From a virus, in IMG/VR virus record IMGVR_UViG_3300032282_003083, positions 1 to 48,563 of that record: a stretch of DNA of 48,563 nt, one strand, 5' to 3'. Every line of letters starts with the position of its first letter. Position 1 is the first letter of the stretch. A model generated the notes under the pieces. It made no database searches, was not told the DNA's origin, and saw only the letters and a list, made by a program, of their open reading frames with translations. This document shows, one piece after another, positions 1 through 48,563 of the stretch. The position numbers and the translations under genes are program-made.

Positions 1-25
1 ATTCTTTACACTCACTGACACGATC

Positions 26-184
26 ATGACTGAATCTCGCACTGTTACCTTCACCAATGTGATCGACAATCAAGAACAAACTGTGACGTTCCCTGACTAT
101 AACCGTGCTGCACAATTTGTCCTAAGTTTGCACATCGCTGGTGTAAAGGCAGTGGTTAATCTTCTCCCTGAAGATGTGGCATGA
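26..184 (+). CDS. Small hypothetical phage protein (52 aa)
   Basis: An ATG-initiated frame of 52 codons that opens the window. The residues look like a compact beta-alpha protein: a polar, Thr/Val-rich first half (TVTFTNVIDN) followed by an amphipathic helix around residues 26-45 (AAQFVLSLHIAGVKAVVNLL). There is no signal peptide or metal motif. Its TGA overlaps the ATG of the next gene by four bases (ATGA), which argues for translational coupling and for its being real. Function unknown. I class it with the tiny accessory proteins usual in T4-like cyanophages. Confidence 0.6.
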   Translation: MTESRTVTFTNVIDNQEQTVTFPDYNRAAQFVLSLHIAGVKAVVNLLPEDVA

Positions 185-306
185 GAAAGAATCAATTTAT
201 CCCTCTAGTCTTTCTGGTCTTGTTTATACTCTCCCCAGCATTAAGGTATAACACAGGAGAGTTGTTTCATCTCATTGGTAACACCATTCAATCGACTGCA
301 GACTAA
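181..306 (+). CDS. Small single-pass membrane protein (41 aa)
   Basis: This 41-residue protein starts MRKNQ and then has one hydrophobic segment (residues about 6-20, FIPLVFLVLFILSPA), so it should be a type II inner-membrane peptide or an uncleaved signal anchor with a short polar tail. It overlaps the upstream gene by four bases (ATGA). The next gene starts on the last base of its TAA (TAATG). Similar one-helix peptides recur in T4-like cyanophages as far as I recall. Function unknown; a membrane-associated accessory role is inference only. Confidence 0.62.
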   Translation: MRKNQFIPLVFLVLFILSPALRYNTGELFHLIGNTIQSTAD

Positions 307-446
307 TGCTTACCCGTTACGAAGTTCGCTACCAAACTCCCTACAATCAGTGTGAGTGGAGATCACAATTCTTTCGCACTCTCGATGAAGCGGAGCGCAT
401 GGTAGCTTTCTACCTTTCCTGTGGTTCTAAATCCTACCTCGTTTGA
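306..446 (+). CDS. Small hypothetical phage protein (46 aa)
   Basis: A 46-residue frame whose ATG shares a base with the stop of the membrane peptide upstream (TAATG), the third member of a coupled run. It is rich in aromatic and charged residues (RYEVRYQTPYN, then WRSQFFRTLDEAERMVAFYL), consistent with a beta-hairpin followed by a helix. The DEAERM stretch resembles short cyanophage proteins I have seen before, but no function is known to me. The next gene starts eight bases after its stop. Confidence 0.62.
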   Translation: MLTRYEVRYQTPYNQCEWRSQFFRTLDEAERMVAFYLSCGSKSYLV

Positions 447-453
447 TTACATT

Positions 454-651
454 ATGAGCAGCAGAACATTCAAGAAAGAACTCACAATCATGATGGAATC
501 GAATGGTTTTGAGTTACAGCGAAGTGCCTCACATCTGGTCTGGAAACATGTCTCAGGTGTGCAGATCTTCACCAGTGCCACACCCTCATGTCGTCATGCA
601 TTGAATCAAATTAAACGACAAATAAGGCAAAAAGGTGTTAAAATCAATTAA
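454..651 (+). CDS. HicA-like small protein (65 aa)
   Basis: The fold suggested is that of HicA-type RNA-binding proteins. An N-terminal helix (FKKELTIMMESNGFEL) is followed by a strand with a conserved-looking Ser-His (RSASHLVWKH), a second strand with a small-residue loop, and a C-terminal helix (HALNQIKRQIRQKG). HicA toxins are mRNA interferases whose catalytic His lies in a G/S-x-H motif; here SH is present. No HicB partner is visible next to it, so it may be a solitary phage version or simply share the fold. I chose the ATG at 454, eight bases after the upstream stop, over an in-frame GTG at 421 that would lie inside the previous gene. An AT-rich hairpin follows directly. Confidence 0.55.
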   Translation: MSSRTFKKELTIMMESNGFELQRSASHLVWKHVSGVQIFTSATPSCRHALNQIKRQIRQKGVKIN

Positions 652-670
652 AAAAGGCTTTTTTTAATTA
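646..670 (+). terminator. AT-rich hairpin, possible terminator
   Basis: AATTAAAAAA is followed by GGC and then TTTTTTTAATT. The arms pair fully and the 3' arm is a run of seven T. It overlaps the end of the HicA-like gene and closes the first run of coupled small genes. The stem lacks G-C pairs, so termination may be weak, and the symmetry would also work on the opposite strand. Confidence 0.4.
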
Positions 671-867
671 AGCTGAGTATTTTTAATGTTCTCAATAAGT
701 TATAGTTATTGAGAATCAATTAGGGGTATTGTTGAGAATGAAAGACCCTTAGAAAGCCCAGTTCTTATAGCGATCTTAGCCCGCACTCTACCACAACCGC
801 AGAGAAATGTCAAGTCCCCCAGTATTACCATAACCGCACAGATCTCCCAATTCTCATAAGACCCGCT
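671..867. other. Non-coding spacer with repeats
   Basis: I see no credible gene between the hairpin at 646-670 and the next promoter. The spacer has TTGAGAA half-sites at 689-695 (inverted), 709-715 and 732-738. The first two form a perfect 10-bp inverted repeat with a 7-base loop. It also has an imperfect direct repeat of 17 bases at 789-805 and 826-842 (TACCACAACCGCAGAGA against TACCATAACCGCACAGA). An open frame on the minus strand (706-894) has no ribosome site and atypical composition, so I treat this as a regulatory or RNA-coding spacer. Confidence 0.5.
689..715. repeat. Perfect 10-bp inverted repeat
   Basis: TTCTCAATAA and TTATTGAGAA are exact reverse complements separated by GTTATAG. 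A further TTGAGAAT lies at 732-739 in the same direction as the second arm. No T-run follows, so an operator-like protein-binding site or a structured RNA is more likely than a terminator. Confidence 0.55.
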
Positions 868-875
868 GATAAATA
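868..875 (+). promoter_or_regulatory. T4-type late promoter candidate
   Basis: GATAAATA matches the T4 late -10 octamer (TATAAATA) in seven of eight positions. It lies 69 bases before the ATG at 945 and 13 bases before the -35 box of a sigma-70 promoter that serves the same gene. Confidence 0.4.
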
Positions 876-887
876 CTCCCACAGCAC

Positions 888-916
888 TTGACACAAACGC
901 TCCGAGATCTTATACT
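888..916 (+). promoter_or_regulatory. Sigma-70 type early promoter
   Basis: TTGACA at 888-893, a 17-base spacer and TATACT at 911-916 make a near-consensus host-type promoter. The expected start is near 923, about 22 bases before the ATG at 945. This also argues that an upstream TTG start at 888 is not used, because it lies in the -35 box. Confidence 0.62.
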
Positions 917-944
917 AGCTCCAGTAACACCAACTCTCCAAGCC

Positions 945-1112
945 ATGTCAGTTTCTTATTTTCAAGCCCAGAAAAAGAATGTGCGTGTGACACTGGATCT
1001 TTCCGTGTACAGTGACTTTGACGCACGACAGATTGATTGGCGTAAGTTATTCGATCTCGATGGTGATGAGACCGTGGAGGCTTATGTGGAAGATCTGGAA
1101 GTAGACTGGTAA
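945..1112 (+). CDS. Small hypothetical phage protein (55 aa)
   Basis: A 55-residue acidic protein. Its first half looks like a beta strand (KKNVRVTLDLSVYSDF) and its second half is an Asp/Glu-rich segment (LFDLDGDETVEAYVEDLEVDW). I recognise the pattern VRVTLDLSV..DF..RQIDWRKLFDL as recurrent in T4-like cyanophages, always without known function. The ATG at 945 is preferred over the in-frame TTG at 888, since the latter overlaps a promoter -35 element. Both an early-type and a late-type promoter lie upstream, so it may be made throughout infection. Confidence 0.68.
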   Translation: MSVSYFQAQKKNVRVTLDLSVYSDFDARQIDWRKLFDLDGDETVEAYVEDLEVDW

Positions 1113-1176
1113 TGTATAAGGAATGAGATGCGCCTTTATAGACACTCACCAAACACACAGTTTCTTACACTTTATC

Positions 1177-1293
1177 ATGACTCGTTCGATTGCACTTGCG
1201 CTGCTGTCCAAAGGTAACAACGGCAACGAGATTCTGAGCATTCTCGACTCCATCGCTGCCGACAATGTGGAGATTGACATTATAGAGTTCTGA
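1177..1293 (+). CDS. Small hypothetical phage protein (38 aa)
   Basis: A 38-residue frame starting MTRSIALALLSKGNNGNEIL. It is one amphipathic helix, a GNNGNE turn and a second helix (ILSILDSIAADNVEIDIIEF) ending acidic. The RSIALALL..GNNG.EIL signature is one I recognise from many T4-like cyanophage genomes; no function is known to me. Its DNA is unusually G+C-rich for the window. The -35 box of a consensus promoter lies within its last codons, at 1274-1279. Confidence 0.66.
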   Translation: MTRSIALALLSKGNNGNEILSILDSIAADNVEIDIIEF

Positions 1294-1302
1294 TGGTATA
1301 AT
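1274..1302 (+). promoter_or_regulatory. Consensus sigma-70 promoter
   Basis: TTGACA (1274-1279), 17 bases and TATAAT (1297-1302) are an exact consensus in boxes and spacing, rare in this AT-rich genome where most sites are late-type. The predicted start is near 1309, inside a near-palindrome at 1303-1332. No gene begins until 1488, giving a leader or small RNA of roughly 180 bases. Confidence 0.72.
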
Positions 1303-1332
1303 AGGGGTGGCTCGGTGACACTGAGCGCCCCT
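1303..1332. repeat. Near-palindrome at promoter start site
   Basis: Arm AGGGGTGGCTCGGTG, a central A, and an opposite arm whose reverse complement is AGGGGCGCTCAGTG. The arms agree at 12 of 14 positions apart from one extra G. As RNA both mismatches become G-U pairs. It sits directly after the -10 box, where a repressor operator or a 5'-end stabilising hairpin would lie. No T-run follows. Confidence 0.6.
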
Positions 1333-1452
1333 TATTCGTGGATGCAGTTATTCGTGATGACAGTATGTGGCGCGTTGCGGTTATAACGTCGGGCGGCGAA
1401 GCGGGTTATAAAAAGCTATAAGTCCCTAACCTACAGAGGTGACAATTCGACC

Positions 1453-1460
1453 TTTAAATA
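1453..1460 (+). promoter_or_regulatory. Late promoter candidate (weak)
   Basis: TTTAAATA fits the NNTAAATA late pattern, 27 bases before the ATG at 1488. It differs from the T4 octamer in its first two bases as well as possible, so it is one of the weaker candidates. Confidence 0.3.
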
Positions 1461-1487
1461 TCAGAATCATAAAAAATTCCCGGAAGT

Positions 1488-1739
1488 ATGACAAGACGAC
1501 AAAGTACTTACAGACCTCAGAACACTTGTCATTCTTGTGGGTATACATGGTATCCAAGAGGCAAAGATGTTTCTCTGAGATGCCCCTGTTGTGGAAGTTA
1601 TGATACTGGGATTGATCTCTCAGGATGCATGACAGTTTTGTTTTTGATTGGTCTGTGTGTGGTACTCGCACATTGGCCTTGGTTCTTATTCTTTGCGGTC
1701 TGTTATGGGTTTTATAAATTAATTAAGGTTTTCAAATAA
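1488..1739 (+). CDS. Zinc-ribbon membrane protein (83 aa)
   Basis: The N-terminal half carries two Cys pairs typical of a rubredoxin-like zinc ribbon, CHSCG at residues 15-19 and CPCCG at 32-36, with an aromatic-basic stretch between them (YTWYPRGKD). The C-terminal half is strongly hydrophobic (about residues 45-75, MTVLFLIGLCVVLAHWPWFLFFAVCYGFY) and should cross the membrane once or twice, leaving the ribbon in the cytoplasm by the positive-inside rule. A small membrane-tethered zinc protein might modify a host envelope or transport process; that is inference. A partial Shine-Dalgarno (GGAAG) precedes the ATG. The next gene starts 17 bases after its stop. Confidence 0.66.
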   Translation: MTRRQSTYRPQNTCHSCGYTWYPRGKDVSLRCPCCGSYDTGIDLSGCMTVLFLIGLCVVLAHWPWFLFFAVCYGFYKLIKVFK

Positions 1740-1756
1740 AAATTCCGGAGGAAAAA

Positions 1757-1840
1757 ATGGGTGTTAAATGGATTCACAAAGATGGTTACTCAAGACCTGA
1801 TAAGCGCACACTCCCTAAGAAGGGTGGTAAGAAAAAATAA
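1757..1840 (+). CDS. Tiny basic protein (27 aa)
   Basis: A 27-codon frame (MGVKWIHKDGYSRPDKRTLP then a lysine/glycine tail) behind a strong ribosome-binding site, GGAGG at 1747-1751, with good spacing to the ATG. It is extremely basic, suggesting nucleic-acid or membrane-surface binding. Its stop codon lies inside the next late promoter (AATAAATA). The strong ribosome site is the main reason to call it. Function unknown. Confidence 0.55.
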   Translation: MGVKWIHKDGYSRPDKRTLPKKGGKKK

Positions 1841-1843
1841 ATA
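1836..1843 (+). promoter_or_regulatory. T4-type late promoter
   Basis: AATAAATA, 25 bases before the ATG at 1869. The TAA stop of the 27-residue gene upstream is embedded in it. Confidence 0.5.
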
Positions 1844-1868
1844 ACCGTGTTGAATTAAAAATTTTTCG

Positions 1869-2060
1869 ATGCAAAAAATTTACCACATCTATGCAAAGAA
1901 TAAGTGTTTGATGCATTCGGTAAAAGAAGAGGAATTTAAGATTGCATGGGAAACACTCAATCGCCTTGTAGGACTCATGAAAACTGAGTACTCTACAGGC
2001 GATCTTTCTTATGAAGAATTAACTGTAGATAAGAAAGTTGCTATCAATTCTTCATATTGA
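1869..2060 (+). CDS. Small hypothetical phage protein (63 aa)
   Basis: A 63-residue protein beginning MQKIYHIYAKNKCLMHSVKE, then a helix (EEEFKIAWETLNRLVGLMKT) and an acidic-aromatic region (YSTGDLSYEELTV). The KIYHIYAK.KCL.H..KEEEF pattern is one I recall from T4-like cyanophages, with no assigned role. It has its own late promoter at 1836-1843. Its TGA sits within the -35 box of the next promoter. Confidence 0.68.
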   Translation: MQKIYHIYAKNKCLMHSVKEEEFKIAWETLNRLVGLMKTEYSTGDLSYEELTVDKKVAINSSY

Positions 2061-2085
2061 CAAATACTAAATAGACTGATAAAAT
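2057..2085 (+). promoter_or_regulatory. Sigma-70 promoter enclosing a late site
   Basis: TTGACA at 2057-2062, 17 bases, TAAAAT at 2080-2085. The spacer contains ACTAAATA (2066-2073), a late-type octamer. The glycosyltransferase ATG follows at 2109, so both promoter classes could drive the same gene. Confidence 0.58.
2066..2073 (+). promoter_or_regulatory. T4-type late promoter candidate
   Basis: ACTAAATA, 35 bases before the ATG at 2109, lying inside the spacer of an early-type promoter. Confidence 0.42.
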
Positions 2086-2108
2086 TGATCTGAAGGTTAT
2101 TTTCAAGT

Positions 2109-2876
2109 ATGGCAAAAGGATTTACTGTGAAAGCAGCGGCCCCAAAGGTAGCAGAACCTGATTGGGATTATGATAAGATTAAAGAACGGATGAGAGGTAA
2201 GAGTATTGTCTTCTGTCTTCCTGGTAGAGGATGTTCTTATACCTTTTTGAAATCATTTGTACAGATGTGTTTTGATCTTGTGCAAAATGGCATGAGTATT
2301 CAGATTTCTCAAGATTACTCATCGATGGTGAACTTTGCACGTTGCAAGTGTCTGGGTGCAAATGTTCTCCGTGGTCCTAAGCAAGTACCTTGGGATGGTA
2401 AACTGAATTATGATTACCAACTGTGGATTGATAATGACATTGTGTTTAACACAGAAAAGTTCTGGCAACTCTGTGATCTGGCTCTGAGTGAAGACGGTAC
2501 TGAGCGTGAAATTGTCGCAGGTTGGTACGCAACAGAAGATGGGCACACGACCTCAGTGGCTCACTGGTTAGAAGAAGATGATTTCCGCCGTAATGGTGGT
2601 GTGATGAATCACGAAAATGTGGAGGGTATCTCGAAACGTCGTAAGCCCTTCACAGTTGATTATACGGGTTTTGGTTGGGTCTTGATTAAGAAGGGTGTCT
2701 TTGAGAATCTTGAGTATCCTTGGTTCGCTCCGAAGATGCAGGTCTTTGAGTCTGGTGCGGTTCAGGACATGTGTGGCGAAGACGTATCATTCTGTCTCGA
2801 TGCCAAAGAGAAAGGATTTGATATCTGGTGCGACCCTCGCATTCGTGTGGGACATGAGAAAACTCGCGTGATCTGA
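2109..2876 (+). CDS. GT-A type glycosyltransferase
   Basis: A 255-residue soluble protein with the layout of a GT-A fold sugar transferase. It begins with a beta strand (SIVFCLPGRG, about 31-40), then a substrate region with FARCKCLG. A DxD-type metal and nucleotide-sugar site, D108-N-D110 in LWIDNDIVF, follows, and then an acceptor-side acidic pair E224-D225 in GEDVSFC. A late His249 (VGHEK) could complete metal binding. T4-like cyanophages commonly carry proteins of this type near baseplate genes. The donor sugar and acceptor cannot be read from sequence; phage DNA, a virion protein or host surface glycan are all possible. It stands behind nested early and late promoters. Codon use is more G+C-rich than in the structural genes downstream. 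Confidence 0.78.
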   Translation: MAKGFTVKAAAPKVAEPDWDYDKIKERMRGKSIVFCLPGRGCSYTFLKSFVQMCFDLVQNGMSIQISQDYSSMVNFARCKCLGANVLRGPKQVPWDGKLNYDYQLWIDNDIVFNTEKFWQLCDLALSEDGTEREIVAGWYATEDGHTTSVAHWLEEDDFRRNGGVMNHENVEGISKRRKPFTVDYTGFGWVLIKKGVFENLEYPWFAPKMQVFESGAVQDMCGEDVSFCLDAKEKGFDIWCDPRIRVGHEKTRVI

Positions 2877-2883
2877 GGGACTT

Positions 2884-3039
2884 ATGGAGACTTTTAATAT
2901 CTTATACCAAGGTCGTAAGATATACATGAATCTCTCTTATGAAGAGTGTACAGAAGTCCTCGAAGAACTCTCTCAAAGATATTATGAAGACGGTGAGTTT
3001 GATGTTAATGAACTAGAATTGGAGGAAATTTATGGCTAA
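2884..3039 (+). CDS. Small acidic hypothetical protein (51 aa)
   Basis: A 51-residue acidic protein starting METFNILYQGRKIYMNLS, then a helical Glu-rich half (YEEC...LEELSQRYYEDGEFD). This resembles short cyanophage proteins that begin with a beta hairpin and end in an acidic helix; role unknown. It begins seven bases after the glycosyltransferase. Its last codons contain GGAGG, the ribosome site of the next gene, which starts eight bases before its own stop codon ends. Confidence 0.62.
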   Translation: METFNILYQGRKIYMNLSYEECTEVLEELSQRYYEDGEFDVNELELEEIYG

Positions 3040-3178
3040 ACCAAAAGGCAGTATGAATAAGGTGACCTTTCAACCAGGTCCGCCGAAAAAATCTCGCCAA
3101 GGACGATCAGCACGAACTCTATTAAGTGCTACAAGTCGCAATGGTGCGAAGAAAAAGTATAGAGGGCAAGGTAAGTGA
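3032..3178 (+). CDS. Small basic protein (48 aa)
   Basis: A 48-residue, very basic protein: MAKPKGSMNKVTFQPGPPKK, then a Ser/Arg-rich segment and an end like KKKYRGQGK. The VTF.PGPPKKSRQG pattern is familiar from T4-like cyanophages. Its charge and low complexity suggest nucleic-acid or ribosome contact, which is inference. A clear ribosome site (GGAGG at 3021-3025) lies inside the preceding gene, and its own end overlaps the next start (GTGA). Confidence 0.64.
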   Translation: MAKPKGSMNKVTFQPGPPKKSRQGRSARTLLSATSRNGAKKKYRGQGK

Positions 3179-3393
3179 TTCAATTGAATCCTCAAATCCC
3201 AGTTCTGACTCCGAAAGGATCAGGCTGGGCATTTTTTTTAATTGATCGTTCACAGGAACATGACCTTGAGTGGGTTGTGTTCCTAGATAATGGTGGGTAT
3301 TGTTGGACTTTTCGTAATGATGACATCCGATTACAGAAAAATCTAACGTATCATCGAGATAAAATAGCAGAATTCGGGATAGCAACCCCGTAA
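3175..3393 (+). CDS. Conserved small phage protein (72 aa)
   Basis: A GTG-started protein of 72 residues overlapping the upstream stop by four bases. Its sequence pattern (IQLNPQIPVLTPKGSGWAFF, then HDLEWVVFLDNGGYCWTFRN) is one I recognise as a widespread cyanophage small protein with an all-beta look, with a W..F.D.G.CWTF core. The end is helical and polar. It probably binds another macromolecule through this beta barrel-like core, but no function is established to my knowledge. The GTG start is supported by the coupling overlap and by homologue-like beginnings at MIQLNP. Confidence 0.68.
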   Translation: MIQLNPQIPVLTPKGSGWAFFLIDRSQEHDLEWVVFLDNGGYCWTFRNDDIRLQKNLTYHRDKIAEFGIATP

Positions 3394-3399
3394 AAAGTT

Positions 3400-3420
3400 C
3401 TGATTTTTATAAATCAGGAG
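3400..3420 (+). promoter_or_regulatory. Hairpin overlapping a ribosome site
   Basis: CTGATTT and AAATCAG are exact reverse complements around TTAT. The last two bases of the 3' arm belong to AGGAG (3416-3420), the ribosome site of the ATG at 3430. The hairpin could partly mask that site. Confidence 0.4.
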
Positions 3421-3429
3421 CTAAAATCG

Positions 3430-3624
3430 ATGGCAATTCATCAAACTGATAAAGGAAATGACTTTATTGGGTCAGGAATGACCCTTATTACTGAAATTTC
3501 ATCGGAAAAACACCTTAAAAAAGCAAAAAAACTTAAAAATTACGAGGTTCCAGACAATCGTTACTCAAGACCATGTGGAGGTGCTGGTGGTTTTGATGAT
3601 TTTGTCGAAAGATGGCATGAATAA
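3430..3624 (+). CDS. Small hypothetical phage protein (64 aa)
   Basis: A 64-residue protein with a proper ribosome site (AGGAG, ten bases before the ATG). The first part is polar with one small-residue stretch (IGSGMTLITEIS). The centre is a lysine-rich helix (KHLKKAKKLKN). The end has a Gly-rich turn followed by an acidic helix (GGAGGFDDFVERWHE). No metal or catalytic motif is visible, and I do not recognise it beyond being typical in size and place for cyanophages. It is the last small gene before the baseplate operon. Confidence 0.6.
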   Translation: MAIHQTDKGNDFIGSGMTLITEISSEKHLKKAKKLKNYEVPDNRYSRPCGGAGGFDDFVERWHE

Positions 3625-3638
3625 TGTCAAAATTCTGT

Positions 3639-3646
3639 CATAAATA
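3639..3646 (+). promoter_or_regulatory. T4-type late promoter for baseplate operon
   Basis: CATAAATA, 21 bases before the gp25 start. It lies in the loop of a 6-bp dyad (TCTGTC at 3634-3639, GACAGA at 3648-3653). Confidence 0.62.
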
Positions 3647-3667
3647 AGACAGACTTCATATTTTTTC

Positions 3668-4069
3668 ATGCCTTCCGAGCGTGTAAGCAAGAGTTTTAAG
3701 GATCTCAGCATGTCATTTCAGATTAGCCCTCTGAATTATGACATTATTGCGATCAAAAATGAGACTGCGATCGCTCGTTCAGTCAGAAATCTTGTTTTAA
3801 CTCTTCCTGGAGAACGATTTTTTAATCAAAATCTTGGTTCAAACGTCACAAATTCACTTTTTGAAAATATTAATTCAATTTCAGCGTCAGTAATTAAAAG
3901 TGAAATCGAAAATACCATTCAAAATTACGAACCAAGAGTCAATTTAATGAATGTAAACGTGTCTCCAGACTATGATAACAATAATTTTAACGTGACAATT
4001 GAATATGAAATTGTGGGAATTGATGTTTTACCACAACAATTGTCATTTGCATTACAGCAGACACGATAA
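3668..4069 (+). CDS. gp25: Baseplate wedge protein gp25
   Basis: gp25 is the small wedge subunit that, with gp6, gp7 and gp53, clamps the baseplate core and helps prime sheath assembly. The sequence has the family signature: GERFFNQNLGS at about 49-59 and the EPR motif in NYEPRVNLMNVNV near residue 93. Its length, 133 residues, equals T4 gp25 (132). I kept the first ATG because cyanophage gp25 proteins typically begin MPS.RVSK.FKD before the SF..NP segment, although an ATG at 3710 is also in frame. It follows a late promoter and is immediately followed, with no spacer, by gp6, as expected for stoichiometric wedge proteins. Confidence 0.92.
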   Translation: MPSERVSKSFKDLSMSFQISPLNYDIIAIKNETAIARSVRNLVLTLPGERFFNQNLGSNVTNSLFENINSISASVIKSEIENTIQNYEPRVNLMNVNVSPDYDNNNFNVTIEYEIVGIDVLPQQLSFALQQTR

Positions 4070-5980
4070 ATGGCACTAGTTAACTTTAGTAACCTAGATT
4101 TTGATCAAATTAAGAGTTCGCTCAAGGAGTATTTACGAGCGAACTCTAATTTTACTGATTATGACTTTGAAGGATCAAATCTTTCAGCAATTATTGATGT
4201 ATTAGCGTACAATACTTACATTACTTCGTACAATGCTAACATGATTAGCAACGAAGTATTCATCGATAGTGCAACTTTAAGAGAAAATGTCGTATCTCTT
4301 GCAAGAGCGATTGGTTATGTGCCAAAATCTAGACGAGCCGCTGAAGCAAAAGTATCATTTTCTGTAGATACAACAAATCTTTCAACAAATCCAATTTCTT
4401 TAACTCTACAAAAAGGAATTGTTTGTACAAGTGCTGTAGCATTTGGAAATGAAAGTTATGCCTTTACAATTCAAGATCCAATTACCGTTCCAGTTGTAAA
4501 TGGAATTGCATCATTTAATAATGTTCAAGTTTTTGAAGGCACTTATGTAACTCAAAATTTTACAGTTGATGCAAATAATCCAAATCAGCGATTTGTACTC
4601 ACAAATTCTAATATTGACACAAATTTAATTCGAGTTATTGTTCGAAATACTCAAAATAGCACTGTTACTCGCAAATTTACTCTTTCAAATAATTTAATTG
4701 ATATTAATTCTGAATCAAGAGTCTTTTTTATTCAAGAAATTGAAGATCAACGCTATGAACTTATTTTTGGTGACGACGTTTTTGGCAAAAAACTTGATAA
4801 TTTAAATTATATTGAAGTTTCTTACGTCATAACAAACGGAATATCTGGGAACGGTATTAATAGTTTTAATTATAGTGGCAGATTGTTGGATAATAATGGA
4901 AATGTCGTCACAAATGATATTTCTTCAGTTACAACAGAATCAAATTCTCAATATGGTGCTGAAATTGAATCAGTTAATTCAATTAAAAATTATGCTCCAA
5001 GAATTTACGCCTCACAAAACCGTGCAGTGACTTCAGCTGACTATGAAGCGATTATTCCTACCATTTATCCTGAGGCAGAATCTATTTCTGTCTTTGGTGG
5101 AGAAACATTAAATCCACCAAAATATGGAAAGGTCTTTATTTCAATCAAACCATACAATGGAGCTTTTGTTCCAAATCCAATTAAAGATAATATCAAAGCA
5201 GGACTAAGAAAATACACTGTTGCGGGTATTGTTCCTGAAATATTGGATTTAAAATATCTCTACGTTGAATATGATTCAACAGTTTATTATAATTCCAACA
5301 CTTCTCCAGGTGCAAGTACAGTTAAATCAATAATTGCATCAAATATTGAAAAATATGCCGATTCAACAGAATTGAATAAGTATGGTGCAAGATTTAAGTA
5401 TAGTAAATTCCAGAAAATTATTGATGATAGTCACGTATCAATTACATCAAACATTACAAAAATTATAATGCGTCGTGATGCTAAAATTGTTGCAAATAGA
5501 TTTGTTGATTATGAAATTTGTTTTGGCAATCAATTTCATATTAAAAATATAAATGGATATAATATTAAATCATCAGGTTTTACAATTGATGGAGTCTCTG
5601 AAACGTTGTATATGTCGGATAAACCAAATGTTGACGGAAAGACCGGTCAAATCTTTTTCTTCTCACTCAAATCACCAACTGAACCAATTGTAAAAAGAAA
5701 TAATGTTGGTGTAATTGATTATGAGCGTGGTGAAATCAAATTATCAAGAATTAAGTTCACCTCTACATCAAAAAATGATGGTGGGGTTTCAATCGTTGAA
5801 ATTTCAGTCAGTCCTCAATCAAATGATGTTATTGGAAAAGAGGATCTTTATTTGCAACTAGATATTAATAACAGTGTGTTGAACATGCAGTCAGATGATA
5901 TCTCATCTGGTGCCAATATATCAGGTTCAACCTACATCGTGACTTCAAGTTACACAAACGGAGCCCTTGTAAGATTATAA
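4070..5980 (+). CDS. gp6: Baseplate wedge protein gp6
   Basis: gp6 forms the iris-like ring that joins the six wedges of the contractile-tail baseplate. The N-terminus shows the conserved beginning of the gp6/gpJ-like family: F..LDFDQIKSSLKEYLR, then FEGSNLSAIIDVLAYNTYI and ISNEVFIDSATLRENVV. A mid-protein region has the typical APRIYASQNRAVTSADYEAI at about 307-326. At 636 residues it is close to T4 gp6 (660). It starts directly after the gp25 stop and ends three bases before the giant gp7-like gene, so the three are almost certainly co-transcribed from the late promoter at 3639. Confidence 0.92.
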   Translation: MALVNFSNLDFDQIKSSLKEYLRANSNFTDYDFEGSNLSAIIDVLAYNTYITSYNANMISNEVFIDSATLRENVVSLARAIGYVPKSRRAAEAKVSFSVDTTNLSTNPISLTLQKGIVCTSAVAFGNESYAFTIQDPITVPVVNGIASFNNVQVFEGTYVTQNFTVDANNPNQRFVLTNSNIDTNLIRVIVRNTQNSTVTRKFTLSNNLIDINSESRVFFIQEIEDQRYELIFGDDVFGKKLDNLNYIEVSYVITNGISGNGINSFNYSGRLLDNNGNVVTNDISSVTTESNSQYGAEIESVNSIKNYAPRIYASQNRAVTSADYEAIIPTIYPEAESISVFGGETLNPPKYGKVFISIKPYNGAFVPNPIKDNIKAGLRKYTVAGIVPEILDLKYLYVEYDSTVYYNSNTSPGASTVKSIIASNIEKYADSTELNKYGARFKYSKFQKIIDDSHVSITSNITKIIMRRDAKIVANRFVDYEICFGNQFHIKNINGYNIKSSGFTIDGVSETLYMSDKPNVDGKTGQIFFFSLKSPTEPIVKRNNVGVIDYERGEIKLSRIKFTSTSKNDGGVSIVEISVSPQSNDVIGKEDLYLQLDINNSVLNMQSDDISSGANISGSTYIVTSSYTNGALVRL

Positions 5981-5983
5981 GAT

Positions 5984-8900
5984 ATGTCAGAAGTAAGAGT
6001 TAAGATTAGTCAAGTTGTCGAAAGCCAACTTCCCAGATTTGTAAAAGAAGAATTTCCTCTTGTTGTAGAATTCTTAAAACAATATTATCGCTCATTTGAA
6101 TTTCAGAGTGGATCATCGGATCTTTTGCAAAAAATAGATCAATATATAAAAATTGATCAACTTGCTAATCTTACAGAATCTACAAGCCTTACTTCTGATG
6201 TTTCTTTTGTTGATGATGAGATTTCAGTCTCTTCAACTTATGGATTTCCAGACTCTTATGGTTTAATTTTAATTGACGATGAGATCATTACATATACGTC
6301 TAAAACCTCAACAAAGTTTCAAGGTTGCATAAGAGGATTTAGTGGTGTAACTTCATATGATGATCCAACAACAACAGATCAACTCATATTTTCAACCTCT
6401 GAAGTTGCTGAACATACATCTGGATCCGAAGTAACAAACTTAAGCATTCTTTTTCTTAAAGAATTTTTTAACAAACTTAAAAAACAAGTTAGTCCGGGTT
6501 TTGAGAGCAGATCATTATATTCAAGTTTAAATGATGGTTTGTTTGTTAAGCAATCAAAAGATTTTTATTCCTCAAAAGGAACTGATGCTTCCTTTAAAAT
6601 TTTATTTGGTGCTTTATACGGTAAAGATGTTGAAGTTATACGTCCAAGAGATTATTTAATCCAACCATCCGACGCTCAATACAGAATTACTAAAGATCTT
6701 GTAGTCGAAGCAATTGATGGGGATCCTATGGATCTCATAAACAAAACTCTTTATCAAGATTATGACGGATTCTTTAAAAAAGCAGAAGGAACAATATCCA
6801 AAGTTGAAAGAATAGTTCGTGGAGAAAAAGAATATTACATAATTAGTCTTGATTATGATTATGATAAAGATATTAATGTATCTGGAACGGTACTGGGAGA
6901 ATTTAGCATTCATCCAACAACACAATTAGTTGATAATGCAGATTCTTCATCAACAACAATAGAAGTTGATTCTACAGTTGGTTTTCCACCTTCTGGTACA
7001 TTAATTGCCAAATTGTCAAATGGAACATCATTAACAATTACTTATACTGAAAAATCACTAAACCAATTTTATGGTTGTTCTGGAATTACACAAAAATTGA
7101 CTGATGGTCAGTTAATTAGACTTGATGCTTTTGCATATGGATACGCTACAAACACCACTTCTGATAAAGTAAAGGTTAGAGTTACTGGAGTTTTATCTGA
7201 TATTGATATTTTAGATAAAACATTTTTATATCAAAGAGATGATTTGATTAAAATCAAATGTCTTGGAGCAAATTTAACTGATTATAAATCAAACAACTGG
7301 TTTTATAATGTTTCAACCAGATATGATGTCAAAACAATTCAACTTTTAGATTCTTCAGATTTTACTTATAGAGTAAATCTTTATGATAGCCACAATTTTT
7401 CAATTGGAGATTCAATTACATTAATTAGATCTGATGATAAAGAATTTACATCAATAATTGTATCTGAAGAAATTACTTCAACTTCTCAATCTAGTGTAAT
7501 TTCTTTACAAAACAGAACTTCTTTTGTTATAAAAGGTCAAGGAGAATTAGACACAACAAAATTTTATACAATTAGAAAAAATATTTTAAAGGTAAATTCT
7601 TCAAATTATTCCAATCTTGCAAAGTATACAGCAAACGTTCAGAATACGTATACAGATTTAGATGAAACATTATACGTCGCATCTTCTTCTTTACCAAATT
7701 ATTTAAATCAAGCAATTAATATTATTGATAGATCAGTTACTTTTTCTGGTACGTTTTCTGGAACAGACTTAAATATTGGCATTCATAATTTTTATACTGG
7801 CGATATAATCGTATATAATCCAGAAAGTTCTTCTAACAAACTAGATTTACTTAAGGGAATTTATTTTGTTAAAAAAGTAGATGAAACTACAATAAAATTA
7901 GCAAGAAGTAGAGAAAATATTTTTACAAATAACTTTATTAGCGTATCTGGAACTGTTACAAATAACAAGTTTTATTTTTATAAGTTTTCTGATGACAATT
8001 TAAACTTCAATTCTGTTGAGAATCAGAAACTCATTAGAAAACTTTCACCAGCAAAAAATGATGTTGATACTCATGAAACGATTCCAGGATCAACAGGAAT
8101 TTTTATTAATGGCGTAGAATTATTAAATTATAAATCTGAAGATCTAGTTTACTATGGGCAAATTGAATCTATTAATGTTTTAAGTCAAGGTAATGGATAT
8201 GATGTAATAAATCCCCCAGTTTTAACAATATCTGATGATATTGGAAGTGGATCTTCTGGATATTGTTCTGTAGTTGGAAGTCTTGATAGAATTGAAGTTA
8301 TTGATCCAGGATTCGATTATCTTGAAGATCCAATTATCACTGTTTCTGGAGGAAATGGTTCTGGAGCGTTGGTTAAAGCTAACTTAGTGGAGTTTGACCA
8401 TTTTGTTCAATTTAATTCAACTTCTCCTGCAGGGCATGTAAACATTGCAAATAACACTGTAGGATTTTCTTCATATCATAAATTTAGAAGTGCTGAAAAG
8501 GTAATTTATAATTCTCAAGGTGGAACTGATGTTGGTGGTTTATCAAATGGTGCATTTTATTATGTTTCTATTCAAGATGCTTTTACAGTAAAGTTGCATA
8601 ATACTCTTGATGATGCTGTTGTAGGTATTAACACAATTGATTTGACATCATATGGAACAGGAATTCATAAACTTTCTTCAATTATTAAAAAGAAAAAACT
8701 TGGTTCAATAACTGTTTTATCTTCTGGAACTGGATATCAAAATAAAAAAGTAACAACGTTACCTATTGGAATCAATACAGCTTCTAGTGTTGTTACAATT
8801 TCAAATCACGGATTTGAAAATGGTGAGTTGATTTCATATCAAACTACAGGATCTACCATTGGAGGATTGTCTACATCATCAAATTATTACGTCACAAAAG

Positions 8901-11900
8901 TTTCTGATAGTCAATTTAGATTATCAGCAGTGGGAATTAGTACAGAACTTCAAAGTTTTTACTTTGATACTAAACAGTATATTGATTTTACTTCTACTGG
9001 AAGTGGAACTCATATATTCAACTATCCAGATATTTCAATCGAAGTAAAAGATAGAATTGGAGTATCAACTTTATCTGGCCAAAACTTTAGTGCTGTTTTA
9101 CAACCAATCTTTAGAGGATCGATTAATTCTGTTTTTGTAGAAAACGGTGGAACTAATTATGGTTCTGAAGAAATTTTAAACTATGAAAGACAACCATCTT
9201 TCACTTTGACAAATGGAAGTGGAGCGGAAGTTTTACCAATCGTATCAAATGGAAAAATTGTAGAAGTTTTAGTTGTCAATGGCGGATCTGGATACAATTC
9301 TGTTCCAAATTTAACAATCACTGGTACAGGCACTGGAGCGCAATTAACTCCTGTAGTATCTGAGGGAATACTATCAGAAGTTAAAGTTATTTCTGGCGGA
9401 AATGGATATTCGTCCACAACTTTTGTAACTGTAACTGCTGCGGGATCGGAAGCAAAATTTGGTGCTCAAATAAAATCTTGGAGAATAAATTTAGTTGAAA
9501 GATTAATCAGTTCAAATCAAATTCCAGATGATGATGGAATAATCGCAAAATCTTTAAATCAAAATTTTGGACTTGAATATGCTCATGCATATGCTCCAAG
9601 AAAATTAAGATCTTCTGTCTTGGCGAAAAAATTTAAAGACGGCAATCCTATCTTTATTCCTGATATACAAGTTTTTTCTGGAGTAGAAATTTTATCAGAC
9701 GCACATTCTCCAATTATTGGTTGGGCTTATGATGGAAATCCAATATATGGTCCTTATGGATATTCTACTCCTAGTGGTGGCGTTATAAAATGTTTGAAAC
9801 CTGGATATTCTTTGGCATTAAAATCCAATAGACCAAGTTCTTCAATTTATCCATCGGGGATTTTTATTGATGATTATGAATTTACTGGATCTGGAGATCT
9901 TGACAAATACAATGGAAGATTCTGTATAACTCCAGAATATCCAAATGGAATTTATGCATATTTTTGTACGATCAATTCTGTTTCGGCAGATACTTCTGGT
10001 ACATTTAAAAACTATAGAAGACCTCTATTCCCATATGCAATTGGAAATGAATACAAATCAAAACCAATTGATTTTAACTTCCAAAAATCATCCAATCAAG
10101 ACGAAATTGATATTAACAAAACTGGATGGTTGAGAAATACAACTCCATATAATGCAACTAGAACAAGAAGTTACTACGATTATATCATTGATCCAAACAA
10201 AATTAAAAAACAATTGTCCGTTGTCAAAGGAACAACAAAAGGAAGTATAAGTTCAATCGGAATTATTACAGGAGGAAATGGATATCAAATTGATGATCAA
10301 CTTATATTTGATAATAAAGGAACTAATGGGTCGGGTCTTAATGCAAAAGTTTCTACAATTGGCGGAAAACAAATATCACAAATAGGCGTTGCAAATTCTA
10401 CAGTTTACAATGTCGAATTTGTTCCATATGGGGCAAACTCCTTTATTGGATTTGCGACTCAACCACACGCTTTTTTAAACAATGATATTGTAACAATATC
10501 ATCATCTTTAGATTATCAAAAATCTGGCTTAATTGGAATTAGTACAAATACTTTAATTCTTACAAGTGGAATTGGAACAACCACTTCTACCGGATCTGTG
10601 GCTTATTTTCAAGTTAGTGGATTGTTAAATTATCCAAATATTAGAGAAAATGATATATATCAAATTGGAAATGAACAAGTTCAAATTTTAAATATTGATA
10701 ATCTATCTTCTAGAATTAAAGTTCTTAGAAATATCAATAATGGAGCAGGATTATCAACATATTTTGCAGGAACAACTTTAACTGAGGTAACTAGAAAATT
10801 ACAACTTACTTTTGGAATTTCAACGTCATATCAATATGATTTCAATAAAGAGTTTTATTTTGATCCCGCAGAATCTGTGGGTCTTGGAACAACTGCTGGA
10901 CCTGGAATTGGATATACGTTATCATTTGCCAATCCTGGGGCAGGAATAACTCAAATCAATATTCCTACCAGAGCAATTTATTTGCCAAATCATCAATTAA
11001 AAACTGGAACTCCACTTATCTATTCTTCAAATGGTGGAACACCAATATCGATCTCTACAAACGGAATTGCAAGTTTTCAGATTCCAGAAAATTCAGTTGT
11101 ATACGCGGCTAAAATTTCATCTGATTTAATCGGCATCTCAACGATTAAAGTTGGTCTTGGAACAACAGGATCTTTCATTGGAATTGGAAGCACGGTTGCA
11201 AATATTGCATATCTCACAAATATTGGTGTAGGAAATACTCATAGTTTTACAACAGTTTTTTCAAATACATTAGTAGCACAAGTAAGTAGAAATCAAGTAA
11301 CAGTATCGACAGCAACAACTCACGGACTGCAGACAAATGATACTGTTTATCTTGAAATAAAACCAACATTAACAAAAACAGTAGTAGTCAAATATGATGA
11401 TTATAATAGAAGACTTGTAGTTAATCCTCAATCATTTGTATCTGGAAATGTTGATCTTGTAAATGATGCTATTACATTAACAAATCATCAGTATGTAACA
11501 GGAGAAAAAATTATTCATACATCATCTTCTCCTTGTGGTGGACTGGCTAATGAAGAAATTTATTATGCGATTGTTGTTGATGAAAATAAAATTAAATTAG
11601 CAAAAACTTATTATGATGCAACTAAGCCAATACCAAATATAATTGGGATTAGCACTTCTTCTTTTGGAACAATATCTCAAATAAATCCACAGATCAAATT
11701 AACAAAAAATTATAATCTTACATTTGATGTATCAGATTCATCTTTGTCATTCTTTAATAATGGAGTACAATACTCTGCTTTTGACTTGAATTTCTATACA
11801 GATCCAGAATTCAAAAATGTTTTTGATTCTACAGAATCTTCTTCTTCATTTGAAATTGTAAAATCCGGTTCCATTGGAATCACAACAACGGCAACAGTTA

Positions 11901-14900
11901 CTATTAAAACAAATGACGTTCTTCCTTCAATTCTATATTATTCCTTAGATCCAATCAATTTGACAATTAATGATTCAACCAAATCTGAAATTATTAGAGA
12001 TGATGAATTATTAAATCACAATCAAATTTTATTAGAAAGTAGTGTTTACTCCGGAAAATTTAATGTTACTAATATATCAAATACTAAATTTGCATACACT
12101 GTTTTAGAAAAACCAGAGGCAAGTCAATACACATCAATTGATGGTCTTTTTGATTACTATACTAATTCTCCAACAGCTTTTGGAAGAATCAATTCTGTTT
12201 CTATTACTTCAAAAGGAAGAAACTATCAAAAAGTTCCTAAAGTTATAGATGTATCTTCCGATTATGGGACAGGAGCAGTATTGCTTGCATCAAGTTCTGG
12301 AATTGGATCGATTACAAATGTAGAAATTCAAGATATTGGATTTGATTATCCTTCAGATTTAAGTTTACAACCAACATCAAAATTACCAGAAATTTTAAAG
12401 ATTGAATCACTTTCGTCATTTAAATCTATAGGAATTAGTTCTGTTGGTAAAAACTATACAATTGCTCCCAATCTTGTCGTAATTGATTCAGTAACTAATA
12501 AAGTAGTTTCTGACGTTGATTTAAAATACAATATTGGCGATTCTAAAGTTACAATTTTAAAAAACACTAAGGGAATTAGTAATGTAACTCCAAAAATTAT
12601 CCCGACAAATAATATTAATGGAGTTGGAATAAGCACGATTAAATTTATTGATTCTACAAAAGATGTTGTTGTAACTCTTGGAGCAAGTTTTAGTAATGCT
12701 GCAGATTTTCCATTTAATATTGGTGATAAAGTATTAATTGAAAGCATCAGTGTTGGAGTAGGGTCAACAGCAAAAGGTTACAATTCTGAAAATTATAATT
12801 ATGCGCTATTTACAGTAGTAAACACTGATCCAAACATTGGAGGTATTGGAGCTACAGTTTCTTATAACTTATCAAATTACTTATCATCAAGTCAAATTCC
12901 AGGAACATTTGATCCTATCAATTCTTATGGAAGAATTATACCAGAAAAACATTTTCCAATTTTTGATATTCAACTTGAAAAAAATCAGTTTTATATCGGA
13001 GAAAATATTTACTCAGAAACAGCATCTGGATCTGTTTTAAGTTGGGAAGATGATAGTAGTTATTTAAAGGTAGCGACAGAACTAGATTTTGCTGAAAATC
13101 AAATTGTATTTGGAGAATCTTCAAATTCTCAGGGAAGAATTGAAAAAGTGATTAAATTTGATTCTCTTTATAATGTAAAATCTTCATCAATAGTTAAAAA
13201 GGGTTGGAATTCTGAAACAGGATTTTTAGATAATAATTTCCAAAGAACGCATGACAATGATTATTATCAATATTTTTCATATGCTCTTCGCTCAGAAGTC
13301 TCATTAGATACGTGGAATGATGCTGTTAGTGATTTAAATCATACTGCCGGATTTAAGAAATTTAGTGATTTAATAGTCGAATCTTCTCCAGAATTTTCTG
13401 GAATTTCTACAAATCAAAATAATGGCGATTTTACTGCTACAGTGGATATTAACACAGTTATTGACACAAATTGTATTTTTGATTTTGACCTTGCAAAGGA
13501 AAATAATATTTTCTTAAATAACAAAACCGTTTCAAACGAAATAACTTTTAATTCAAAAATAATTCAAGATTATATCGAATCAATTGGTAATAGAGTTTTA
13601 ATGATTGATGACTTAAGTCCTCAGTTTAATAGTTCTCCGAGATCTACAGAATTCAGTATTGTTGACACATTCTCAGTTGATGCATTTGATTCTAATGCAT
13701 ATAGATTTAGAAAATATATTGCTTTAGTTACTGATAGATTTACAATCACCGATCAAGAAATGATTCTTGTATCATTGCTTCATAATAATGTAAATGGTTA
13801 TCTAAATCAATATGGTCGTGTTGAAACATTACGTGATTTAGGATCTTTTGATTTCTTAATTGCTGGAACAGAAGCAAATTTATTATTCTATCCAAATTAT
13901 TATTCAGTTAATAACTATGATGTAAGTTTAGCATCATATAATTTAAAAGATAGTATAACTGGAATTGGAACCGTTTCTTTAGGAAATTCTATTGTTTTAA
14001 AGACATCTACAAAAAATATTCCAATAGGAACTTCTACTCCAACAACAATAGTTGGAATTGCTTCTACTTATAGAGCATCAAAACTTTTAATTCAAATTGA
14101 AGCTTCTGATAAATCTTATTTTGAAGTTGATGAGGTTACTGTAATTCATAATGGAACTGATGCTACTTTATTAGAATATGGTCAGATAACGACAGATACT
14201 TTGACTCCATTATCAAGCAGTGGAATAGGAACATATAATGCCACAATTTCAGGATCTAATTTGAACATTTCTTTAACTCCAAATTCTGGATTGGGAACTG
14301 ATTACAATGTAAATGCCTTTATTGTTTCTATAGGCAATACTTCTTCATCAACAACAGGTTCACAAACTATTACTGATTCTATTATTTCATCTACTATAAC
14401 GTCGATTGCATCTTCAACTTCTCCTACAGCTACATCTGTTGCACAATACTCTAGTGATTATTTTGGAGCATATTATATTGCAGTTGTTGAAGATAAAACA
14501 AATAATCAATATCAAATTTCAGAATTAGTTTCGGTATCAAATAGTTCAAACACATCTTTGACAGAATTTGCTGTTCTTCAGACAGGATCATCTGTAGGAT
14601 CATTCAGTATTAATAATACAGGAAGTACAAATCTGTATTTTACACCAATTGCAAATGCAAATGTTGAAGTTCGAGTTTATCAACACACAATTACAAATAT
14701 ACACGATTCATCTTTAACTAAATCAATAGATTTGGTAAATGGATCAATTGATTCAATTTATGGAACATATACTGGTACAGAAATTGATGTTAGAAAGTCA
14801 TTCTACTTGACATATAAAAATAAACCAATTTTTGAAAGATATATTGTCGGAAGTGCTTCAACTGTAGTTAATACTACTACTAATAAAATAAGAGTTCCAC

Positions 14901-17900
14901 AGCATTTCTTTGTAACTGGTGAAGAAATTTCTTATACCTACACTGGTGCAGGAACTTCGACAACAAATGCAATCGGAATTGGAAGCACGGTTATCCCTGG
15001 GATTGGATCAACAGATAAACTTCCTTCGACTTTATATGTTGTTAAATCTAGTGAAATTGATATCCAAGTTGCAGCTTCAGCATCAGAAGCATTAAGAACT
15101 CCTCCAAATGTTCTTACATTGTCGAGTGTTGGTATTGGTACATCTCATGTTTTAAGATCTAAAAATCAAAATGCTAAAGTTTTAATTGGAATTGATAATG
15201 TTATCCAATCACCAATTGTATCGACATCTGTAACAACTACATTAGTTCATAATGTTGAAATAATTGACAGTTCAATTTATGTCGCTGGAATTACTTCTTT
15301 CTTTGCTGGCGATATTGTAAAAATTGATAATGAATTAATGAGATTGACTGCTGTTGGATTTGGAACAACAAATAACATTTTGGTTGATAGGCAATGGATG
15401 GGATCTGGATTATCAACTCATGCATCTGGCAGTGTTGTAACTAAGGTTTTGGGCAACTATAATATTGTGAATAATGTAATTAATTTTTCTGATGCACCAT
15501 ATGGAGAAGTTCCTTTTCCCAATCCATCAAACAGACCAGATGAACAAGATTACATAGGACTCTCCACAAGTTCGACTTTTAGTGGACGTGTATTCTTAAA
15601 ATCAGGAAATCCTGGCTCATTACAGGAATCTTATTATAATAATTATATCTTCGATGATATTTCTAATCAATTTAATGCTACAAATAAAGATTTTACTTTA
15701 AAATCAAATTCTCAAAATATCACTGGCGTATCAACATCAAATGCAATTATATTAATTAACTCAATATTCCAACAACCTAGAAGATTGGGTGCAATTGATA
15801 TAATTGGTGATTACTCTTTAAACGAATCTTCTGGAATAACCACTATATCATTTACTGGTGCAGCATCTTCTATTGCGTATGATGTAAACACTGCATCAGT
15901 TCCTCGTGGTGGAGTTATTGTATCTGTTGGTTCTACTGCAGGATTTGGTTATCAGCCTCTTGTTTCTGCAGGCGGAACAGCGATTGTCTCAGTTGCTGGA
16001 ACAATTTCTGCAATCAGTATTGGAAATAGTGGTTCTGGTTATAGATCTGGATTGCAAACAGTTAAAGTTGGTGTTGCAATTTCAAGTACAGGAATTCCAA
16101 ATATCACTTATGTTGGTGTTGCAACAGTTGTAAATGGTCATGTAACAGGCGTTGCAATTACCAATCCAGGAGTTGGTTATACAACAACAAATCCTCCAAT
16201 TGTTATTTTTGATACTCCTCTTTCATATTCAAATGTTCCATTAATTTATAGTTCTTCATCAAAAGTTGGTGTTGGAACTGAAACTACAGTTGATATCATT
16301 GTTGGACAAGGTTCTAGTATCATCAATTTCGAAATTAAAAATATTGGACACTCCTATGGTCAAGGAGAAATATTGACTGTTGCAATCGGCGGAACTGTGG
16401 GAATTCCTACAAATACATCTTTACAATTTAAGGAATTCCAAATTTCTGTAGATAGAACATTTACAGATAGTTTTTCTGGATGGTCTGTTGGCGATCTTCA
16501 AGTCTTTGATTCACTTGACTCTCTGTTTGATGGAGAAAGAAAAGACTTCCCATTAAGTATTGATGGACAACAAACATCAATAAGAGCTAAAAAAGGTTCA
16601 AATATTGATATTCAAGCAACTCTGTTAGTATTCGTCAATGATATCTTACAAGTTCCTGGAACTGGTTACATATTTAATGGAGGAAGTATTATTACTTTCC
16701 CAGAACCTCCAAAATCAGAAACTAAATCAAAGATAATTTTTTATAAGGGAAATTCTGCTATTGACGTTGAATTTATTGATATTCTTGAAACTGTTAAAGT
16801 TGGTGATAATTTAACATTAACATCAGATAATTCCATATTATCCCAAAATGAAAGACTTGTTACTCAAATTAAATCGTCAGATACAGTATTGACAAATTTA
16901 TACGATGGTCCTGGAATTTCTGTAGATACAACATTATTGAGACCAATAACTTGGTGCAAACAAACTGAAGATATGATTATCAATGGACAAAGAGTTGGAA
17001 AAGATAGAGATAGTTATGAATCTTTGATTCAACCAACTACAAATATTATTCAAAATGTTGGTATTAATTCCACAGAAATATTTGTTGAGAGCGTAAAGAC
17101 TTTCTTTGATAACGCTAGTGAGTATGCATCATCAGAAAATCAACCTAAGAAAATTTTAATCACATCTCAAGATACTTTGGTTGCTGCTGCTGCAACAGCT
17201 GTGGTTTCTGCTGCAGGAACTATTAGTTCTATTGTAATTAGTGATGGTGGAGCAAGATATACTGTTGCACCAGATGTTACGATTGAAAATCCAGTTGGAC
17301 TTGGATCAACTCAAAGAGCATCTGCAGTTTCTTCGATAACTTCTGGAATTGTAACTACTATTTCAGTAACCAGTCCTGGAACTGGATATACAAGCACAAA
17401 TCCACCGCTTGTATTAATTGGATTCCCAACTCCAACTAAAGAAGTTATTACTGGAGTTTCTTATGCCGGAGATTTTGGTGTAATTACTGGAATTAAAACA
17501 ACTTCTGTAGGTGTGGCTTCTACTGGTCTTGTACTAGATCTCTTTATTCCAACAAATTCATTCCTTAGAAACACTAAAGTTAATAGTGTTGGTATTGCAA
17601 CAACAGGAGTAAGTGGAATTCAAACTGGATATTACTTTACCATTTTTAATTCAAATGTTGGTTCCGCAGTTACATCTCTTAGACAAAATGGAACAGTTGT
17701 TGGATATGGAACACAATTTATTGATAACATTTATGAGGTAGCGGCTGTTTCAATTGCACAAACAAGTGTTCCGGGAATTGGCGTAACTTATGTTGCAAAG
17801 GTAACTGTAAGTCTTCAAAGTTATAATGGAATTTCTGGAATAGGATTTAGCAATTTCTACGGCGAATATAGTTGGGGAAGAATTACAAATCTAACAAGAC

Positions 17901-18007
17901 CAAATCCAAAAGCATTTACAATCTATAATAATGGGTTAGCTGGAATTAACACCTCTCCAGTTATTCAAAGAGTTCAACCTCTTAAGTATCGAAATTACAA
18001 CACATAA
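5984..18007 (+). CDS. gp7: Giant gp7-related baseplate wedge protein
   Basis: A single 4007-residue frame in the gp7 position. Residues about 15-40 (LPRFVKEEFPLVVEFLKQYY) and 192-215 (KDFYSSKGTDASFKILFGAL) resemble the C-terminal part of T4 gp7, which as I recall has FYSTKGIEASYKFLF. So the T4-like wedge core is at the N-terminus here. The remaining 3700 residues are repeats. There are about fifteen GGSGY/NPGVGY units (for example near 1100, 1137, 3347, 3796), four GGL...YYV..V...KLA units (near 850, 960, 1852, 3014), and at least three IDDEIITYTSKT-like units. A YHYH-type domain spans 1215-1360, with GWAYDGNPIYGPYGY at 1246-1260 and YAYF at 1324-1327. T4 gp7 is only 1032 residues. It probably links the inner wedge to peripheral fibres, perhaps touching host glycans; that last part is inference. 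Confidence 0.8.
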   Translation: MSEVRVKISQVVESQLPRFVKEEFPLVVEFLKQYYRSFEFQSGSSDLLQKIDQYIKIDQLANLTESTSLTSDVSFVDDEISVSSTYGFPDSYGLILIDDEIITYTSKTSTKFQGCIRGFSGVTSYDDPTTTDQLIFSTSEVAEHTSGSEVTNLSILFLKEFFNKLKKQVSPGFESRSLYSSLNDGLFVKQSKDFYSSKGTDASFKILFGALYGKDVEVIRPRDYLIQPSDAQYRITKDLVVEAIDGDPMDLINKTLYQDYDGFFKKAEGTISKVERIVRGEKEYYIISLDYDYDKDINVSGTVLGEFSIHPTTQLVDNADSSSTTIEVDSTVGFPPSGTLIAKLSNGTSLTITYTEKSLNQFYGCSGITQKLTDGQLIRLDAFAYGYATNTTSDKVKVRVTGVLSDIDILDKTFLYQRDDLIKIKCLGANLTDYKSNNWFYNVSTRYDVKTIQLLDSSDFTYRVNLYDSHNFSIGDSITLIRSDDKEFTSIIVSEEITSTSQSSVISLQNRTSFVIKGQGELDTTKFYTIRKNILKVNSSNYSNLAKYTANVQNTYTDLDETLYVASSSLPNYLNQAINIIDRSVTFSGTFSGTDLNIGIHNFYTGDIIVYNPESSSNKLDLLKGIYFVKKVDETTIKLARSRENIFTNNFISVSGTVTNNKFYFYKFSDDNLNFNSVENQKLIRKLSPAKNDVDTHETIPGSTGIFINGVELLNYKSEDLVYYGQIESINVLSQGNGYDVINPPVLTISDDIGSGSSGYCSVVGSLDRIEVIDPGFDYLEDPIITVSGGNGSGALVKANLVEFDHFVQFNSTSPAGHVNIANNTVGFSSYHKFRSAEKVIYNSQGGTDVGGLSNGAFYYVSIQDAFTVKLHNTLDDAVVGINTIDLTSYGTGIHKLSSIIKKKKLGSITVLSSGTGYQNKKVTTLPIGINTASSVVTISNHGFENGELISYQTTGSTIGGLSTSSNYYVTKVSDSQFRLSAVGISTELQSFYFDTKQYIDFTSTGSGTHIFNYPDISIEVKDRIGVSTLSGQNFSAVLQPIFRGSINSVFVENGGTNYGSEEILNYERQPSFTLTNGSGAEVLPIVSNGKIVEVLVVNGGSGYNSVPNLTITGTGTGAQLTPVVSEGILSEVKVISGGNGYSSTTFVTVTAAGSEAKFGAQIKSWRINLVERLISSNQIPDDDGIIAKSLNQNFGLEYAHAYAPRKLRSSVLAKKFKDGNPIFIPDIQVFSGVEILSDAHSPIIGWAYDGNPIYGPYGYSTPSGGVIKCLKPGYSLALKSNRPSSSIYPSGIFIDDYEFTGSGDLDKYNGRFCITPEYPNGIYAYFCTINSVSADTSGTFKNYRRPLFPYAIGNEYKSKPIDFNFQKSSNQDEIDINKTGWLRNTTPYNATRTRSYYDYIIDPNKIKKQLSVVKGTTKGSISSIGIITGGNGYQIDDQLIFDNKGTNGSGLNAKVSTIGGKQISQIGVANSTVYNVEFVPYGANSFIGFATQPHAFLNNDIVTISSSLDYQKSGLIGISTNTLILTSGIGTTTSTGSVAYFQVSGLLNYPNIRENDIYQIGNEQVQILNIDNLSSRIKVLRNINNGAGLSTYFAGTTLTEVTRKLQLTFGISTSYQYDFNKEFYFDPAESVGLGTTAGPGIGYTLSFANPGAGITQINIPTRAIYLPNHQLKTGTPLIYSSNGGTPISISTNGIASFQIPENSVVYAAKISSDLIGISTIKVGLGTTGSFIGIGSTVANIAYLTNIGVGNTHSFTTVFSNTLVAQVSRNQVTVSTATTHGLQTNDTVYLEIKPTLTKTVVVKYDDYNRRLVVNPQSFVSGNVDLVNDAITLTNHQYVTGEKIIHTSSSPCGGLANEEIYYAIVVDENKIKLAKTYYDATKPIPNIIGISTSSFGTISQINPQIKLTKNYNLTFDVSDSSLSFFNNGVQYSAFDLNFYTDPEFKNVFDSTESSSSFEIVKSGSIGITTTATVTIKTNDVLPSILYYSLDPINLTINDSTKSEIIRDDELLNHNQILLESSVYSGKFNVTNISNTKFAYTVLEKPEASQYTSIDGLFDYYTNSPTAFGRINSVSITSKGRNYQKVPKVIDVSSDYGTGAVLLASSSGIGSITNVEIQDIGFDYPSDLSLQPTSKLPEILKIESLSSFKSIGISSVGKNYTIAPNLVVIDSVTNKVVSDVDLKYNIGDSKVTILKNTKGISNVTPKIIPTNNINGVGISTIKFIDSTKDVVVTLGASFSNAADFPFNIGDKVLIESISVGVGSTAKGYNSENYNYALFTVVNTDPNIGGIGATVSYNLSNYLSSSQIPGTFDPINSYGRIIPEKHFPIFDIQLEKNQFYIGENIYSETASGSVLSWEDDSSYLKVATELDFAENQIVFGESSNSQGRIEKVIKFDSLYNVKSSSIVKKGWNSETGFLDNNFQRTHDNDYYQYFSYALRSEVSLDTWNDAVSDLNHTAGFKKFSDLIVESSPEFSGISTNQNNGDFTATVDINTVIDTNCIFDFDLAKENNIFLNNKTVSNEITFNSKIIQDYIESIGNRVLMIDDLSPQFNSSPRSTEFSIVDTFSVDAFDSNAYRFRKYIALVTDRFTITDQEMILVSLLHNNVNGYLNQYGRVETLRDLGSFDFLIAGTEANLLFYPNYYSVNNYDVSLASYNLKDSITGIGTVSLGNSIVLKTSTKNIPIGTSTPTTIVGIASTYRASKLLIQIEASDKSYFEVDEVTVIHNGTDATLLEYGQITTDTLTPLSSSGIGTYNATISGSNLNISLTPNSGLGTDYNVNAFIVSIGNTSSSTTGSQTITDSIISSTITSIASSTSPTATSVAQYSSDYFGAYYIAVVEDKTNNQYQISELVSVSNSSNTSLTEFAVLQTGSSVGSFSINNTGSTNLYFTPIANANVEVRVYQHTITNIHDSSLTKSIDLVNGSIDSIYGTYTGTEIDVRKSFYLTYKNKPIFERYIVGSASTVVNTTTNKIRVPQHFFVTGEEISYTYTGAGTSTTNAIGIGSTVIPGIGSTDKLPSTLYVVKSSEIDIQVAASASEALRTPPNVLTLSSVGIGTSHVLRSKNQNAKVLIGIDNVIQSPIVSTSVTTTLVHNVEIIDSSIYVAGITSFFAGDIVKIDNELMRLTAVGFGTTNNILVDRQWMGSGLSTHASGSVVTKVLGNYNIVNNVINFSDAPYGEVPFPNPSNRPDEQDYIGLSTSSTFSGRVFLKSGNPGSLQESYYNNYIFDDISNQFNATNKDFTLKSNSQNITGVSTSNAIILINSIFQQPRRLGAIDIIGDYSLNESSGITTISFTGAASSIAYDVNTASVPRGGVIVSVGSTAGFGYQPLVSAGGTAIVSVAGTISAISIGNSGSGYRSGLQTVKVGVAISSTGIPNITYVGVATVVNGHVTGVAITNPGVGYTTTNPPIVIFDTPLSYSNVPLIYSSSSKVGVGTETTVDIIVGQGSSIINFEIKNIGHSYGQGEILTVAIGGTVGIPTNTSLQFKEFQISVDRTFTDSFSGWSVGDLQVFDSLDSLFDGERKDFPLSIDGQQTSIRAKKGSNIDIQATLLVFVNDILQVPGTGYIFNGGSIITFPEPPKSETKSKIIFYKGNSAIDVEFIDILETVKVGDNLTLTSDNSILSQNERLVTQIKSSDTVLTNLYDGPGISVDTTLLRPITWCKQTEDMIINGQRVGKDRDSYESLIQPTTNIIQNVGINSTEIFVESVKTFFDNASEYASSENQPKKILITSQDTLVAAAATAVVSAAGTISSIVISDGGARYTVAPDVTIENPVGLGSTQRASAVSSITSGIVTTISVTSPGTGYTSTNPPLVLIGFPTPTKEVITGVSYAGDFGVITGIKTTSVGVASTGLVLDLFIPTNSFLRNTKVNSVGIATTGVSGIQTGYYFTIFNSNVGSAVTSLRQNGTVVGYGTQFIDNIYEVAAVSIAQTSVPGIGVTYVAKVTVSLQSYNGISGIGFSNFYGEYSWGRITNLTRPNPKAFTIYNNGLAGINTSPVIQRVQPLKYRNYNT

Positions 18008-18010
18008 ATA
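18003..18010 (+). promoter_or_regulatory. T4-type late promoter for gp8
   Basis: CATAAATA, 17 bases before the gp8 ATG. The TAA stop of the giant gp7-like gene is inside it. Confidence 0.62.
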
Positions 18011-18027
18011 GATAAAAAAACGGCACA

Positions 18028-19581
18028 ATGGCTGCAATTATAACTGATCAATTAAGAATTTTGAATGCTAAGAATTTTGTCGCTACGGCAACTTCTTCTT
18101 CTAATTCTTATTATGTTTTTGTTGGGTTGCCCAACGCAACTAATTATAGTTCAACTTGGGATTTAAATCCTCCTGCACCCAAAGATAATTTTGATCAAGA
18201 AAATGATTACTGGGATACTGCAATAGCACTCAAAAAACTGAACTCAAGTGATGTGCAACAAGTAATTAAAAAAGTTACTTGGTCATCTGGCACAACTTAT
18301 GATATGTATCGTCATGATATAAGTGCCACAAATACATCAAAACCTTCTGGTGCAACAAATTTATATTCGGCTAATTATTATGTTTTAAACAGTGATTATA
18401 AAGTTTATATTTGTTTACAAAACGGAACTGATCCAGAAAATCCAGAGGGAAGACCTTCTCTCGATGAACCAACTTTTACGGATTTAGAACCAAGATCTGC
18501 GGGAAATAGTGGAGATGGTTATATATGGAAATATCTCTATACAATTAAACCGAGTGATATTGTAAAATTTGATTCTATTAATTTTATGCCAGTTCCCAAA
18601 GACTGGTATACAAATACCACAGATTCTGCCGTTAGAAATAACGCTGCAACAAGTGGACAATTAAAAATTATTACAGTTACAAGTCGTGGTGTTGGGATTG
18701 GTACAGCAAATAAAACTTATACCAAAGTTCCAATCAAAGGAGATGGATCTGGTGCTGAAGCAACGATTGTTATCAATAATGATTCTAAAGTAGAATCTAT
18801 TACAATTTCTAAAGGTGGATCGGGATATACTTATGGTACAGTTGATTTAGTAGCAGGAAACATACCAACTGCTACAACAGATCCCATATTTAATGTAATT
18901 ATTCCACCTAAAGGTGGCCACGGCGCTGATATTTATAGAGAACTAGGAGCAAGTAATGTTTTAATTTATTCTAGAATTGAAAACGACGCTCAAAACCCAG
19001 ATTTTATTACCGGAAATCAAATTGCTAGAGTTGGAGTTGTTGAAAATCCGCAAGCATATTCCTCAACTTCACTATTAACTGATTCAAAAGCAAGTGCAGT
19101 CTATGCATTAAAGTTGGTTGGATCGGGTTATAGTTCTGCTACCTTTACTGCAGATAGTCGCTTTACCCAAACAATTGGAATTGGATCTACGGCAGTTGGC
19201 AGAGTTGTTTCATATGATCAAACAACTGGAGTTCTCAAGTATTGGCAAGATAGAAGTCTTGTTGGGTTTAATACTGATGGAACTCAAAATGCTTCTCCAA
19301 CATATGGATTTAGACTACATGCATTTACTGCAAATCCAGGAACTGGGGGAACAACTTTTATTTCCGGAGGGAGTGTAAGTCTTTCAATTGATACAAATTT
19401 TACAGGTCTTTCAACGTCAATAAATAGTAAAACATACTACCTTGGACAAAATTTTACAAATGGTGTATCCAATCCAGAGGTTAAAAAATACTCTGGAAAT
19501 ATCATTTATGTAGACAATAGACCATCTATCACAAGATCGTCTAATCAAAAAGAAGATATTAAGGTAATTTTGCAATTCTAA
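18028..19581 (+). CDS. gp8: Baseplate wedge protein gp8
   Basis: gp8 dimers sit on the wedge beside gp7 and gp10 in T4. Supporting motifs are the opening with YVFVGLPNATNYSS and the tryptophan-rich DYWDTAIALKKLN, then VIKKVTWSSGTTYDMYRHD, GDGYIWKYLYTIKPSDIVKF around 168-187 followed by FMPVPKDW, and a closing IIYVDNRPSITRSSNQKEDI. The GDGY.W.YLY segment corresponds to GDGYVWEYLFEIP in T4 gp8. It is 517 residues against 334 in T4. The excess includes at least one GGSGY beta unit (VESITISKGGSGYTYGTVDL), the type abundant in the giant protein upstream. It has its own late promoter, and the DUF4815 gene begins six bases after it. Confidence 0.88.
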   Translation: MAAIITDQLRILNAKNFVATATSSSNSYYVFVGLPNATNYSSTWDLNPPAPKDNFDQENDYWDTAIALKKLNSSDVQQVIKKVTWSSGTTYDMYRHDISATNTSKPSGATNLYSANYYVLNSDYKVYICLQNGTDPENPEGRPSLDEPTFTDLEPRSAGNSGDGYIWKYLYTIKPSDIVKFDSINFMPVPKDWYTNTTDSAVRNNAATSGQLKIITVTSRGVGIGTANKTYTKVPIKGDGSGAEATIVINNDSKVESITISKGGSGYTYGTVDLVAGNIPTATTDPIFNVIIPPKGGHGADIYRELGASNVLIYSRIENDAQNPDFITGNQIARVGVVENPQAYSSTSLLTDSKASAVYALKLVGSGYSSATFTADSRFTQTIGIGSTAVGRVVSYDQTTGVLKYWQDRSLVGFNTDGTQNASPTYGFRLHAFTANPGTGGTTFISGGSVSLSIDTNFTGLSTSINSKTYYLGQNFTNGVSNPEVKKYSGNIIYVDNRPSITRSSNQKEDIKVILQF

Positions 19582-19587
19582 CAAGTC

Positions 19588-22500
19588 ATGCCCCAGCAAA
19601 CTAATCTCAACGTCTCACCATATTTTGACGATTTTGATGCTAATAAACATTATCATAGGGTTTTATTTAAACCGGGGTATCCTGTTCAAGCTAGAGAATT
19701 AACTACATTACAATCGATTCTTCAAAATCAAATTGAACAGCATGGCAATTTTACCTTTAAAGAAGGATCTATTGTAATTCCTGGACAAATTAATTATAAT
19801 AATCTTTTTAATGCAGTAAAGATTGAAAATTCATATCTGGGCATAGATGTAGGATTATATGCAGAAGATTTGGTAGGAAGAACGATTAAAGGAGATACTT
19901 CAAAAGTCGAAGCAAAAATTGCATATGTGCTTCCCGCAAATGAAGAGGGAAATGAATATACAACCTTGTATGTTTCTTACTTGGCTTCGGGTATTAATAA
20001 TGATCAACCAAAATTCTCAGATCAAGAAAAATTGGTTTTAGAGGAATCTTTTACTAAAGATTCTATTATAATTCAAGCAGGTGAAGGATTTGCAAACACA
20101 ACCGTAGATTCTACTGCTACAGGATCTGCAGTTATTTTATCTGCAGGTGTTTATTTTTTAAGAGGTACATTTGTTAGCGTCGAAGATCAGATTTTAATTC
20201 TCGATCCATATTCAAATACTGCATCATATAAAGTTGGTCTTGATGTTCTTGAAGAAATTGTTACTTCATATGATGACGATTCTTTGAATGACAATGCACA
20301 AGGATTCTCAAACTATGCTGCTCCTGGCGCAGATAGACTTAAAATTACTGCAGTATTAAGTAAAAAAGATTTAACAACAACAAATACAGAAAATTTTGTA
20401 AGTCTTTTAGAAATAAGAAGTGGAGTTTTAGTTAAAAATTCTGCAATAGATCCAACTTTAAATATCTTAAACACCGAATTAGCAAGAAGAACGGCTGATG
20501 AATCAGGCGATTATTATGTTAAACCACTTGATGTTTCTTCTAAAGAAACTTTAAATAATCGACTTGGAAATGATGGTATTTTTACAGAAAATCAATTAAC
20601 ATATGATAATAATACTCCAAAAGAAGATTTAGGTACATATAGAATTTCGCCAGGAAAAGCATATGTTCAAGGATTTGAAGTACAAAATATTTCAGCAACA
20701 TATTTAGATTTTAAAAAACCAAGAACAACAAACACAAATACTGACGTAAATCTCACATATTTAACCGGACCAGCATACACTTTAAACAGAGTTGCTGGAG
20801 CTCCAAATTTAAATCTTGCAAGTCCTTTTATTGTAAGTTTGCGCGATTCAAGAGTAGGAGTTTCTTCTACAACTAATGCTGGAAAAGAAATTGGTCTTGC
20901 CAGAGTTTATGATTTTGCATTGGAATCTGGTTCGTATAGTGTAACAAATCAAAATTTAAATCAGTGGAATGTTTCTTTATTTGATATTGATACTTATACT
21001 GAAATTTCATTAAATCAAAATACAACTTTAACAACACCAACTTATATTCAAGGAAAATCGAGTGGTGCAACTGCACACTTGCGTTATAATGTTAATAATG
21101 CCGGAATTTTAACCGCATATGGCGTCAAAGGATCATTTGTAGTTGGGGAAAAATTTATTTTTAATGGTGTAGAAACAACGAGTAGAGTATCTACTGCAGT
21201 TACAGAATATACCACAAAAGATGTTCAATCTTTATCGCAATATAATACTGGTGTTGGAGATACAATTTTTACAGCAGATATTATTCCAACCACTCAGTAT
21301 TTTGTTGGTCTTGCATCAATTACTGCAAGATCTGCATCCGGAATTAGTAGTATTTCAGTTTCTACAAATACAAACTTTACGTTTTCTAATAATGTAAAGG
21401 TTGGAGGTTTAGTTGGATTTACATCATCGGGATCTTCTGTTCCAACTTATTGCAAAGTAACTGTTGTTAATGATAAATCTATTGTTGTAACTGGCGTAAC
21501 AACTGTAACAGGAATTTGTGAAGGATCTGCGCCATCTTCATCTGCTACACTTAATGATTTAAGAATTTTTGGATCTGATTTTCAATCATCTACAGATAAT
21601 ACTTTATATACATTCTTCAAAAAACCAGTTGTCAAATCTGTAGATTTTACAGATTCGTCTCTTACAATTAGAAAAGAATTTGCAGTTACAATCACTAGCA
21701 ACCAATCAAATACAATTACAGCAGCTGCAAATGAATTTTTCTTACCTTTTGATGAAGAAAGATATATTTTAACTCGTTCAGATGGATCTTTTGAATCATT
21801 AAGTGCAGATAAGTTGGTATTTGATGAGCAGGCAAAACAATTAACAATTTATGGGTTAGGATCAAATGACACCGCAGCAAGATTAATTGCAACTTTAAGA
21901 AAAACAAAAGTAACATCAAAAGTTAAAAATAAAAATAGAATTGTAACTTTAATTGTAGATAAATCAAAATATAGTTCTTCTGGAATTGGATCTACAACAA
22001 CCAATGATGGTTTAACTTATGGTTCTTATGCATATGGAACTAGAGTTCAAGATTCTGAAATTTCATTAAATACCGCTGACGTTACAAAACTTTATGGCAT
22101 CTTTGAGTCAAGCGGAACTTCTGCAGCATCCTTACCTAAGGTAACTTTTTCAAATTTAAATGGACCCACAAATAAAACAACAGATTTATTGGTAGGGGAA
22201 CAATTTATTGGTCAAACAAGTGGATCTGTTGGAGTATATGTTGCAAGAAATAATGATTTGCAGATTGATTTCATTTATTTGAATGACATTTCTTTCTTAG
22301 CAGGAGAACCTGTAAAATTTGCAGACTCTGGAATTACTGCAGTCATTTCAACAGTTTCTCTTTCTGATAAAGACGTTACAGATAATTATACTCTCGATTC
22401 TTCAAGAAAAGATACGATTCTTGACTATTCAAGAATTGTAAGAAAACCAAATACAAAAGAACCAGTAAGACAACTCAAAATTATTTTTGAAGATGCAAGC

Positions 22501-25500
22501 TTTTTAGCGTCAGATCCTGGAGATCTTACTACTGTTGATTCTTATAATCAATTTGATTATGGAAGTCTTCCATTAGTAAATGGTGTCAATGCAGTTTCTG
22601 ATATTCTGGATATTAGACCTGTTGTTTCAGACTACACGGTTTCCAGTGGATCACGCTCTCCATTTGAATTTTTATCAAGAACATTTTCGGTAGTTACAAA
22701 TAATGGAAAAAATATTTTAGCTTCTGATGAAGCAATTACTTTAACTTACGAAAATTACTTAGGAAGAATTGATAGAATTTTCTTAAATAAAAACGGACAA
22801 TTCCAAGTAGTAAATGGAGAACCATCTGAAAATCCTCAGATGCCAAAATCAATAGATGATGCTTTGGAAGTTGCTTCTGCAACGCTGCCACCATATCTTG
22901 CTGATGCAACTAAGGCTTCTATCCAATTATATGAACATAAGCGATATCAAATGAAAGATATTGCAAGACTTGAAACTAGAATTAAAAATCTAGAAAATTA
23001 CACTACTTTAAATCTATTAGAAGTAAATGCAAATAACTTTAAAATAAAAGATGTTAATGGCTTAGACAGATTTAAATCTGGATTTTTTGTAGACAATTTT
23101 AGAACGACAAATAATCAAAATAAAACGACTATAATTAAAAATTCTTTAGATGTAAAAAACTCCGAATTAAGACCATCACCTTATGTAACATCATTGGATT
23201 TAATGATTGGTTCAAAATCATTAGTTGGTATTGGACAATCAGTGGATCCAACAGCTGATCCAAAATTTGTCACCGATCTAATCGCCAATAACATCAGAAG
23301 AACTGGTCAGGTAGTTACTTTAGATTACACCGACGAAGCATACATCATTCAACCTTTTGCCACAAGAGTTGAAAACGTAACTCCATACCTTGTGACAAAA
23401 TATGTGGGTTCAATTAGTTTATATCCATCATCAGATACATGGACAGATCAAGTTAGAATTGATGCTAAAACAATCGTTGTTGATAACTATACACCAACTA
23501 TCAATCAATTGAAAGCCCAAGGTCTTGATCCTCAAAACGGATTTGGACCTATAACTTGGGATAGTTGGCAGACAAACTGGTCAGGAGTAACGGGATCTAC
23601 GGTCTATAGAGTTTCTAATACACCAGGACAATCTTTACAAAGAGCTAATATTGTTACTACTAAACAAAGTAGAGTAGGAACTCAACCTACATTAACCGAA
23701 GAAGTTGTAACAACTTCATTAGGCGATAAAGTAGTTTCGACCGAACTTGTCAAGTTTATGAGGTCCAGAAACGTTGAGTTTACTGCAAATAGATTTAGAC
23801 CGTTTACGAGAGTATATTCTTTCTTTGATGGTAAAGATGTAAACAATTACATTGTTCCAAAACTGCTCGAAATTACAATGCAGTCCGGAATTTTCCAAGT
23901 CGGAGAGACTGTAATTGGAACTTTCACTTCATCATTTACAAATTCAAATACAACTCCAGGAAAAACAACTACGGAAATTTCATTTAGAGTTGCAACTGCA
24001 AATCATAAGTATGGTCCATATAATGTTCCATCTGATGTTTATACAAGAAATCCATATGATCAGCAAAATACAGCATCTATTCCTTCAGTTTATTCTGCAA
24101 CATCAACAATATTAAATGTTGATACAAGTAGTCTTTCCACTGAAATTTCCGGAAAATTCTATGGTCGTGTATTAACTGGTCTTGTTTTAAAAGGACAAAC
24201 TAGTGGTGCTCAAGCGGTAGTTAGCAATGTGAGACTGATTGCTGACAATGTTGGAACAGTGATTGGATCTTTCTATATTCCAAATCCAAATGTTCCATCA
24301 AATCCATCTTTTGAAACAGGAACCAAAACATTCAAACTTACAAGCAGTTCAATTAATTCCTCAGTTGAAGGAACAGTTGATTCTTTAGGAGAAACTGATT
24401 ATTCTGCTTCTGGATTATTAAATACTGTTCAAGAAGAAATTCTTTCAGTAAAACAAGCAAAAGTAACTCCAAAAACAGTAACAGACTCAAGAACTTTAAC
24501 AAGTTTAGTTCCAACTGGACAACCTTACGATCCACTGGCACAATCGTTCTTAGTTACTGATGAAACTGGAATTTTTGTTACCAAAGCTGATATTTTTGTA
24601 AAAACAAAAGATGACCAACTTCCTTTGATTGTTCAATTAAGACCTATGGAATTGGGAATTCCTAAGGCAACAATTTATCCATTTAGTGAAGTTGTAATTG
24701 ACGCAAAAGATATTCAAACTTCTGATGATGGATCGATAGCAACAACTGTTACATTCCCATCACCAATTTATCTTCAAGGTGGTAAGGAACATGCTATTGT
24801 TCTTTTATCTGAAGCAAATACTTATACTGTTTGGATTTCTAGATTGGGTGAAACTGAAATATCAACAGTTAATCTTGCAGAATCGCAAAAAGTTGTTGTA
24901 ACAGAGCAACCAAACTTAGGATCTTTATTTAAATCGCAAAATGGATCTACTTGGAGTCCAAGTCAATATGAAGATCTTAAATTCTCAATATACAAGGCTA
25001 AATTTACAACTAATCCTGGAGATATTAGTTTCTATAATCCAAAACTTGATATTGGTAATAGACAAGTTGCAAATCTTTTAACAAATTCTCTTGAATTTAA
25101 TGCAAGAAAAGTTGCAGTTGGACTTGGAACTACTGTAACTGATACAAACTTGACTCTTGGAAATACAATTATCCAAAGAAATTCAAATGCAACAGGAAAA
25201 TATGTTGGCGCTGCTGGATCAGCAGTGGGAACACTTAACTTAATTAATACCGGTATTGGTTATTCAAATGGAGCATTTACAAATCTTGCGTTGACAAATC
25301 TTACAGGTTCTGGTATTAATGCAACAGCAAATATTACGATTGCAAACGGAATAGCAGTTGGAGCAACAATTAATGCAGGAGGATCTGGATACAGCGTTGG
25401 TGATGTATTAACAATTAGAAACTTTAATGGCAGTACTTTGGGAACTAATTTGCAACTTTCTGTTCAACAAATTGCAGGTGTTAATCAACTAATTCTCGAT

Positions 25501-27009
25501 AATGTTCAGGGAACATTTACTACAGGTGCTGGAAGCACAATTGCTTTCATTGGAACTGGTGTTGGAACCACAGATTTGAATGGAACTGGTAAAAATGTAA
25601 CCGTTTCTTCCGTTAATGTCGTTTCAGAAGAAACCTCAGGATTGTATATCAAAGTAAATCATAAAAATCATGGTATGTATGCACTAAACAATAGTGTTAC
25701 AATTTCTGATGTATATCCCGATATCAATCCGACAACACTTTCTGTAGCGTATTCAAGTCAAGATAGTGGAGTTATTACACTATCTGATATGATCATAGAC
25801 CCAGTTACTAGTTTGAGTACATTTAACACATTTGAAAATGTAAGCGTAAGTTCCACAAACCCAGGATATATTCGAATTGAAAATGAAATTCTTTCTTATA
25901 CTGGCGTAAGTGGTAACACTTTAACTGGAATTACAAGACAAGTTGATCAAACTGTAAAATTCTCTTATCCTTTGACAACTCCTGTATTTAAATATGAATT
26001 AGACGGAATCTCTTTAAGAAGAATTAATAAAACACATACACTTCAAGATGCTTCCAATCTTGATAGACCAATTGATTTGGATTATTATTATGTAAAAATT
26101 GATCCAAGTTCTTCTGGAGTTGACAGAAGTGTTGGAACTAGTTTTCCACTTTTATACATTAAAGAAACAAAATCCGCCGGCGGATCAAATGCATACGCTA
26201 CACAAAATATTCCATTTGAAATTATAAGGCCAAATATTCAAACATTGACTTTAACTGGAACTTCTGTTTCTGGAAAAATACAAACAGTTACCGGAAGTAG
26301 TGTTGATGGATCTGAAGAATCTTACAATAATCAAGGATTTGAACAAATTACTCTAGATGAAAACAACTACTTGTCAACTCCAAGAATTATTGCTTCTCAA
26401 GTAAATGAAACTACAAACCTTGGATCTTTACCTGGAAACAAATCGTTTACTCTTAACCTAATTTTAAACACAAACAATTCTAATCTTTCTCCAGTGGTTG
26501 ATCTTGAACGAGTAAACATGATTTTTGTAAGTAATAGAGTTAACAGTCCAATTGCAAATTATGCAACTGATTTTAGAACATCATCTTTACAAGAAGATCC
26601 ATCTGCATTTGTCTATGCTTCAAATCCAGTTTCTCTTGAAGCTCCAGCATCATCAATTAAGATTATTGTTTCATCCCACGTCAATAAAGTTAGTGATTTA
26701 AGAGCATTTTATGCTGTTATGAAGGATCCAAATGAAACTCCCGTCTATTATCCATTCCCAGGATATAATAACTTGAATAGTTTAGGAGCAATCATTAATG
26801 TTTCGGCAAGCGATGGATCTCCAGATAAAAACATTCCAAAATCTGACAATTATAATTTCTTATCGAAAGATTTAGATTACGTAGATTATGAATTTACAAG
26901 AGATAATCTTCCTAATTTTAGATATTTTAGTATTAAACTAATTGGATCTTCTACAAATATGGCAAATCCACCAAGAATCAAAGATCTTCGAGTAATTGCA
27001 TTGGCATAA
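19588..27009 (+). CDS. DUF4815-type giant baseplate protein
   Basis: A 2473-residue structural protein whose start (NLNVSPYFDDFDANKHYHRV then PGYPVQARELTTLQSILQNQ and FKEGSIVIPGQINY) is the DUF4815 signature. This family replaces T4 gp9-gp12 in many marine T4-like phages and is thought to form peripheral baseplate or fibre-attachment parts. A second conserved region near residues 1640-1760 reads DPLAQSFLVTDETGIFVTKA and QGGKEHAIVLLSEANTYTVW. Between 1880 and 1980 there are GxGY units (NTGIGYSNG, NAGGSGYSVGDVL) and near 2090 an IRIENEILSYTGVSG unit. Both kinds are shared with neighbouring virion proteins. The end (EFTRDNLPNFRYFSIKL, RIKDLRVIALA) is typical of cyanophage members. Exact place in the virion is not known. 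Confidence 0.82.
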   Translation: MPQQTNLNVSPYFDDFDANKHYHRVLFKPGYPVQARELTTLQSILQNQIEQHGNFTFKEGSIVIPGQINYNNLFNAVKIENSYLGIDVGLYAEDLVGRTIKGDTSKVEAKIAYVLPANEEGNEYTTLYVSYLASGINNDQPKFSDQEKLVLEESFTKDSIIIQAGEGFANTTVDSTATGSAVILSAGVYFLRGTFVSVEDQILILDPYSNTASYKVGLDVLEEIVTSYDDDSLNDNAQGFSNYAAPGADRLKITAVLSKKDLTTTNTENFVSLLEIRSGVLVKNSAIDPTLNILNTELARRTADESGDYYVKPLDVSSKETLNNRLGNDGIFTENQLTYDNNTPKEDLGTYRISPGKAYVQGFEVQNISATYLDFKKPRTTNTNTDVNLTYLTGPAYTLNRVAGAPNLNLASPFIVSLRDSRVGVSSTTNAGKEIGLARVYDFALESGSYSVTNQNLNQWNVSLFDIDTYTEISLNQNTTLTTPTYIQGKSSGATAHLRYNVNNAGILTAYGVKGSFVVGEKFIFNGVETTSRVSTAVTEYTTKDVQSLSQYNTGVGDTIFTADIIPTTQYFVGLASITARSASGISSISVSTNTNFTFSNNVKVGGLVGFTSSGSSVPTYCKVTVVNDKSIVVTGVTTVTGICEGSAPSSSATLNDLRIFGSDFQSSTDNTLYTFFKKPVVKSVDFTDSSLTIRKEFAVTITSNQSNTITAAANEFFLPFDEERYILTRSDGSFESLSADKLVFDEQAKQLTIYGLGSNDTAARLIATLRKTKVTSKVKNKNRIVTLIVDKSKYSSSGIGSTTTNDGLTYGSYAYGTRVQDSEISLNTADVTKLYGIFESSGTSAASLPKVTFSNLNGPTNKTTDLLVGEQFIGQTSGSVGVYVARNNDLQIDFIYLNDISFLAGEPVKFADSGITAVISTVSLSDKDVTDNYTLDSSRKDTILDYSRIVRKPNTKEPVRQLKIIFEDASFLASDPGDLTTVDSYNQFDYGSLPLVNGVNAVSDILDIRPVVSDYTVSSGSRSPFEFLSRTFSVVTNNGKNILASDEAITLTYENYLGRIDRIFLNKNGQFQVVNGEPSENPQMPKSIDDALEVASATLPPYLADATKASIQLYEHKRYQMKDIARLETRIKNLENYTTLNLLEVNANNFKIKDVNGLDRFKSGFFVDNFRTTNNQNKTTIIKNSLDVKNSELRPSPYVTSLDLMIGSKSLVGIGQSVDPTADPKFVTDLIANNIRRTGQVVTLDYTDEAYIIQPFATRVENVTPYLVTKYVGSISLYPSSDTWTDQVRIDAKTIVVDNYTPTINQLKAQGLDPQNGFGPITWDSWQTNWSGVTGSTVYRVSNTPGQSLQRANIVTTKQSRVGTQPTLTEEVVTTSLGDKVVSTELVKFMRSRNVEFTANRFRPFTRVYSFFDGKDVNNYIVPKLLEITMQSGIFQVGETVIGTFTSSFTNSNTTPGKTTTEISFRVATANHKYGPYNVPSDVYTRNPYDQQNTASIPSVYSATSTILNVDTSSLSTEISGKFYGRVLTGLVLKGQTSGAQAVVSNVRLIADNVGTVIGSFYIPNPNVPSNPSFETGTKTFKLTSSSINSSVEGTVDSLGETDYSASGLLNTVQEEILSVKQAKVTPKTVTDSRTLTSLVPTGQPYDPLAQSFLVTDETGIFVTKADIFVKTKDDQLPLIVQLRPMELGIPKATIYPFSEVVIDAKDIQTSDDGSIATTVTFPSPIYLQGGKEHAIVLLSEANTYTVWISRLGETEISTVNLAESQKVVVTEQPNLGSLFKSQNGSTWSPSQYEDLKFSIYKAKFTTNPGDISFYNPKLDIGNRQVANLLTNSLEFNARKVAVGLGTTVTDTNLTLGNTIIQRNSNATGKYVGAAGSAVGTLNLINTGIGYSNGAFTNLALTNLTGSGINATANITIANGIAVGATINAGGSGYSVGDVLTIRNFNGSTLGTNLQLSVQQIAGVNQLILDNVQGTFTTGAGSTIAFIGTGVGTTDLNGTGKNVTVSSVNVVSEETSGLYIKVNHKNHGMYALNNSVTISDVYPDINPTTLSVAYSSQDSGVITLSDMIIDPVTSLSTFNTFENVSVSSTNPGYIRIENEILSYTGVSGNTLTGITRQVDQTVKFSYPLTTPVFKYELDGISLRRINKTHTLQDASNLDRPIDLDYYYVKIDPSSSGVDRSVGTSFPLLYIKETKSAGGSNAYATQNIPFEIIRPNIQTLTLTGTSVSGKIQTVTGSSVDGSEESYNNQGFEQITLDENNYLSTPRIIASQVNETTNLGSLPGNKSFTLNLILNTNNSNLSPVVDLERVNMIFVSNRVNSPIANYATDFRTSSLQEDPSAFVYASNPVSLEAPASSIKIIVSSHVNKVSDLRAFYAVMKDPNETPVYYPFPGYNNLNSLGAIINVSASDGSPDKNIPKSDNYNFLSKDLDYVDYEFTRDNLPNFRYFSIKLIGSSTNMANPPRIKDLRVIALA

Positions 27010-27010
27010 C

Positions 27011-27244
27011 ATGAAGCAAGATTATTTTAAAGTTGAAGGTCATGCTGATTTAGTAAGAGACATTAATACCAATGCAATTATAAACACAAATATGAATGAC
27101 TATGAAAATTATGTGTCTCTTAAAAAAATAAAAGAACAAGAGAAACAAAGAATTGAATGCCTTGAAAGTGATGTGAATGAAATAAAAAATGATATGAATG
27201 AAATAAAGTTTTTACTTAGGAGTTTGATCAATGAATCCAAATGA
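27011..27244 (+). CDS. Small coiled-coil protein (77 aa)
   Basis: It starts one base after the stop of the DUF4815 gene. The ATG at 27011 is chosen; an earlier in-frame start would overlap the giant gene. The first 30 residues (QDYFKVEGHADLVRDINTNA) are a conserved-looking head. From about 43 on, the sequence is a heptad-patterned helix (KIKEQEKQRIECLESDVNEI, then KNDMNEIKFLLRSLI), so it should form a coiled coil. I recall this small protein as constant between the DUF4815-type gene and gp13 in T4-like cyanophages, which suggests a virion or assembly role, unproven. It overlaps the next gene by 14 bases. Confidence 0.72.
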   Translation: MKQDYFKVEGHADLVRDINTNAIINTNMNDYENYVSLKKIKEQEKQRIECLESDVNEIKNDMNEIKFLLRSLINESK

Positions 27245-27425
27245 TATTGAACTTACAAATTTAAATAAATCTTTTGAATATGAAAAAGTTGCTCGTGATA
27301 TAGATAGTATAAGCGATGTTGATGAATTAAGAAATCTCGCTAAATCGTTTATGAAGTTATATCTAAAACAAGAAGAAGTTTTATCTGAACTCAAATGGCC
27401 CAACCCAGCACAAGACAGGAACTGA
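27231..27425 (+). CDS. Small helical protein (64 aa)
   Basis: A 64-residue, mostly helical acidic protein (ELTNLNKSFEYEKVARDIDS, then DVDELRNLAKSFMKLYLKQE). It overlaps the coiled-coil gene by 14 bases and gp13 by 31, a compact arrangement that implies coupled translation. The heptad-like spacing of Leu, Phe and Ile suggests helix bundling, perhaps with its upstream neighbour. No function is known to me. Its constant position next to the neck genes makes an assembly-factor role possible. Confidence 0.65.
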   Translation: MNPNDIELTNLNKSFEYEKVARDIDSISDVDELRNLAKSFMKLYLKQEEVLSELKWPNPAQDRN

Positions 27426-28240
27426 TTGATTACTGTAAAAGAAAGCTGGGTTATCCAGTTTTAGAGATCAACGTTGCCGATGAGCAAATTGATGATCTTG
27501 TCGATGATGCAGTTCAGTATTTTCAAGAAAGACACTTTGATGGTGTTTATCAGACATACATGAAATATCAAATCACTCAAGATGATATTGATAGAGGAAG
27601 AGCGAGAGGAGGAAATTCTGGTGCTGTTGGAGTCACAACAACATATGTAAACGAAACAGTCGGTCTTACAACCTCATTCAAATTTGAAGAAAACGGAAAC
27701 TATTTGCCTGTTCCTCCATCAATAATTGGAATTAATAAAATTTATAAATTTGATGGTACAAATAGTATCACTCATAATATGTTTAGTGTTAAATATCAAT
27801 TGTTCCTTAACGATGTTTATTACTGGGGATCAACTGAACTTTTAACCTATGCAATGGTAAAAACATATTTGGAAGATATTGATTTCTTATTAACAACAGA
27901 TAAACAAATTAGATTTAACAAGAGACAAGATAGGTTATATATTGATATTGACTGGGGAAGCGCAGCAGTAGGAAACTGGATTATTATTGACTGTTTTAGA
28001 ACTTTAGATCCAAATGATTATTCAAGAGTTTGGAATGACTCATTCTTAAAGCCTTATTTGACAGCATTGATCAAGCGTCAATGGGGACAAAATATGATGA
28101 AATTTACTGGAGTCAAATTGCCTGGCGGTGTTGAACTTAATGGTAGACAAATGTATGATGATGCTCAAAGAGAAATTGATATGATTATGGAAAGAATGTC
28201 TAATACTTATGAATTACCACCATTAGACATGATCGGATAA
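27395..28240 (+). CDS. gp13: Neck protein gp13
   Basis: gp13 forms the neck under the portal and, with gp14, closes the filled head and receives the tail. Recognised from the start, STRQELIDYCKRKLGYPVLE followed by INVADEQIDDLVDDAVQYFQ and ERHFDGVYQTYMKYQIT, which is the standard cyanophage gp13 opening. Later blocks include YYWGSTELLTYAMVKTYLED and IKRQWGQNMMKFTGVKLPGG with GRQMYDDAQREID. At 281 residues it is near T4 gp13 (309). The ATG lies inside the preceding gene, and gp14 starts one base after its stop. Confidence 0.92.
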   Translation: MAQPSTRQELIDYCKRKLGYPVLEINVADEQIDDLVDDAVQYFQERHFDGVYQTYMKYQITQDDIDRGRARGGNSGAVGVTTTYVNETVGLTTSFKFEENGNYLPVPPSIIGINKIYKFDGTNSITHNMFSVKYQLFLNDVYYWGSTELLTYAMVKTYLEDIDFLLTTDKQIRFNKRQDRLYIDIDWGSAAVGNWIIIDCFRTLDPNDYSRVWNDSFLKPYLTALIKRQWGQNMMKFTGVKLPGGVELNGRQMYDDAQREIDMIMERMSNTYELPPLDMIG

Positions 28241-28241
28241 T

Positions 28242-29624
28242 ATGCTTAACCCATTTTTTCTTCAAGGATCAAAAACAGAACAAGGGTTGATTCAGGATCT
28301 GATCAATGAACAACTCCGCATGTATGGAGTTGAAATTTTTTATATTCCAAGAAAATACGTTACAAAAAACACAATTATTAAAGAAGTAATTGAATCCAAA
28401 TTTGATTATGCATATCCATTAGAAGCTTACGTTAACACATATGATGGATATGAAGGGCAAGGAACAATACTTTCAAAATTTGGAATTCAACCACTTACAG
28501 ATTTAACTATTACAATATCAAGGGAAAGATATGAAACATATATTACTCCTTTGATAAAGAATTTGCCGGACATTGAATTATCAACTAGACCAAAAGAGGG
28601 TGATTTAATTTATTTTCCTCTTGGTGATCGTTTATTTGAAATTAAATTTGTTGAACATGAGCAACCATTTTATCAACTTCAGAAAACTTATGTTTATGAA
28701 TTGAAATGCGAACTCTTTAGATATGAAGATGAAGAAATATCTACAGGTATTGAAGAAATTGATGACAATATTTCCAACGCTGATGGATATGTACAAACCC
28801 TTAATTTGGTTGGTGTTGGAACAACCGCAACAGCAATTAGTGGTATTTTAAATGGTGGTATAAAACTCATTACATTAACAAATAGAGGTAGTGGTTATAC
28901 ATCAACACCAAGAGTTGCAATATCTTCAGCGCCAAGTGGAGGATTAACTGCTGTTGGTATTGCAACAATGATTGGTGGTCTTATTGATTGTAATGGAACA
29001 ACAGCACTTAAGATTCAAGGTGTTGAACTTATAAATCCTGGGTATGGTTATACAGTTGCCCCATCAGTGGCATTTATTGGTGGTGGAGGAAGTGGAGCGG
29101 CTGCAACAACTGTTCTTGGAAATGGTGTTGTTGGAATTATAACAATTACAAACGGTGGGGGAGGTTATGCAAACGCTCCTTCAGTAAGCATTACCACAGC
29201 ACCTGCAGGAGGAACTAATGCCACTGCGAGAGCATATATTAACTCAGTCGGTATTGTTACTTCTATACGAGTTACAAATGCGGGGGCTGGTTATACAGTT
29301 CCTCCAACAATAACAATTGGATCTCCGTATATGGTTGGTTTTGGTACATATGTGTTAAATGAGACTGTCACGGGAAGTATTAGTAATACAACAGCACTTG
29401 TTAGAAAATGGGATGCCACTACCAATGAACTTGATGTTTATAAGATCGATGGTAATTTTGTAGATGGAGATTTGATTGTCGGAGCAGCATCTTCAGCTAC
29501 ATATAAACTTAGAATATATGAAACCTATAATGTTGTTGATCCATATGCTCAAAATAAACAAATTGAAACCGAGGCAGATCAAATTTTAGATTTCACAGAA
29601 ACAAATCCATTCGGAACACCATAA
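28242..29624 (+). CDS. gp14: Neck protein gp14 with repeat insertion
   Basis: gp14 is the second neck protein and completes the head-tail joint. The first 170 residues are canonical: MLNPFFLQGSKTEQGLIQDL, YGVEIFYIPRKYVTKNTIIK, RPKEGDLIYFPLGDRLFEIK and YQLQKTYVYELKCELFRYED. The end (QNKQIETEADQILDFTETNP) also matches the family. Between about 187 and 360 there is an extra block with four GxGY beta units (GSGY 216-219, GYGY 267-270, GGGY 306-309, GAGY 348-351), 40-50 residues apart, followed by a small beta segment. That insertion accounts for the 460 residues against 256 in T4. The extra domain probably protrudes from the neck as a decoration; its ligand is unknown. Confidence 0.9.
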   Translation: MLNPFFLQGSKTEQGLIQDLINEQLRMYGVEIFYIPRKYVTKNTIIKEVIESKFDYAYPLEAYVNTYDGYEGQGTILSKFGIQPLTDLTITISRERYETYITPLIKNLPDIELSTRPKEGDLIYFPLGDRLFEIKFVEHEQPFYQLQKTYVYELKCELFRYEDEEISTGIEEIDDNISNADGYVQTLNLVGVGTTATAISGILNGGIKLITLTNRGSGYTSTPRVAISSAPSGGLTAVGIATMIGGLIDCNGTTALKIQGVELINPGYGYTVAPSVAFIGGGGSGAAATTVLGNGVVGIITITNGGGGYANAPSVSITTAPAGGTNATARAYINSVGIVTSIRVTNAGAGYTVPPTITIGSPYMVGFGTYVLNETVTGSISNTTALVRKWDATTNELDVYKIDGNFVDGDLIVGAASSATYKLRIYETYNVVDPYAQNKQIETEADQILDFTETNPFGTP

Positions 29625-29627
29625 ATA
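29620..29627 (+). promoter_or_regulatory. T4-type late promoter for gp15
   Basis: CATAAATA, 38 bases before the gp15 ATG, with the gp14 TAA embedded. Two TATTAGT copies lie between it and the gene. Confidence 0.6.
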
Positions 29628-29665
29628 TAGTATTAGTTTAAGTATTAGTATCAGGGTATCCTAAC

Positions 29666-30661
29666 ATGTTTGAATATTTTTATCACGAAATATTGAGAAA
29701 TACAATCATAGGGTTTGGAACTCTGTTTAATAATATTTCTATAAAACATAGTGATGAGTCAGATAATACTACGAGTATTATTAAAGTTCCTTTGGCATAC
29801 GGTCCAACTCAAAAATTCTTAGCTAGACTTGAGCAGTCTCCAAATTTGAATAAACCTATTCAGATTTCGTTACCAAGAATGTCATTTGAGTTTGTTGGAT
29901 TAACTTATGATCCAACAAGAAAAACAACAACAACTCAGGCATTTTTGAGTGCTTTGGACAGTGATAAAAAACAAATTAAAAAAGTATACATGCCTGTCCC
30001 ATATAATATGACATTTGAATTGGCAATATTTACCAAATTAAATGATGATATGCTTCAAATAATTGAACAAATTTTGCCATACTTTCAACCAGCATATACA
30101 TTGTCAGTTGATTTAGTTAATACTATTGGAGAAAAAAGAGATATTCCAGTTGTTTTGGATAACATTACTATGAATGATGATTATGAAGGAAATTTTGAAA
30201 CTAGAAGAGCTTTAATATACACTTTAAGATTTACTGCAAAAACATATCTTTTTGGGCCAGTTGCAGACGTTTCAAAAGATATTATCAAAAAAGCATCTAT
30301 TGGTTATATTGCTGGAGATTCTACAGGAACTCCAACAAGAGATCTTACTTATTCAGTTACACCCAGAGCAACCAAAAATTATACCAGTGATGTTCAAACC
30401 AATCTTAGTGAAGATTTAATTGCGGATACTAATATTATTAAGGTTGCTGATGCATCTGGAATTTCTGCAAATACATATATTGTCATTGATAATGAAGAAA
30501 TATATGTTGAATCAAAATCTGGAAATACATTAACAGTAACTCGTGGAGCAGATAATACAACAATAACAGCACATGTTTTGGGATCTGCAGTTGGATTAAT
30601 TACTGGAGCAGATGATGCTTTAATTGAAGCAGGCGATGATTTTGGTTTTAATGCTTTATGA
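29666..30661 (+). CDS. gp15: Tail completion protein gp15
   Basis: gp15 caps the finished tail and stabilises the contracted sheath. The family pattern is clear: MFEYFYHEILRNTIIGFGTL, VPLAYGPTQKFLARLEQ, LPRMSFEFVGLTYDPTRKT, PVPYNMTFELAIFTKLNDDM and LQIIEQILPYFQPAYTL, closely matching T4 gp15 (IYELSIFTRYEDDMFQIVEQ as I recall). The core ends near residue 215. T4 gp15 is 272 residues; this one has 331. Residues about 246-312 form an extra unit (IIKVADASGISANTYIVIDN, EEIYVESKSGNTLTVTRGAD) of a type also found in the gp7-like and DUF4815 proteins. The gene ends in ATGA, overlapping gp16 by four bases. Confidence 0.91.
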   Translation: MFEYFYHEILRNTIIGFGTLFNNISIKHSDESDNTTSIIKVPLAYGPTQKFLARLEQSPNLNKPIQISLPRMSFEFVGLTYDPTRKTTTTQAFLSALDSDKKQIKKVYMPVPYNMTFELAIFTKLNDDMLQIIEQILPYFQPAYTLSVDLVNTIGEKRDIPVVLDNITMNDDYEGNFETRRALIYTLRFTAKTYLFGPVADVSKDIIKKASIGYIAGDSTGTPTRDLTYSVTPRATKNYTSDVQTNLSEDLIADTNIIKVADASGISANTYIVIDNEEIYVESKSGNTLTVTRGADNTTITAHVLGSAVGLITGADDALIEAGDDFGFNAL

Positions 30662-31089
30662 AAATGACAAAAAAATTTGATAAGTTAAATGAAACTTTTA
30701 ATGTTGAAGGTGAAATAGTTTCTTCAGAAATTCAACCCATAGAAAAAGTTGAAAAAATATCAGAAATTTCTGATGATGTTAAAAAAGATTATGAATATAC
30801 AAGAGGAAACTTGTATTCAATTATAGAAAAGGGACAAGAAGCCATTAATGGAATTCTTGAACTTGCACAAGAAACTGAGATGCCTAGAGCATATGAAGTT
30901 GCTGGTCAGTTAATTAAGAATGTTGCGGATGCAACAGATAAGTTGCTCGATCTTCAAAAGAAATTGAAAGATATTGATGAAACAAAGCAATCTCGCGGAC
31001 CAACAAATGTAACAAATGCACTGTTTGTTGGATCAACTGCAGAACTTTCTAAGTTACTTAAAAATGGATTAAATGGTGAAGATAAATAA
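30658..31089 (+). CDS. gp16: Small terminase subunit gp16
   Basis: gp16 recognises concatemeric DNA and regulates the gp17 motor at the start of packaging. The central helical region is diagnostic: KKDYEYTRGNLYSIIEKGQE, NGILELAQETEMPRAYEVAG and QLIKNVADATDKLLDLQKKL, corresponding to the T4 gp16 oligomerisation helices. At 143 residues it is slightly shorter than T4's 164. An acidic N-terminal tail (residues 1-40) precedes the core. It is coupled to gp15 by an ATGA overlap. In T4 gene 17 follows directly; here about 10 kb of other genes intervene. Confidence 0.9.
   Translation: MKMTKKFDKLNETFNVEGEIVSSEIQPIEKVEKISEISDDVKKDYEYTRGNLYSIIEKGQEAINGILELAQETEMPRAYEVAGQLIKNVADATDKLLDLQKKLKDIDETKQSRGPTNVTNALFVGSTAELSKLLKNGLNGEDK
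31081..31088 (+). promoter_or_regulatory. T4-type late promoter for fibre operon
   Basis: GATAAATA, 14 bases before the ATG at 31103 and overlapping the TAA of gp16. It probably drives the Ig-like and collagen-like genes. Confidence 0.58.
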
Positions 31090-31102
31090 TTAAAAAAGAA
31101 AA

Positions 31103-31438
31103 ATGGCAGTACCAGCAGTTAATATTACAATAGAGCAAGGTACGGATTTCGAAAACGTTTACACGGTTACAAATCCAGATGGAACTCCTTTGGATTTAAC
31201 TGGTTATACTTCGTCTGCCAAAATTAAAAAATTTCCTAGTTCTACCACATCTTCATCATTTTCAGTAGGAATTGTAACTTCTGCTGGACAAGTTGTTGTA
31301 TCGATGGCACATACTGTCACCAATGCCCTTTCTCCCGGTAGATATTATTATGATGTGATAATTACATCTGGATCTACAGGTAAAATTTCCAGAATTATTG
31401 AAGGTATGGCATTAATAACTCCATCAGTTTCAACGTAA
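31103..31438 (+). CDS. Small Ig-like (BppU-type) virion protein
   Basis: A 111-residue all-beta protein. The pattern AVNITIEQGTDFENVYTVTN, PDGTPLDLTGYTSSAKIKKF and later LSPGRYYYDVIITSGSTGK fits the N-terminal BppU-like or Ig-like domain that many phages use as an upper baseplate or fibre connector (G..F...V.V....G.PLDLTG....A.I). It is coupled to the collagen-like fibre gene by a one-base TAATG overlap, so it may be the adaptor that anchors that fibre. The function is an inference from fold and place. Confidence 0.72.
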   Translation: MAVPAVNITIEQGTDFENVYTVTNPDGTPLDLTGYTSSAKIKKFPSSTTSSSFSVGIVTSAGQVVVSMAHTVTNALSPGRYYYDVIITSGSTGKISRIIEGMALITPSVST

Positions 31439-34400
31439 TGGCAGTATCACTCGCAAGTACGACTCACAATGTTACTGTTGGTTACAAACCAACTCTTGGA
31501 GTTGCTTTAGCATCGCCATCTCTTCAAGGTGTTCAAGGAACTCAAGGAACTCAAGGTACTCAGGGAACACAGGGACTTCAAGGTCTTCAAGGTTTACAAG
31601 GTCTGAATGGAGCTTTTGCTGGACAAGGTGTTCAGGGAACTCAAGGTCTTCAGGGTCTTCAAGGACTTCAGGGTCTACAAGGTCTTCAAGGTGTTCAAGG
31701 TCCTCAGGGTCTTCAAGGTCTACAAGGACTTCAGGGTCTCCAAGGTCTTCAAGGCGTTCAAGGGCCCCAAGGTCTTTGGGGAGCTCAAGGAGTTCAAGGT
31801 CTTCAAGGTTTACAAGGTTTACAAGGTTTACAAGGTCTTCAAGGCGTTCAGGGAAAATTAGGTTCTCAAGGAACCCAGGGCCTCCAGGGCCTCCAAGGTT
31901 TACAAGGTCTCCAAGGTCTTTGGGGAGCTCAAGGTGTTCAAGGTCTTCAAGGTCTTCAGGGTGTTCAAGGTGTTCAAGGTCCTTTTGGAACACAAGGGAC
32001 ACAGGGAACATTAGGCGTTCAAGGCTCAACTGGTTCTCAAGGTTCTGTTGGAATTCAAGGTGCTGTTGGTTCTCAAGGTACTCAGGGAGCTTTAGGATCT
32101 CAAGGAACTCAAGGTACTCAGGGAACACAAGGACTTCAAGGTGTTCAAGGTCTTTGGGGTGCTCAAGGAACTCAAGGAACTCAGGGACATCAAGGAACTC
32201 AAGGTCTTCAAGGACTTCAAGGTGTTCAAGGTCTTTGGGGTGCTCAAGGAACTCAAGGAACTCAGGGACATCAAGGAACTCAAGGTCTTCAAGGATTACA
32301 GGGCCTCCAAGGTCTCTGGGGTGCTCAAGGAACTCAGGGTCTTCAAGGTCTTCAGGGCCTTCAAGGTCTTCAGGGTGTCCAAGGTGTTCAGGGTGTTCAG
32401 GGTGTTCAGGGTGAGGTTGGTAGTTTTGGTGGAGCTACTTTTGATTATACATTTAGCACTAACACATTAGATTCTGATCCTGGAACTGGAAAATTAAAAT
32501 TTGATAATTCTAATATTTCTTCGGCACTACACCTTTATATTAATGAATATGATGATGGTGGAGTATATATTCATAATTTCTTACAAACCATTGATGATAG
32601 CACATCAACAATTAAAGGGCACTTTAAAGTTTCTGAAAAATTAAATGCCGAAAATTTTGCTTTATATACAATCTCAGCTCTTACATATACTCCAACATAT
32701 TTCAAAGTTGACTGTGCATATGTTTCTGGCAGCGTAACAACATTTCCAAACCTTGATGATGTTATCATTACTTTCGCAAGAACAGGTGATAAGGGTGATA
32801 CAGGATCTCAAGGAACTCAAGGTCTTCAAGGCGTCCAAGGTCTTTTAGGTATTCAGGGTGTCCAAGGACTTCAGGGTCTGCAAGGTCTTCAAGGATTACA
32901 GGGCCTCCAAGGTCTCTGGGGTGCTCAAGGAACTCAAGGAACTCAAGGACACCAAGGAACGCAGGGTCTTCAAGGACTTCAGGGTGTTCAGGGGCAGTTA
33001 GGTGCTCAAGGAACTCAAGGATTACAAGGTCTCCAGGGTCTCCAGGGTCTCCAGGGTCTTCAAGGTCTCCAAGGTCTTTGGGGAGCGCAAGGAACTCAGG
33101 GTGTTCAGGGTGGTTTAAGTGCTCAGGGTGCTGTAGGTTCTCAAGGAACACAGGGAACATTAGGTGTTCAAGGTTCAACTGGGGCCCAAGGTTCTGTTGG
33201 AATTCAAGGTGACGTTGGTTCTCAAGGAACTCAAGGAACATTGGGTGTTCAAGGCACTCAGGGAACGCAAGGACTTCAAGGTCTTCAAGGACTTCAAGGT
33301 CTTCAAGGTCTCCAAGGCCTTCAAGGTGTTCAGGGTGGAATTGGTACACAAGGTATTCAGGGTGTTCAAGGTTTACAAGGACCTCAAGGACTTCAGGGTC
33401 TTCAAGGTGTTCAGGGTGGAATAGGTACACAAGGTATCCAAGGTGTTCAAGGTCTTCAGGGAGCTCAAGGACATCAAGGAACTCAAGGAACCCAAGGTCT
33501 TCAAGGATTGCAGGGTCTCCAAGGTCTTCAGGGAGCTCAAGGACATCAAGGAACTCAAGGAACTCAAGGACTTCAAGGCCTTCAGGGTCTCCAAGGTCTT
33601 CAAGGTATTTCTGGAGGAAACGCTGGAAAAATTTATTATTTTGATAAAACTGCTTCTGGGATTGGAACCTATTATACAGCATTAGAAAGTCCATCAACAA
33701 ATGGAATTCAAACAACAACCGTTACAGTCAATACAACCTCTACACTAGTTTATGTTGATGGATTTATTACACCCACAGGTTCTCCGGGTGTAGTTTCTCT
33801 GCCAGTGGGAGAGGGTGAAATTAGCGTTTACGCAACATTGAGCAATTCAAATGCTGTTGCACAATTTACTCTCGAAGTTCTTAAATGTAATAATGATGGA
33901 ACTGGATTAACAACTGTTTCTTATTCAACCTCCAATACTTTTACTGGAGATACGAGACAGGATATTCACTTCAATTATGTTATATCAACTCCATATACTT
34001 TACTAACTACAGATCGTCTTGTATTCCGAATTTACGCAACAAGAGTAAGTGGATCAAATAGTTTTGATATTATAGTTAATTATGCGGATCAAACTGAGAG
34101 TAACATCCGAACTACAATTAGTGTTGGTGCCCAAGGTCTTCAGGGAACTCAAGGAACTCAAGGACTTCAAGGTCTCCAGGGTCTTCAGGGTCTCCAAGGA
34201 GCACAGGGAATTCAAGGTCTTCAAGGAGCTCAAGGACACCAGGGAACTCAAGGCCTTCAAGGTCTTCAAGGTGTCCAAGGACAATTAGGTTCTCAAGGAG
34301 CTCAAGGGCACCAGGGAACACAGGGTCTCCAAGGTCTTCAAGGTCTCCAAGGACTTCAAGGATTGCAAGGTCTTCAAGGTCTTCAAGGTGTCCAAGGACA

Positions 34401-36384
34401 ATTAGGTTCTCAAGGAACTCAAGGAACATTGGGTGTTCAAGGAGCGACAGGTTCTCAAGGTTCTGTTGGAATTCAAGGAGACGTTGGTTCTCAAGGAACT
34501 CAAGGATCTACTGGAACTCAAGGTGCTGTAGGATCTCAGGGCTCAGTAGGATCTCAAGGTGCCATTGGATCTCAAGGTGCAGTAGGTTCTCAAGGCACTC
34601 AAGGTTTACAAGGTCTCCAGGGTCTCCAGGGTCTTCAAGGAGCTCAAGGACACCAAGGAACTCAAGGACTACAAGGTCTTCAGGGAGCTCAAGGACACCA
34701 AGGTCTTCAAGGTCTCCAAGGTCTTCAGGGAGCTCAAGGACATCAAGGAACTCAGGGTGGATTAAGTGCCCAAGGAACTCAAGGTACTCAAGGATTGCAA
34801 GGTACTCAAGGTACTCAAGGCCTTCAAGGTGTACAAGGTCAGGTAGGTAGTTTTGGTGGTGCTAGTTTTGATTATACATTTGATAGTTCTACTACAAATT
34901 CTGATCCAGGAACCGGCAAACTTAGATTTAGTAATGTAAATATCTCTTCCGCACTTCACCTTTATATTGATGACACCGATGATAGTTCAACCAATATCGA
35001 TAGTTTTATGCAAACTATTGATGACAGTACATCAACAATTAAGGGACATTTTAGAGTTTCAAACAAAACAAATTCTGCAAACTTTGTTCTGTTTACAATT
35101 TCAGCATTAACCGATAATGGTGGATATTATGATATTGATTGTGCATATGTATCTGGTAGCGTAACTACATTTACGGATACGGATGTCATCATTACTTTCG
35201 CAAGAACAGGTGATAAGGGTGATACAGGATCTCAAGGAACTCAAGGTCTTCAGGGTGTTCAGGGACAATTTGGTTCACAAGGAAGTCAAGGTCTACAAGG
35301 TCTTCAAGGTTTACAAGGTCTTCAAGGCGTTCAAGGACAATTGGGCGCTCAAGGAACTCAGGGGGTGCAGGGTGGTTTAAGTGCTCAAGGTGCTGTAGGA
35401 TCTCAAGGCGCAGTAGGATCGCAAGGTTCTTCTGGTACAAATGGATCTCAAGGTTCTACTGGTTCTCAAGGTTCTTCTGGTGCAAACGGATCTCAAGGTG
35501 CAGTAGGATCACAAGGATCACAAGGTACATTGGGCGCTCAAGGAGCAACAGGAACTCAAGGATCTACTGGTACTCAAGGTTCTGTAGGTTCTCAGGGAAC
35601 ACAAGGAGCTTTGGGAACTCAAGGCAATTCTGGCGCTCAAGGTTCTACTGGTTCTCAAGGTTCTTCTGGTGCAAACGGATCTCAAGGTGCAGTAGGATCA
35701 CAAGGATCGCAAGGATTACAAGGTCTCCAGGGTTCTACTGGTTCTCAAGGTTCTTCTGGATCTTCAGGTTCTCAAGGAACTCAAGGATTACAAGGTCTCC
35801 AGGGTTCTACTGGTTCTCAGGGTATATCAGGATCCTCTGGTTCAAATGGTTCTCAAGGAGCAGCAGGATCTCAAGGGACTCAAGGAACTACAGGTACGGG
35901 CACTCAAGGAGCATCTGGATCTGGTGGACCAGTGGCTGGTATTACAACATCTGGCATTTACTATCCACTGTTTGTTGAAGGATCGGGTGTTCAAAATCCA
36001 TATATTAGAACAACAGCTACAGCATTTAGTTTTAATCCAAGCACAAGTGCTCTGTCAATTGGTGGAACAATGACAGCAGTTGATTTTAATTCAACTTCAG
36101 ATAAAAATTTAAAAACAAATATTCAACCAGTTAAAGATCCGATTGCAAAAATTATTCAAATTAATGGTGTCACATTTGATTGGAAAGCAAATAATCAACC
36201 AGCAATTGGCGTGATTGCACAAGAAATTGAAGAAATTTTCCCAGAACTTGTATCTGTGTCTGAAGTTAATCATTGTAAGACTGTAAAATATAATGGTTTA
36301 ATTGGTGTTCTAATTGAGGGAATTAAGGAGCAACAAACTCAAATAAATAGTCTCAAACAGGAAATAGAGAAACTTAAAGAGTAA
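31438..36384 (+). CDS. Collagen-like tail fibre with S74 chaperone
   Basis: A 1648-residue fibre. After a 30-residue N-terminal anchor there are four collagen-type Gly-X-Y blocks (about residues 31-325, 456-723, 897-1133 and 1262-1499), mostly GLQ, GTQ, GVQ, GAQ and GSQ triplets with very little proline. Between them lie beta domains. A (326-455) and C (1134-1261) are copies of each other (SFGGATFDYTF, ISSALHLYI, TIDDSTSTIKGHF, SGSVTTF); B (724-896) differs. The C-terminus (1554-1648) is a peptidase S74 intramolecular chaperone: S1554-D-K-N-L-K1559 gives the Ser-Lys dyad of self-cleavage, followed by GVIAQEIEEIFPELV and a coiled-coil end. It should trimerise and then lose the chaperone. Likely a host-recognition fibre. 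Confidence 0.87.
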   Translation: MAVSLASTTHNVTVGYKPTLGVALASPSLQGVQGTQGTQGTQGTQGLQGLQGLQGLNGAFAGQGVQGTQGLQGLQGLQGLQGLQGVQGPQGLQGLQGLQGLQGLQGVQGPQGLWGAQGVQGLQGLQGLQGLQGLQGVQGKLGSQGTQGLQGLQGLQGLQGLWGAQGVQGLQGLQGVQGVQGPFGTQGTQGTLGVQGSTGSQGSVGIQGAVGSQGTQGALGSQGTQGTQGTQGLQGVQGLWGAQGTQGTQGHQGTQGLQGLQGVQGLWGAQGTQGTQGHQGTQGLQGLQGLQGLWGAQGTQGLQGLQGLQGLQGVQGVQGVQGVQGEVGSFGGATFDYTFSTNTLDSDPGTGKLKFDNSNISSALHLYINEYDDGGVYIHNFLQTIDDSTSTIKGHFKVSEKLNAENFALYTISALTYTPTYFKVDCAYVSGSVTTFPNLDDVIITFARTGDKGDTGSQGTQGLQGVQGLLGIQGVQGLQGLQGLQGLQGLQGLWGAQGTQGTQGHQGTQGLQGLQGVQGQLGAQGTQGLQGLQGLQGLQGLQGLQGLWGAQGTQGVQGGLSAQGAVGSQGTQGTLGVQGSTGAQGSVGIQGDVGSQGTQGTLGVQGTQGTQGLQGLQGLQGLQGLQGLQGVQGGIGTQGIQGVQGLQGPQGLQGLQGVQGGIGTQGIQGVQGLQGAQGHQGTQGTQGLQGLQGLQGLQGAQGHQGTQGTQGLQGLQGLQGLQGISGGNAGKIYYFDKTASGIGTYYTALESPSTNGIQTTTVTVNTTSTLVYVDGFITPTGSPGVVSLPVGEGEISVYATLSNSNAVAQFTLEVLKCNNDGTGLTTVSYSTSNTFTGDTRQDIHFNYVISTPYTLLTTDRLVFRIYATRVSGSNSFDIIVNYADQTESNIRTTISVGAQGLQGTQGTQGLQGLQGLQGLQGAQGIQGLQGAQGHQGTQGLQGLQGVQGQLGSQGAQGHQGTQGLQGLQGLQGLQGLQGLQGLQGVQGQLGSQGTQGTLGVQGATGSQGSVGIQGDVGSQGTQGSTGTQGAVGSQGSVGSQGAIGSQGAVGSQGTQGLQGLQGLQGLQGAQGHQGTQGLQGLQGAQGHQGLQGLQGLQGAQGHQGTQGGLSAQGTQGTQGLQGTQGTQGLQGVQGQVGSFGGASFDYTFDSSTTNSDPGTGKLRFSNVNISSALHLYIDDTDDSSTNIDSFMQTIDDSTSTIKGHFRVSNKTNSANFVLFTISALTDNGGYYDIDCAYVSGSVTTFTDTDVIITFARTGDKGDTGSQGTQGLQGVQGQFGSQGSQGLQGLQGLQGLQGVQGQLGAQGTQGVQGGLSAQGAVGSQGAVGSQGSSGTNGSQGSTGSQGSSGANGSQGAVGSQGSQGTLGAQGATGTQGSTGTQGSVGSQGTQGALGTQGNSGAQGSTGSQGSSGANGSQGAVGSQGSQGLQGLQGSTGSQGSSGSSGSQGTQGLQGLQGSTGSQGISGSSGSNGSQGAAGSQGTQGTTGTGTQGASGSGGPVAGITTSGIYYPLFVEGSGVQNPYIRTTATAFSFNPSTSALSIGGTMTAVDFNSTSDKNLKTNIQPVKDPIAKIIQINGVTFDWKANNQPAIGVIAQEIEEIFPELVSVSEVNHCKTVKYNGLIGVLIEGIKEQQTQINSLKQEIEKLKE
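31531..32412 (+). repeat. Collagen triplet repeat block 1
   Basis: In-frame 9-base units coding Gly-X-Gln, mainly variants of CAAGGTCTT and CAAGGAACT. Near-identical neighbouring copies make this DNA prone to length change by recombination. Confidence 0.85.
32413..32803 (+). repeat. Fibre beta domain copy A
   Basis: Codes GSFGGATFDYTF to FARTGDKGDTG. The same domain recurs at 34839-35221, an internal duplication inside the fibre gene. Confidence 0.75.
32804..33606 (+). repeat. Collagen triplet repeat block 2
   Basis: A second run of Gly-X-Gln codons, including GGIGTQGIQGVQG units repeated at 33335 and 33416. Confidence 0.83.
34127..34838 (+). repeat. Collagen triplet repeat block 3
   Basis: A third run of Gly-X-Gln codons with several GAQGHQGTQG units. 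Confidence 0.83.
34839..35221 (+). repeat. Fibre beta domain copy C
   Basis: Duplicate of the domain at 32413-32803, with matches at GSFGGASFDYTF, SDPGTGKLRF, ISSALHLYI, TIDDSTSTIKGHF and FARTGDKGDTG, separated by less conserved acidic loops. Confidence 0.75.
35222..35935 (+). repeat. Collagen triplet repeat block 4
   Basis: A run richer in Ser, Thr, Ala and Asn (GSTGSQGSSGANGSQG) than blocks 1-3, repeated at 35455 and 35642. Confidence 0.83.
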
Positions 36385-36400
36385 ACTTTGTTATTTTTTT

Positions 36401-37366
36401 ATGAATTTCGTAAAACATGTATTGGAACGTGGCGGTTCTATTAAACCCCTTGTTATTCCATCAGAACTTACAAACGGAACTGGTCTATGCAATCCATCAG
36501 TGTTTGTAGAAGACGATAATATATTTTTAAATCTTCGGCATATTCAATATACGTTATACCATTCTGAACTTTGTAATTACGAGCATCAGTATGGTCCTTT
36601 GGTTTATTTAAATCCGGAAAATGATATCAGTCTTACAACGACAAATTATTTTTGCGAATTAAATAATGATCTTGATATTGTTCGGTATAACAAAGTAGAC
36701 ACATCGAAATTAGATGTTAGACCAATTTGGGAATTTGTTGGTCTTGAAGATGCAAGATTAATTAAATGGGACGATAAGTATTATCTTTCTGGAGTTCGTA
36801 GAGATACAACTACGAATGGGCAAGGAAGAATGGAACTAAGTGAACTCGAAATTACTGATACGGAAGTTAAAGAAATTTCTAGATTTCGTATTCCAGCTCC
36901 TGGAGATGACAGTTCTTATTGTGAAAAAAATTGGATGCCAATTTTAGATCAACCATTTCATTATGTAAAATGGACAAATGGAACTGAAGTTGTAAAGGTT
37001 GATATTGAAAATAAAACTTGCGAAACTACTGTTCTCAAAAATTGGATACAAGCACCTAAAGATCTTCGTGGCGGATCTCAAGTAATGCCATATAAAGATG
37101 GATATTTGACTCTCAATCATGAGACGGATTTATATAAAAGTGAGGCAGGTAGAAAAGATGCAACCTATAGACACAGATTTACTTATTGGGATAAAGATTG
37201 GAATATTCAAAAGTTTTCTGAAGTCTTTTCATTCTTAGAAGCAAAAATTGAGTTTGCTTGTGGAATGGCAAAATATAAAAATGATTATTTAATTTCATTT
37301 GGATTTCAAGATAATGCGGCATATATTCTTAGAGTTCCTGGAAAACTAATGGAGGAATTTGTATGA
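36401..37366 (+). CDS. GH130-like five-bladed propeller protein
   Basis: A 321-residue protein with the layout of GH130 and related glycosidases or phosphorylases, which act on mannosides. Motifs follow the family order: NPSVFVEDDNIFLNLR at about 31-46, VGLEDARLIKWDDKYYLSG with E116-D117, a catalytic-type acidic pair, then YCEKNWMPILDQPFHYVKW (E175-K-N-W178), LRGGSQVMPYKDGYL and KIEFACGMAKYKNDYLISFG near the C-terminus. There is no signal peptide, so it acts in the cytoplasm or is carried in the virion. It lies between the collagen-like fibre and a GT25-type protein and overlaps the latter by four bases (ATGA), so the two are co-translated. Trimming or remodelling of fibre or host glycans is a reasonable inference; substrate unknown. 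Confidence 0.74.
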   Translation: MNFVKHVLERGGSIKPLVIPSELTNGTGLCNPSVFVEDDNIFLNLRHIQYTLYHSELCNYEHQYGPLVYLNPENDISLTTTNYFCELNNDLDIVRYNKVDTSKLDVRPIWEFVGLEDARLIKWDDKYYLSGVRRDTTTNGQGRMELSELEITDTEVKEISRFRIPAPGDDSSYCEKNWMPILDQPFHYVKWTNGTEVVKVDIENKTCETTVLKNWIQAPKDLRGGSQVMPYKDGYLTLNHETDLYKSEAGRKDATYRHRFTYWDKDWNIQKFSEVFSFLEAKIEFACGMAKYKNDYLISFGFQDNAAYILRVPGKLMEEFV

Positions 37367-39282
37367 ATAAACTTCAAGGATTTCCTACAGTTTTTTATGT
37401 TACCTTAGAGGAAGATATTGAAAGACAAGATCTACTAACAAATGCATTTGCAAAATATGAGATTGCCCCAATTGCATTGAAATCTAAAAGATTTGATGAA
37501 ACAAATGATATTGTTACGGGAAAATATATTGATAATCTAACAGGACCAACAAGAGGATGTATTACTTCACATCTTAAGGCAATTTGTCAGTGGTTCAATA
37601 CCACAAATGAATCTTATGGATTTTTTTGTGAAGATGATTTATCATTAGAAACTGTAAACTATTGGAATTTTACTTGGAATCAATTTATTGCCACTCTTCC
37701 TGAAGATTGGGATGCAGTTCAATTATTGGTTGTTCGTAGTAGTTTTGAGGAAGTTAAACTTCGTGAAAGAAAATGGGATGATTGGGCTCAAACAGCGTAT
37801 ATTCTTGAAAGAGACTATGCAAAAAAACTTTTAGATTTTTATGTAAAGGAAGATAGTTTTTGTTTAGAAGTTGAAGATTTAATGCCGATTGGAGAAAATA
37901 TTCTTTTTACTCCAGGAAAAACATATTCATATCCTTTATTTGTTGAAAATACGAACATAAATTCTACAGATGTAAATGATCCTGAAATTGAAAACGGGCA
38001 AAAACCAAATCATCATTATGCTTCAAACTTTATCTTAAATTGGTGGAAAAAAATGGAAGATCCATTAATTGCTTACTCTTATGATACAGAAAACTCACAA
38101 CTTAATTTTAATTTAGCTCTATGGTATGAAAAACAAGGACAGACAGCATCTGCAATTTCATTTTTTTTAAGGGCAGCAGATAGATCAGATAACCTAGAGC
38201 TTGCCTATGAATGTCTTTTACACATGGCAGATTGCTTCCATAAGCAAACCAATCGAACTTATACGGTTAGAGGATTATATCAACACGCATCCACAATTTT
38301 ACCAAAAAGACCAGAGGCATATTATTTACTTGCCAAATATCAAGAATGGCAAACTCAATATGCAGAATGCTATACAACCTGCTGCACAGCGTTAAGTCTT
38401 TGTGATTTTAATTCTATTCCATTATCGACGGATGTAGGATATCCTGGAAAATTTGGGATTATTTTTCAAAAAGCAATTTCCGCATATTGGTGGGGTAAAG
38501 GCGATGAGTCAAGAAAGATACTCCAAGATCTGAAAAATAATTATGAACTTGATGATGTTCATTACAAATCTGTTGGTGATAATTTGATGCGTCTTGCATC
38601 TAATGTGCCAGAATATCAAATCAAATATGACAAATCGAGATATGAAAAAGTAAGATATAAATTTGATGGGTTAGAGACCATTGAACAAAACTATTCTCAA
38701 ATTTTTCAAGATATGTTTATTCTTGCAGTTCTTAATGGCAAGAAAAATGGAACGTATTTGGAAATTGGAGCCCAACAACCATTCTATCAAAGTAACACTG
38801 CACTATTAGAGACTAAATTTGAATGGAAAGGAGTTTCAATTGAAATTAAAGAAGATTTGTGCAGAATGTTTTCTGAACAGAGAGGAAATGCAATTATTTG
38901 TCAAGATGCAACACAGATTGATTATAAAAAATTACTTCAAAAAAACTTTGATACGAAAGTGATTGATTATCTTCAAGTTGATATTGAACCCTCCAAAACA
39001 ACTTTTGAGGCATTACTTTCCATTCCATTTGATGAATATAAGTTTGCGGTTGTAACTTACGAGCACGATCATTATGTCGATATGACCAATTCATATCGTT
39101 CCAAGTCTAGAAAGTATATGGAACTTATGGGGTATGAATTAGTTGTTGCAAATGTATCTGGAAACGACTTCTGTCCATTTGAAGATTGGTGGGTACATCC
39201 AGAATTGGTAGATAAAAAAATTATTGAAAAATTTAAATCAATTCAAGAAGTTACGGACGTAAGAAAATATTTCTATTCCTAA
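37363..39282 (+). CDS. GT25-like / TPR / FkbM-like fusion protein
   Basis: A 639-residue three-part protein. Residues 1-195 look like a GT25 glycosyltransferase: VFYVTLEEDIERQDLLTNAF, then the family motif with C66 and H70 (RGCITSHLKAICQW) and E90-D-D92 in FFCEDDLSLE, the metal/nucleotide-sugar site. GT25 includes LPS galactosyltransferases and animal procollagen galactosyltransferases. Residues 233-395 are helical repeats of TPR type (NLALWYEKQGQTASAISFFL, then PEAYYLLAKYQEWQTQYAEC). From about 443 an FkbM-like methyltransferase follows (QIFQDMFILAVLNG, TYLEIGAQQPF as the SAM-binding strand, LQVDIEPSKTTF). It starts four bases inside the GH130-like gene. Together this suggests building, measuring and methyl-capping a glycan. 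Which substrate is unknown. Confidence 0.74.
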   Translation: MNKLQGFPTVFYVTLEEDIERQDLLTNAFAKYEIAPIALKSKRFDETNDIVTGKYIDNLTGPTRGCITSHLKAICQWFNTTNESYGFFCEDDLSLETVNYWNFTWNQFIATLPEDWDAVQLLVVRSSFEEVKLRERKWDDWAQTAYILERDYAKKLLDFYVKEDSFCLEVEDLMPIGENILFTPGKTYSYPLFVENTNINSTDVNDPEIENGQKPNHHYASNFILNWWKKMEDPLIAYSYDTENSQLNFNLALWYEKQGQTASAISFFLRAADRSDNLELAYECLLHMADCFHKQTNRTYTVRGLYQHASTILPKRPEAYYLLAKYQEWQTQYAECYTTCCTALSLCDFNSIPLSTDVGYPGKFGIIFQKAISAYWWGKGDESRKILQDLKNNYELDDVHYKSVGDNLMRLASNVPEYQIKYDKSRYEKVRYKFDGLETIEQNYSQIFQDMFILAVLNGKKNGTYLEIGAQQPFYQSNTALLETKFEWKGVSIEIKEDLCRMFSEQRGNAIICQDATQIDYKKLLQKNFDTKVIDYLQVDIEPSKTTFEALLSIPFDEYKFAVVTYEHDHYVDMTNSYRSKSRKYMELMGYELVVANVSGNDFCPFEDWWVHPELVDKKIIEKFKSIQEVTDVRKYFYS

Positions 39283-39285
39283 ATA
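39278..39285 (+). promoter_or_regulatory. T4-type late promoter candidate
   Basis: CCTAAATA, 19 bases before the ATG at 39305, containing the TAA of the GT25-like gene. Confidence 0.45.
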
Positions 39286-39304
39286 TAAAAAAGTGCGCTT
39301 TATA

Positions 39305-41104
39305 ATGCATAAGATCAAATCCCATAAAACAGTTGAACAGATTGCAAAGAAGCATCGTCTTGATGTTTCTTTCATTCAAAAGCAACTGGATATGGGAGAA
39401 CCAATTGAGCATGAGCATACAAAAGATCATGAACTTGCAATGGATATTGCACTTCAACATTTAGATGAAATTCCAGATTATTATACTCGTCTCAAAAAGA
39501 TGGAAGCATCTGCAAAGAAAGAACATAAAAAGTTCAAAGATATAAAAGAAAACGAGTATGATGTGAATAATATTGATGATACTGATACACCAATACATAT
39601 GCATTATAAACACGGCATTCATATTGATTATGAAAAAAGATATTGCCCAAAATGTAAAAGGGTAGAAATGAGAAAGGAATGTAAATATGGTCCTAGATAT
39701 TGGGACATATTTTCTATGCCCGAAAAATTGAAAGAAGGCAATTTACACCAGTGGTTTAAAGGTTCTAAATCAAAAGAAGGAAAACCTGGTTGGGTTAATG
39801 TTGTAACTGGTGGTACTTGTGCAAGTGATGAACCAGGAGAAGGAACTCCCAAATGTGTTTCTTCTGCGAAAAGAGCAAGTATGACAAAAGCAGAAAGATT
39901 ATCTGCATCAAGAAGAAAAAAAGCAGCAGATCCAGGACAACAACAAAAAACTGGTGCTGCAAAACCAACTTATGTTTCAACCGATAGTCCAAGAAAGAAA
40001 ATGAAAGAATCAAAAGACCATGAATATTCAATGGCACGTTCAGAACTCTCTACGATTATGAGTGCTGCCAAACGATTAAAAGCAAAGATGGGCAAGGGCG
40101 AAGGAGAAATTGAAGCATGGGTTCAATCCAAAATTACTAAAGCTGCAGACTATTTGGATACTGCTGCAGATTATGTTGATAGTGGCGAAATGAATGAAGA
40201 GGCCGATAAAAAAAGTAAAAGTAGTGGTAAAAAGGATGCTTGTTACAACAAAGTAAAATCACGTTACAGTGTTTGGCCAAGTGCTTATGCATCTGGAGCA
40301 TTAGTTAAATGCCGTAAAGTTGGTGCTGCAAATTGGGGTAATAAGAGTGAAGGATTATCACCACTTGTACAAAAAATGATTGAAGAGTTTGATTTGGATG
40401 AAGCATGTTGGAGTGGATATAAACAAGTTGGAATGAAAAAGAAAGGTAAAAAAATTGTGCCAAATTGTGTTCCAACAAATGAAGAAACAAAATGCCCGAA
40501 GTGTTCTGGAAAAACTTGTAAATGTGAGACTCCAGAACCTGATGAATATAATCCAAGACAAATGAAAGAAGTTGGAGAATCTGTAAGACTTCCTGCAACA
40601 AATGGCAATATTATTTCTGTTATTATTTCTTGGCGTGGAAAGACATACATGAATAAGATGTTCTTCCCACAAATCAAAATGCCAAATAGAAGAGAAGTTA
40701 CAGATCAAATTCAAAAGGTATATCCTGGAGCAACAGTTCTTTCATACAATGTTTCTGGACTTGAACCAGGACAACCAATGATTCAAGTTTATGATCCCCA
40801 AAAATCTAAGAACTATCTTCTCAATAATAAAACAATTGGTGAAGAGACAATAGAAGAAGTTGCTGCTTGGCAAAGAAAAGAAGGTAAAAATAAAGCAGGT
40901 GGATTGAATGAAAAAGGACGAAAATCTTACGAACGTGAGAATCCTGGTAGCGACCTTAAGGCACCTTCAAAAAAGGTTGGAAATCCCCGTAGAGCATCAT
41001 TTTGTGCAAGAATGAAAGGAATGAAGAAAAAGTTAACCTCAGCAAAAACTGCAAACGATCCAGATTCAAGAATTAATAAATCTCTTAGAGCTTGGAACTG
41101 CTAA
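39305..41104 (+). CDS. Lysine-rich mosaic protein, DUF5661-like start
   Basis: A 599-residue basic protein built of short modules familiar from marine phage proteins. Counting from the ATG at 39305: a DUF5661-like helical unit at 4-64 (HRLDVSFIQKQLDMGEPIEH); a Cys cluster at 114-126; GWVNVVTGGTCASDEPGEGT near 162-181; an S/R/K-rich linker; the helical unit ARSELSTIMSAAKRL to AADYVDS at 242-293; KDACYNKVKSRYSVWPSAYA at 310-329; CWSGYKQVGMKKKGKKIVPN at 368-387; CPKC and CKC at 397-407; a beta domain at 426-511; and a conserved-looking end (AAWQRKEGKN, RRASFCARMKGMKKKLTSAK). A GTG at 39293 is an alternative start. Function unknown; the charge suggests packaging with DNA or in the head. Confidence 0.6.
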   Translation: MHKIKSHKTVEQIAKKHRLDVSFIQKQLDMGEPIEHEHTKDHELAMDIALQHLDEIPDYYTRLKKMEASAKKEHKKFKDIKENEYDVNNIDDTDTPIHMHYKHGIHIDYEKRYCPKCKRVEMRKECKYGPRYWDIFSMPEKLKEGNLHQWFKGSKSKEGKPGWVNVVTGGTCASDEPGEGTPKCVSSAKRASMTKAERLSASRRKKAADPGQQQKTGAAKPTYVSTDSPRKKMKESKDHEYSMARSELSTIMSAAKRLKAKMGKGEGEIEAWVQSKITKAADYLDTAADYVDSGEMNEEADKKSKSSGKKDACYNKVKSRYSVWPSAYASGALVKCRKVGAANWGNKSEGLSPLVQKMIEEFDLDEACWSGYKQVGMKKKGKKIVPNCVPTNEETKCPKCSGKTCKCETPEPDEYNPRQMKEVGESVRLPATNGNIISVIISWRGKTYMNKMFFPQIKMPNRREVTDQIQKVYPGATVLSYNVSGLEPGQPMIQVYDPQKSKNYLLNNKTIGEETIEEVAAWQRKEGKNKAGGLNEKGRKSYERENPGSDLKAPSKKVGNPRRASFCARMKGMKKKLTSAKTANDPDSRINKSLRAWNC

Positions 41105-41122
41105 TATAACAGATAATTTATT

Positions 41123-42769
41123 ATGAGTGATGTATATCTTGGCAATCCACTATTAAAAAAAGCAAATACTCCCATTGAGTTTACTCAGGAACAAATTCTT
41201 GAGTTTGTGAAATGTAAGGACGATCCAGTATATTTTGCAAAAAATTATGTAAAGATTGTAACTCTTGATAAAGGATTGCAACCATTTGCAATGTATCCTT
41301 TTCAAGAGAAACTAGTTAATAATTTCCACAATCATCGATTTAATATTTGCAAAATGCCACGTCAGACTGGTAAGTCTACAACCGTGGTTTCATTTCTTTT
41401 ACATTATGCAGTATTCAATGACAATGTAAACATAGGTATTCTCGCTAACAAAGCTGCGACTGCAAGAGAACTTTTGGACCGTTTGCAAACAGCATATGAG
41501 AATCTTCCAAAATGGATGCAACAAGGTATCATATCTTGGAACAAAGGTTCATTGGAACTGGAGAATGGAAGTAAGATCTTGGCTGCTTCTACTTCTGCTT
41601 CTGCGGTTCGTGGTATGTCTTTCAATATTCTCTTTTTGGACGAATTTGCGTTCGTTCCGAATCATATTGCAGACTCATTCTTTGCATCAGTTTATCCTAC
41701 GATTACTTCAGGTAAATCAACGAAAGTAATCATCGTATCTACTCCACATGGTATGAATCACTTCTACCGTATGTGGCATGATGCTGAGCGTGGTAAGAAT
41801 GAATATGTATTTACAGATGTTCATTGGTCAGAAGTCCCTGGTCGGGATTCTGAATGGAAAAAACAAACTATTGCAAACACATCAGAACAACAGTTCAAGG
41901 TTGAGTTTGAGTGCGAATTCTTAGGATCTGTTGATACTTTGATTGCTGCAAGTAAACTTAGAACCCTCGTCTACGACCATCCTAAGACCTGTAGCGCGGG
42001 TTTAGATGTTTATGTTGATCCAGTTGATGAACATGATTATCTTATCACTGTAGACGTAGCCAGGGGCGTAGGAAACGATTATTCTGCGTTCACTGTGGTC
42101 GATATAACTTCCTTCCCCCATACAGTAGTTGCCAAGTATCGAAACAATGAAATAAAACCGATGTTGTTTCCAAGCGTGATTGTTGATGTAGCTAAAAATT
42201 ATAATGATGCATTTATTCTTTGCGAAGTTAATGATGTTGGAGATCAAGTAGCATCAATTATTCATTATGATCTTGAATACAATAATCTTTTAATGTGTTC
42301 TATGCGTGGTCGCGCAGGACAAATTGTTGGACAAGGATTTTCTGGGAAGAAAACCCAGTTGGGAGTCAAGATGTCCAAAGCAGTTAAAAAAGTTGGGTGT
42401 CTAAACCTCAAAACAATGATTGAAGAAAATAAATTAATCTTCAATGATTATGATATTATGAGTGAACTTACAACATTCATTCAAAAAAATAATTCATTTG
42501 AAGCGGAAGAAGGATGTAATGATGACTTAGCAATGTGTCTTGTAATTTATGCATGGTTAGTTGCACAAGATTATTTCAAAGAACTTACAGATCAAGACGT
42601 AAGGAAAAGATTATATGAAGAACAAAAGAATCAAATTGAACAAGACATGGCTCCATTTGGATTCATTGTGGATGGAACAGATGAAACAAGTTTTGTGGAC
42701 AATGATGGTGATAGATGGTATGTAGATGAATATGGCGATCGTGCTTATATGTGGGAGTATTTGAGTTAA
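41123..42769 (+). CDS. gp17: Large terminase gp17
   Basis: gp17 is the ATP-driven packaging motor and headful nuclease docking on the portal. ATPase motifs: Walker A in KMPRQTGKSTTVVSF with K84, and Walker B in ILFLDEFAFVPN with D173 and catalytic E174, followed by the coupling motif VIIVSTPHG. Nuclease (RNase H-like) acidic residues: D311 in LITVDVARG, E368 in ILCEVNDVGDQVA, and D467-D468 in NDDLAMCLVIYAW, matching the D401/E458/D542 triad of T4. At 548 residues it is slightly shorter than T4 gp17 (610). It starts 18 bases after the mosaic gene, and its stop overlaps the next start (TAATG). Parts of the nuclease region (41941-42120) are G+C-rich compared with its surroundings. Confidence 0.95.
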   Translation: MSDVYLGNPLLKKANTPIEFTQEQILEFVKCKDDPVYFAKNYVKIVTLDKGLQPFAMYPFQEKLVNNFHNHRFNICKMPRQTGKSTTVVSFLLHYAVFNDNVNIGILANKAATARELLDRLQTAYENLPKWMQQGIISWNKGSLELENGSKILAASTSASAVRGMSFNILFLDEFAFVPNHIADSFFASVYPTITSGKSTKVIIVSTPHGMNHFYRMWHDAERGKNEYVFTDVHWSEVPGRDSEWKKQTIANTSEQQFKVEFECEFLGSVDTLIAASKLRTLVYDHPKTCSAGLDVYVDPVDEHDYLITVDVARGVGNDYSAFTVVDITSFPHTVVAKYRNNEIKPMLFPSVIVDVAKNYNDAFILCEVNDVGDQVASIIHYDLEYNNLLMCSMRGRAGQIVGQGFSGKKTQLGVKMSKAVKKVGCLNLKTMIEENKLIFNDYDIMSELTTFIQKNNSFEAEEGCNDDLAMCLVIYAWLVAQDYFKELTDQDVRKRLYEEQKNQIEQDMAPFGFIVDGTDETSFVDNDGDRWYVDEYGDRAYMWEYLS

Positions 42770-42993
42770 TGGACTTAGATGGTCAATTAAAGTTAGGTCA
42801 TTTATTACTTAAAGAACGTCAGTGTAGAACTTGTGGTCATCAGAAAAATTTAATAGAAGATTTCTATAAAATTAGAAAAGGATCTGGAGCATCCTCTTAT
42901 TCTTATGAGTGCAAAGATTGCACTAAAAAAAGAATAGTTTTGAGCAGAATGACTTCTGCAATTTTTGATAAATGGGAATATCCTGACTGGTAA
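42769..42993 (+). CDS. Small zinc-ribbon protein (74 aa)
   Basis: This 74-residue protein is coupled to gp17 by a one-base overlap (TAATG). Two Cys pairs, C19-x-x-C22 (QCRTCGHQKNLIEDFYK) and C48-x-x-C51 (YSYECKDCTKKR), make a treble-clef type zinc site like the N-terminal part of phage HNH endonucleases, but no HNH catalytic block follows. It therefore looks like a DNA- or RNA-binding accessory, perhaps a reduced relative of HNH proteins that assist terminase cleavage. That link is inferred from its place beside gp17. The ATG at 42769 is used; an earlier in-frame start would overlap more of gp17. Confidence 0.72.
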   Translation: MDLDGQLKLGHLLLKERQCRTCGHQKNLIEDFYKIRKGSGASSYSYECKDCTKKRIVLSRMTSAIFDKWEYPDW

Positions 42994-43033
42994 TTTGTTC
43001 ATGCATAGTTTCCCCACTCAAAAGTAACTTTTT

Positions 43034-43041
43034 AATAAATA
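43034..43041 (+). promoter_or_regulatory. T4-type late promoter for gp18
   Basis: AATAAATA in the 83-base gap before the sheath gene, 35 bases from its ATG, followed by a GGAG ribosome site at 43064-43067. Confidence 0.62.
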
Positions 43042-43076
43042 TTTTTTAGATAAACTGAGACTTCACGGAGAAAAAC

Positions 43077-45263
43077 ATGGCGACTCCTCAATTATCTCCA
43101 GGCGTACTCGTCAGGGAAGTTGATTTAACTGTAGGGAGATCTGATAATGTTGTAGACAACATTGGAGCGATTGCAGGACCTTTTGCAATTGGACCAGTAG
43201 ATCAACCAATTGATATTGCCACAGAAAATCAATTAATCAATACATTTGGTAAACCAATTTCTAGCGATGGTCAATATGAGTATTGGATGACTGCATCATC
43301 CTTTTTAAGTTATGGTGGGGCAATGAAGGTTGTTAGAACTAATGGAACAACCTTAAATAACGCAAACGCAGCAGTGGGATATGCAAGCACCACTCTGAAA
43401 ATTAAAAACTATGATGATTATAATCAAAACTATTCTGCAGATAGTGTAACATGGGCATATTCTTCCAAGAACCCAGGAACTTGGGCAAATAACCTTAAAG
43501 TTTGTGTGATTGACAGTAAAGCTGATCAGATTATCGGAATTACAACCACAAACCCAGGAAATGCTGGTGCTGTAGTTGGTTATGGCATTACTCTTGCTTT
43601 AAGTGCAGTAACAATTCCAGGAACTAATGGTACAACGAGTTCATTTACTGGATACTTAAAAGGTATTATCACAGGAGTTACGACTGACGCTACTAATAGC
43701 AACAGCACAATTGATGTAAAAATTGTTTCTAGAGTTGATACTGCAGGTGGTGAAACAAAGATTGATTATAAGCAAGGCACAACATACGCTGCCTTTAGCG
43801 CAAGTGATAGTATTAAATTCATGAATAATTCAAGCAACCTTGCAGGATCTGCAACGGTAGCTACTGCAATTGACTGGTATGATCAACAAACTCTTGGACT
43901 GGTAAACAGCACAGTTTATTGGAAGTCTCTTGCACCAAAACCAGTATCAACTGGTTGGGCAGTCAATAGAAATTCAAGAAACGATGAAGTTCACGTTGTA
44001 ATTGTTGATGATCTTGGAACCGTTACAGGAATTCAAGGAAATCTGCTTGAAAAGCATGTTGGTCTTTCAAAAGCAACTGATGCAATTTCTGCAGTAAATT
44101 CTCCACAAAAGATTTTCTGGAAAGATTATCTAGCAACAAATTCTGCATACGTTTATGCAGGTGATAATCCATCAACTGGAAATGATACATATAACAATGT
44201 ATACCCACAACCAACTGGATTCTCCACAAACTTTACCAAAATTACTGAAGCTTCTGGGGGATGGAACGTTGCTACTCAAGGTGTAACCTTTAGTGCTATC
44301 GGAAACGCAACCTACACATTAGCAGGTGGTGTTAATTATAGTGCCGGAAATGGATATACAGCAACTCTTAGCGATTTGGTCACTTCTTATGCACTGTTTA
44401 ATAACAAAGAACAAGTAGCAGTAGATTATCTGCTCATGGGTCCTGGACTCTCCAGCAAATCAGAATCTCAAGCAAAAGCAAACTATCTAATCTCAATTGC
44501 AGAATCGAGAAAAGATTGTCTTGCATGTGTTTCACCTCACAAATCTGATGTTGTTAACGTAACAAATACAACGACTCAAACTGATAATATAATCTCATTC
44601 TTTAGTCCACTATCATCTTCATCTTATGCAGTATTTGATGCTGGATATAAGTATACCTATGATAGATTTAACAATCAGTTCAGATATATTCCATGTAATG
44701 GTGACGTTGCAGGATTAATGGTAAGAACAAATATTGTTTCTTATCCATGGTTCTCTCCAGCAGGACAGCAAAGAGGTGTCCTGAATAATGCAATTAAACT
44801 TGCATACAATCCAAGCAAAGACCAAAGAGATCAACTCTATCCTCTGAGAATTAATTCTATTGTCACTTTACCTGGAATTGGAATTCTTCTTTATGGTGAT
44901 AAGACAGCACTTGCCTATGCATCTGCATTTGATCGTATTAATGTTCGCCGCTTGTTCCTTACAATTGAGCAAGCACTTCAAAGAACTGCAAATGCTCAAC
45001 TGTTTGAACTGAATGATCAAATTACAAGATCAAACTTTGTTAATGTTGTTGAACCATATCTTCGTGATGTTCAAGCAAAGAGAGGAATCTACGATTTCTT
45101 AGTTGTTTGTGATGAAACAAACAATACTCCTGACGTAATTGATAATAATGAATTTAGAGCCGATATCTACATTAAACCAGCGAAATCAATTAACTATGTA
45201 ACTCTTACCTTTGTTGCTACTCGAACTGGAGTTAGCTTCGAAGAAGTTGCTGGAACTGTTTGA
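43077..45263 (+). CDS. gp18: Tail sheath protein gp18
   Basis: gp18 makes the contractile sheath whose shortening drives the tube into the host. Family marks: the start (LSPGVLVREVDLTVGR, IGAIAGPFAIGPVDQPIDIA, NTFGKP), the assembly segment AMKVVRTNG near 82-90, and the C-terminal handshake region PGIGILLYGDKTALAYASAF with NVRRLFLTIEQALQRTANAQ, near residues 600-640. At 728 residues it is somewhat longer than T4 gp18 (659), with extra Ser/Thr/Gly-rich surface loops between about 145 and 260. It has its own late promoter and a clear ribosome site, fitting a very abundant protein. Confidence 0.94.
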   Translation: MATPQLSPGVLVREVDLTVGRSDNVVDNIGAIAGPFAIGPVDQPIDIATENQLINTFGKPISSDGQYEYWMTASSFLSYGGAMKVVRTNGTTLNNANAAVGYASTTLKIKNYDDYNQNYSADSVTWAYSSKNPGTWANNLKVCVIDSKADQIIGITTTNPGNAGAVVGYGITLALSAVTIPGTNGTTSSFTGYLKGIITGVTTDATNSNSTIDVKIVSRVDTAGGETKIDYKQGTTYAAFSASDSIKFMNNSSNLAGSATVATAIDWYDQQTLGLVNSTVYWKSLAPKPVSTGWAVNRNSRNDEVHVVIVDDLGTVTGIQGNLLEKHVGLSKATDAISAVNSPQKIFWKDYLATNSAYVYAGDNPSTGNDTYNNVYPQPTGFSTNFTKITEASGGWNVATQGVTFSAIGNATYTLAGGVNYSAGNGYTATLSDLVTSYALFNNKEQVAVDYLLMGPGLSSKSESQAKANYLISIAESRKDCLACVSPHKSDVVNVTNTTTQTDNIISFFSPLSSSSYAVFDAGYKYTYDRFNNQFRYIPCNGDVAGLMVRTNIVSYPWFSPAGQQRGVLNNAIKLAYNPSKDQRDQLYPLRINSIVTLPGIGILLYGDKTALAYASAFDRINVRRLFLTIEQALQRTANAQLFELNDQITRSNFVNVVEPYLRDVQAKRGIYDFLVVCDETNNTPDVIDNNEFRADIYIKPAKSINYVTLTFVATRTGVSFEEVAGTV

Positions 45264-45278
45264 TCATATAATTAATTA

Positions 45279-45285
45279 CTAAGGA
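45279..45285 (+). promoter_or_regulatory. Strong ribosome-binding site for gp19
   Basis: AAGGAGG is one of the best Shine-Dalgarno matches in the window, consistent with high output of the tube protein. No late promoter lies in the 33-base gp18-gp19 gap, so gp19 is read from the gp18 transcript. Confidence 0.7.
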
Positions 45286-45296
45286 GGACCCTAAAA

Positions 45297-45911
45297 ATGG
45301 CACAAATTCCAACAAGAAACATTTCTCAGTTTAAATCAAAACTGATTGGAGGTGGCGCTCGTCCAAATCTGTTTGAGGTTAGCGTTACTTTTCCAACTGG
45401 CGTAAATCTTGGTATTCAAGGTGACGGCACTGGACAGTTTGATTCTGAGAACTTCAGATTCCTTTGCAAGGCTGCTGCACTTCCAGCATCAACTGTTGCG
45501 CCAATTGACGTTCCTTTCAGAGGAAGAACCTTAAAGGTTGCTGGTGACAGAACCTTTGATCCTTGGACTGTAACCATCATCAACGACGAAAACTTTTCAC
45601 ATAGAAGAGCTTTCGAAGCATGGATGCAAAACGTTGCTCAATATGGTGACAGTTCTGGTCTGACTAACCCATCTGATTATATGGGTCAAGCAACAGTCTA
45701 TCAACTCGGAAGAACAGCAGGTTCAACTCAAGGTGAAGGAACAACTTCTGGTCCAGTAAATATCTTAGCGCAGTATAAGTTCCAAGATATTTTCCCAACT
45801 TCAGTATCTGATATTCCACTGTCATATGACACTGGGGATACAATTGAAGAATTTACTGTAGAGTTCCAAATTCAATACTTCTATCCAGAAGCTGCTGGAT
45901 CTGGTGCTTGA
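45297..45911 (+). CDS. gp19: Tail tube protein gp19
   Basis: gp19 hexamers form the inner tail tube that conducts DNA. Supporting segments are NISQFKSKLIGGGARPNLFE near the N-terminus, FRFLCKAAALPASTVAPIDV and PFRGRTLKVAGDRTFDPWTV in the middle, and QDIFPTSVSDIPLSYDTGDT with EEFTVEFQIQYF at the end, all typical of T4-like tube proteins. At 204 residues it is a little longer than T4 gp19 (163). A strong ribosome site precedes it, and its TGA overlaps the late promoter of the portal gene. Confidence 0.94.
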   Translation: MAQIPTRNISQFKSKLIGGGARPNLFEVSVTFPTGVNLGIQGDGTGQFDSENFRFLCKAAALPASTVAPIDVPFRGRTLKVAGDRTFDPWTVTIINDENFSHRRAFEAWMQNVAQYGDSSGLTNPSDYMGQATVYQLGRTAGSTQGEGTTSGPVNILAQYKFQDIFPTSVSDIPLSYDTGDTIEEFTVEFQIQYFYPEAAGSGA

Positions 45912-45917
45912 TAAATA
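45910..45917 (+). promoter_or_regulatory. T4-type late promoter for gp20
   Basis: GATAAATA, 25 bases before the gp20 ATG, overlapping the gp19 stop codon. Confidence 0.6.
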
Positions 45918-45942
45918 GTACAAATAAGTCTACACTTTAATA

Positions 45943-47634
45943 ATGGCAAAACTTTTTGGTTTCTCTATTGAAGATAAAGAACCATTATCCGCTGGTGTGG
46001 TTTCTCCCGTTCCTCCCAATAATGAGGACGGGGTTGACCATTATTTAACCAGTGGATTTTTTGGTTCTTATGTTGACCTTGAGGGAATTTATAGAACTGA
46101 ATTTGATTTAATCAAAAGATATCGTGAAATGGCACTTCACCCAGAGTGTGATAGTGCGATTGAAGACATCGTAAATGAAGCCATCGTTTCAGATACAAAT
46201 GACACTCCCGTAGAAATTGAGTTGTCAAATTTGAATGCAAGCGATGGTATTAAAAAAATAATCAGACAAGAATTCAAATATATTTTAGATCTTTTAGATT
46301 TTGATAAAAAGTGTCATGAAATTTATAGAAATTGGTATATTGATGGAAGACTTTATTATCATAAACTGATTGATCTTAAAAATCCACATGAAGGAATTAA
46401 AGAGTTGAGATATATTGACTCTATGAAAATTCGTTATGTAAGGCAGACCAAAAAGACTGAGAATGATAATCGTAGCATTCGATTATCTAATATGAATCAG
46501 GATAACCCAATGCAGTATGAGTTTCCTGAAATTGAAGAGTACTTCATTTATACCCCACAAGCAACTTATCCAACATCAAATCCATCATCTCTTGGAGATC
46601 AAAAGGGAATTAAAATTGCAAGAGATGCAATTACATATTGCACATCGGGTCTTGTAGATAGAAATAAAGGATCAACACTTTCATATCTTCACAAAGCAAT
46701 TAAGGCTCTCAATCAACTTCGTATGATTGAAGACTCGCTGGTAATTTATCGTCTTTCGAGAGCACCTGAAAGAAGAATTTTTTACATTGATGTAGGCAAT
46801 CTTCCAAAGGTAAAGGCAGAACAATATCTTCGTGATGTTATGATGCGTTATCGTAACAAACTCGTTTATGATGCCAACACTGGAGAAATCCGTGATGACA
46901 AAAAATACATGAGTATGCTTGAGGATTTCTGGCTTCCCCGACGCGAAGGTGGTAGAGGAACTGAAATCACTACACTTCCCGGTGGTCAAAATCTTGGAGA
47001 AATTACTGATATTAAATACTTCCAAGAAAAACTTTATCGTTCTCTGAATGTTCCAACATCAAGAATTGGTGGAGAAGGTGGATTCAATCTTGGACGTTCA
47101 TCAGAAATCTTAAGAGATGAAGTAAAATTCAGCAAATTTGTGGGACGTTTGAGAAAGAGATTCTCAAATATGTTCAATGATATGTTGAAAACTCAACTCA
47201 TTCTTAAAAATATTATTACTCCTGAAGATTGGGAGATTATGAGTGAGCATATTCAATATGATTTCCTGTATGACAATCACTTTGCAGAATTGAAGGAAAC
47301 CGAACTTCTGACTGAAAGATTGAATATGGTTGCCCAAGCAGAACCTTACGTTGGGAAATACTTTTCACAAGATTATATTCGCAGAAAAATTCTTCGTCAA
47401 ACTGATGAGGAAATTCTTGAGCAGGATGAAATTATTGAAAAAGAAATTAAAGATGGTGTAATTCCAGATCCTGCCGACATGATGATTGATCCCGCAACTG
47501 GACAACCAATTCCTGGAGCAATGACCGGAGATCTTGGTGCGCCAGTAATGGAACCAAACTTAGATTCTTATGCAGATTCGGCAGTCGAAGCAAGCGGAAA
47601 ACAAATTGAAATGCCCAAGGGTGGCGAAATTTAA
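45943..47634 (+). CDS. gp20: Portal protein gp20
   Basis: gp20 is the dodecameric head vertex that nucleates prohead assembly and serves as the channel for gp17. Core family segments: FFGSYVDLEGIYRTEFDLIK, YREMALHPECDSAIEDIVNE, ELRYIDSMKIRYVRQTKK, LSYLHKAIKALNQLRMIEDS with YRLSRAPERRIFYIDVGNLP, DFWLPRREGGRGTEITTLPG, and NVPTSRIGGEGGFNLGRSSE. This gene is a standard cyanophage diversity marker. At 563 residues it slightly exceeds T4 gp20 (524); the last 60 residues are an acidic, Pro/Gly-rich tail. The gene has its own late promoter, and its TAA overlaps the next one. Confidence 0.96.
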   Translation: MAKLFGFSIEDKEPLSAGVVSPVPPNNEDGVDHYLTSGFFGSYVDLEGIYRTEFDLIKRYREMALHPECDSAIEDIVNEAIVSDTNDTPVEIELSNLNASDGIKKIIRQEFKYILDLLDFDKKCHEIYRNWYIDGRLYYHKLIDLKNPHEGIKELRYIDSMKIRYVRQTKKTENDNRSIRLSNMNQDNPMQYEFPEIEEYFIYTPQATYPTSNPSSLGDQKGIKIARDAITYCTSGLVDRNKGSTLSYLHKAIKALNQLRMIEDSLVIYRLSRAPERRIFYIDVGNLPKVKAEQYLRDVMMRYRNKLVYDANTGEIRDDKKYMSMLEDFWLPRREGGRGTEITTLPGGQNLGEITDIKYFQEKLYRSLNVPTSRIGGEGGFNLGRSSEILRDEVKFSKFVGRLRKRFSNMFNDMLKTQLILKNIITPEDWEIMSEHIQYDFLYDNHFAELKETELLTERLNMVAQAEPYVGKYFSQDYIRRKILRQTDEEILEQDEIIEKEIKDGVIPDPADMMIDPATGQPIPGAMTGDLGAPVMEPNLDSYADSAVEASGKQIEMPKGGEI

Positions 47635-47640
47635 TAAATA
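47633..47640 (+). promoter_or_regulatory. T4-type late promoter for prohead genes
   Basis: AATAAATA directly after gp20 and overlapping its TAA, 24 bases before the ATG at 47665. Confidence 0.58.
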
Positions 47641-47664
47641 ACAACGATTACCTATTTTACTATT

Positions 47665-47835
47665 ATGGACGAATTAATGGATATGATTGTTACTGATGAA
47701 AGTCCTTCACAGATCAGTGACAAAATTAAAGATTTGCTTTTTTCAAAGGCTGGAGAGAGGGTTGATGCATTTAGACCTGTAGTTGCATCTTCCATATTTG
47801 ATAATTCTGAGCAAGAATATGATGGAGATGAGTGA
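47665..47835 (+). CDS. Probable prohead core protein, gp67-like
   Basis: A 56-residue acidic protein (MDELMDMIVTDESPSQISDK, then KDLLFSKAGERVDAFRPVVA and an acidic end NSEQEYDGDE). T4 has the small acidic core protein gp67 at this position, directly after gp20 and before gp68 and the protease gp21. T4 gp67 is about 80 residues, acidic and helical. The pattern SDKIKDLLF.KA.ERVD.FRP.VA is one I recall at this site in cyanophages. Assignment rests on place, size and charge rather than strong sequence identity. It has a late promoter and is followed three bases later by the next gene. Confidence 0.62.
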   Translation: MDELMDMIVTDESPSQISDKIKDLLFSKAGERVDAFRPVVASSIFDNSEQEYDGDE

Positions 47836-47838
47836 TAA

Positions 47839-48563
47839 ATGTCTGAAGATTTATCTTCGTTCTTTAGTTTAATTGCAGAAGAAAAGCGAAAAAAAGATGA
47901 AGAGTTCAAATCTGTCATTGGTGATCTAAATCTCGATGGCATATTTGAAGAAGTTTCTACGCTAAAAAAGAAGAACAAAGAAAATAAAAAAAAGATAGAA
48001 AAACAAATAAAAGTTTTTGAAAATTTCTTATATTCAGAAGCGACTGAAAATACATTAGATGATCAAAAAGTATCTGATAAGATAGATGAGATCATAGAAG
48101 ATTTTGCAGAGGACTTGCAAAATCCAGATCCAATCGAGGAAGAAGTAGTAGTAGAAAAATCTTTAATTGAAAAATCATTAGGACTTCTTTCAGAGCCTTC
48201 AAATGTAAAAATGAAAAATGATCCATTAACACCTTTGGATCAAAACTTTGCAACTCTTGATGATCTTCAAAAACACTATAGATTATTTTTAGAAAGAATT
48301 CAACAACAATTATCCACATTGGGTGGAAGTGGTGAAGTTCGTTTAGAGTTTCTTGATGATGTTGCTAGGGACAGTGCGAAAAGAGATAATTATTTTCTTA
48401 AGTATGATGCAACAATAAACAAATGGGTTGGTGATGATGGTGGTGGAGTCGGTATTACCAGTATTGTATTCATAACTGGAGTTACGACTTATTATGCTGC
48501 AACAAGGGATGTTGATTATATTGGAGTCAGTGCTGATGTCCCAGTCACAATTGATTTGCCAAT
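47839..48563 (+). CDS. Virion/prohead structural protein, partial
   Basis: An open frame of at least 241 codons running off the right end of the window. It starts MSEDLSSFFSLIAEEKRKKD with a helical, charged N-terminal half (ISO-like heptads up to about residue 75, rich in Lys and Glu), which suggests a scaffold-type or coiled-coil part. An acidic linker (IEDFAEDLQNPDPIEEEVVV) follows. From about residue 145 it becomes beta-type: LDQNFATLDDLQKHYRLFLE, GGSGEVRLEFLDDVARDSAK and NYFLKYDATINKWVGDDGGG, a module I recall in cyanophage structural proteins. It is three bases downstream of the gp67-like gene. Role unproven; location among head genes points to a prohead or virion component. Confidence 0.66.
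   Translation, partial: MSEDLSSFFSLIAEEKRKKDEEFKSVIGDLNLDGIFEEVSTLKKKNKENKKKIEKQIKVFENFLYSEATENTLDDQKVSDKIDEIIEDFAEDLQNPDPIEEEVVVEKSLIEKSLGLLSEPSNVKMKNDPLTPLDQNFATLDDLQKHYRLFLERIQQQLSTLGGSGEVRLEFLDDVARDSAKRDNYFLKYDATINKWVGDDGGGVGITSIVFITGVTTYYAATRDVDYIGVSADVPVTIDLP

What the first reader, a model, noticed from the sequence alone, without database searches (positions are those of the whole stretch)
31438..39282. Candidate phage collagen-glycosylation cassette
A 1648-residue collagen-like fibre gene is followed within 17 bases by a GH130-like protein and then, by an ATGA overlap, a protein joining a GT25-type transferase, TPR-like repeats and an FkbM-like methyltransferase. GT25 is the family of animal procollagen galactosyltransferases as well as bacterial LPS transferases. 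C66/H70 and E90-D-D92 fit its motif. The fibre triplets are full of Ser, Thr and Asn (GTQ, GSQ, GAN) that could be decorated, as on the spore collagen BclA. Seen: the genes, motifs and coupling. Inferred: that the fibre is the substrate.
Basis: partly seen in the sequence, partly recalled or inferred. Interest (0 to 1): 0.78.

Follow-up and report, generated by a model that had tools for sequence, protein, structure and literature searches.

The report
Phage fibre-linked sugar-modification cassette
Two neighbouring genes in an uncultured T4-like phage form a mobile, mix-and-match sugar-building kit that tends to sit just behind tail-fibre genes, often but not always collagen-like ones; the kit is real and mostly undescribed, but what it decorates is unproven and the animal-collagen chemistry suggested is unlikely.

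Summary
The genes and coupling are real: collagen-like fibre (31438-36384), 16-base gap, GH130-like protein (36401-37366), 4-base overlap, GT25-TPR-FkbM protein (37363-39282). The GH130-like protein models as a GH130/GT108 beta-propeller (pLDDT 90). Its nearest folds are uncharacterised phage and giant-virus proteins, some fused to sugar-modifying domains. The N-terminal domain is genuine GT25.

The survey changes the picture. The conserved unit is GH130-like plus a TPR protein: of 94 distinct GH130-like genes, 91 have the TPR gene within seven genes downstream and one is fused to it. Enzyme domains around the TPR swap: GT25, GT2, GT17, FkbM and other methyltransferases, 2OG-oxygenase-like, radical SAM. 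GT25 is optional and not linked to collagen (p=0.28). The core does lie downstream of fibres: collagen ORFs within three genes upstream in 30/73, downstream in 3/72 (p=6e-8). Many neighbours are non-collagen virion proteins.

Best explanation: a modular glycan-assembly cassette that glycosylates and O-methylates the adjacent fibre or virion protein (substrate inferred, about 0.5). Main rival: host surface-glycan remodelling. COLGALT-type hydroxylysine chemistry is unlikely: 3 Lys in 698 X/Y positions. New variant of phage-encoded glycosylation.

The parts
31103..31438 (+). small protein just upstream of the fibre (phrog_1084; also matches phrog_3304, L-shaped tail fibre assembly, E=1.4e-26); stop codon overlaps the fibre start
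   Evidence: also found upstream of collagen fibres in L002, L181 and L182
31438..36384 (+). collagen-like tail fibre, 1648 aa, 349 Gly-X-Y triplets, C-terminal S74 intramolecular chaperone; candidate acceptor
36401..37366 (+). GH130/GT108-like five-bladed propeller, conserved core of the cassette; putative active-site residues N31, R46, E116, D117, K176, H240, D304, all invariant in 44 phage sequences
   Evidence: residue mapping by motif spacing against PMC4599007 and bacterial GH130 sequences is inference
37363..38010 (+). GT25 glycosyltransferase domain (residues 1-216 of the second protein), optional module
38050..38607 (+). TPR scaffold (about residues 230-415), conserved core of the cassette; fold resembles the TPRs of O-GlcNAc transferase and SPINDLY
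38620..39279 (+). FkbM-like SAM methyltransferase domain (about residues 420-639), frequent module

Best explanation
A modular glycan-assembly cassette of T4-like phages. The constant parts are a GH130/GT108-type propeller enzyme, which most likely makes or breaks a mannose-type linkage using a sugar phosphate or sugar nucleotide, and a TPR protein that gathers the acceptor and other enzymes. The variable parts, here GT25 and FkbM, extend the glycan and cap it by O-methylation. The cassette is probably expressed with the virion genes among which it lies and most likely decorates the fibre or neighbouring virion protein encoded just upstream, changing adsorption, stability or recognition. Shown: gene order, coupling, folds and families, domain swapping, directional placement behind fibre/virion genes. 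Inferred: timing, activity, linkage, O-methylation target, and that the fibre is the acceptor.
For: Of 94 GH130-like clusters, the TPR partner is at +1 in 73, within 7 genes in 91, and fused in 1. Reverse search: 63 of 71 TPR-FkbM loci hold GH130; in 7 of the other 8 the TPR ORF begins close to the contig edge, and L185 has about 4.9 kb upstream without it. Enzyme domains swap on the TPR protein, and neighbours are GT2, GT11, GT7C, GT17, FkbM, DUF6445, GDP-mannose dehydratase and DegT. GH130/GT108 fold; giant-virus relatives, some fused to sugar-modifying domains. GT25 profile hits solved GT25 enzymes. Collagen upstream 30/73 vs downstream 3/72, p=6e-8; non-collagen ORFs of 500 aa or more upstream 26/73 vs downstream 8/72. 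Many independent placements: at least 16 changes of collagen adjacency on the GH130 tree. Close relatives in cellular genomes: 5 loci, of which L249 and L250 clearly lie on phage-type contigs. Precedent: virion glycosylation with a phage glycosyltransferase and methyltransferase (Freeman 2023, cited in PMC13313380).
Against: No direct evidence that any virion protein is modified. Some cassettes have no fibre next door (for example L039), and in 26 of 58 loci with 4 kb upstream neither a collagen ORF nor an ORF of 700 aa or more lies within three genes. Ser/Thr content of pair-adjacent collagens is not clearly higher than in other phage collagens (T 27% vs 20%), and L198 nearly lacks Ser/Thr. 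GT25 single genes in cyanophages lie in clusters that look like surface-glycan synthesis.
Confidence: 0.5

Rival explanations
1. Host surface remodelling: the cassette modifies the host LPS, O-chain or exopolysaccharide during infection, for example to exclude rival phages. Nearness to fibres reflects the hypervariable host-recognition region of these genomes, where tail fibres and surface-glycan genes are swapped together.
For: Pelagimyophage host-recognition clusters mix tail fibres and glycosyltransferases and were read this way (PMC7029224). Lone GT25 genes in cyanophages sit with GDP-fucose synthase, heptose epimerase and other GTs. Neighbouring genes include sugar-nucleotide synthesis.
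Against: The strong upstream-only asymmetry for collagen (30/73 vs 3/72) and the operon-like short gaps in a virion-gene module are better explained by coupling to a fibre product; a TPR scaffold of the O-GlcNAc transferase type suggests, weakly, a protein acceptor.
Confidence: 0.3
2. Animal-style collagen glycosylation: the GT25 domain transfers galactose to hydroxylysine of the triple helix as COLGALT1 does.
For: GT25 profile matches COLGALT1 (E=0.004) and mimivirus R655 (1e-6); R655 is a putative collagen glycosyltransferase (PMC9546862).
Against: Nearly no Lys or Pro in Gly-X-Y positions (3 and 4 of 698) and no hydroxylase in the window cassette; GT25 is not linked to collagen; the closest solved relative is a bacterial GT25 galactosyltransferase.
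Confidence: 0.03
3. The pair degrades or salvages host glycans (GH130 mannoside phosphorylase as an auxiliary metabolic gene), and its place beside fibres is incidental.
For: GH130 fold and the 'MGP' label given to the S-SCSM2R copy.
Against: Near-obligate partner with TPR-glycosyltransferase/methyltransferase proteins, no catabolic partners seen, and giant-virus relatives fused to biosynthetic domains.
Confidence: 0.1

Closest known systems
GH130 mannoside phosphorylases/mannosidases and GT108 mannosyltransferases (Leishmania MPT)
   Same: Same fold (PDB matches 7fir, 9fj8, 6q4x, 6q50, TM 0.56-0.60); N-x15-R, E-D, K, H and D motifs kept
   Different: 11-16% identity, Pfam sub-threshold, apparently virus-specific clade, EDAR instead of EDPR in most members, near-obligate TPR/methyltransferase partner
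GH130-like proteins of pithoviruses, Solivirus and other giant viruses
   Same: Closest folds found (TM 0.75-0.82), several joined to other sugar-modifying domains
   Different: Only 16-23% identical, eukaryotic viruses, uncharacterised
GT25 family (bacterial beta-1,4-galactosyltransferase 8xlz, mimivirus R655, COLGALT1)
   Same: GxxxSH and EDD motifs and a later dW..aaY...R pattern
   Different: Fused to TPR and FkbM; closest to phage GT25 and bacterial enzymes, weakest to COLGALT1
Actinobacteriophage virion glycosylation (Freeman et al. 2023, cited in PMC13313380)
   Same: Phage-encoded glycosyltransferase plus methyltransferase linked to glycosylated virions
   Different: Different enzymes and phages; no GH130-like or TPR core described there to my knowledge
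Mimivirus collagen modification (L230, R699; PMC9546862)
   Same: A virus that carries collagens and collagen-modifying enzymes
   Different: Hydroxylysine chemistry; here Lys is nearly absent

Membership tests
GH130/GT108 superfamily | five-bladed beta-propeller fold | tested here: met
   model pLDDT 90; the first 39 PDB hits are GH130 or GT108 type, E down to 3.4e-8
GH130/GT108 superfamily | sequence membership at Pfam's curated cut-off | tested here: not met
   17.8 bits against a cut-off of 26; profile-profile E=0.00045 with bacterial GH130s. It is therefore filed as GH130-like, not as a GH130 member
GH130/GT108 superfamily | sugar-binding residues (BT3780 Asn74, Arg89, Glu141, Asp142, Asp363) | tested here: inconclusive
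   N31, R46, E116, D117 and D304 are invariant in 44 sequences and the Asn-Arg spacing is 15 in both, but the mapping is by motif and not by structural superposition
GH130 phosphorylase | basic phosphate-binding residues rather than the hydrolase's glutamates | tested here: inconclusive
   H240 and R223 suggest the phosphorylase/GT108 type, by motif alignment only
GH130 or GT108 activity | mannoside phosphorolysis or GDP-mannose transfer | not testable with these tools
   needs enzyme assay
GT25 | conserved SH and EDD motifs and GT25 homology | tested here: met
Procollagen galactosyltransferase (COLGALT) | hydroxylysine acceptor in Gly-X-Y | tested here: not met
   3 Lys in 698 X/Y positions, no hydroxylase in the window cassette
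FkbM methyltransferase | FkbM domain homology | tested here: met
   weak in the window copy (E=0.051), 2.2e-21 in a relative
Phage virion glycosylation system | glycan present on virion proteins | not testable with these tools
   needs mass spectrometry of virions

The most novel reading that the evidence does not exclude
A virus-specific clade of GH130-like enzymes, shared by T4-like phages and giant viruses, is a new kind of glycosyltransferase that starts or builds mannose-type glycans on fibre proteins. A TPR scaffold with exchangeable enzyme domains writes a variable, methyl-capped glycan on each phage's fibre, giving a second, swappable layer of host specificity beyond fibre sequence.
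Probability: 0.25. Interest if true: 0.85.

Novelty: new variant of a known kind. Interest (0 to 1): 0.55.

Why it matters
If the fibre is glycosylated, the host range of these abundant aquatic phages would depend on enzyme modules as well as on fibre sequence, and sequence-only host prediction would miss it. The fold link to giant-virus proteins suggests a virus-specific branch of the GH130/GT108 superfamily.

Tried and rejected
Direct sequence search of the PDB with the GH130-like protein, its profile and the L095 bridge gave nothing; fold search was needed. Profile comparison with a single bacterial GH130 failed; with 20 bacterial GH130s it succeeded only over the N-terminal third. The late promoter motif TATAAATA is rarer than chance in the window (1 vs 5.2 expected) and promoter/terminator scans were at background, so expression timing could not be inferred. 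Enrichment of Ser/Thr in pair-adjacent collagens was tested and is not convincing. A GT25-collagen association was tested and not found. Collagen in the terS-TerL interval was too rare for a test; collagen within 10.5 kb upstream of TerL gave 6/14 with the pair vs 2/22 without (p=0.036), only suggestive and not corrected for relatedness. Paper searches found no description of this GH130-TPR-FkbM cassette, but only open-access full text was searched.

Full report
Setting. The window is an IMG/VR virus fragment with T4-like baseplate, neck, tail-sheath, tail-tube, portal and terminase genes. Its terminase relatives are T4-like viral contigs, and the cassette is also found in named Synechococcus phages.

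Observation. The fibre has 349 Gly-X-Y triplets and a C-terminal S74 chaperone. The GH130-like gene starts 16 bases after it, and the third gene overlaps by ATGA behind a GAGGA ribosome-binding-like stretch. No obvious Shine-Dalgarno sequence precedes the GH130-like gene, and the terminator scan reported no site on the + strand at the fibre/GH130 junction.

What the GH130-like protein is. Pfam gives only a sub-threshold GH130 match, but 29 of 46 relatives match. An AlphaFold2 model on 44 phage sequences has mean pLDDT 90, and its PDB fold matches are almost all GH130 or GT108 enzymes. BT3780 binds mannose with Asn74, Arg89, Glu141, Asp142 and Asp363, and Lys199 sets beta-1,2 specificity (PMC4599007). 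The phage family has invariant N31 and R46 (same spacing of 15), E116-D117, D304, and K176 at nearly the same distance from the aspartate (59 vs 57). H240 aligns with the His of the YHG motif in the bacterial GH130 consensus, where hydrolase-type sequences have Asn. This mapping is by motif, not by superposition, and is inference. Among viral proteins, the closest folds are uncharacterised phage and pithovirus proteins (TM 0.75-0.82) and a Solivirus protein labelled fucosyltransferase, clearly closer than cellular GH130s (TM about 0.5-0.6). In cellular genomes the scan found five close relatives. L249 and L250 carry S74 or T4-type virion genes; L247, L248 and L251 are short MAG contigs with the GH130-TPR pair but too little context to tell.

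What the second protein is. Residues 1-216 are GT25. A profile of 31 phage domains matches a solved bacterial GT25 (8xlz, E=3.8e-8), mimivirus R655 (1e-6) and COLGALT1 (0.004). S69 and E90-D91-D92 are invariant and H70 nearly so; C66 is not. The middle is a TPR solenoid like that of O-GlcNAc transferase and SPINDLY, which is a fold similarity and not evidence of function. The C-terminus is FkbM-like.

The conserved unit. Three scans of viral contigs, one narrower scan with the second protein and named phage records gave 156 GH130-like genes in 94 clusters at 95% identity. The TPR partner is at +1 in 73 clusters, within seven genes in 91, and fused in one. Part of this set was fetched with the TPR protein as query; the GH130-query loci alone show the same coupling. 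Across 46 second proteins, the TPR part carries FkbM, GT25, GT2, GT17, GT7C, Methyltransf_24, DUF6445 or radical SAM domains. Genes between or after them add GT2, GT11, FkbM, DUF6445, GDP-mannose dehydratase and DegT. GT25 is thus one optional module.

Link to fibres. Of 73 cluster representatives with at least 1.5 kb upstream, the gene directly before GH130 is collagen-like in 18 (gene-shuffle expectation 4.1, sd 1.9; length-weighted 10.9, sd 2.7). Within three genes, collagen is upstream in 30/73 and downstream in 3/72 (Fisher p=6e-8); large non-collagen ORFs show the same bias more weakly. Non-collagen neighbours include S74 fibres and PHROG virion structural or tail proteins. Collagen adjacency changes at least 16 times on the GH130 tree, so the placement is not one inherited event. 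The Fisher tests themselves do not correct for relatedness. Near TerL, 6 of 14 loci with the pair and 2 of 22 without have collagen upstream (p=0.036).

GT25 presence does not predict collagen. The window collagen has almost no Lys or Pro at X/Y, so COLGALT-type hydroxylysine glycosylation is unlikely. L198 has a collagen neighbour with 2% Ser/Thr and 34% Asn.

Mechanism. I favour a glycan-assembly cassette whose constant propeller enzyme and TPR scaffold work with swappable transferases and methyltransferases to decorate the fibre or nearby virion protein. The precedent is virion glycosylation in actinobacteriophages. The main rival, host surface modification, was proposed for mixed fibre/glycosyltransferase regions of pelagimyophages and is not excluded.

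Novelty. Phage-encoded glycosylation is known. The GH130-like/TPR core, its domain swapping and its giant-virus fold relatives were not found described in the open-access library searched, so I file it as a new variant of a known kind.

Noticed in passing
L005, L007, L015, L030, L042 and others, second protein C-terminus: About a quarter of the TPR proteins scanned match DUF6445 (13 of 46), with HxD...H residues as in 2OG-Fe(II) oxygenases, a possible hydroxylase beside glycosyltransferases; it also occurs as a separate neighbouring gene (10 of 103).
   Followed up: partly
fold relatives of window 36401-37366: The nearest structural relatives of the phage GH130-like protein include pithovirus LCPAC proteins, and some giant-virus copies are in proteins labelled fucosyltransferase, WcaK-like or LicD: a possible virus-specific clade.
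   Followed up: partly
L249:3611-4372, L250:7131-7910: Genes with a TGGFDPLHSGHI motif near the start, like HldE-type nucleotidyltransferases used for ADP-heptose, sit behind the GH130-TPR pair.
   Followed up: no
window 2109-2876: phrog_1574 protein with a weaker match to a phage glycosyltransferase family (E=6.5e-8), a second possible sugar gene in the window.
   Followed up: no
window 5984-18007: A 4007-aa ORF with a YHYH domain in the baseplate region.
   Followed up: no
window 28242-29624: Head-closure (Hc2) homologue with a repetitive Gly-rich C-terminal extension that matches tail-fibre and virion structural families.
   Followed up: no
window, both strands: The T4-type late motif TATAAATA occurs once where about 5 are expected by chance, perhaps avoided outside promoters.
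   Followed up: no
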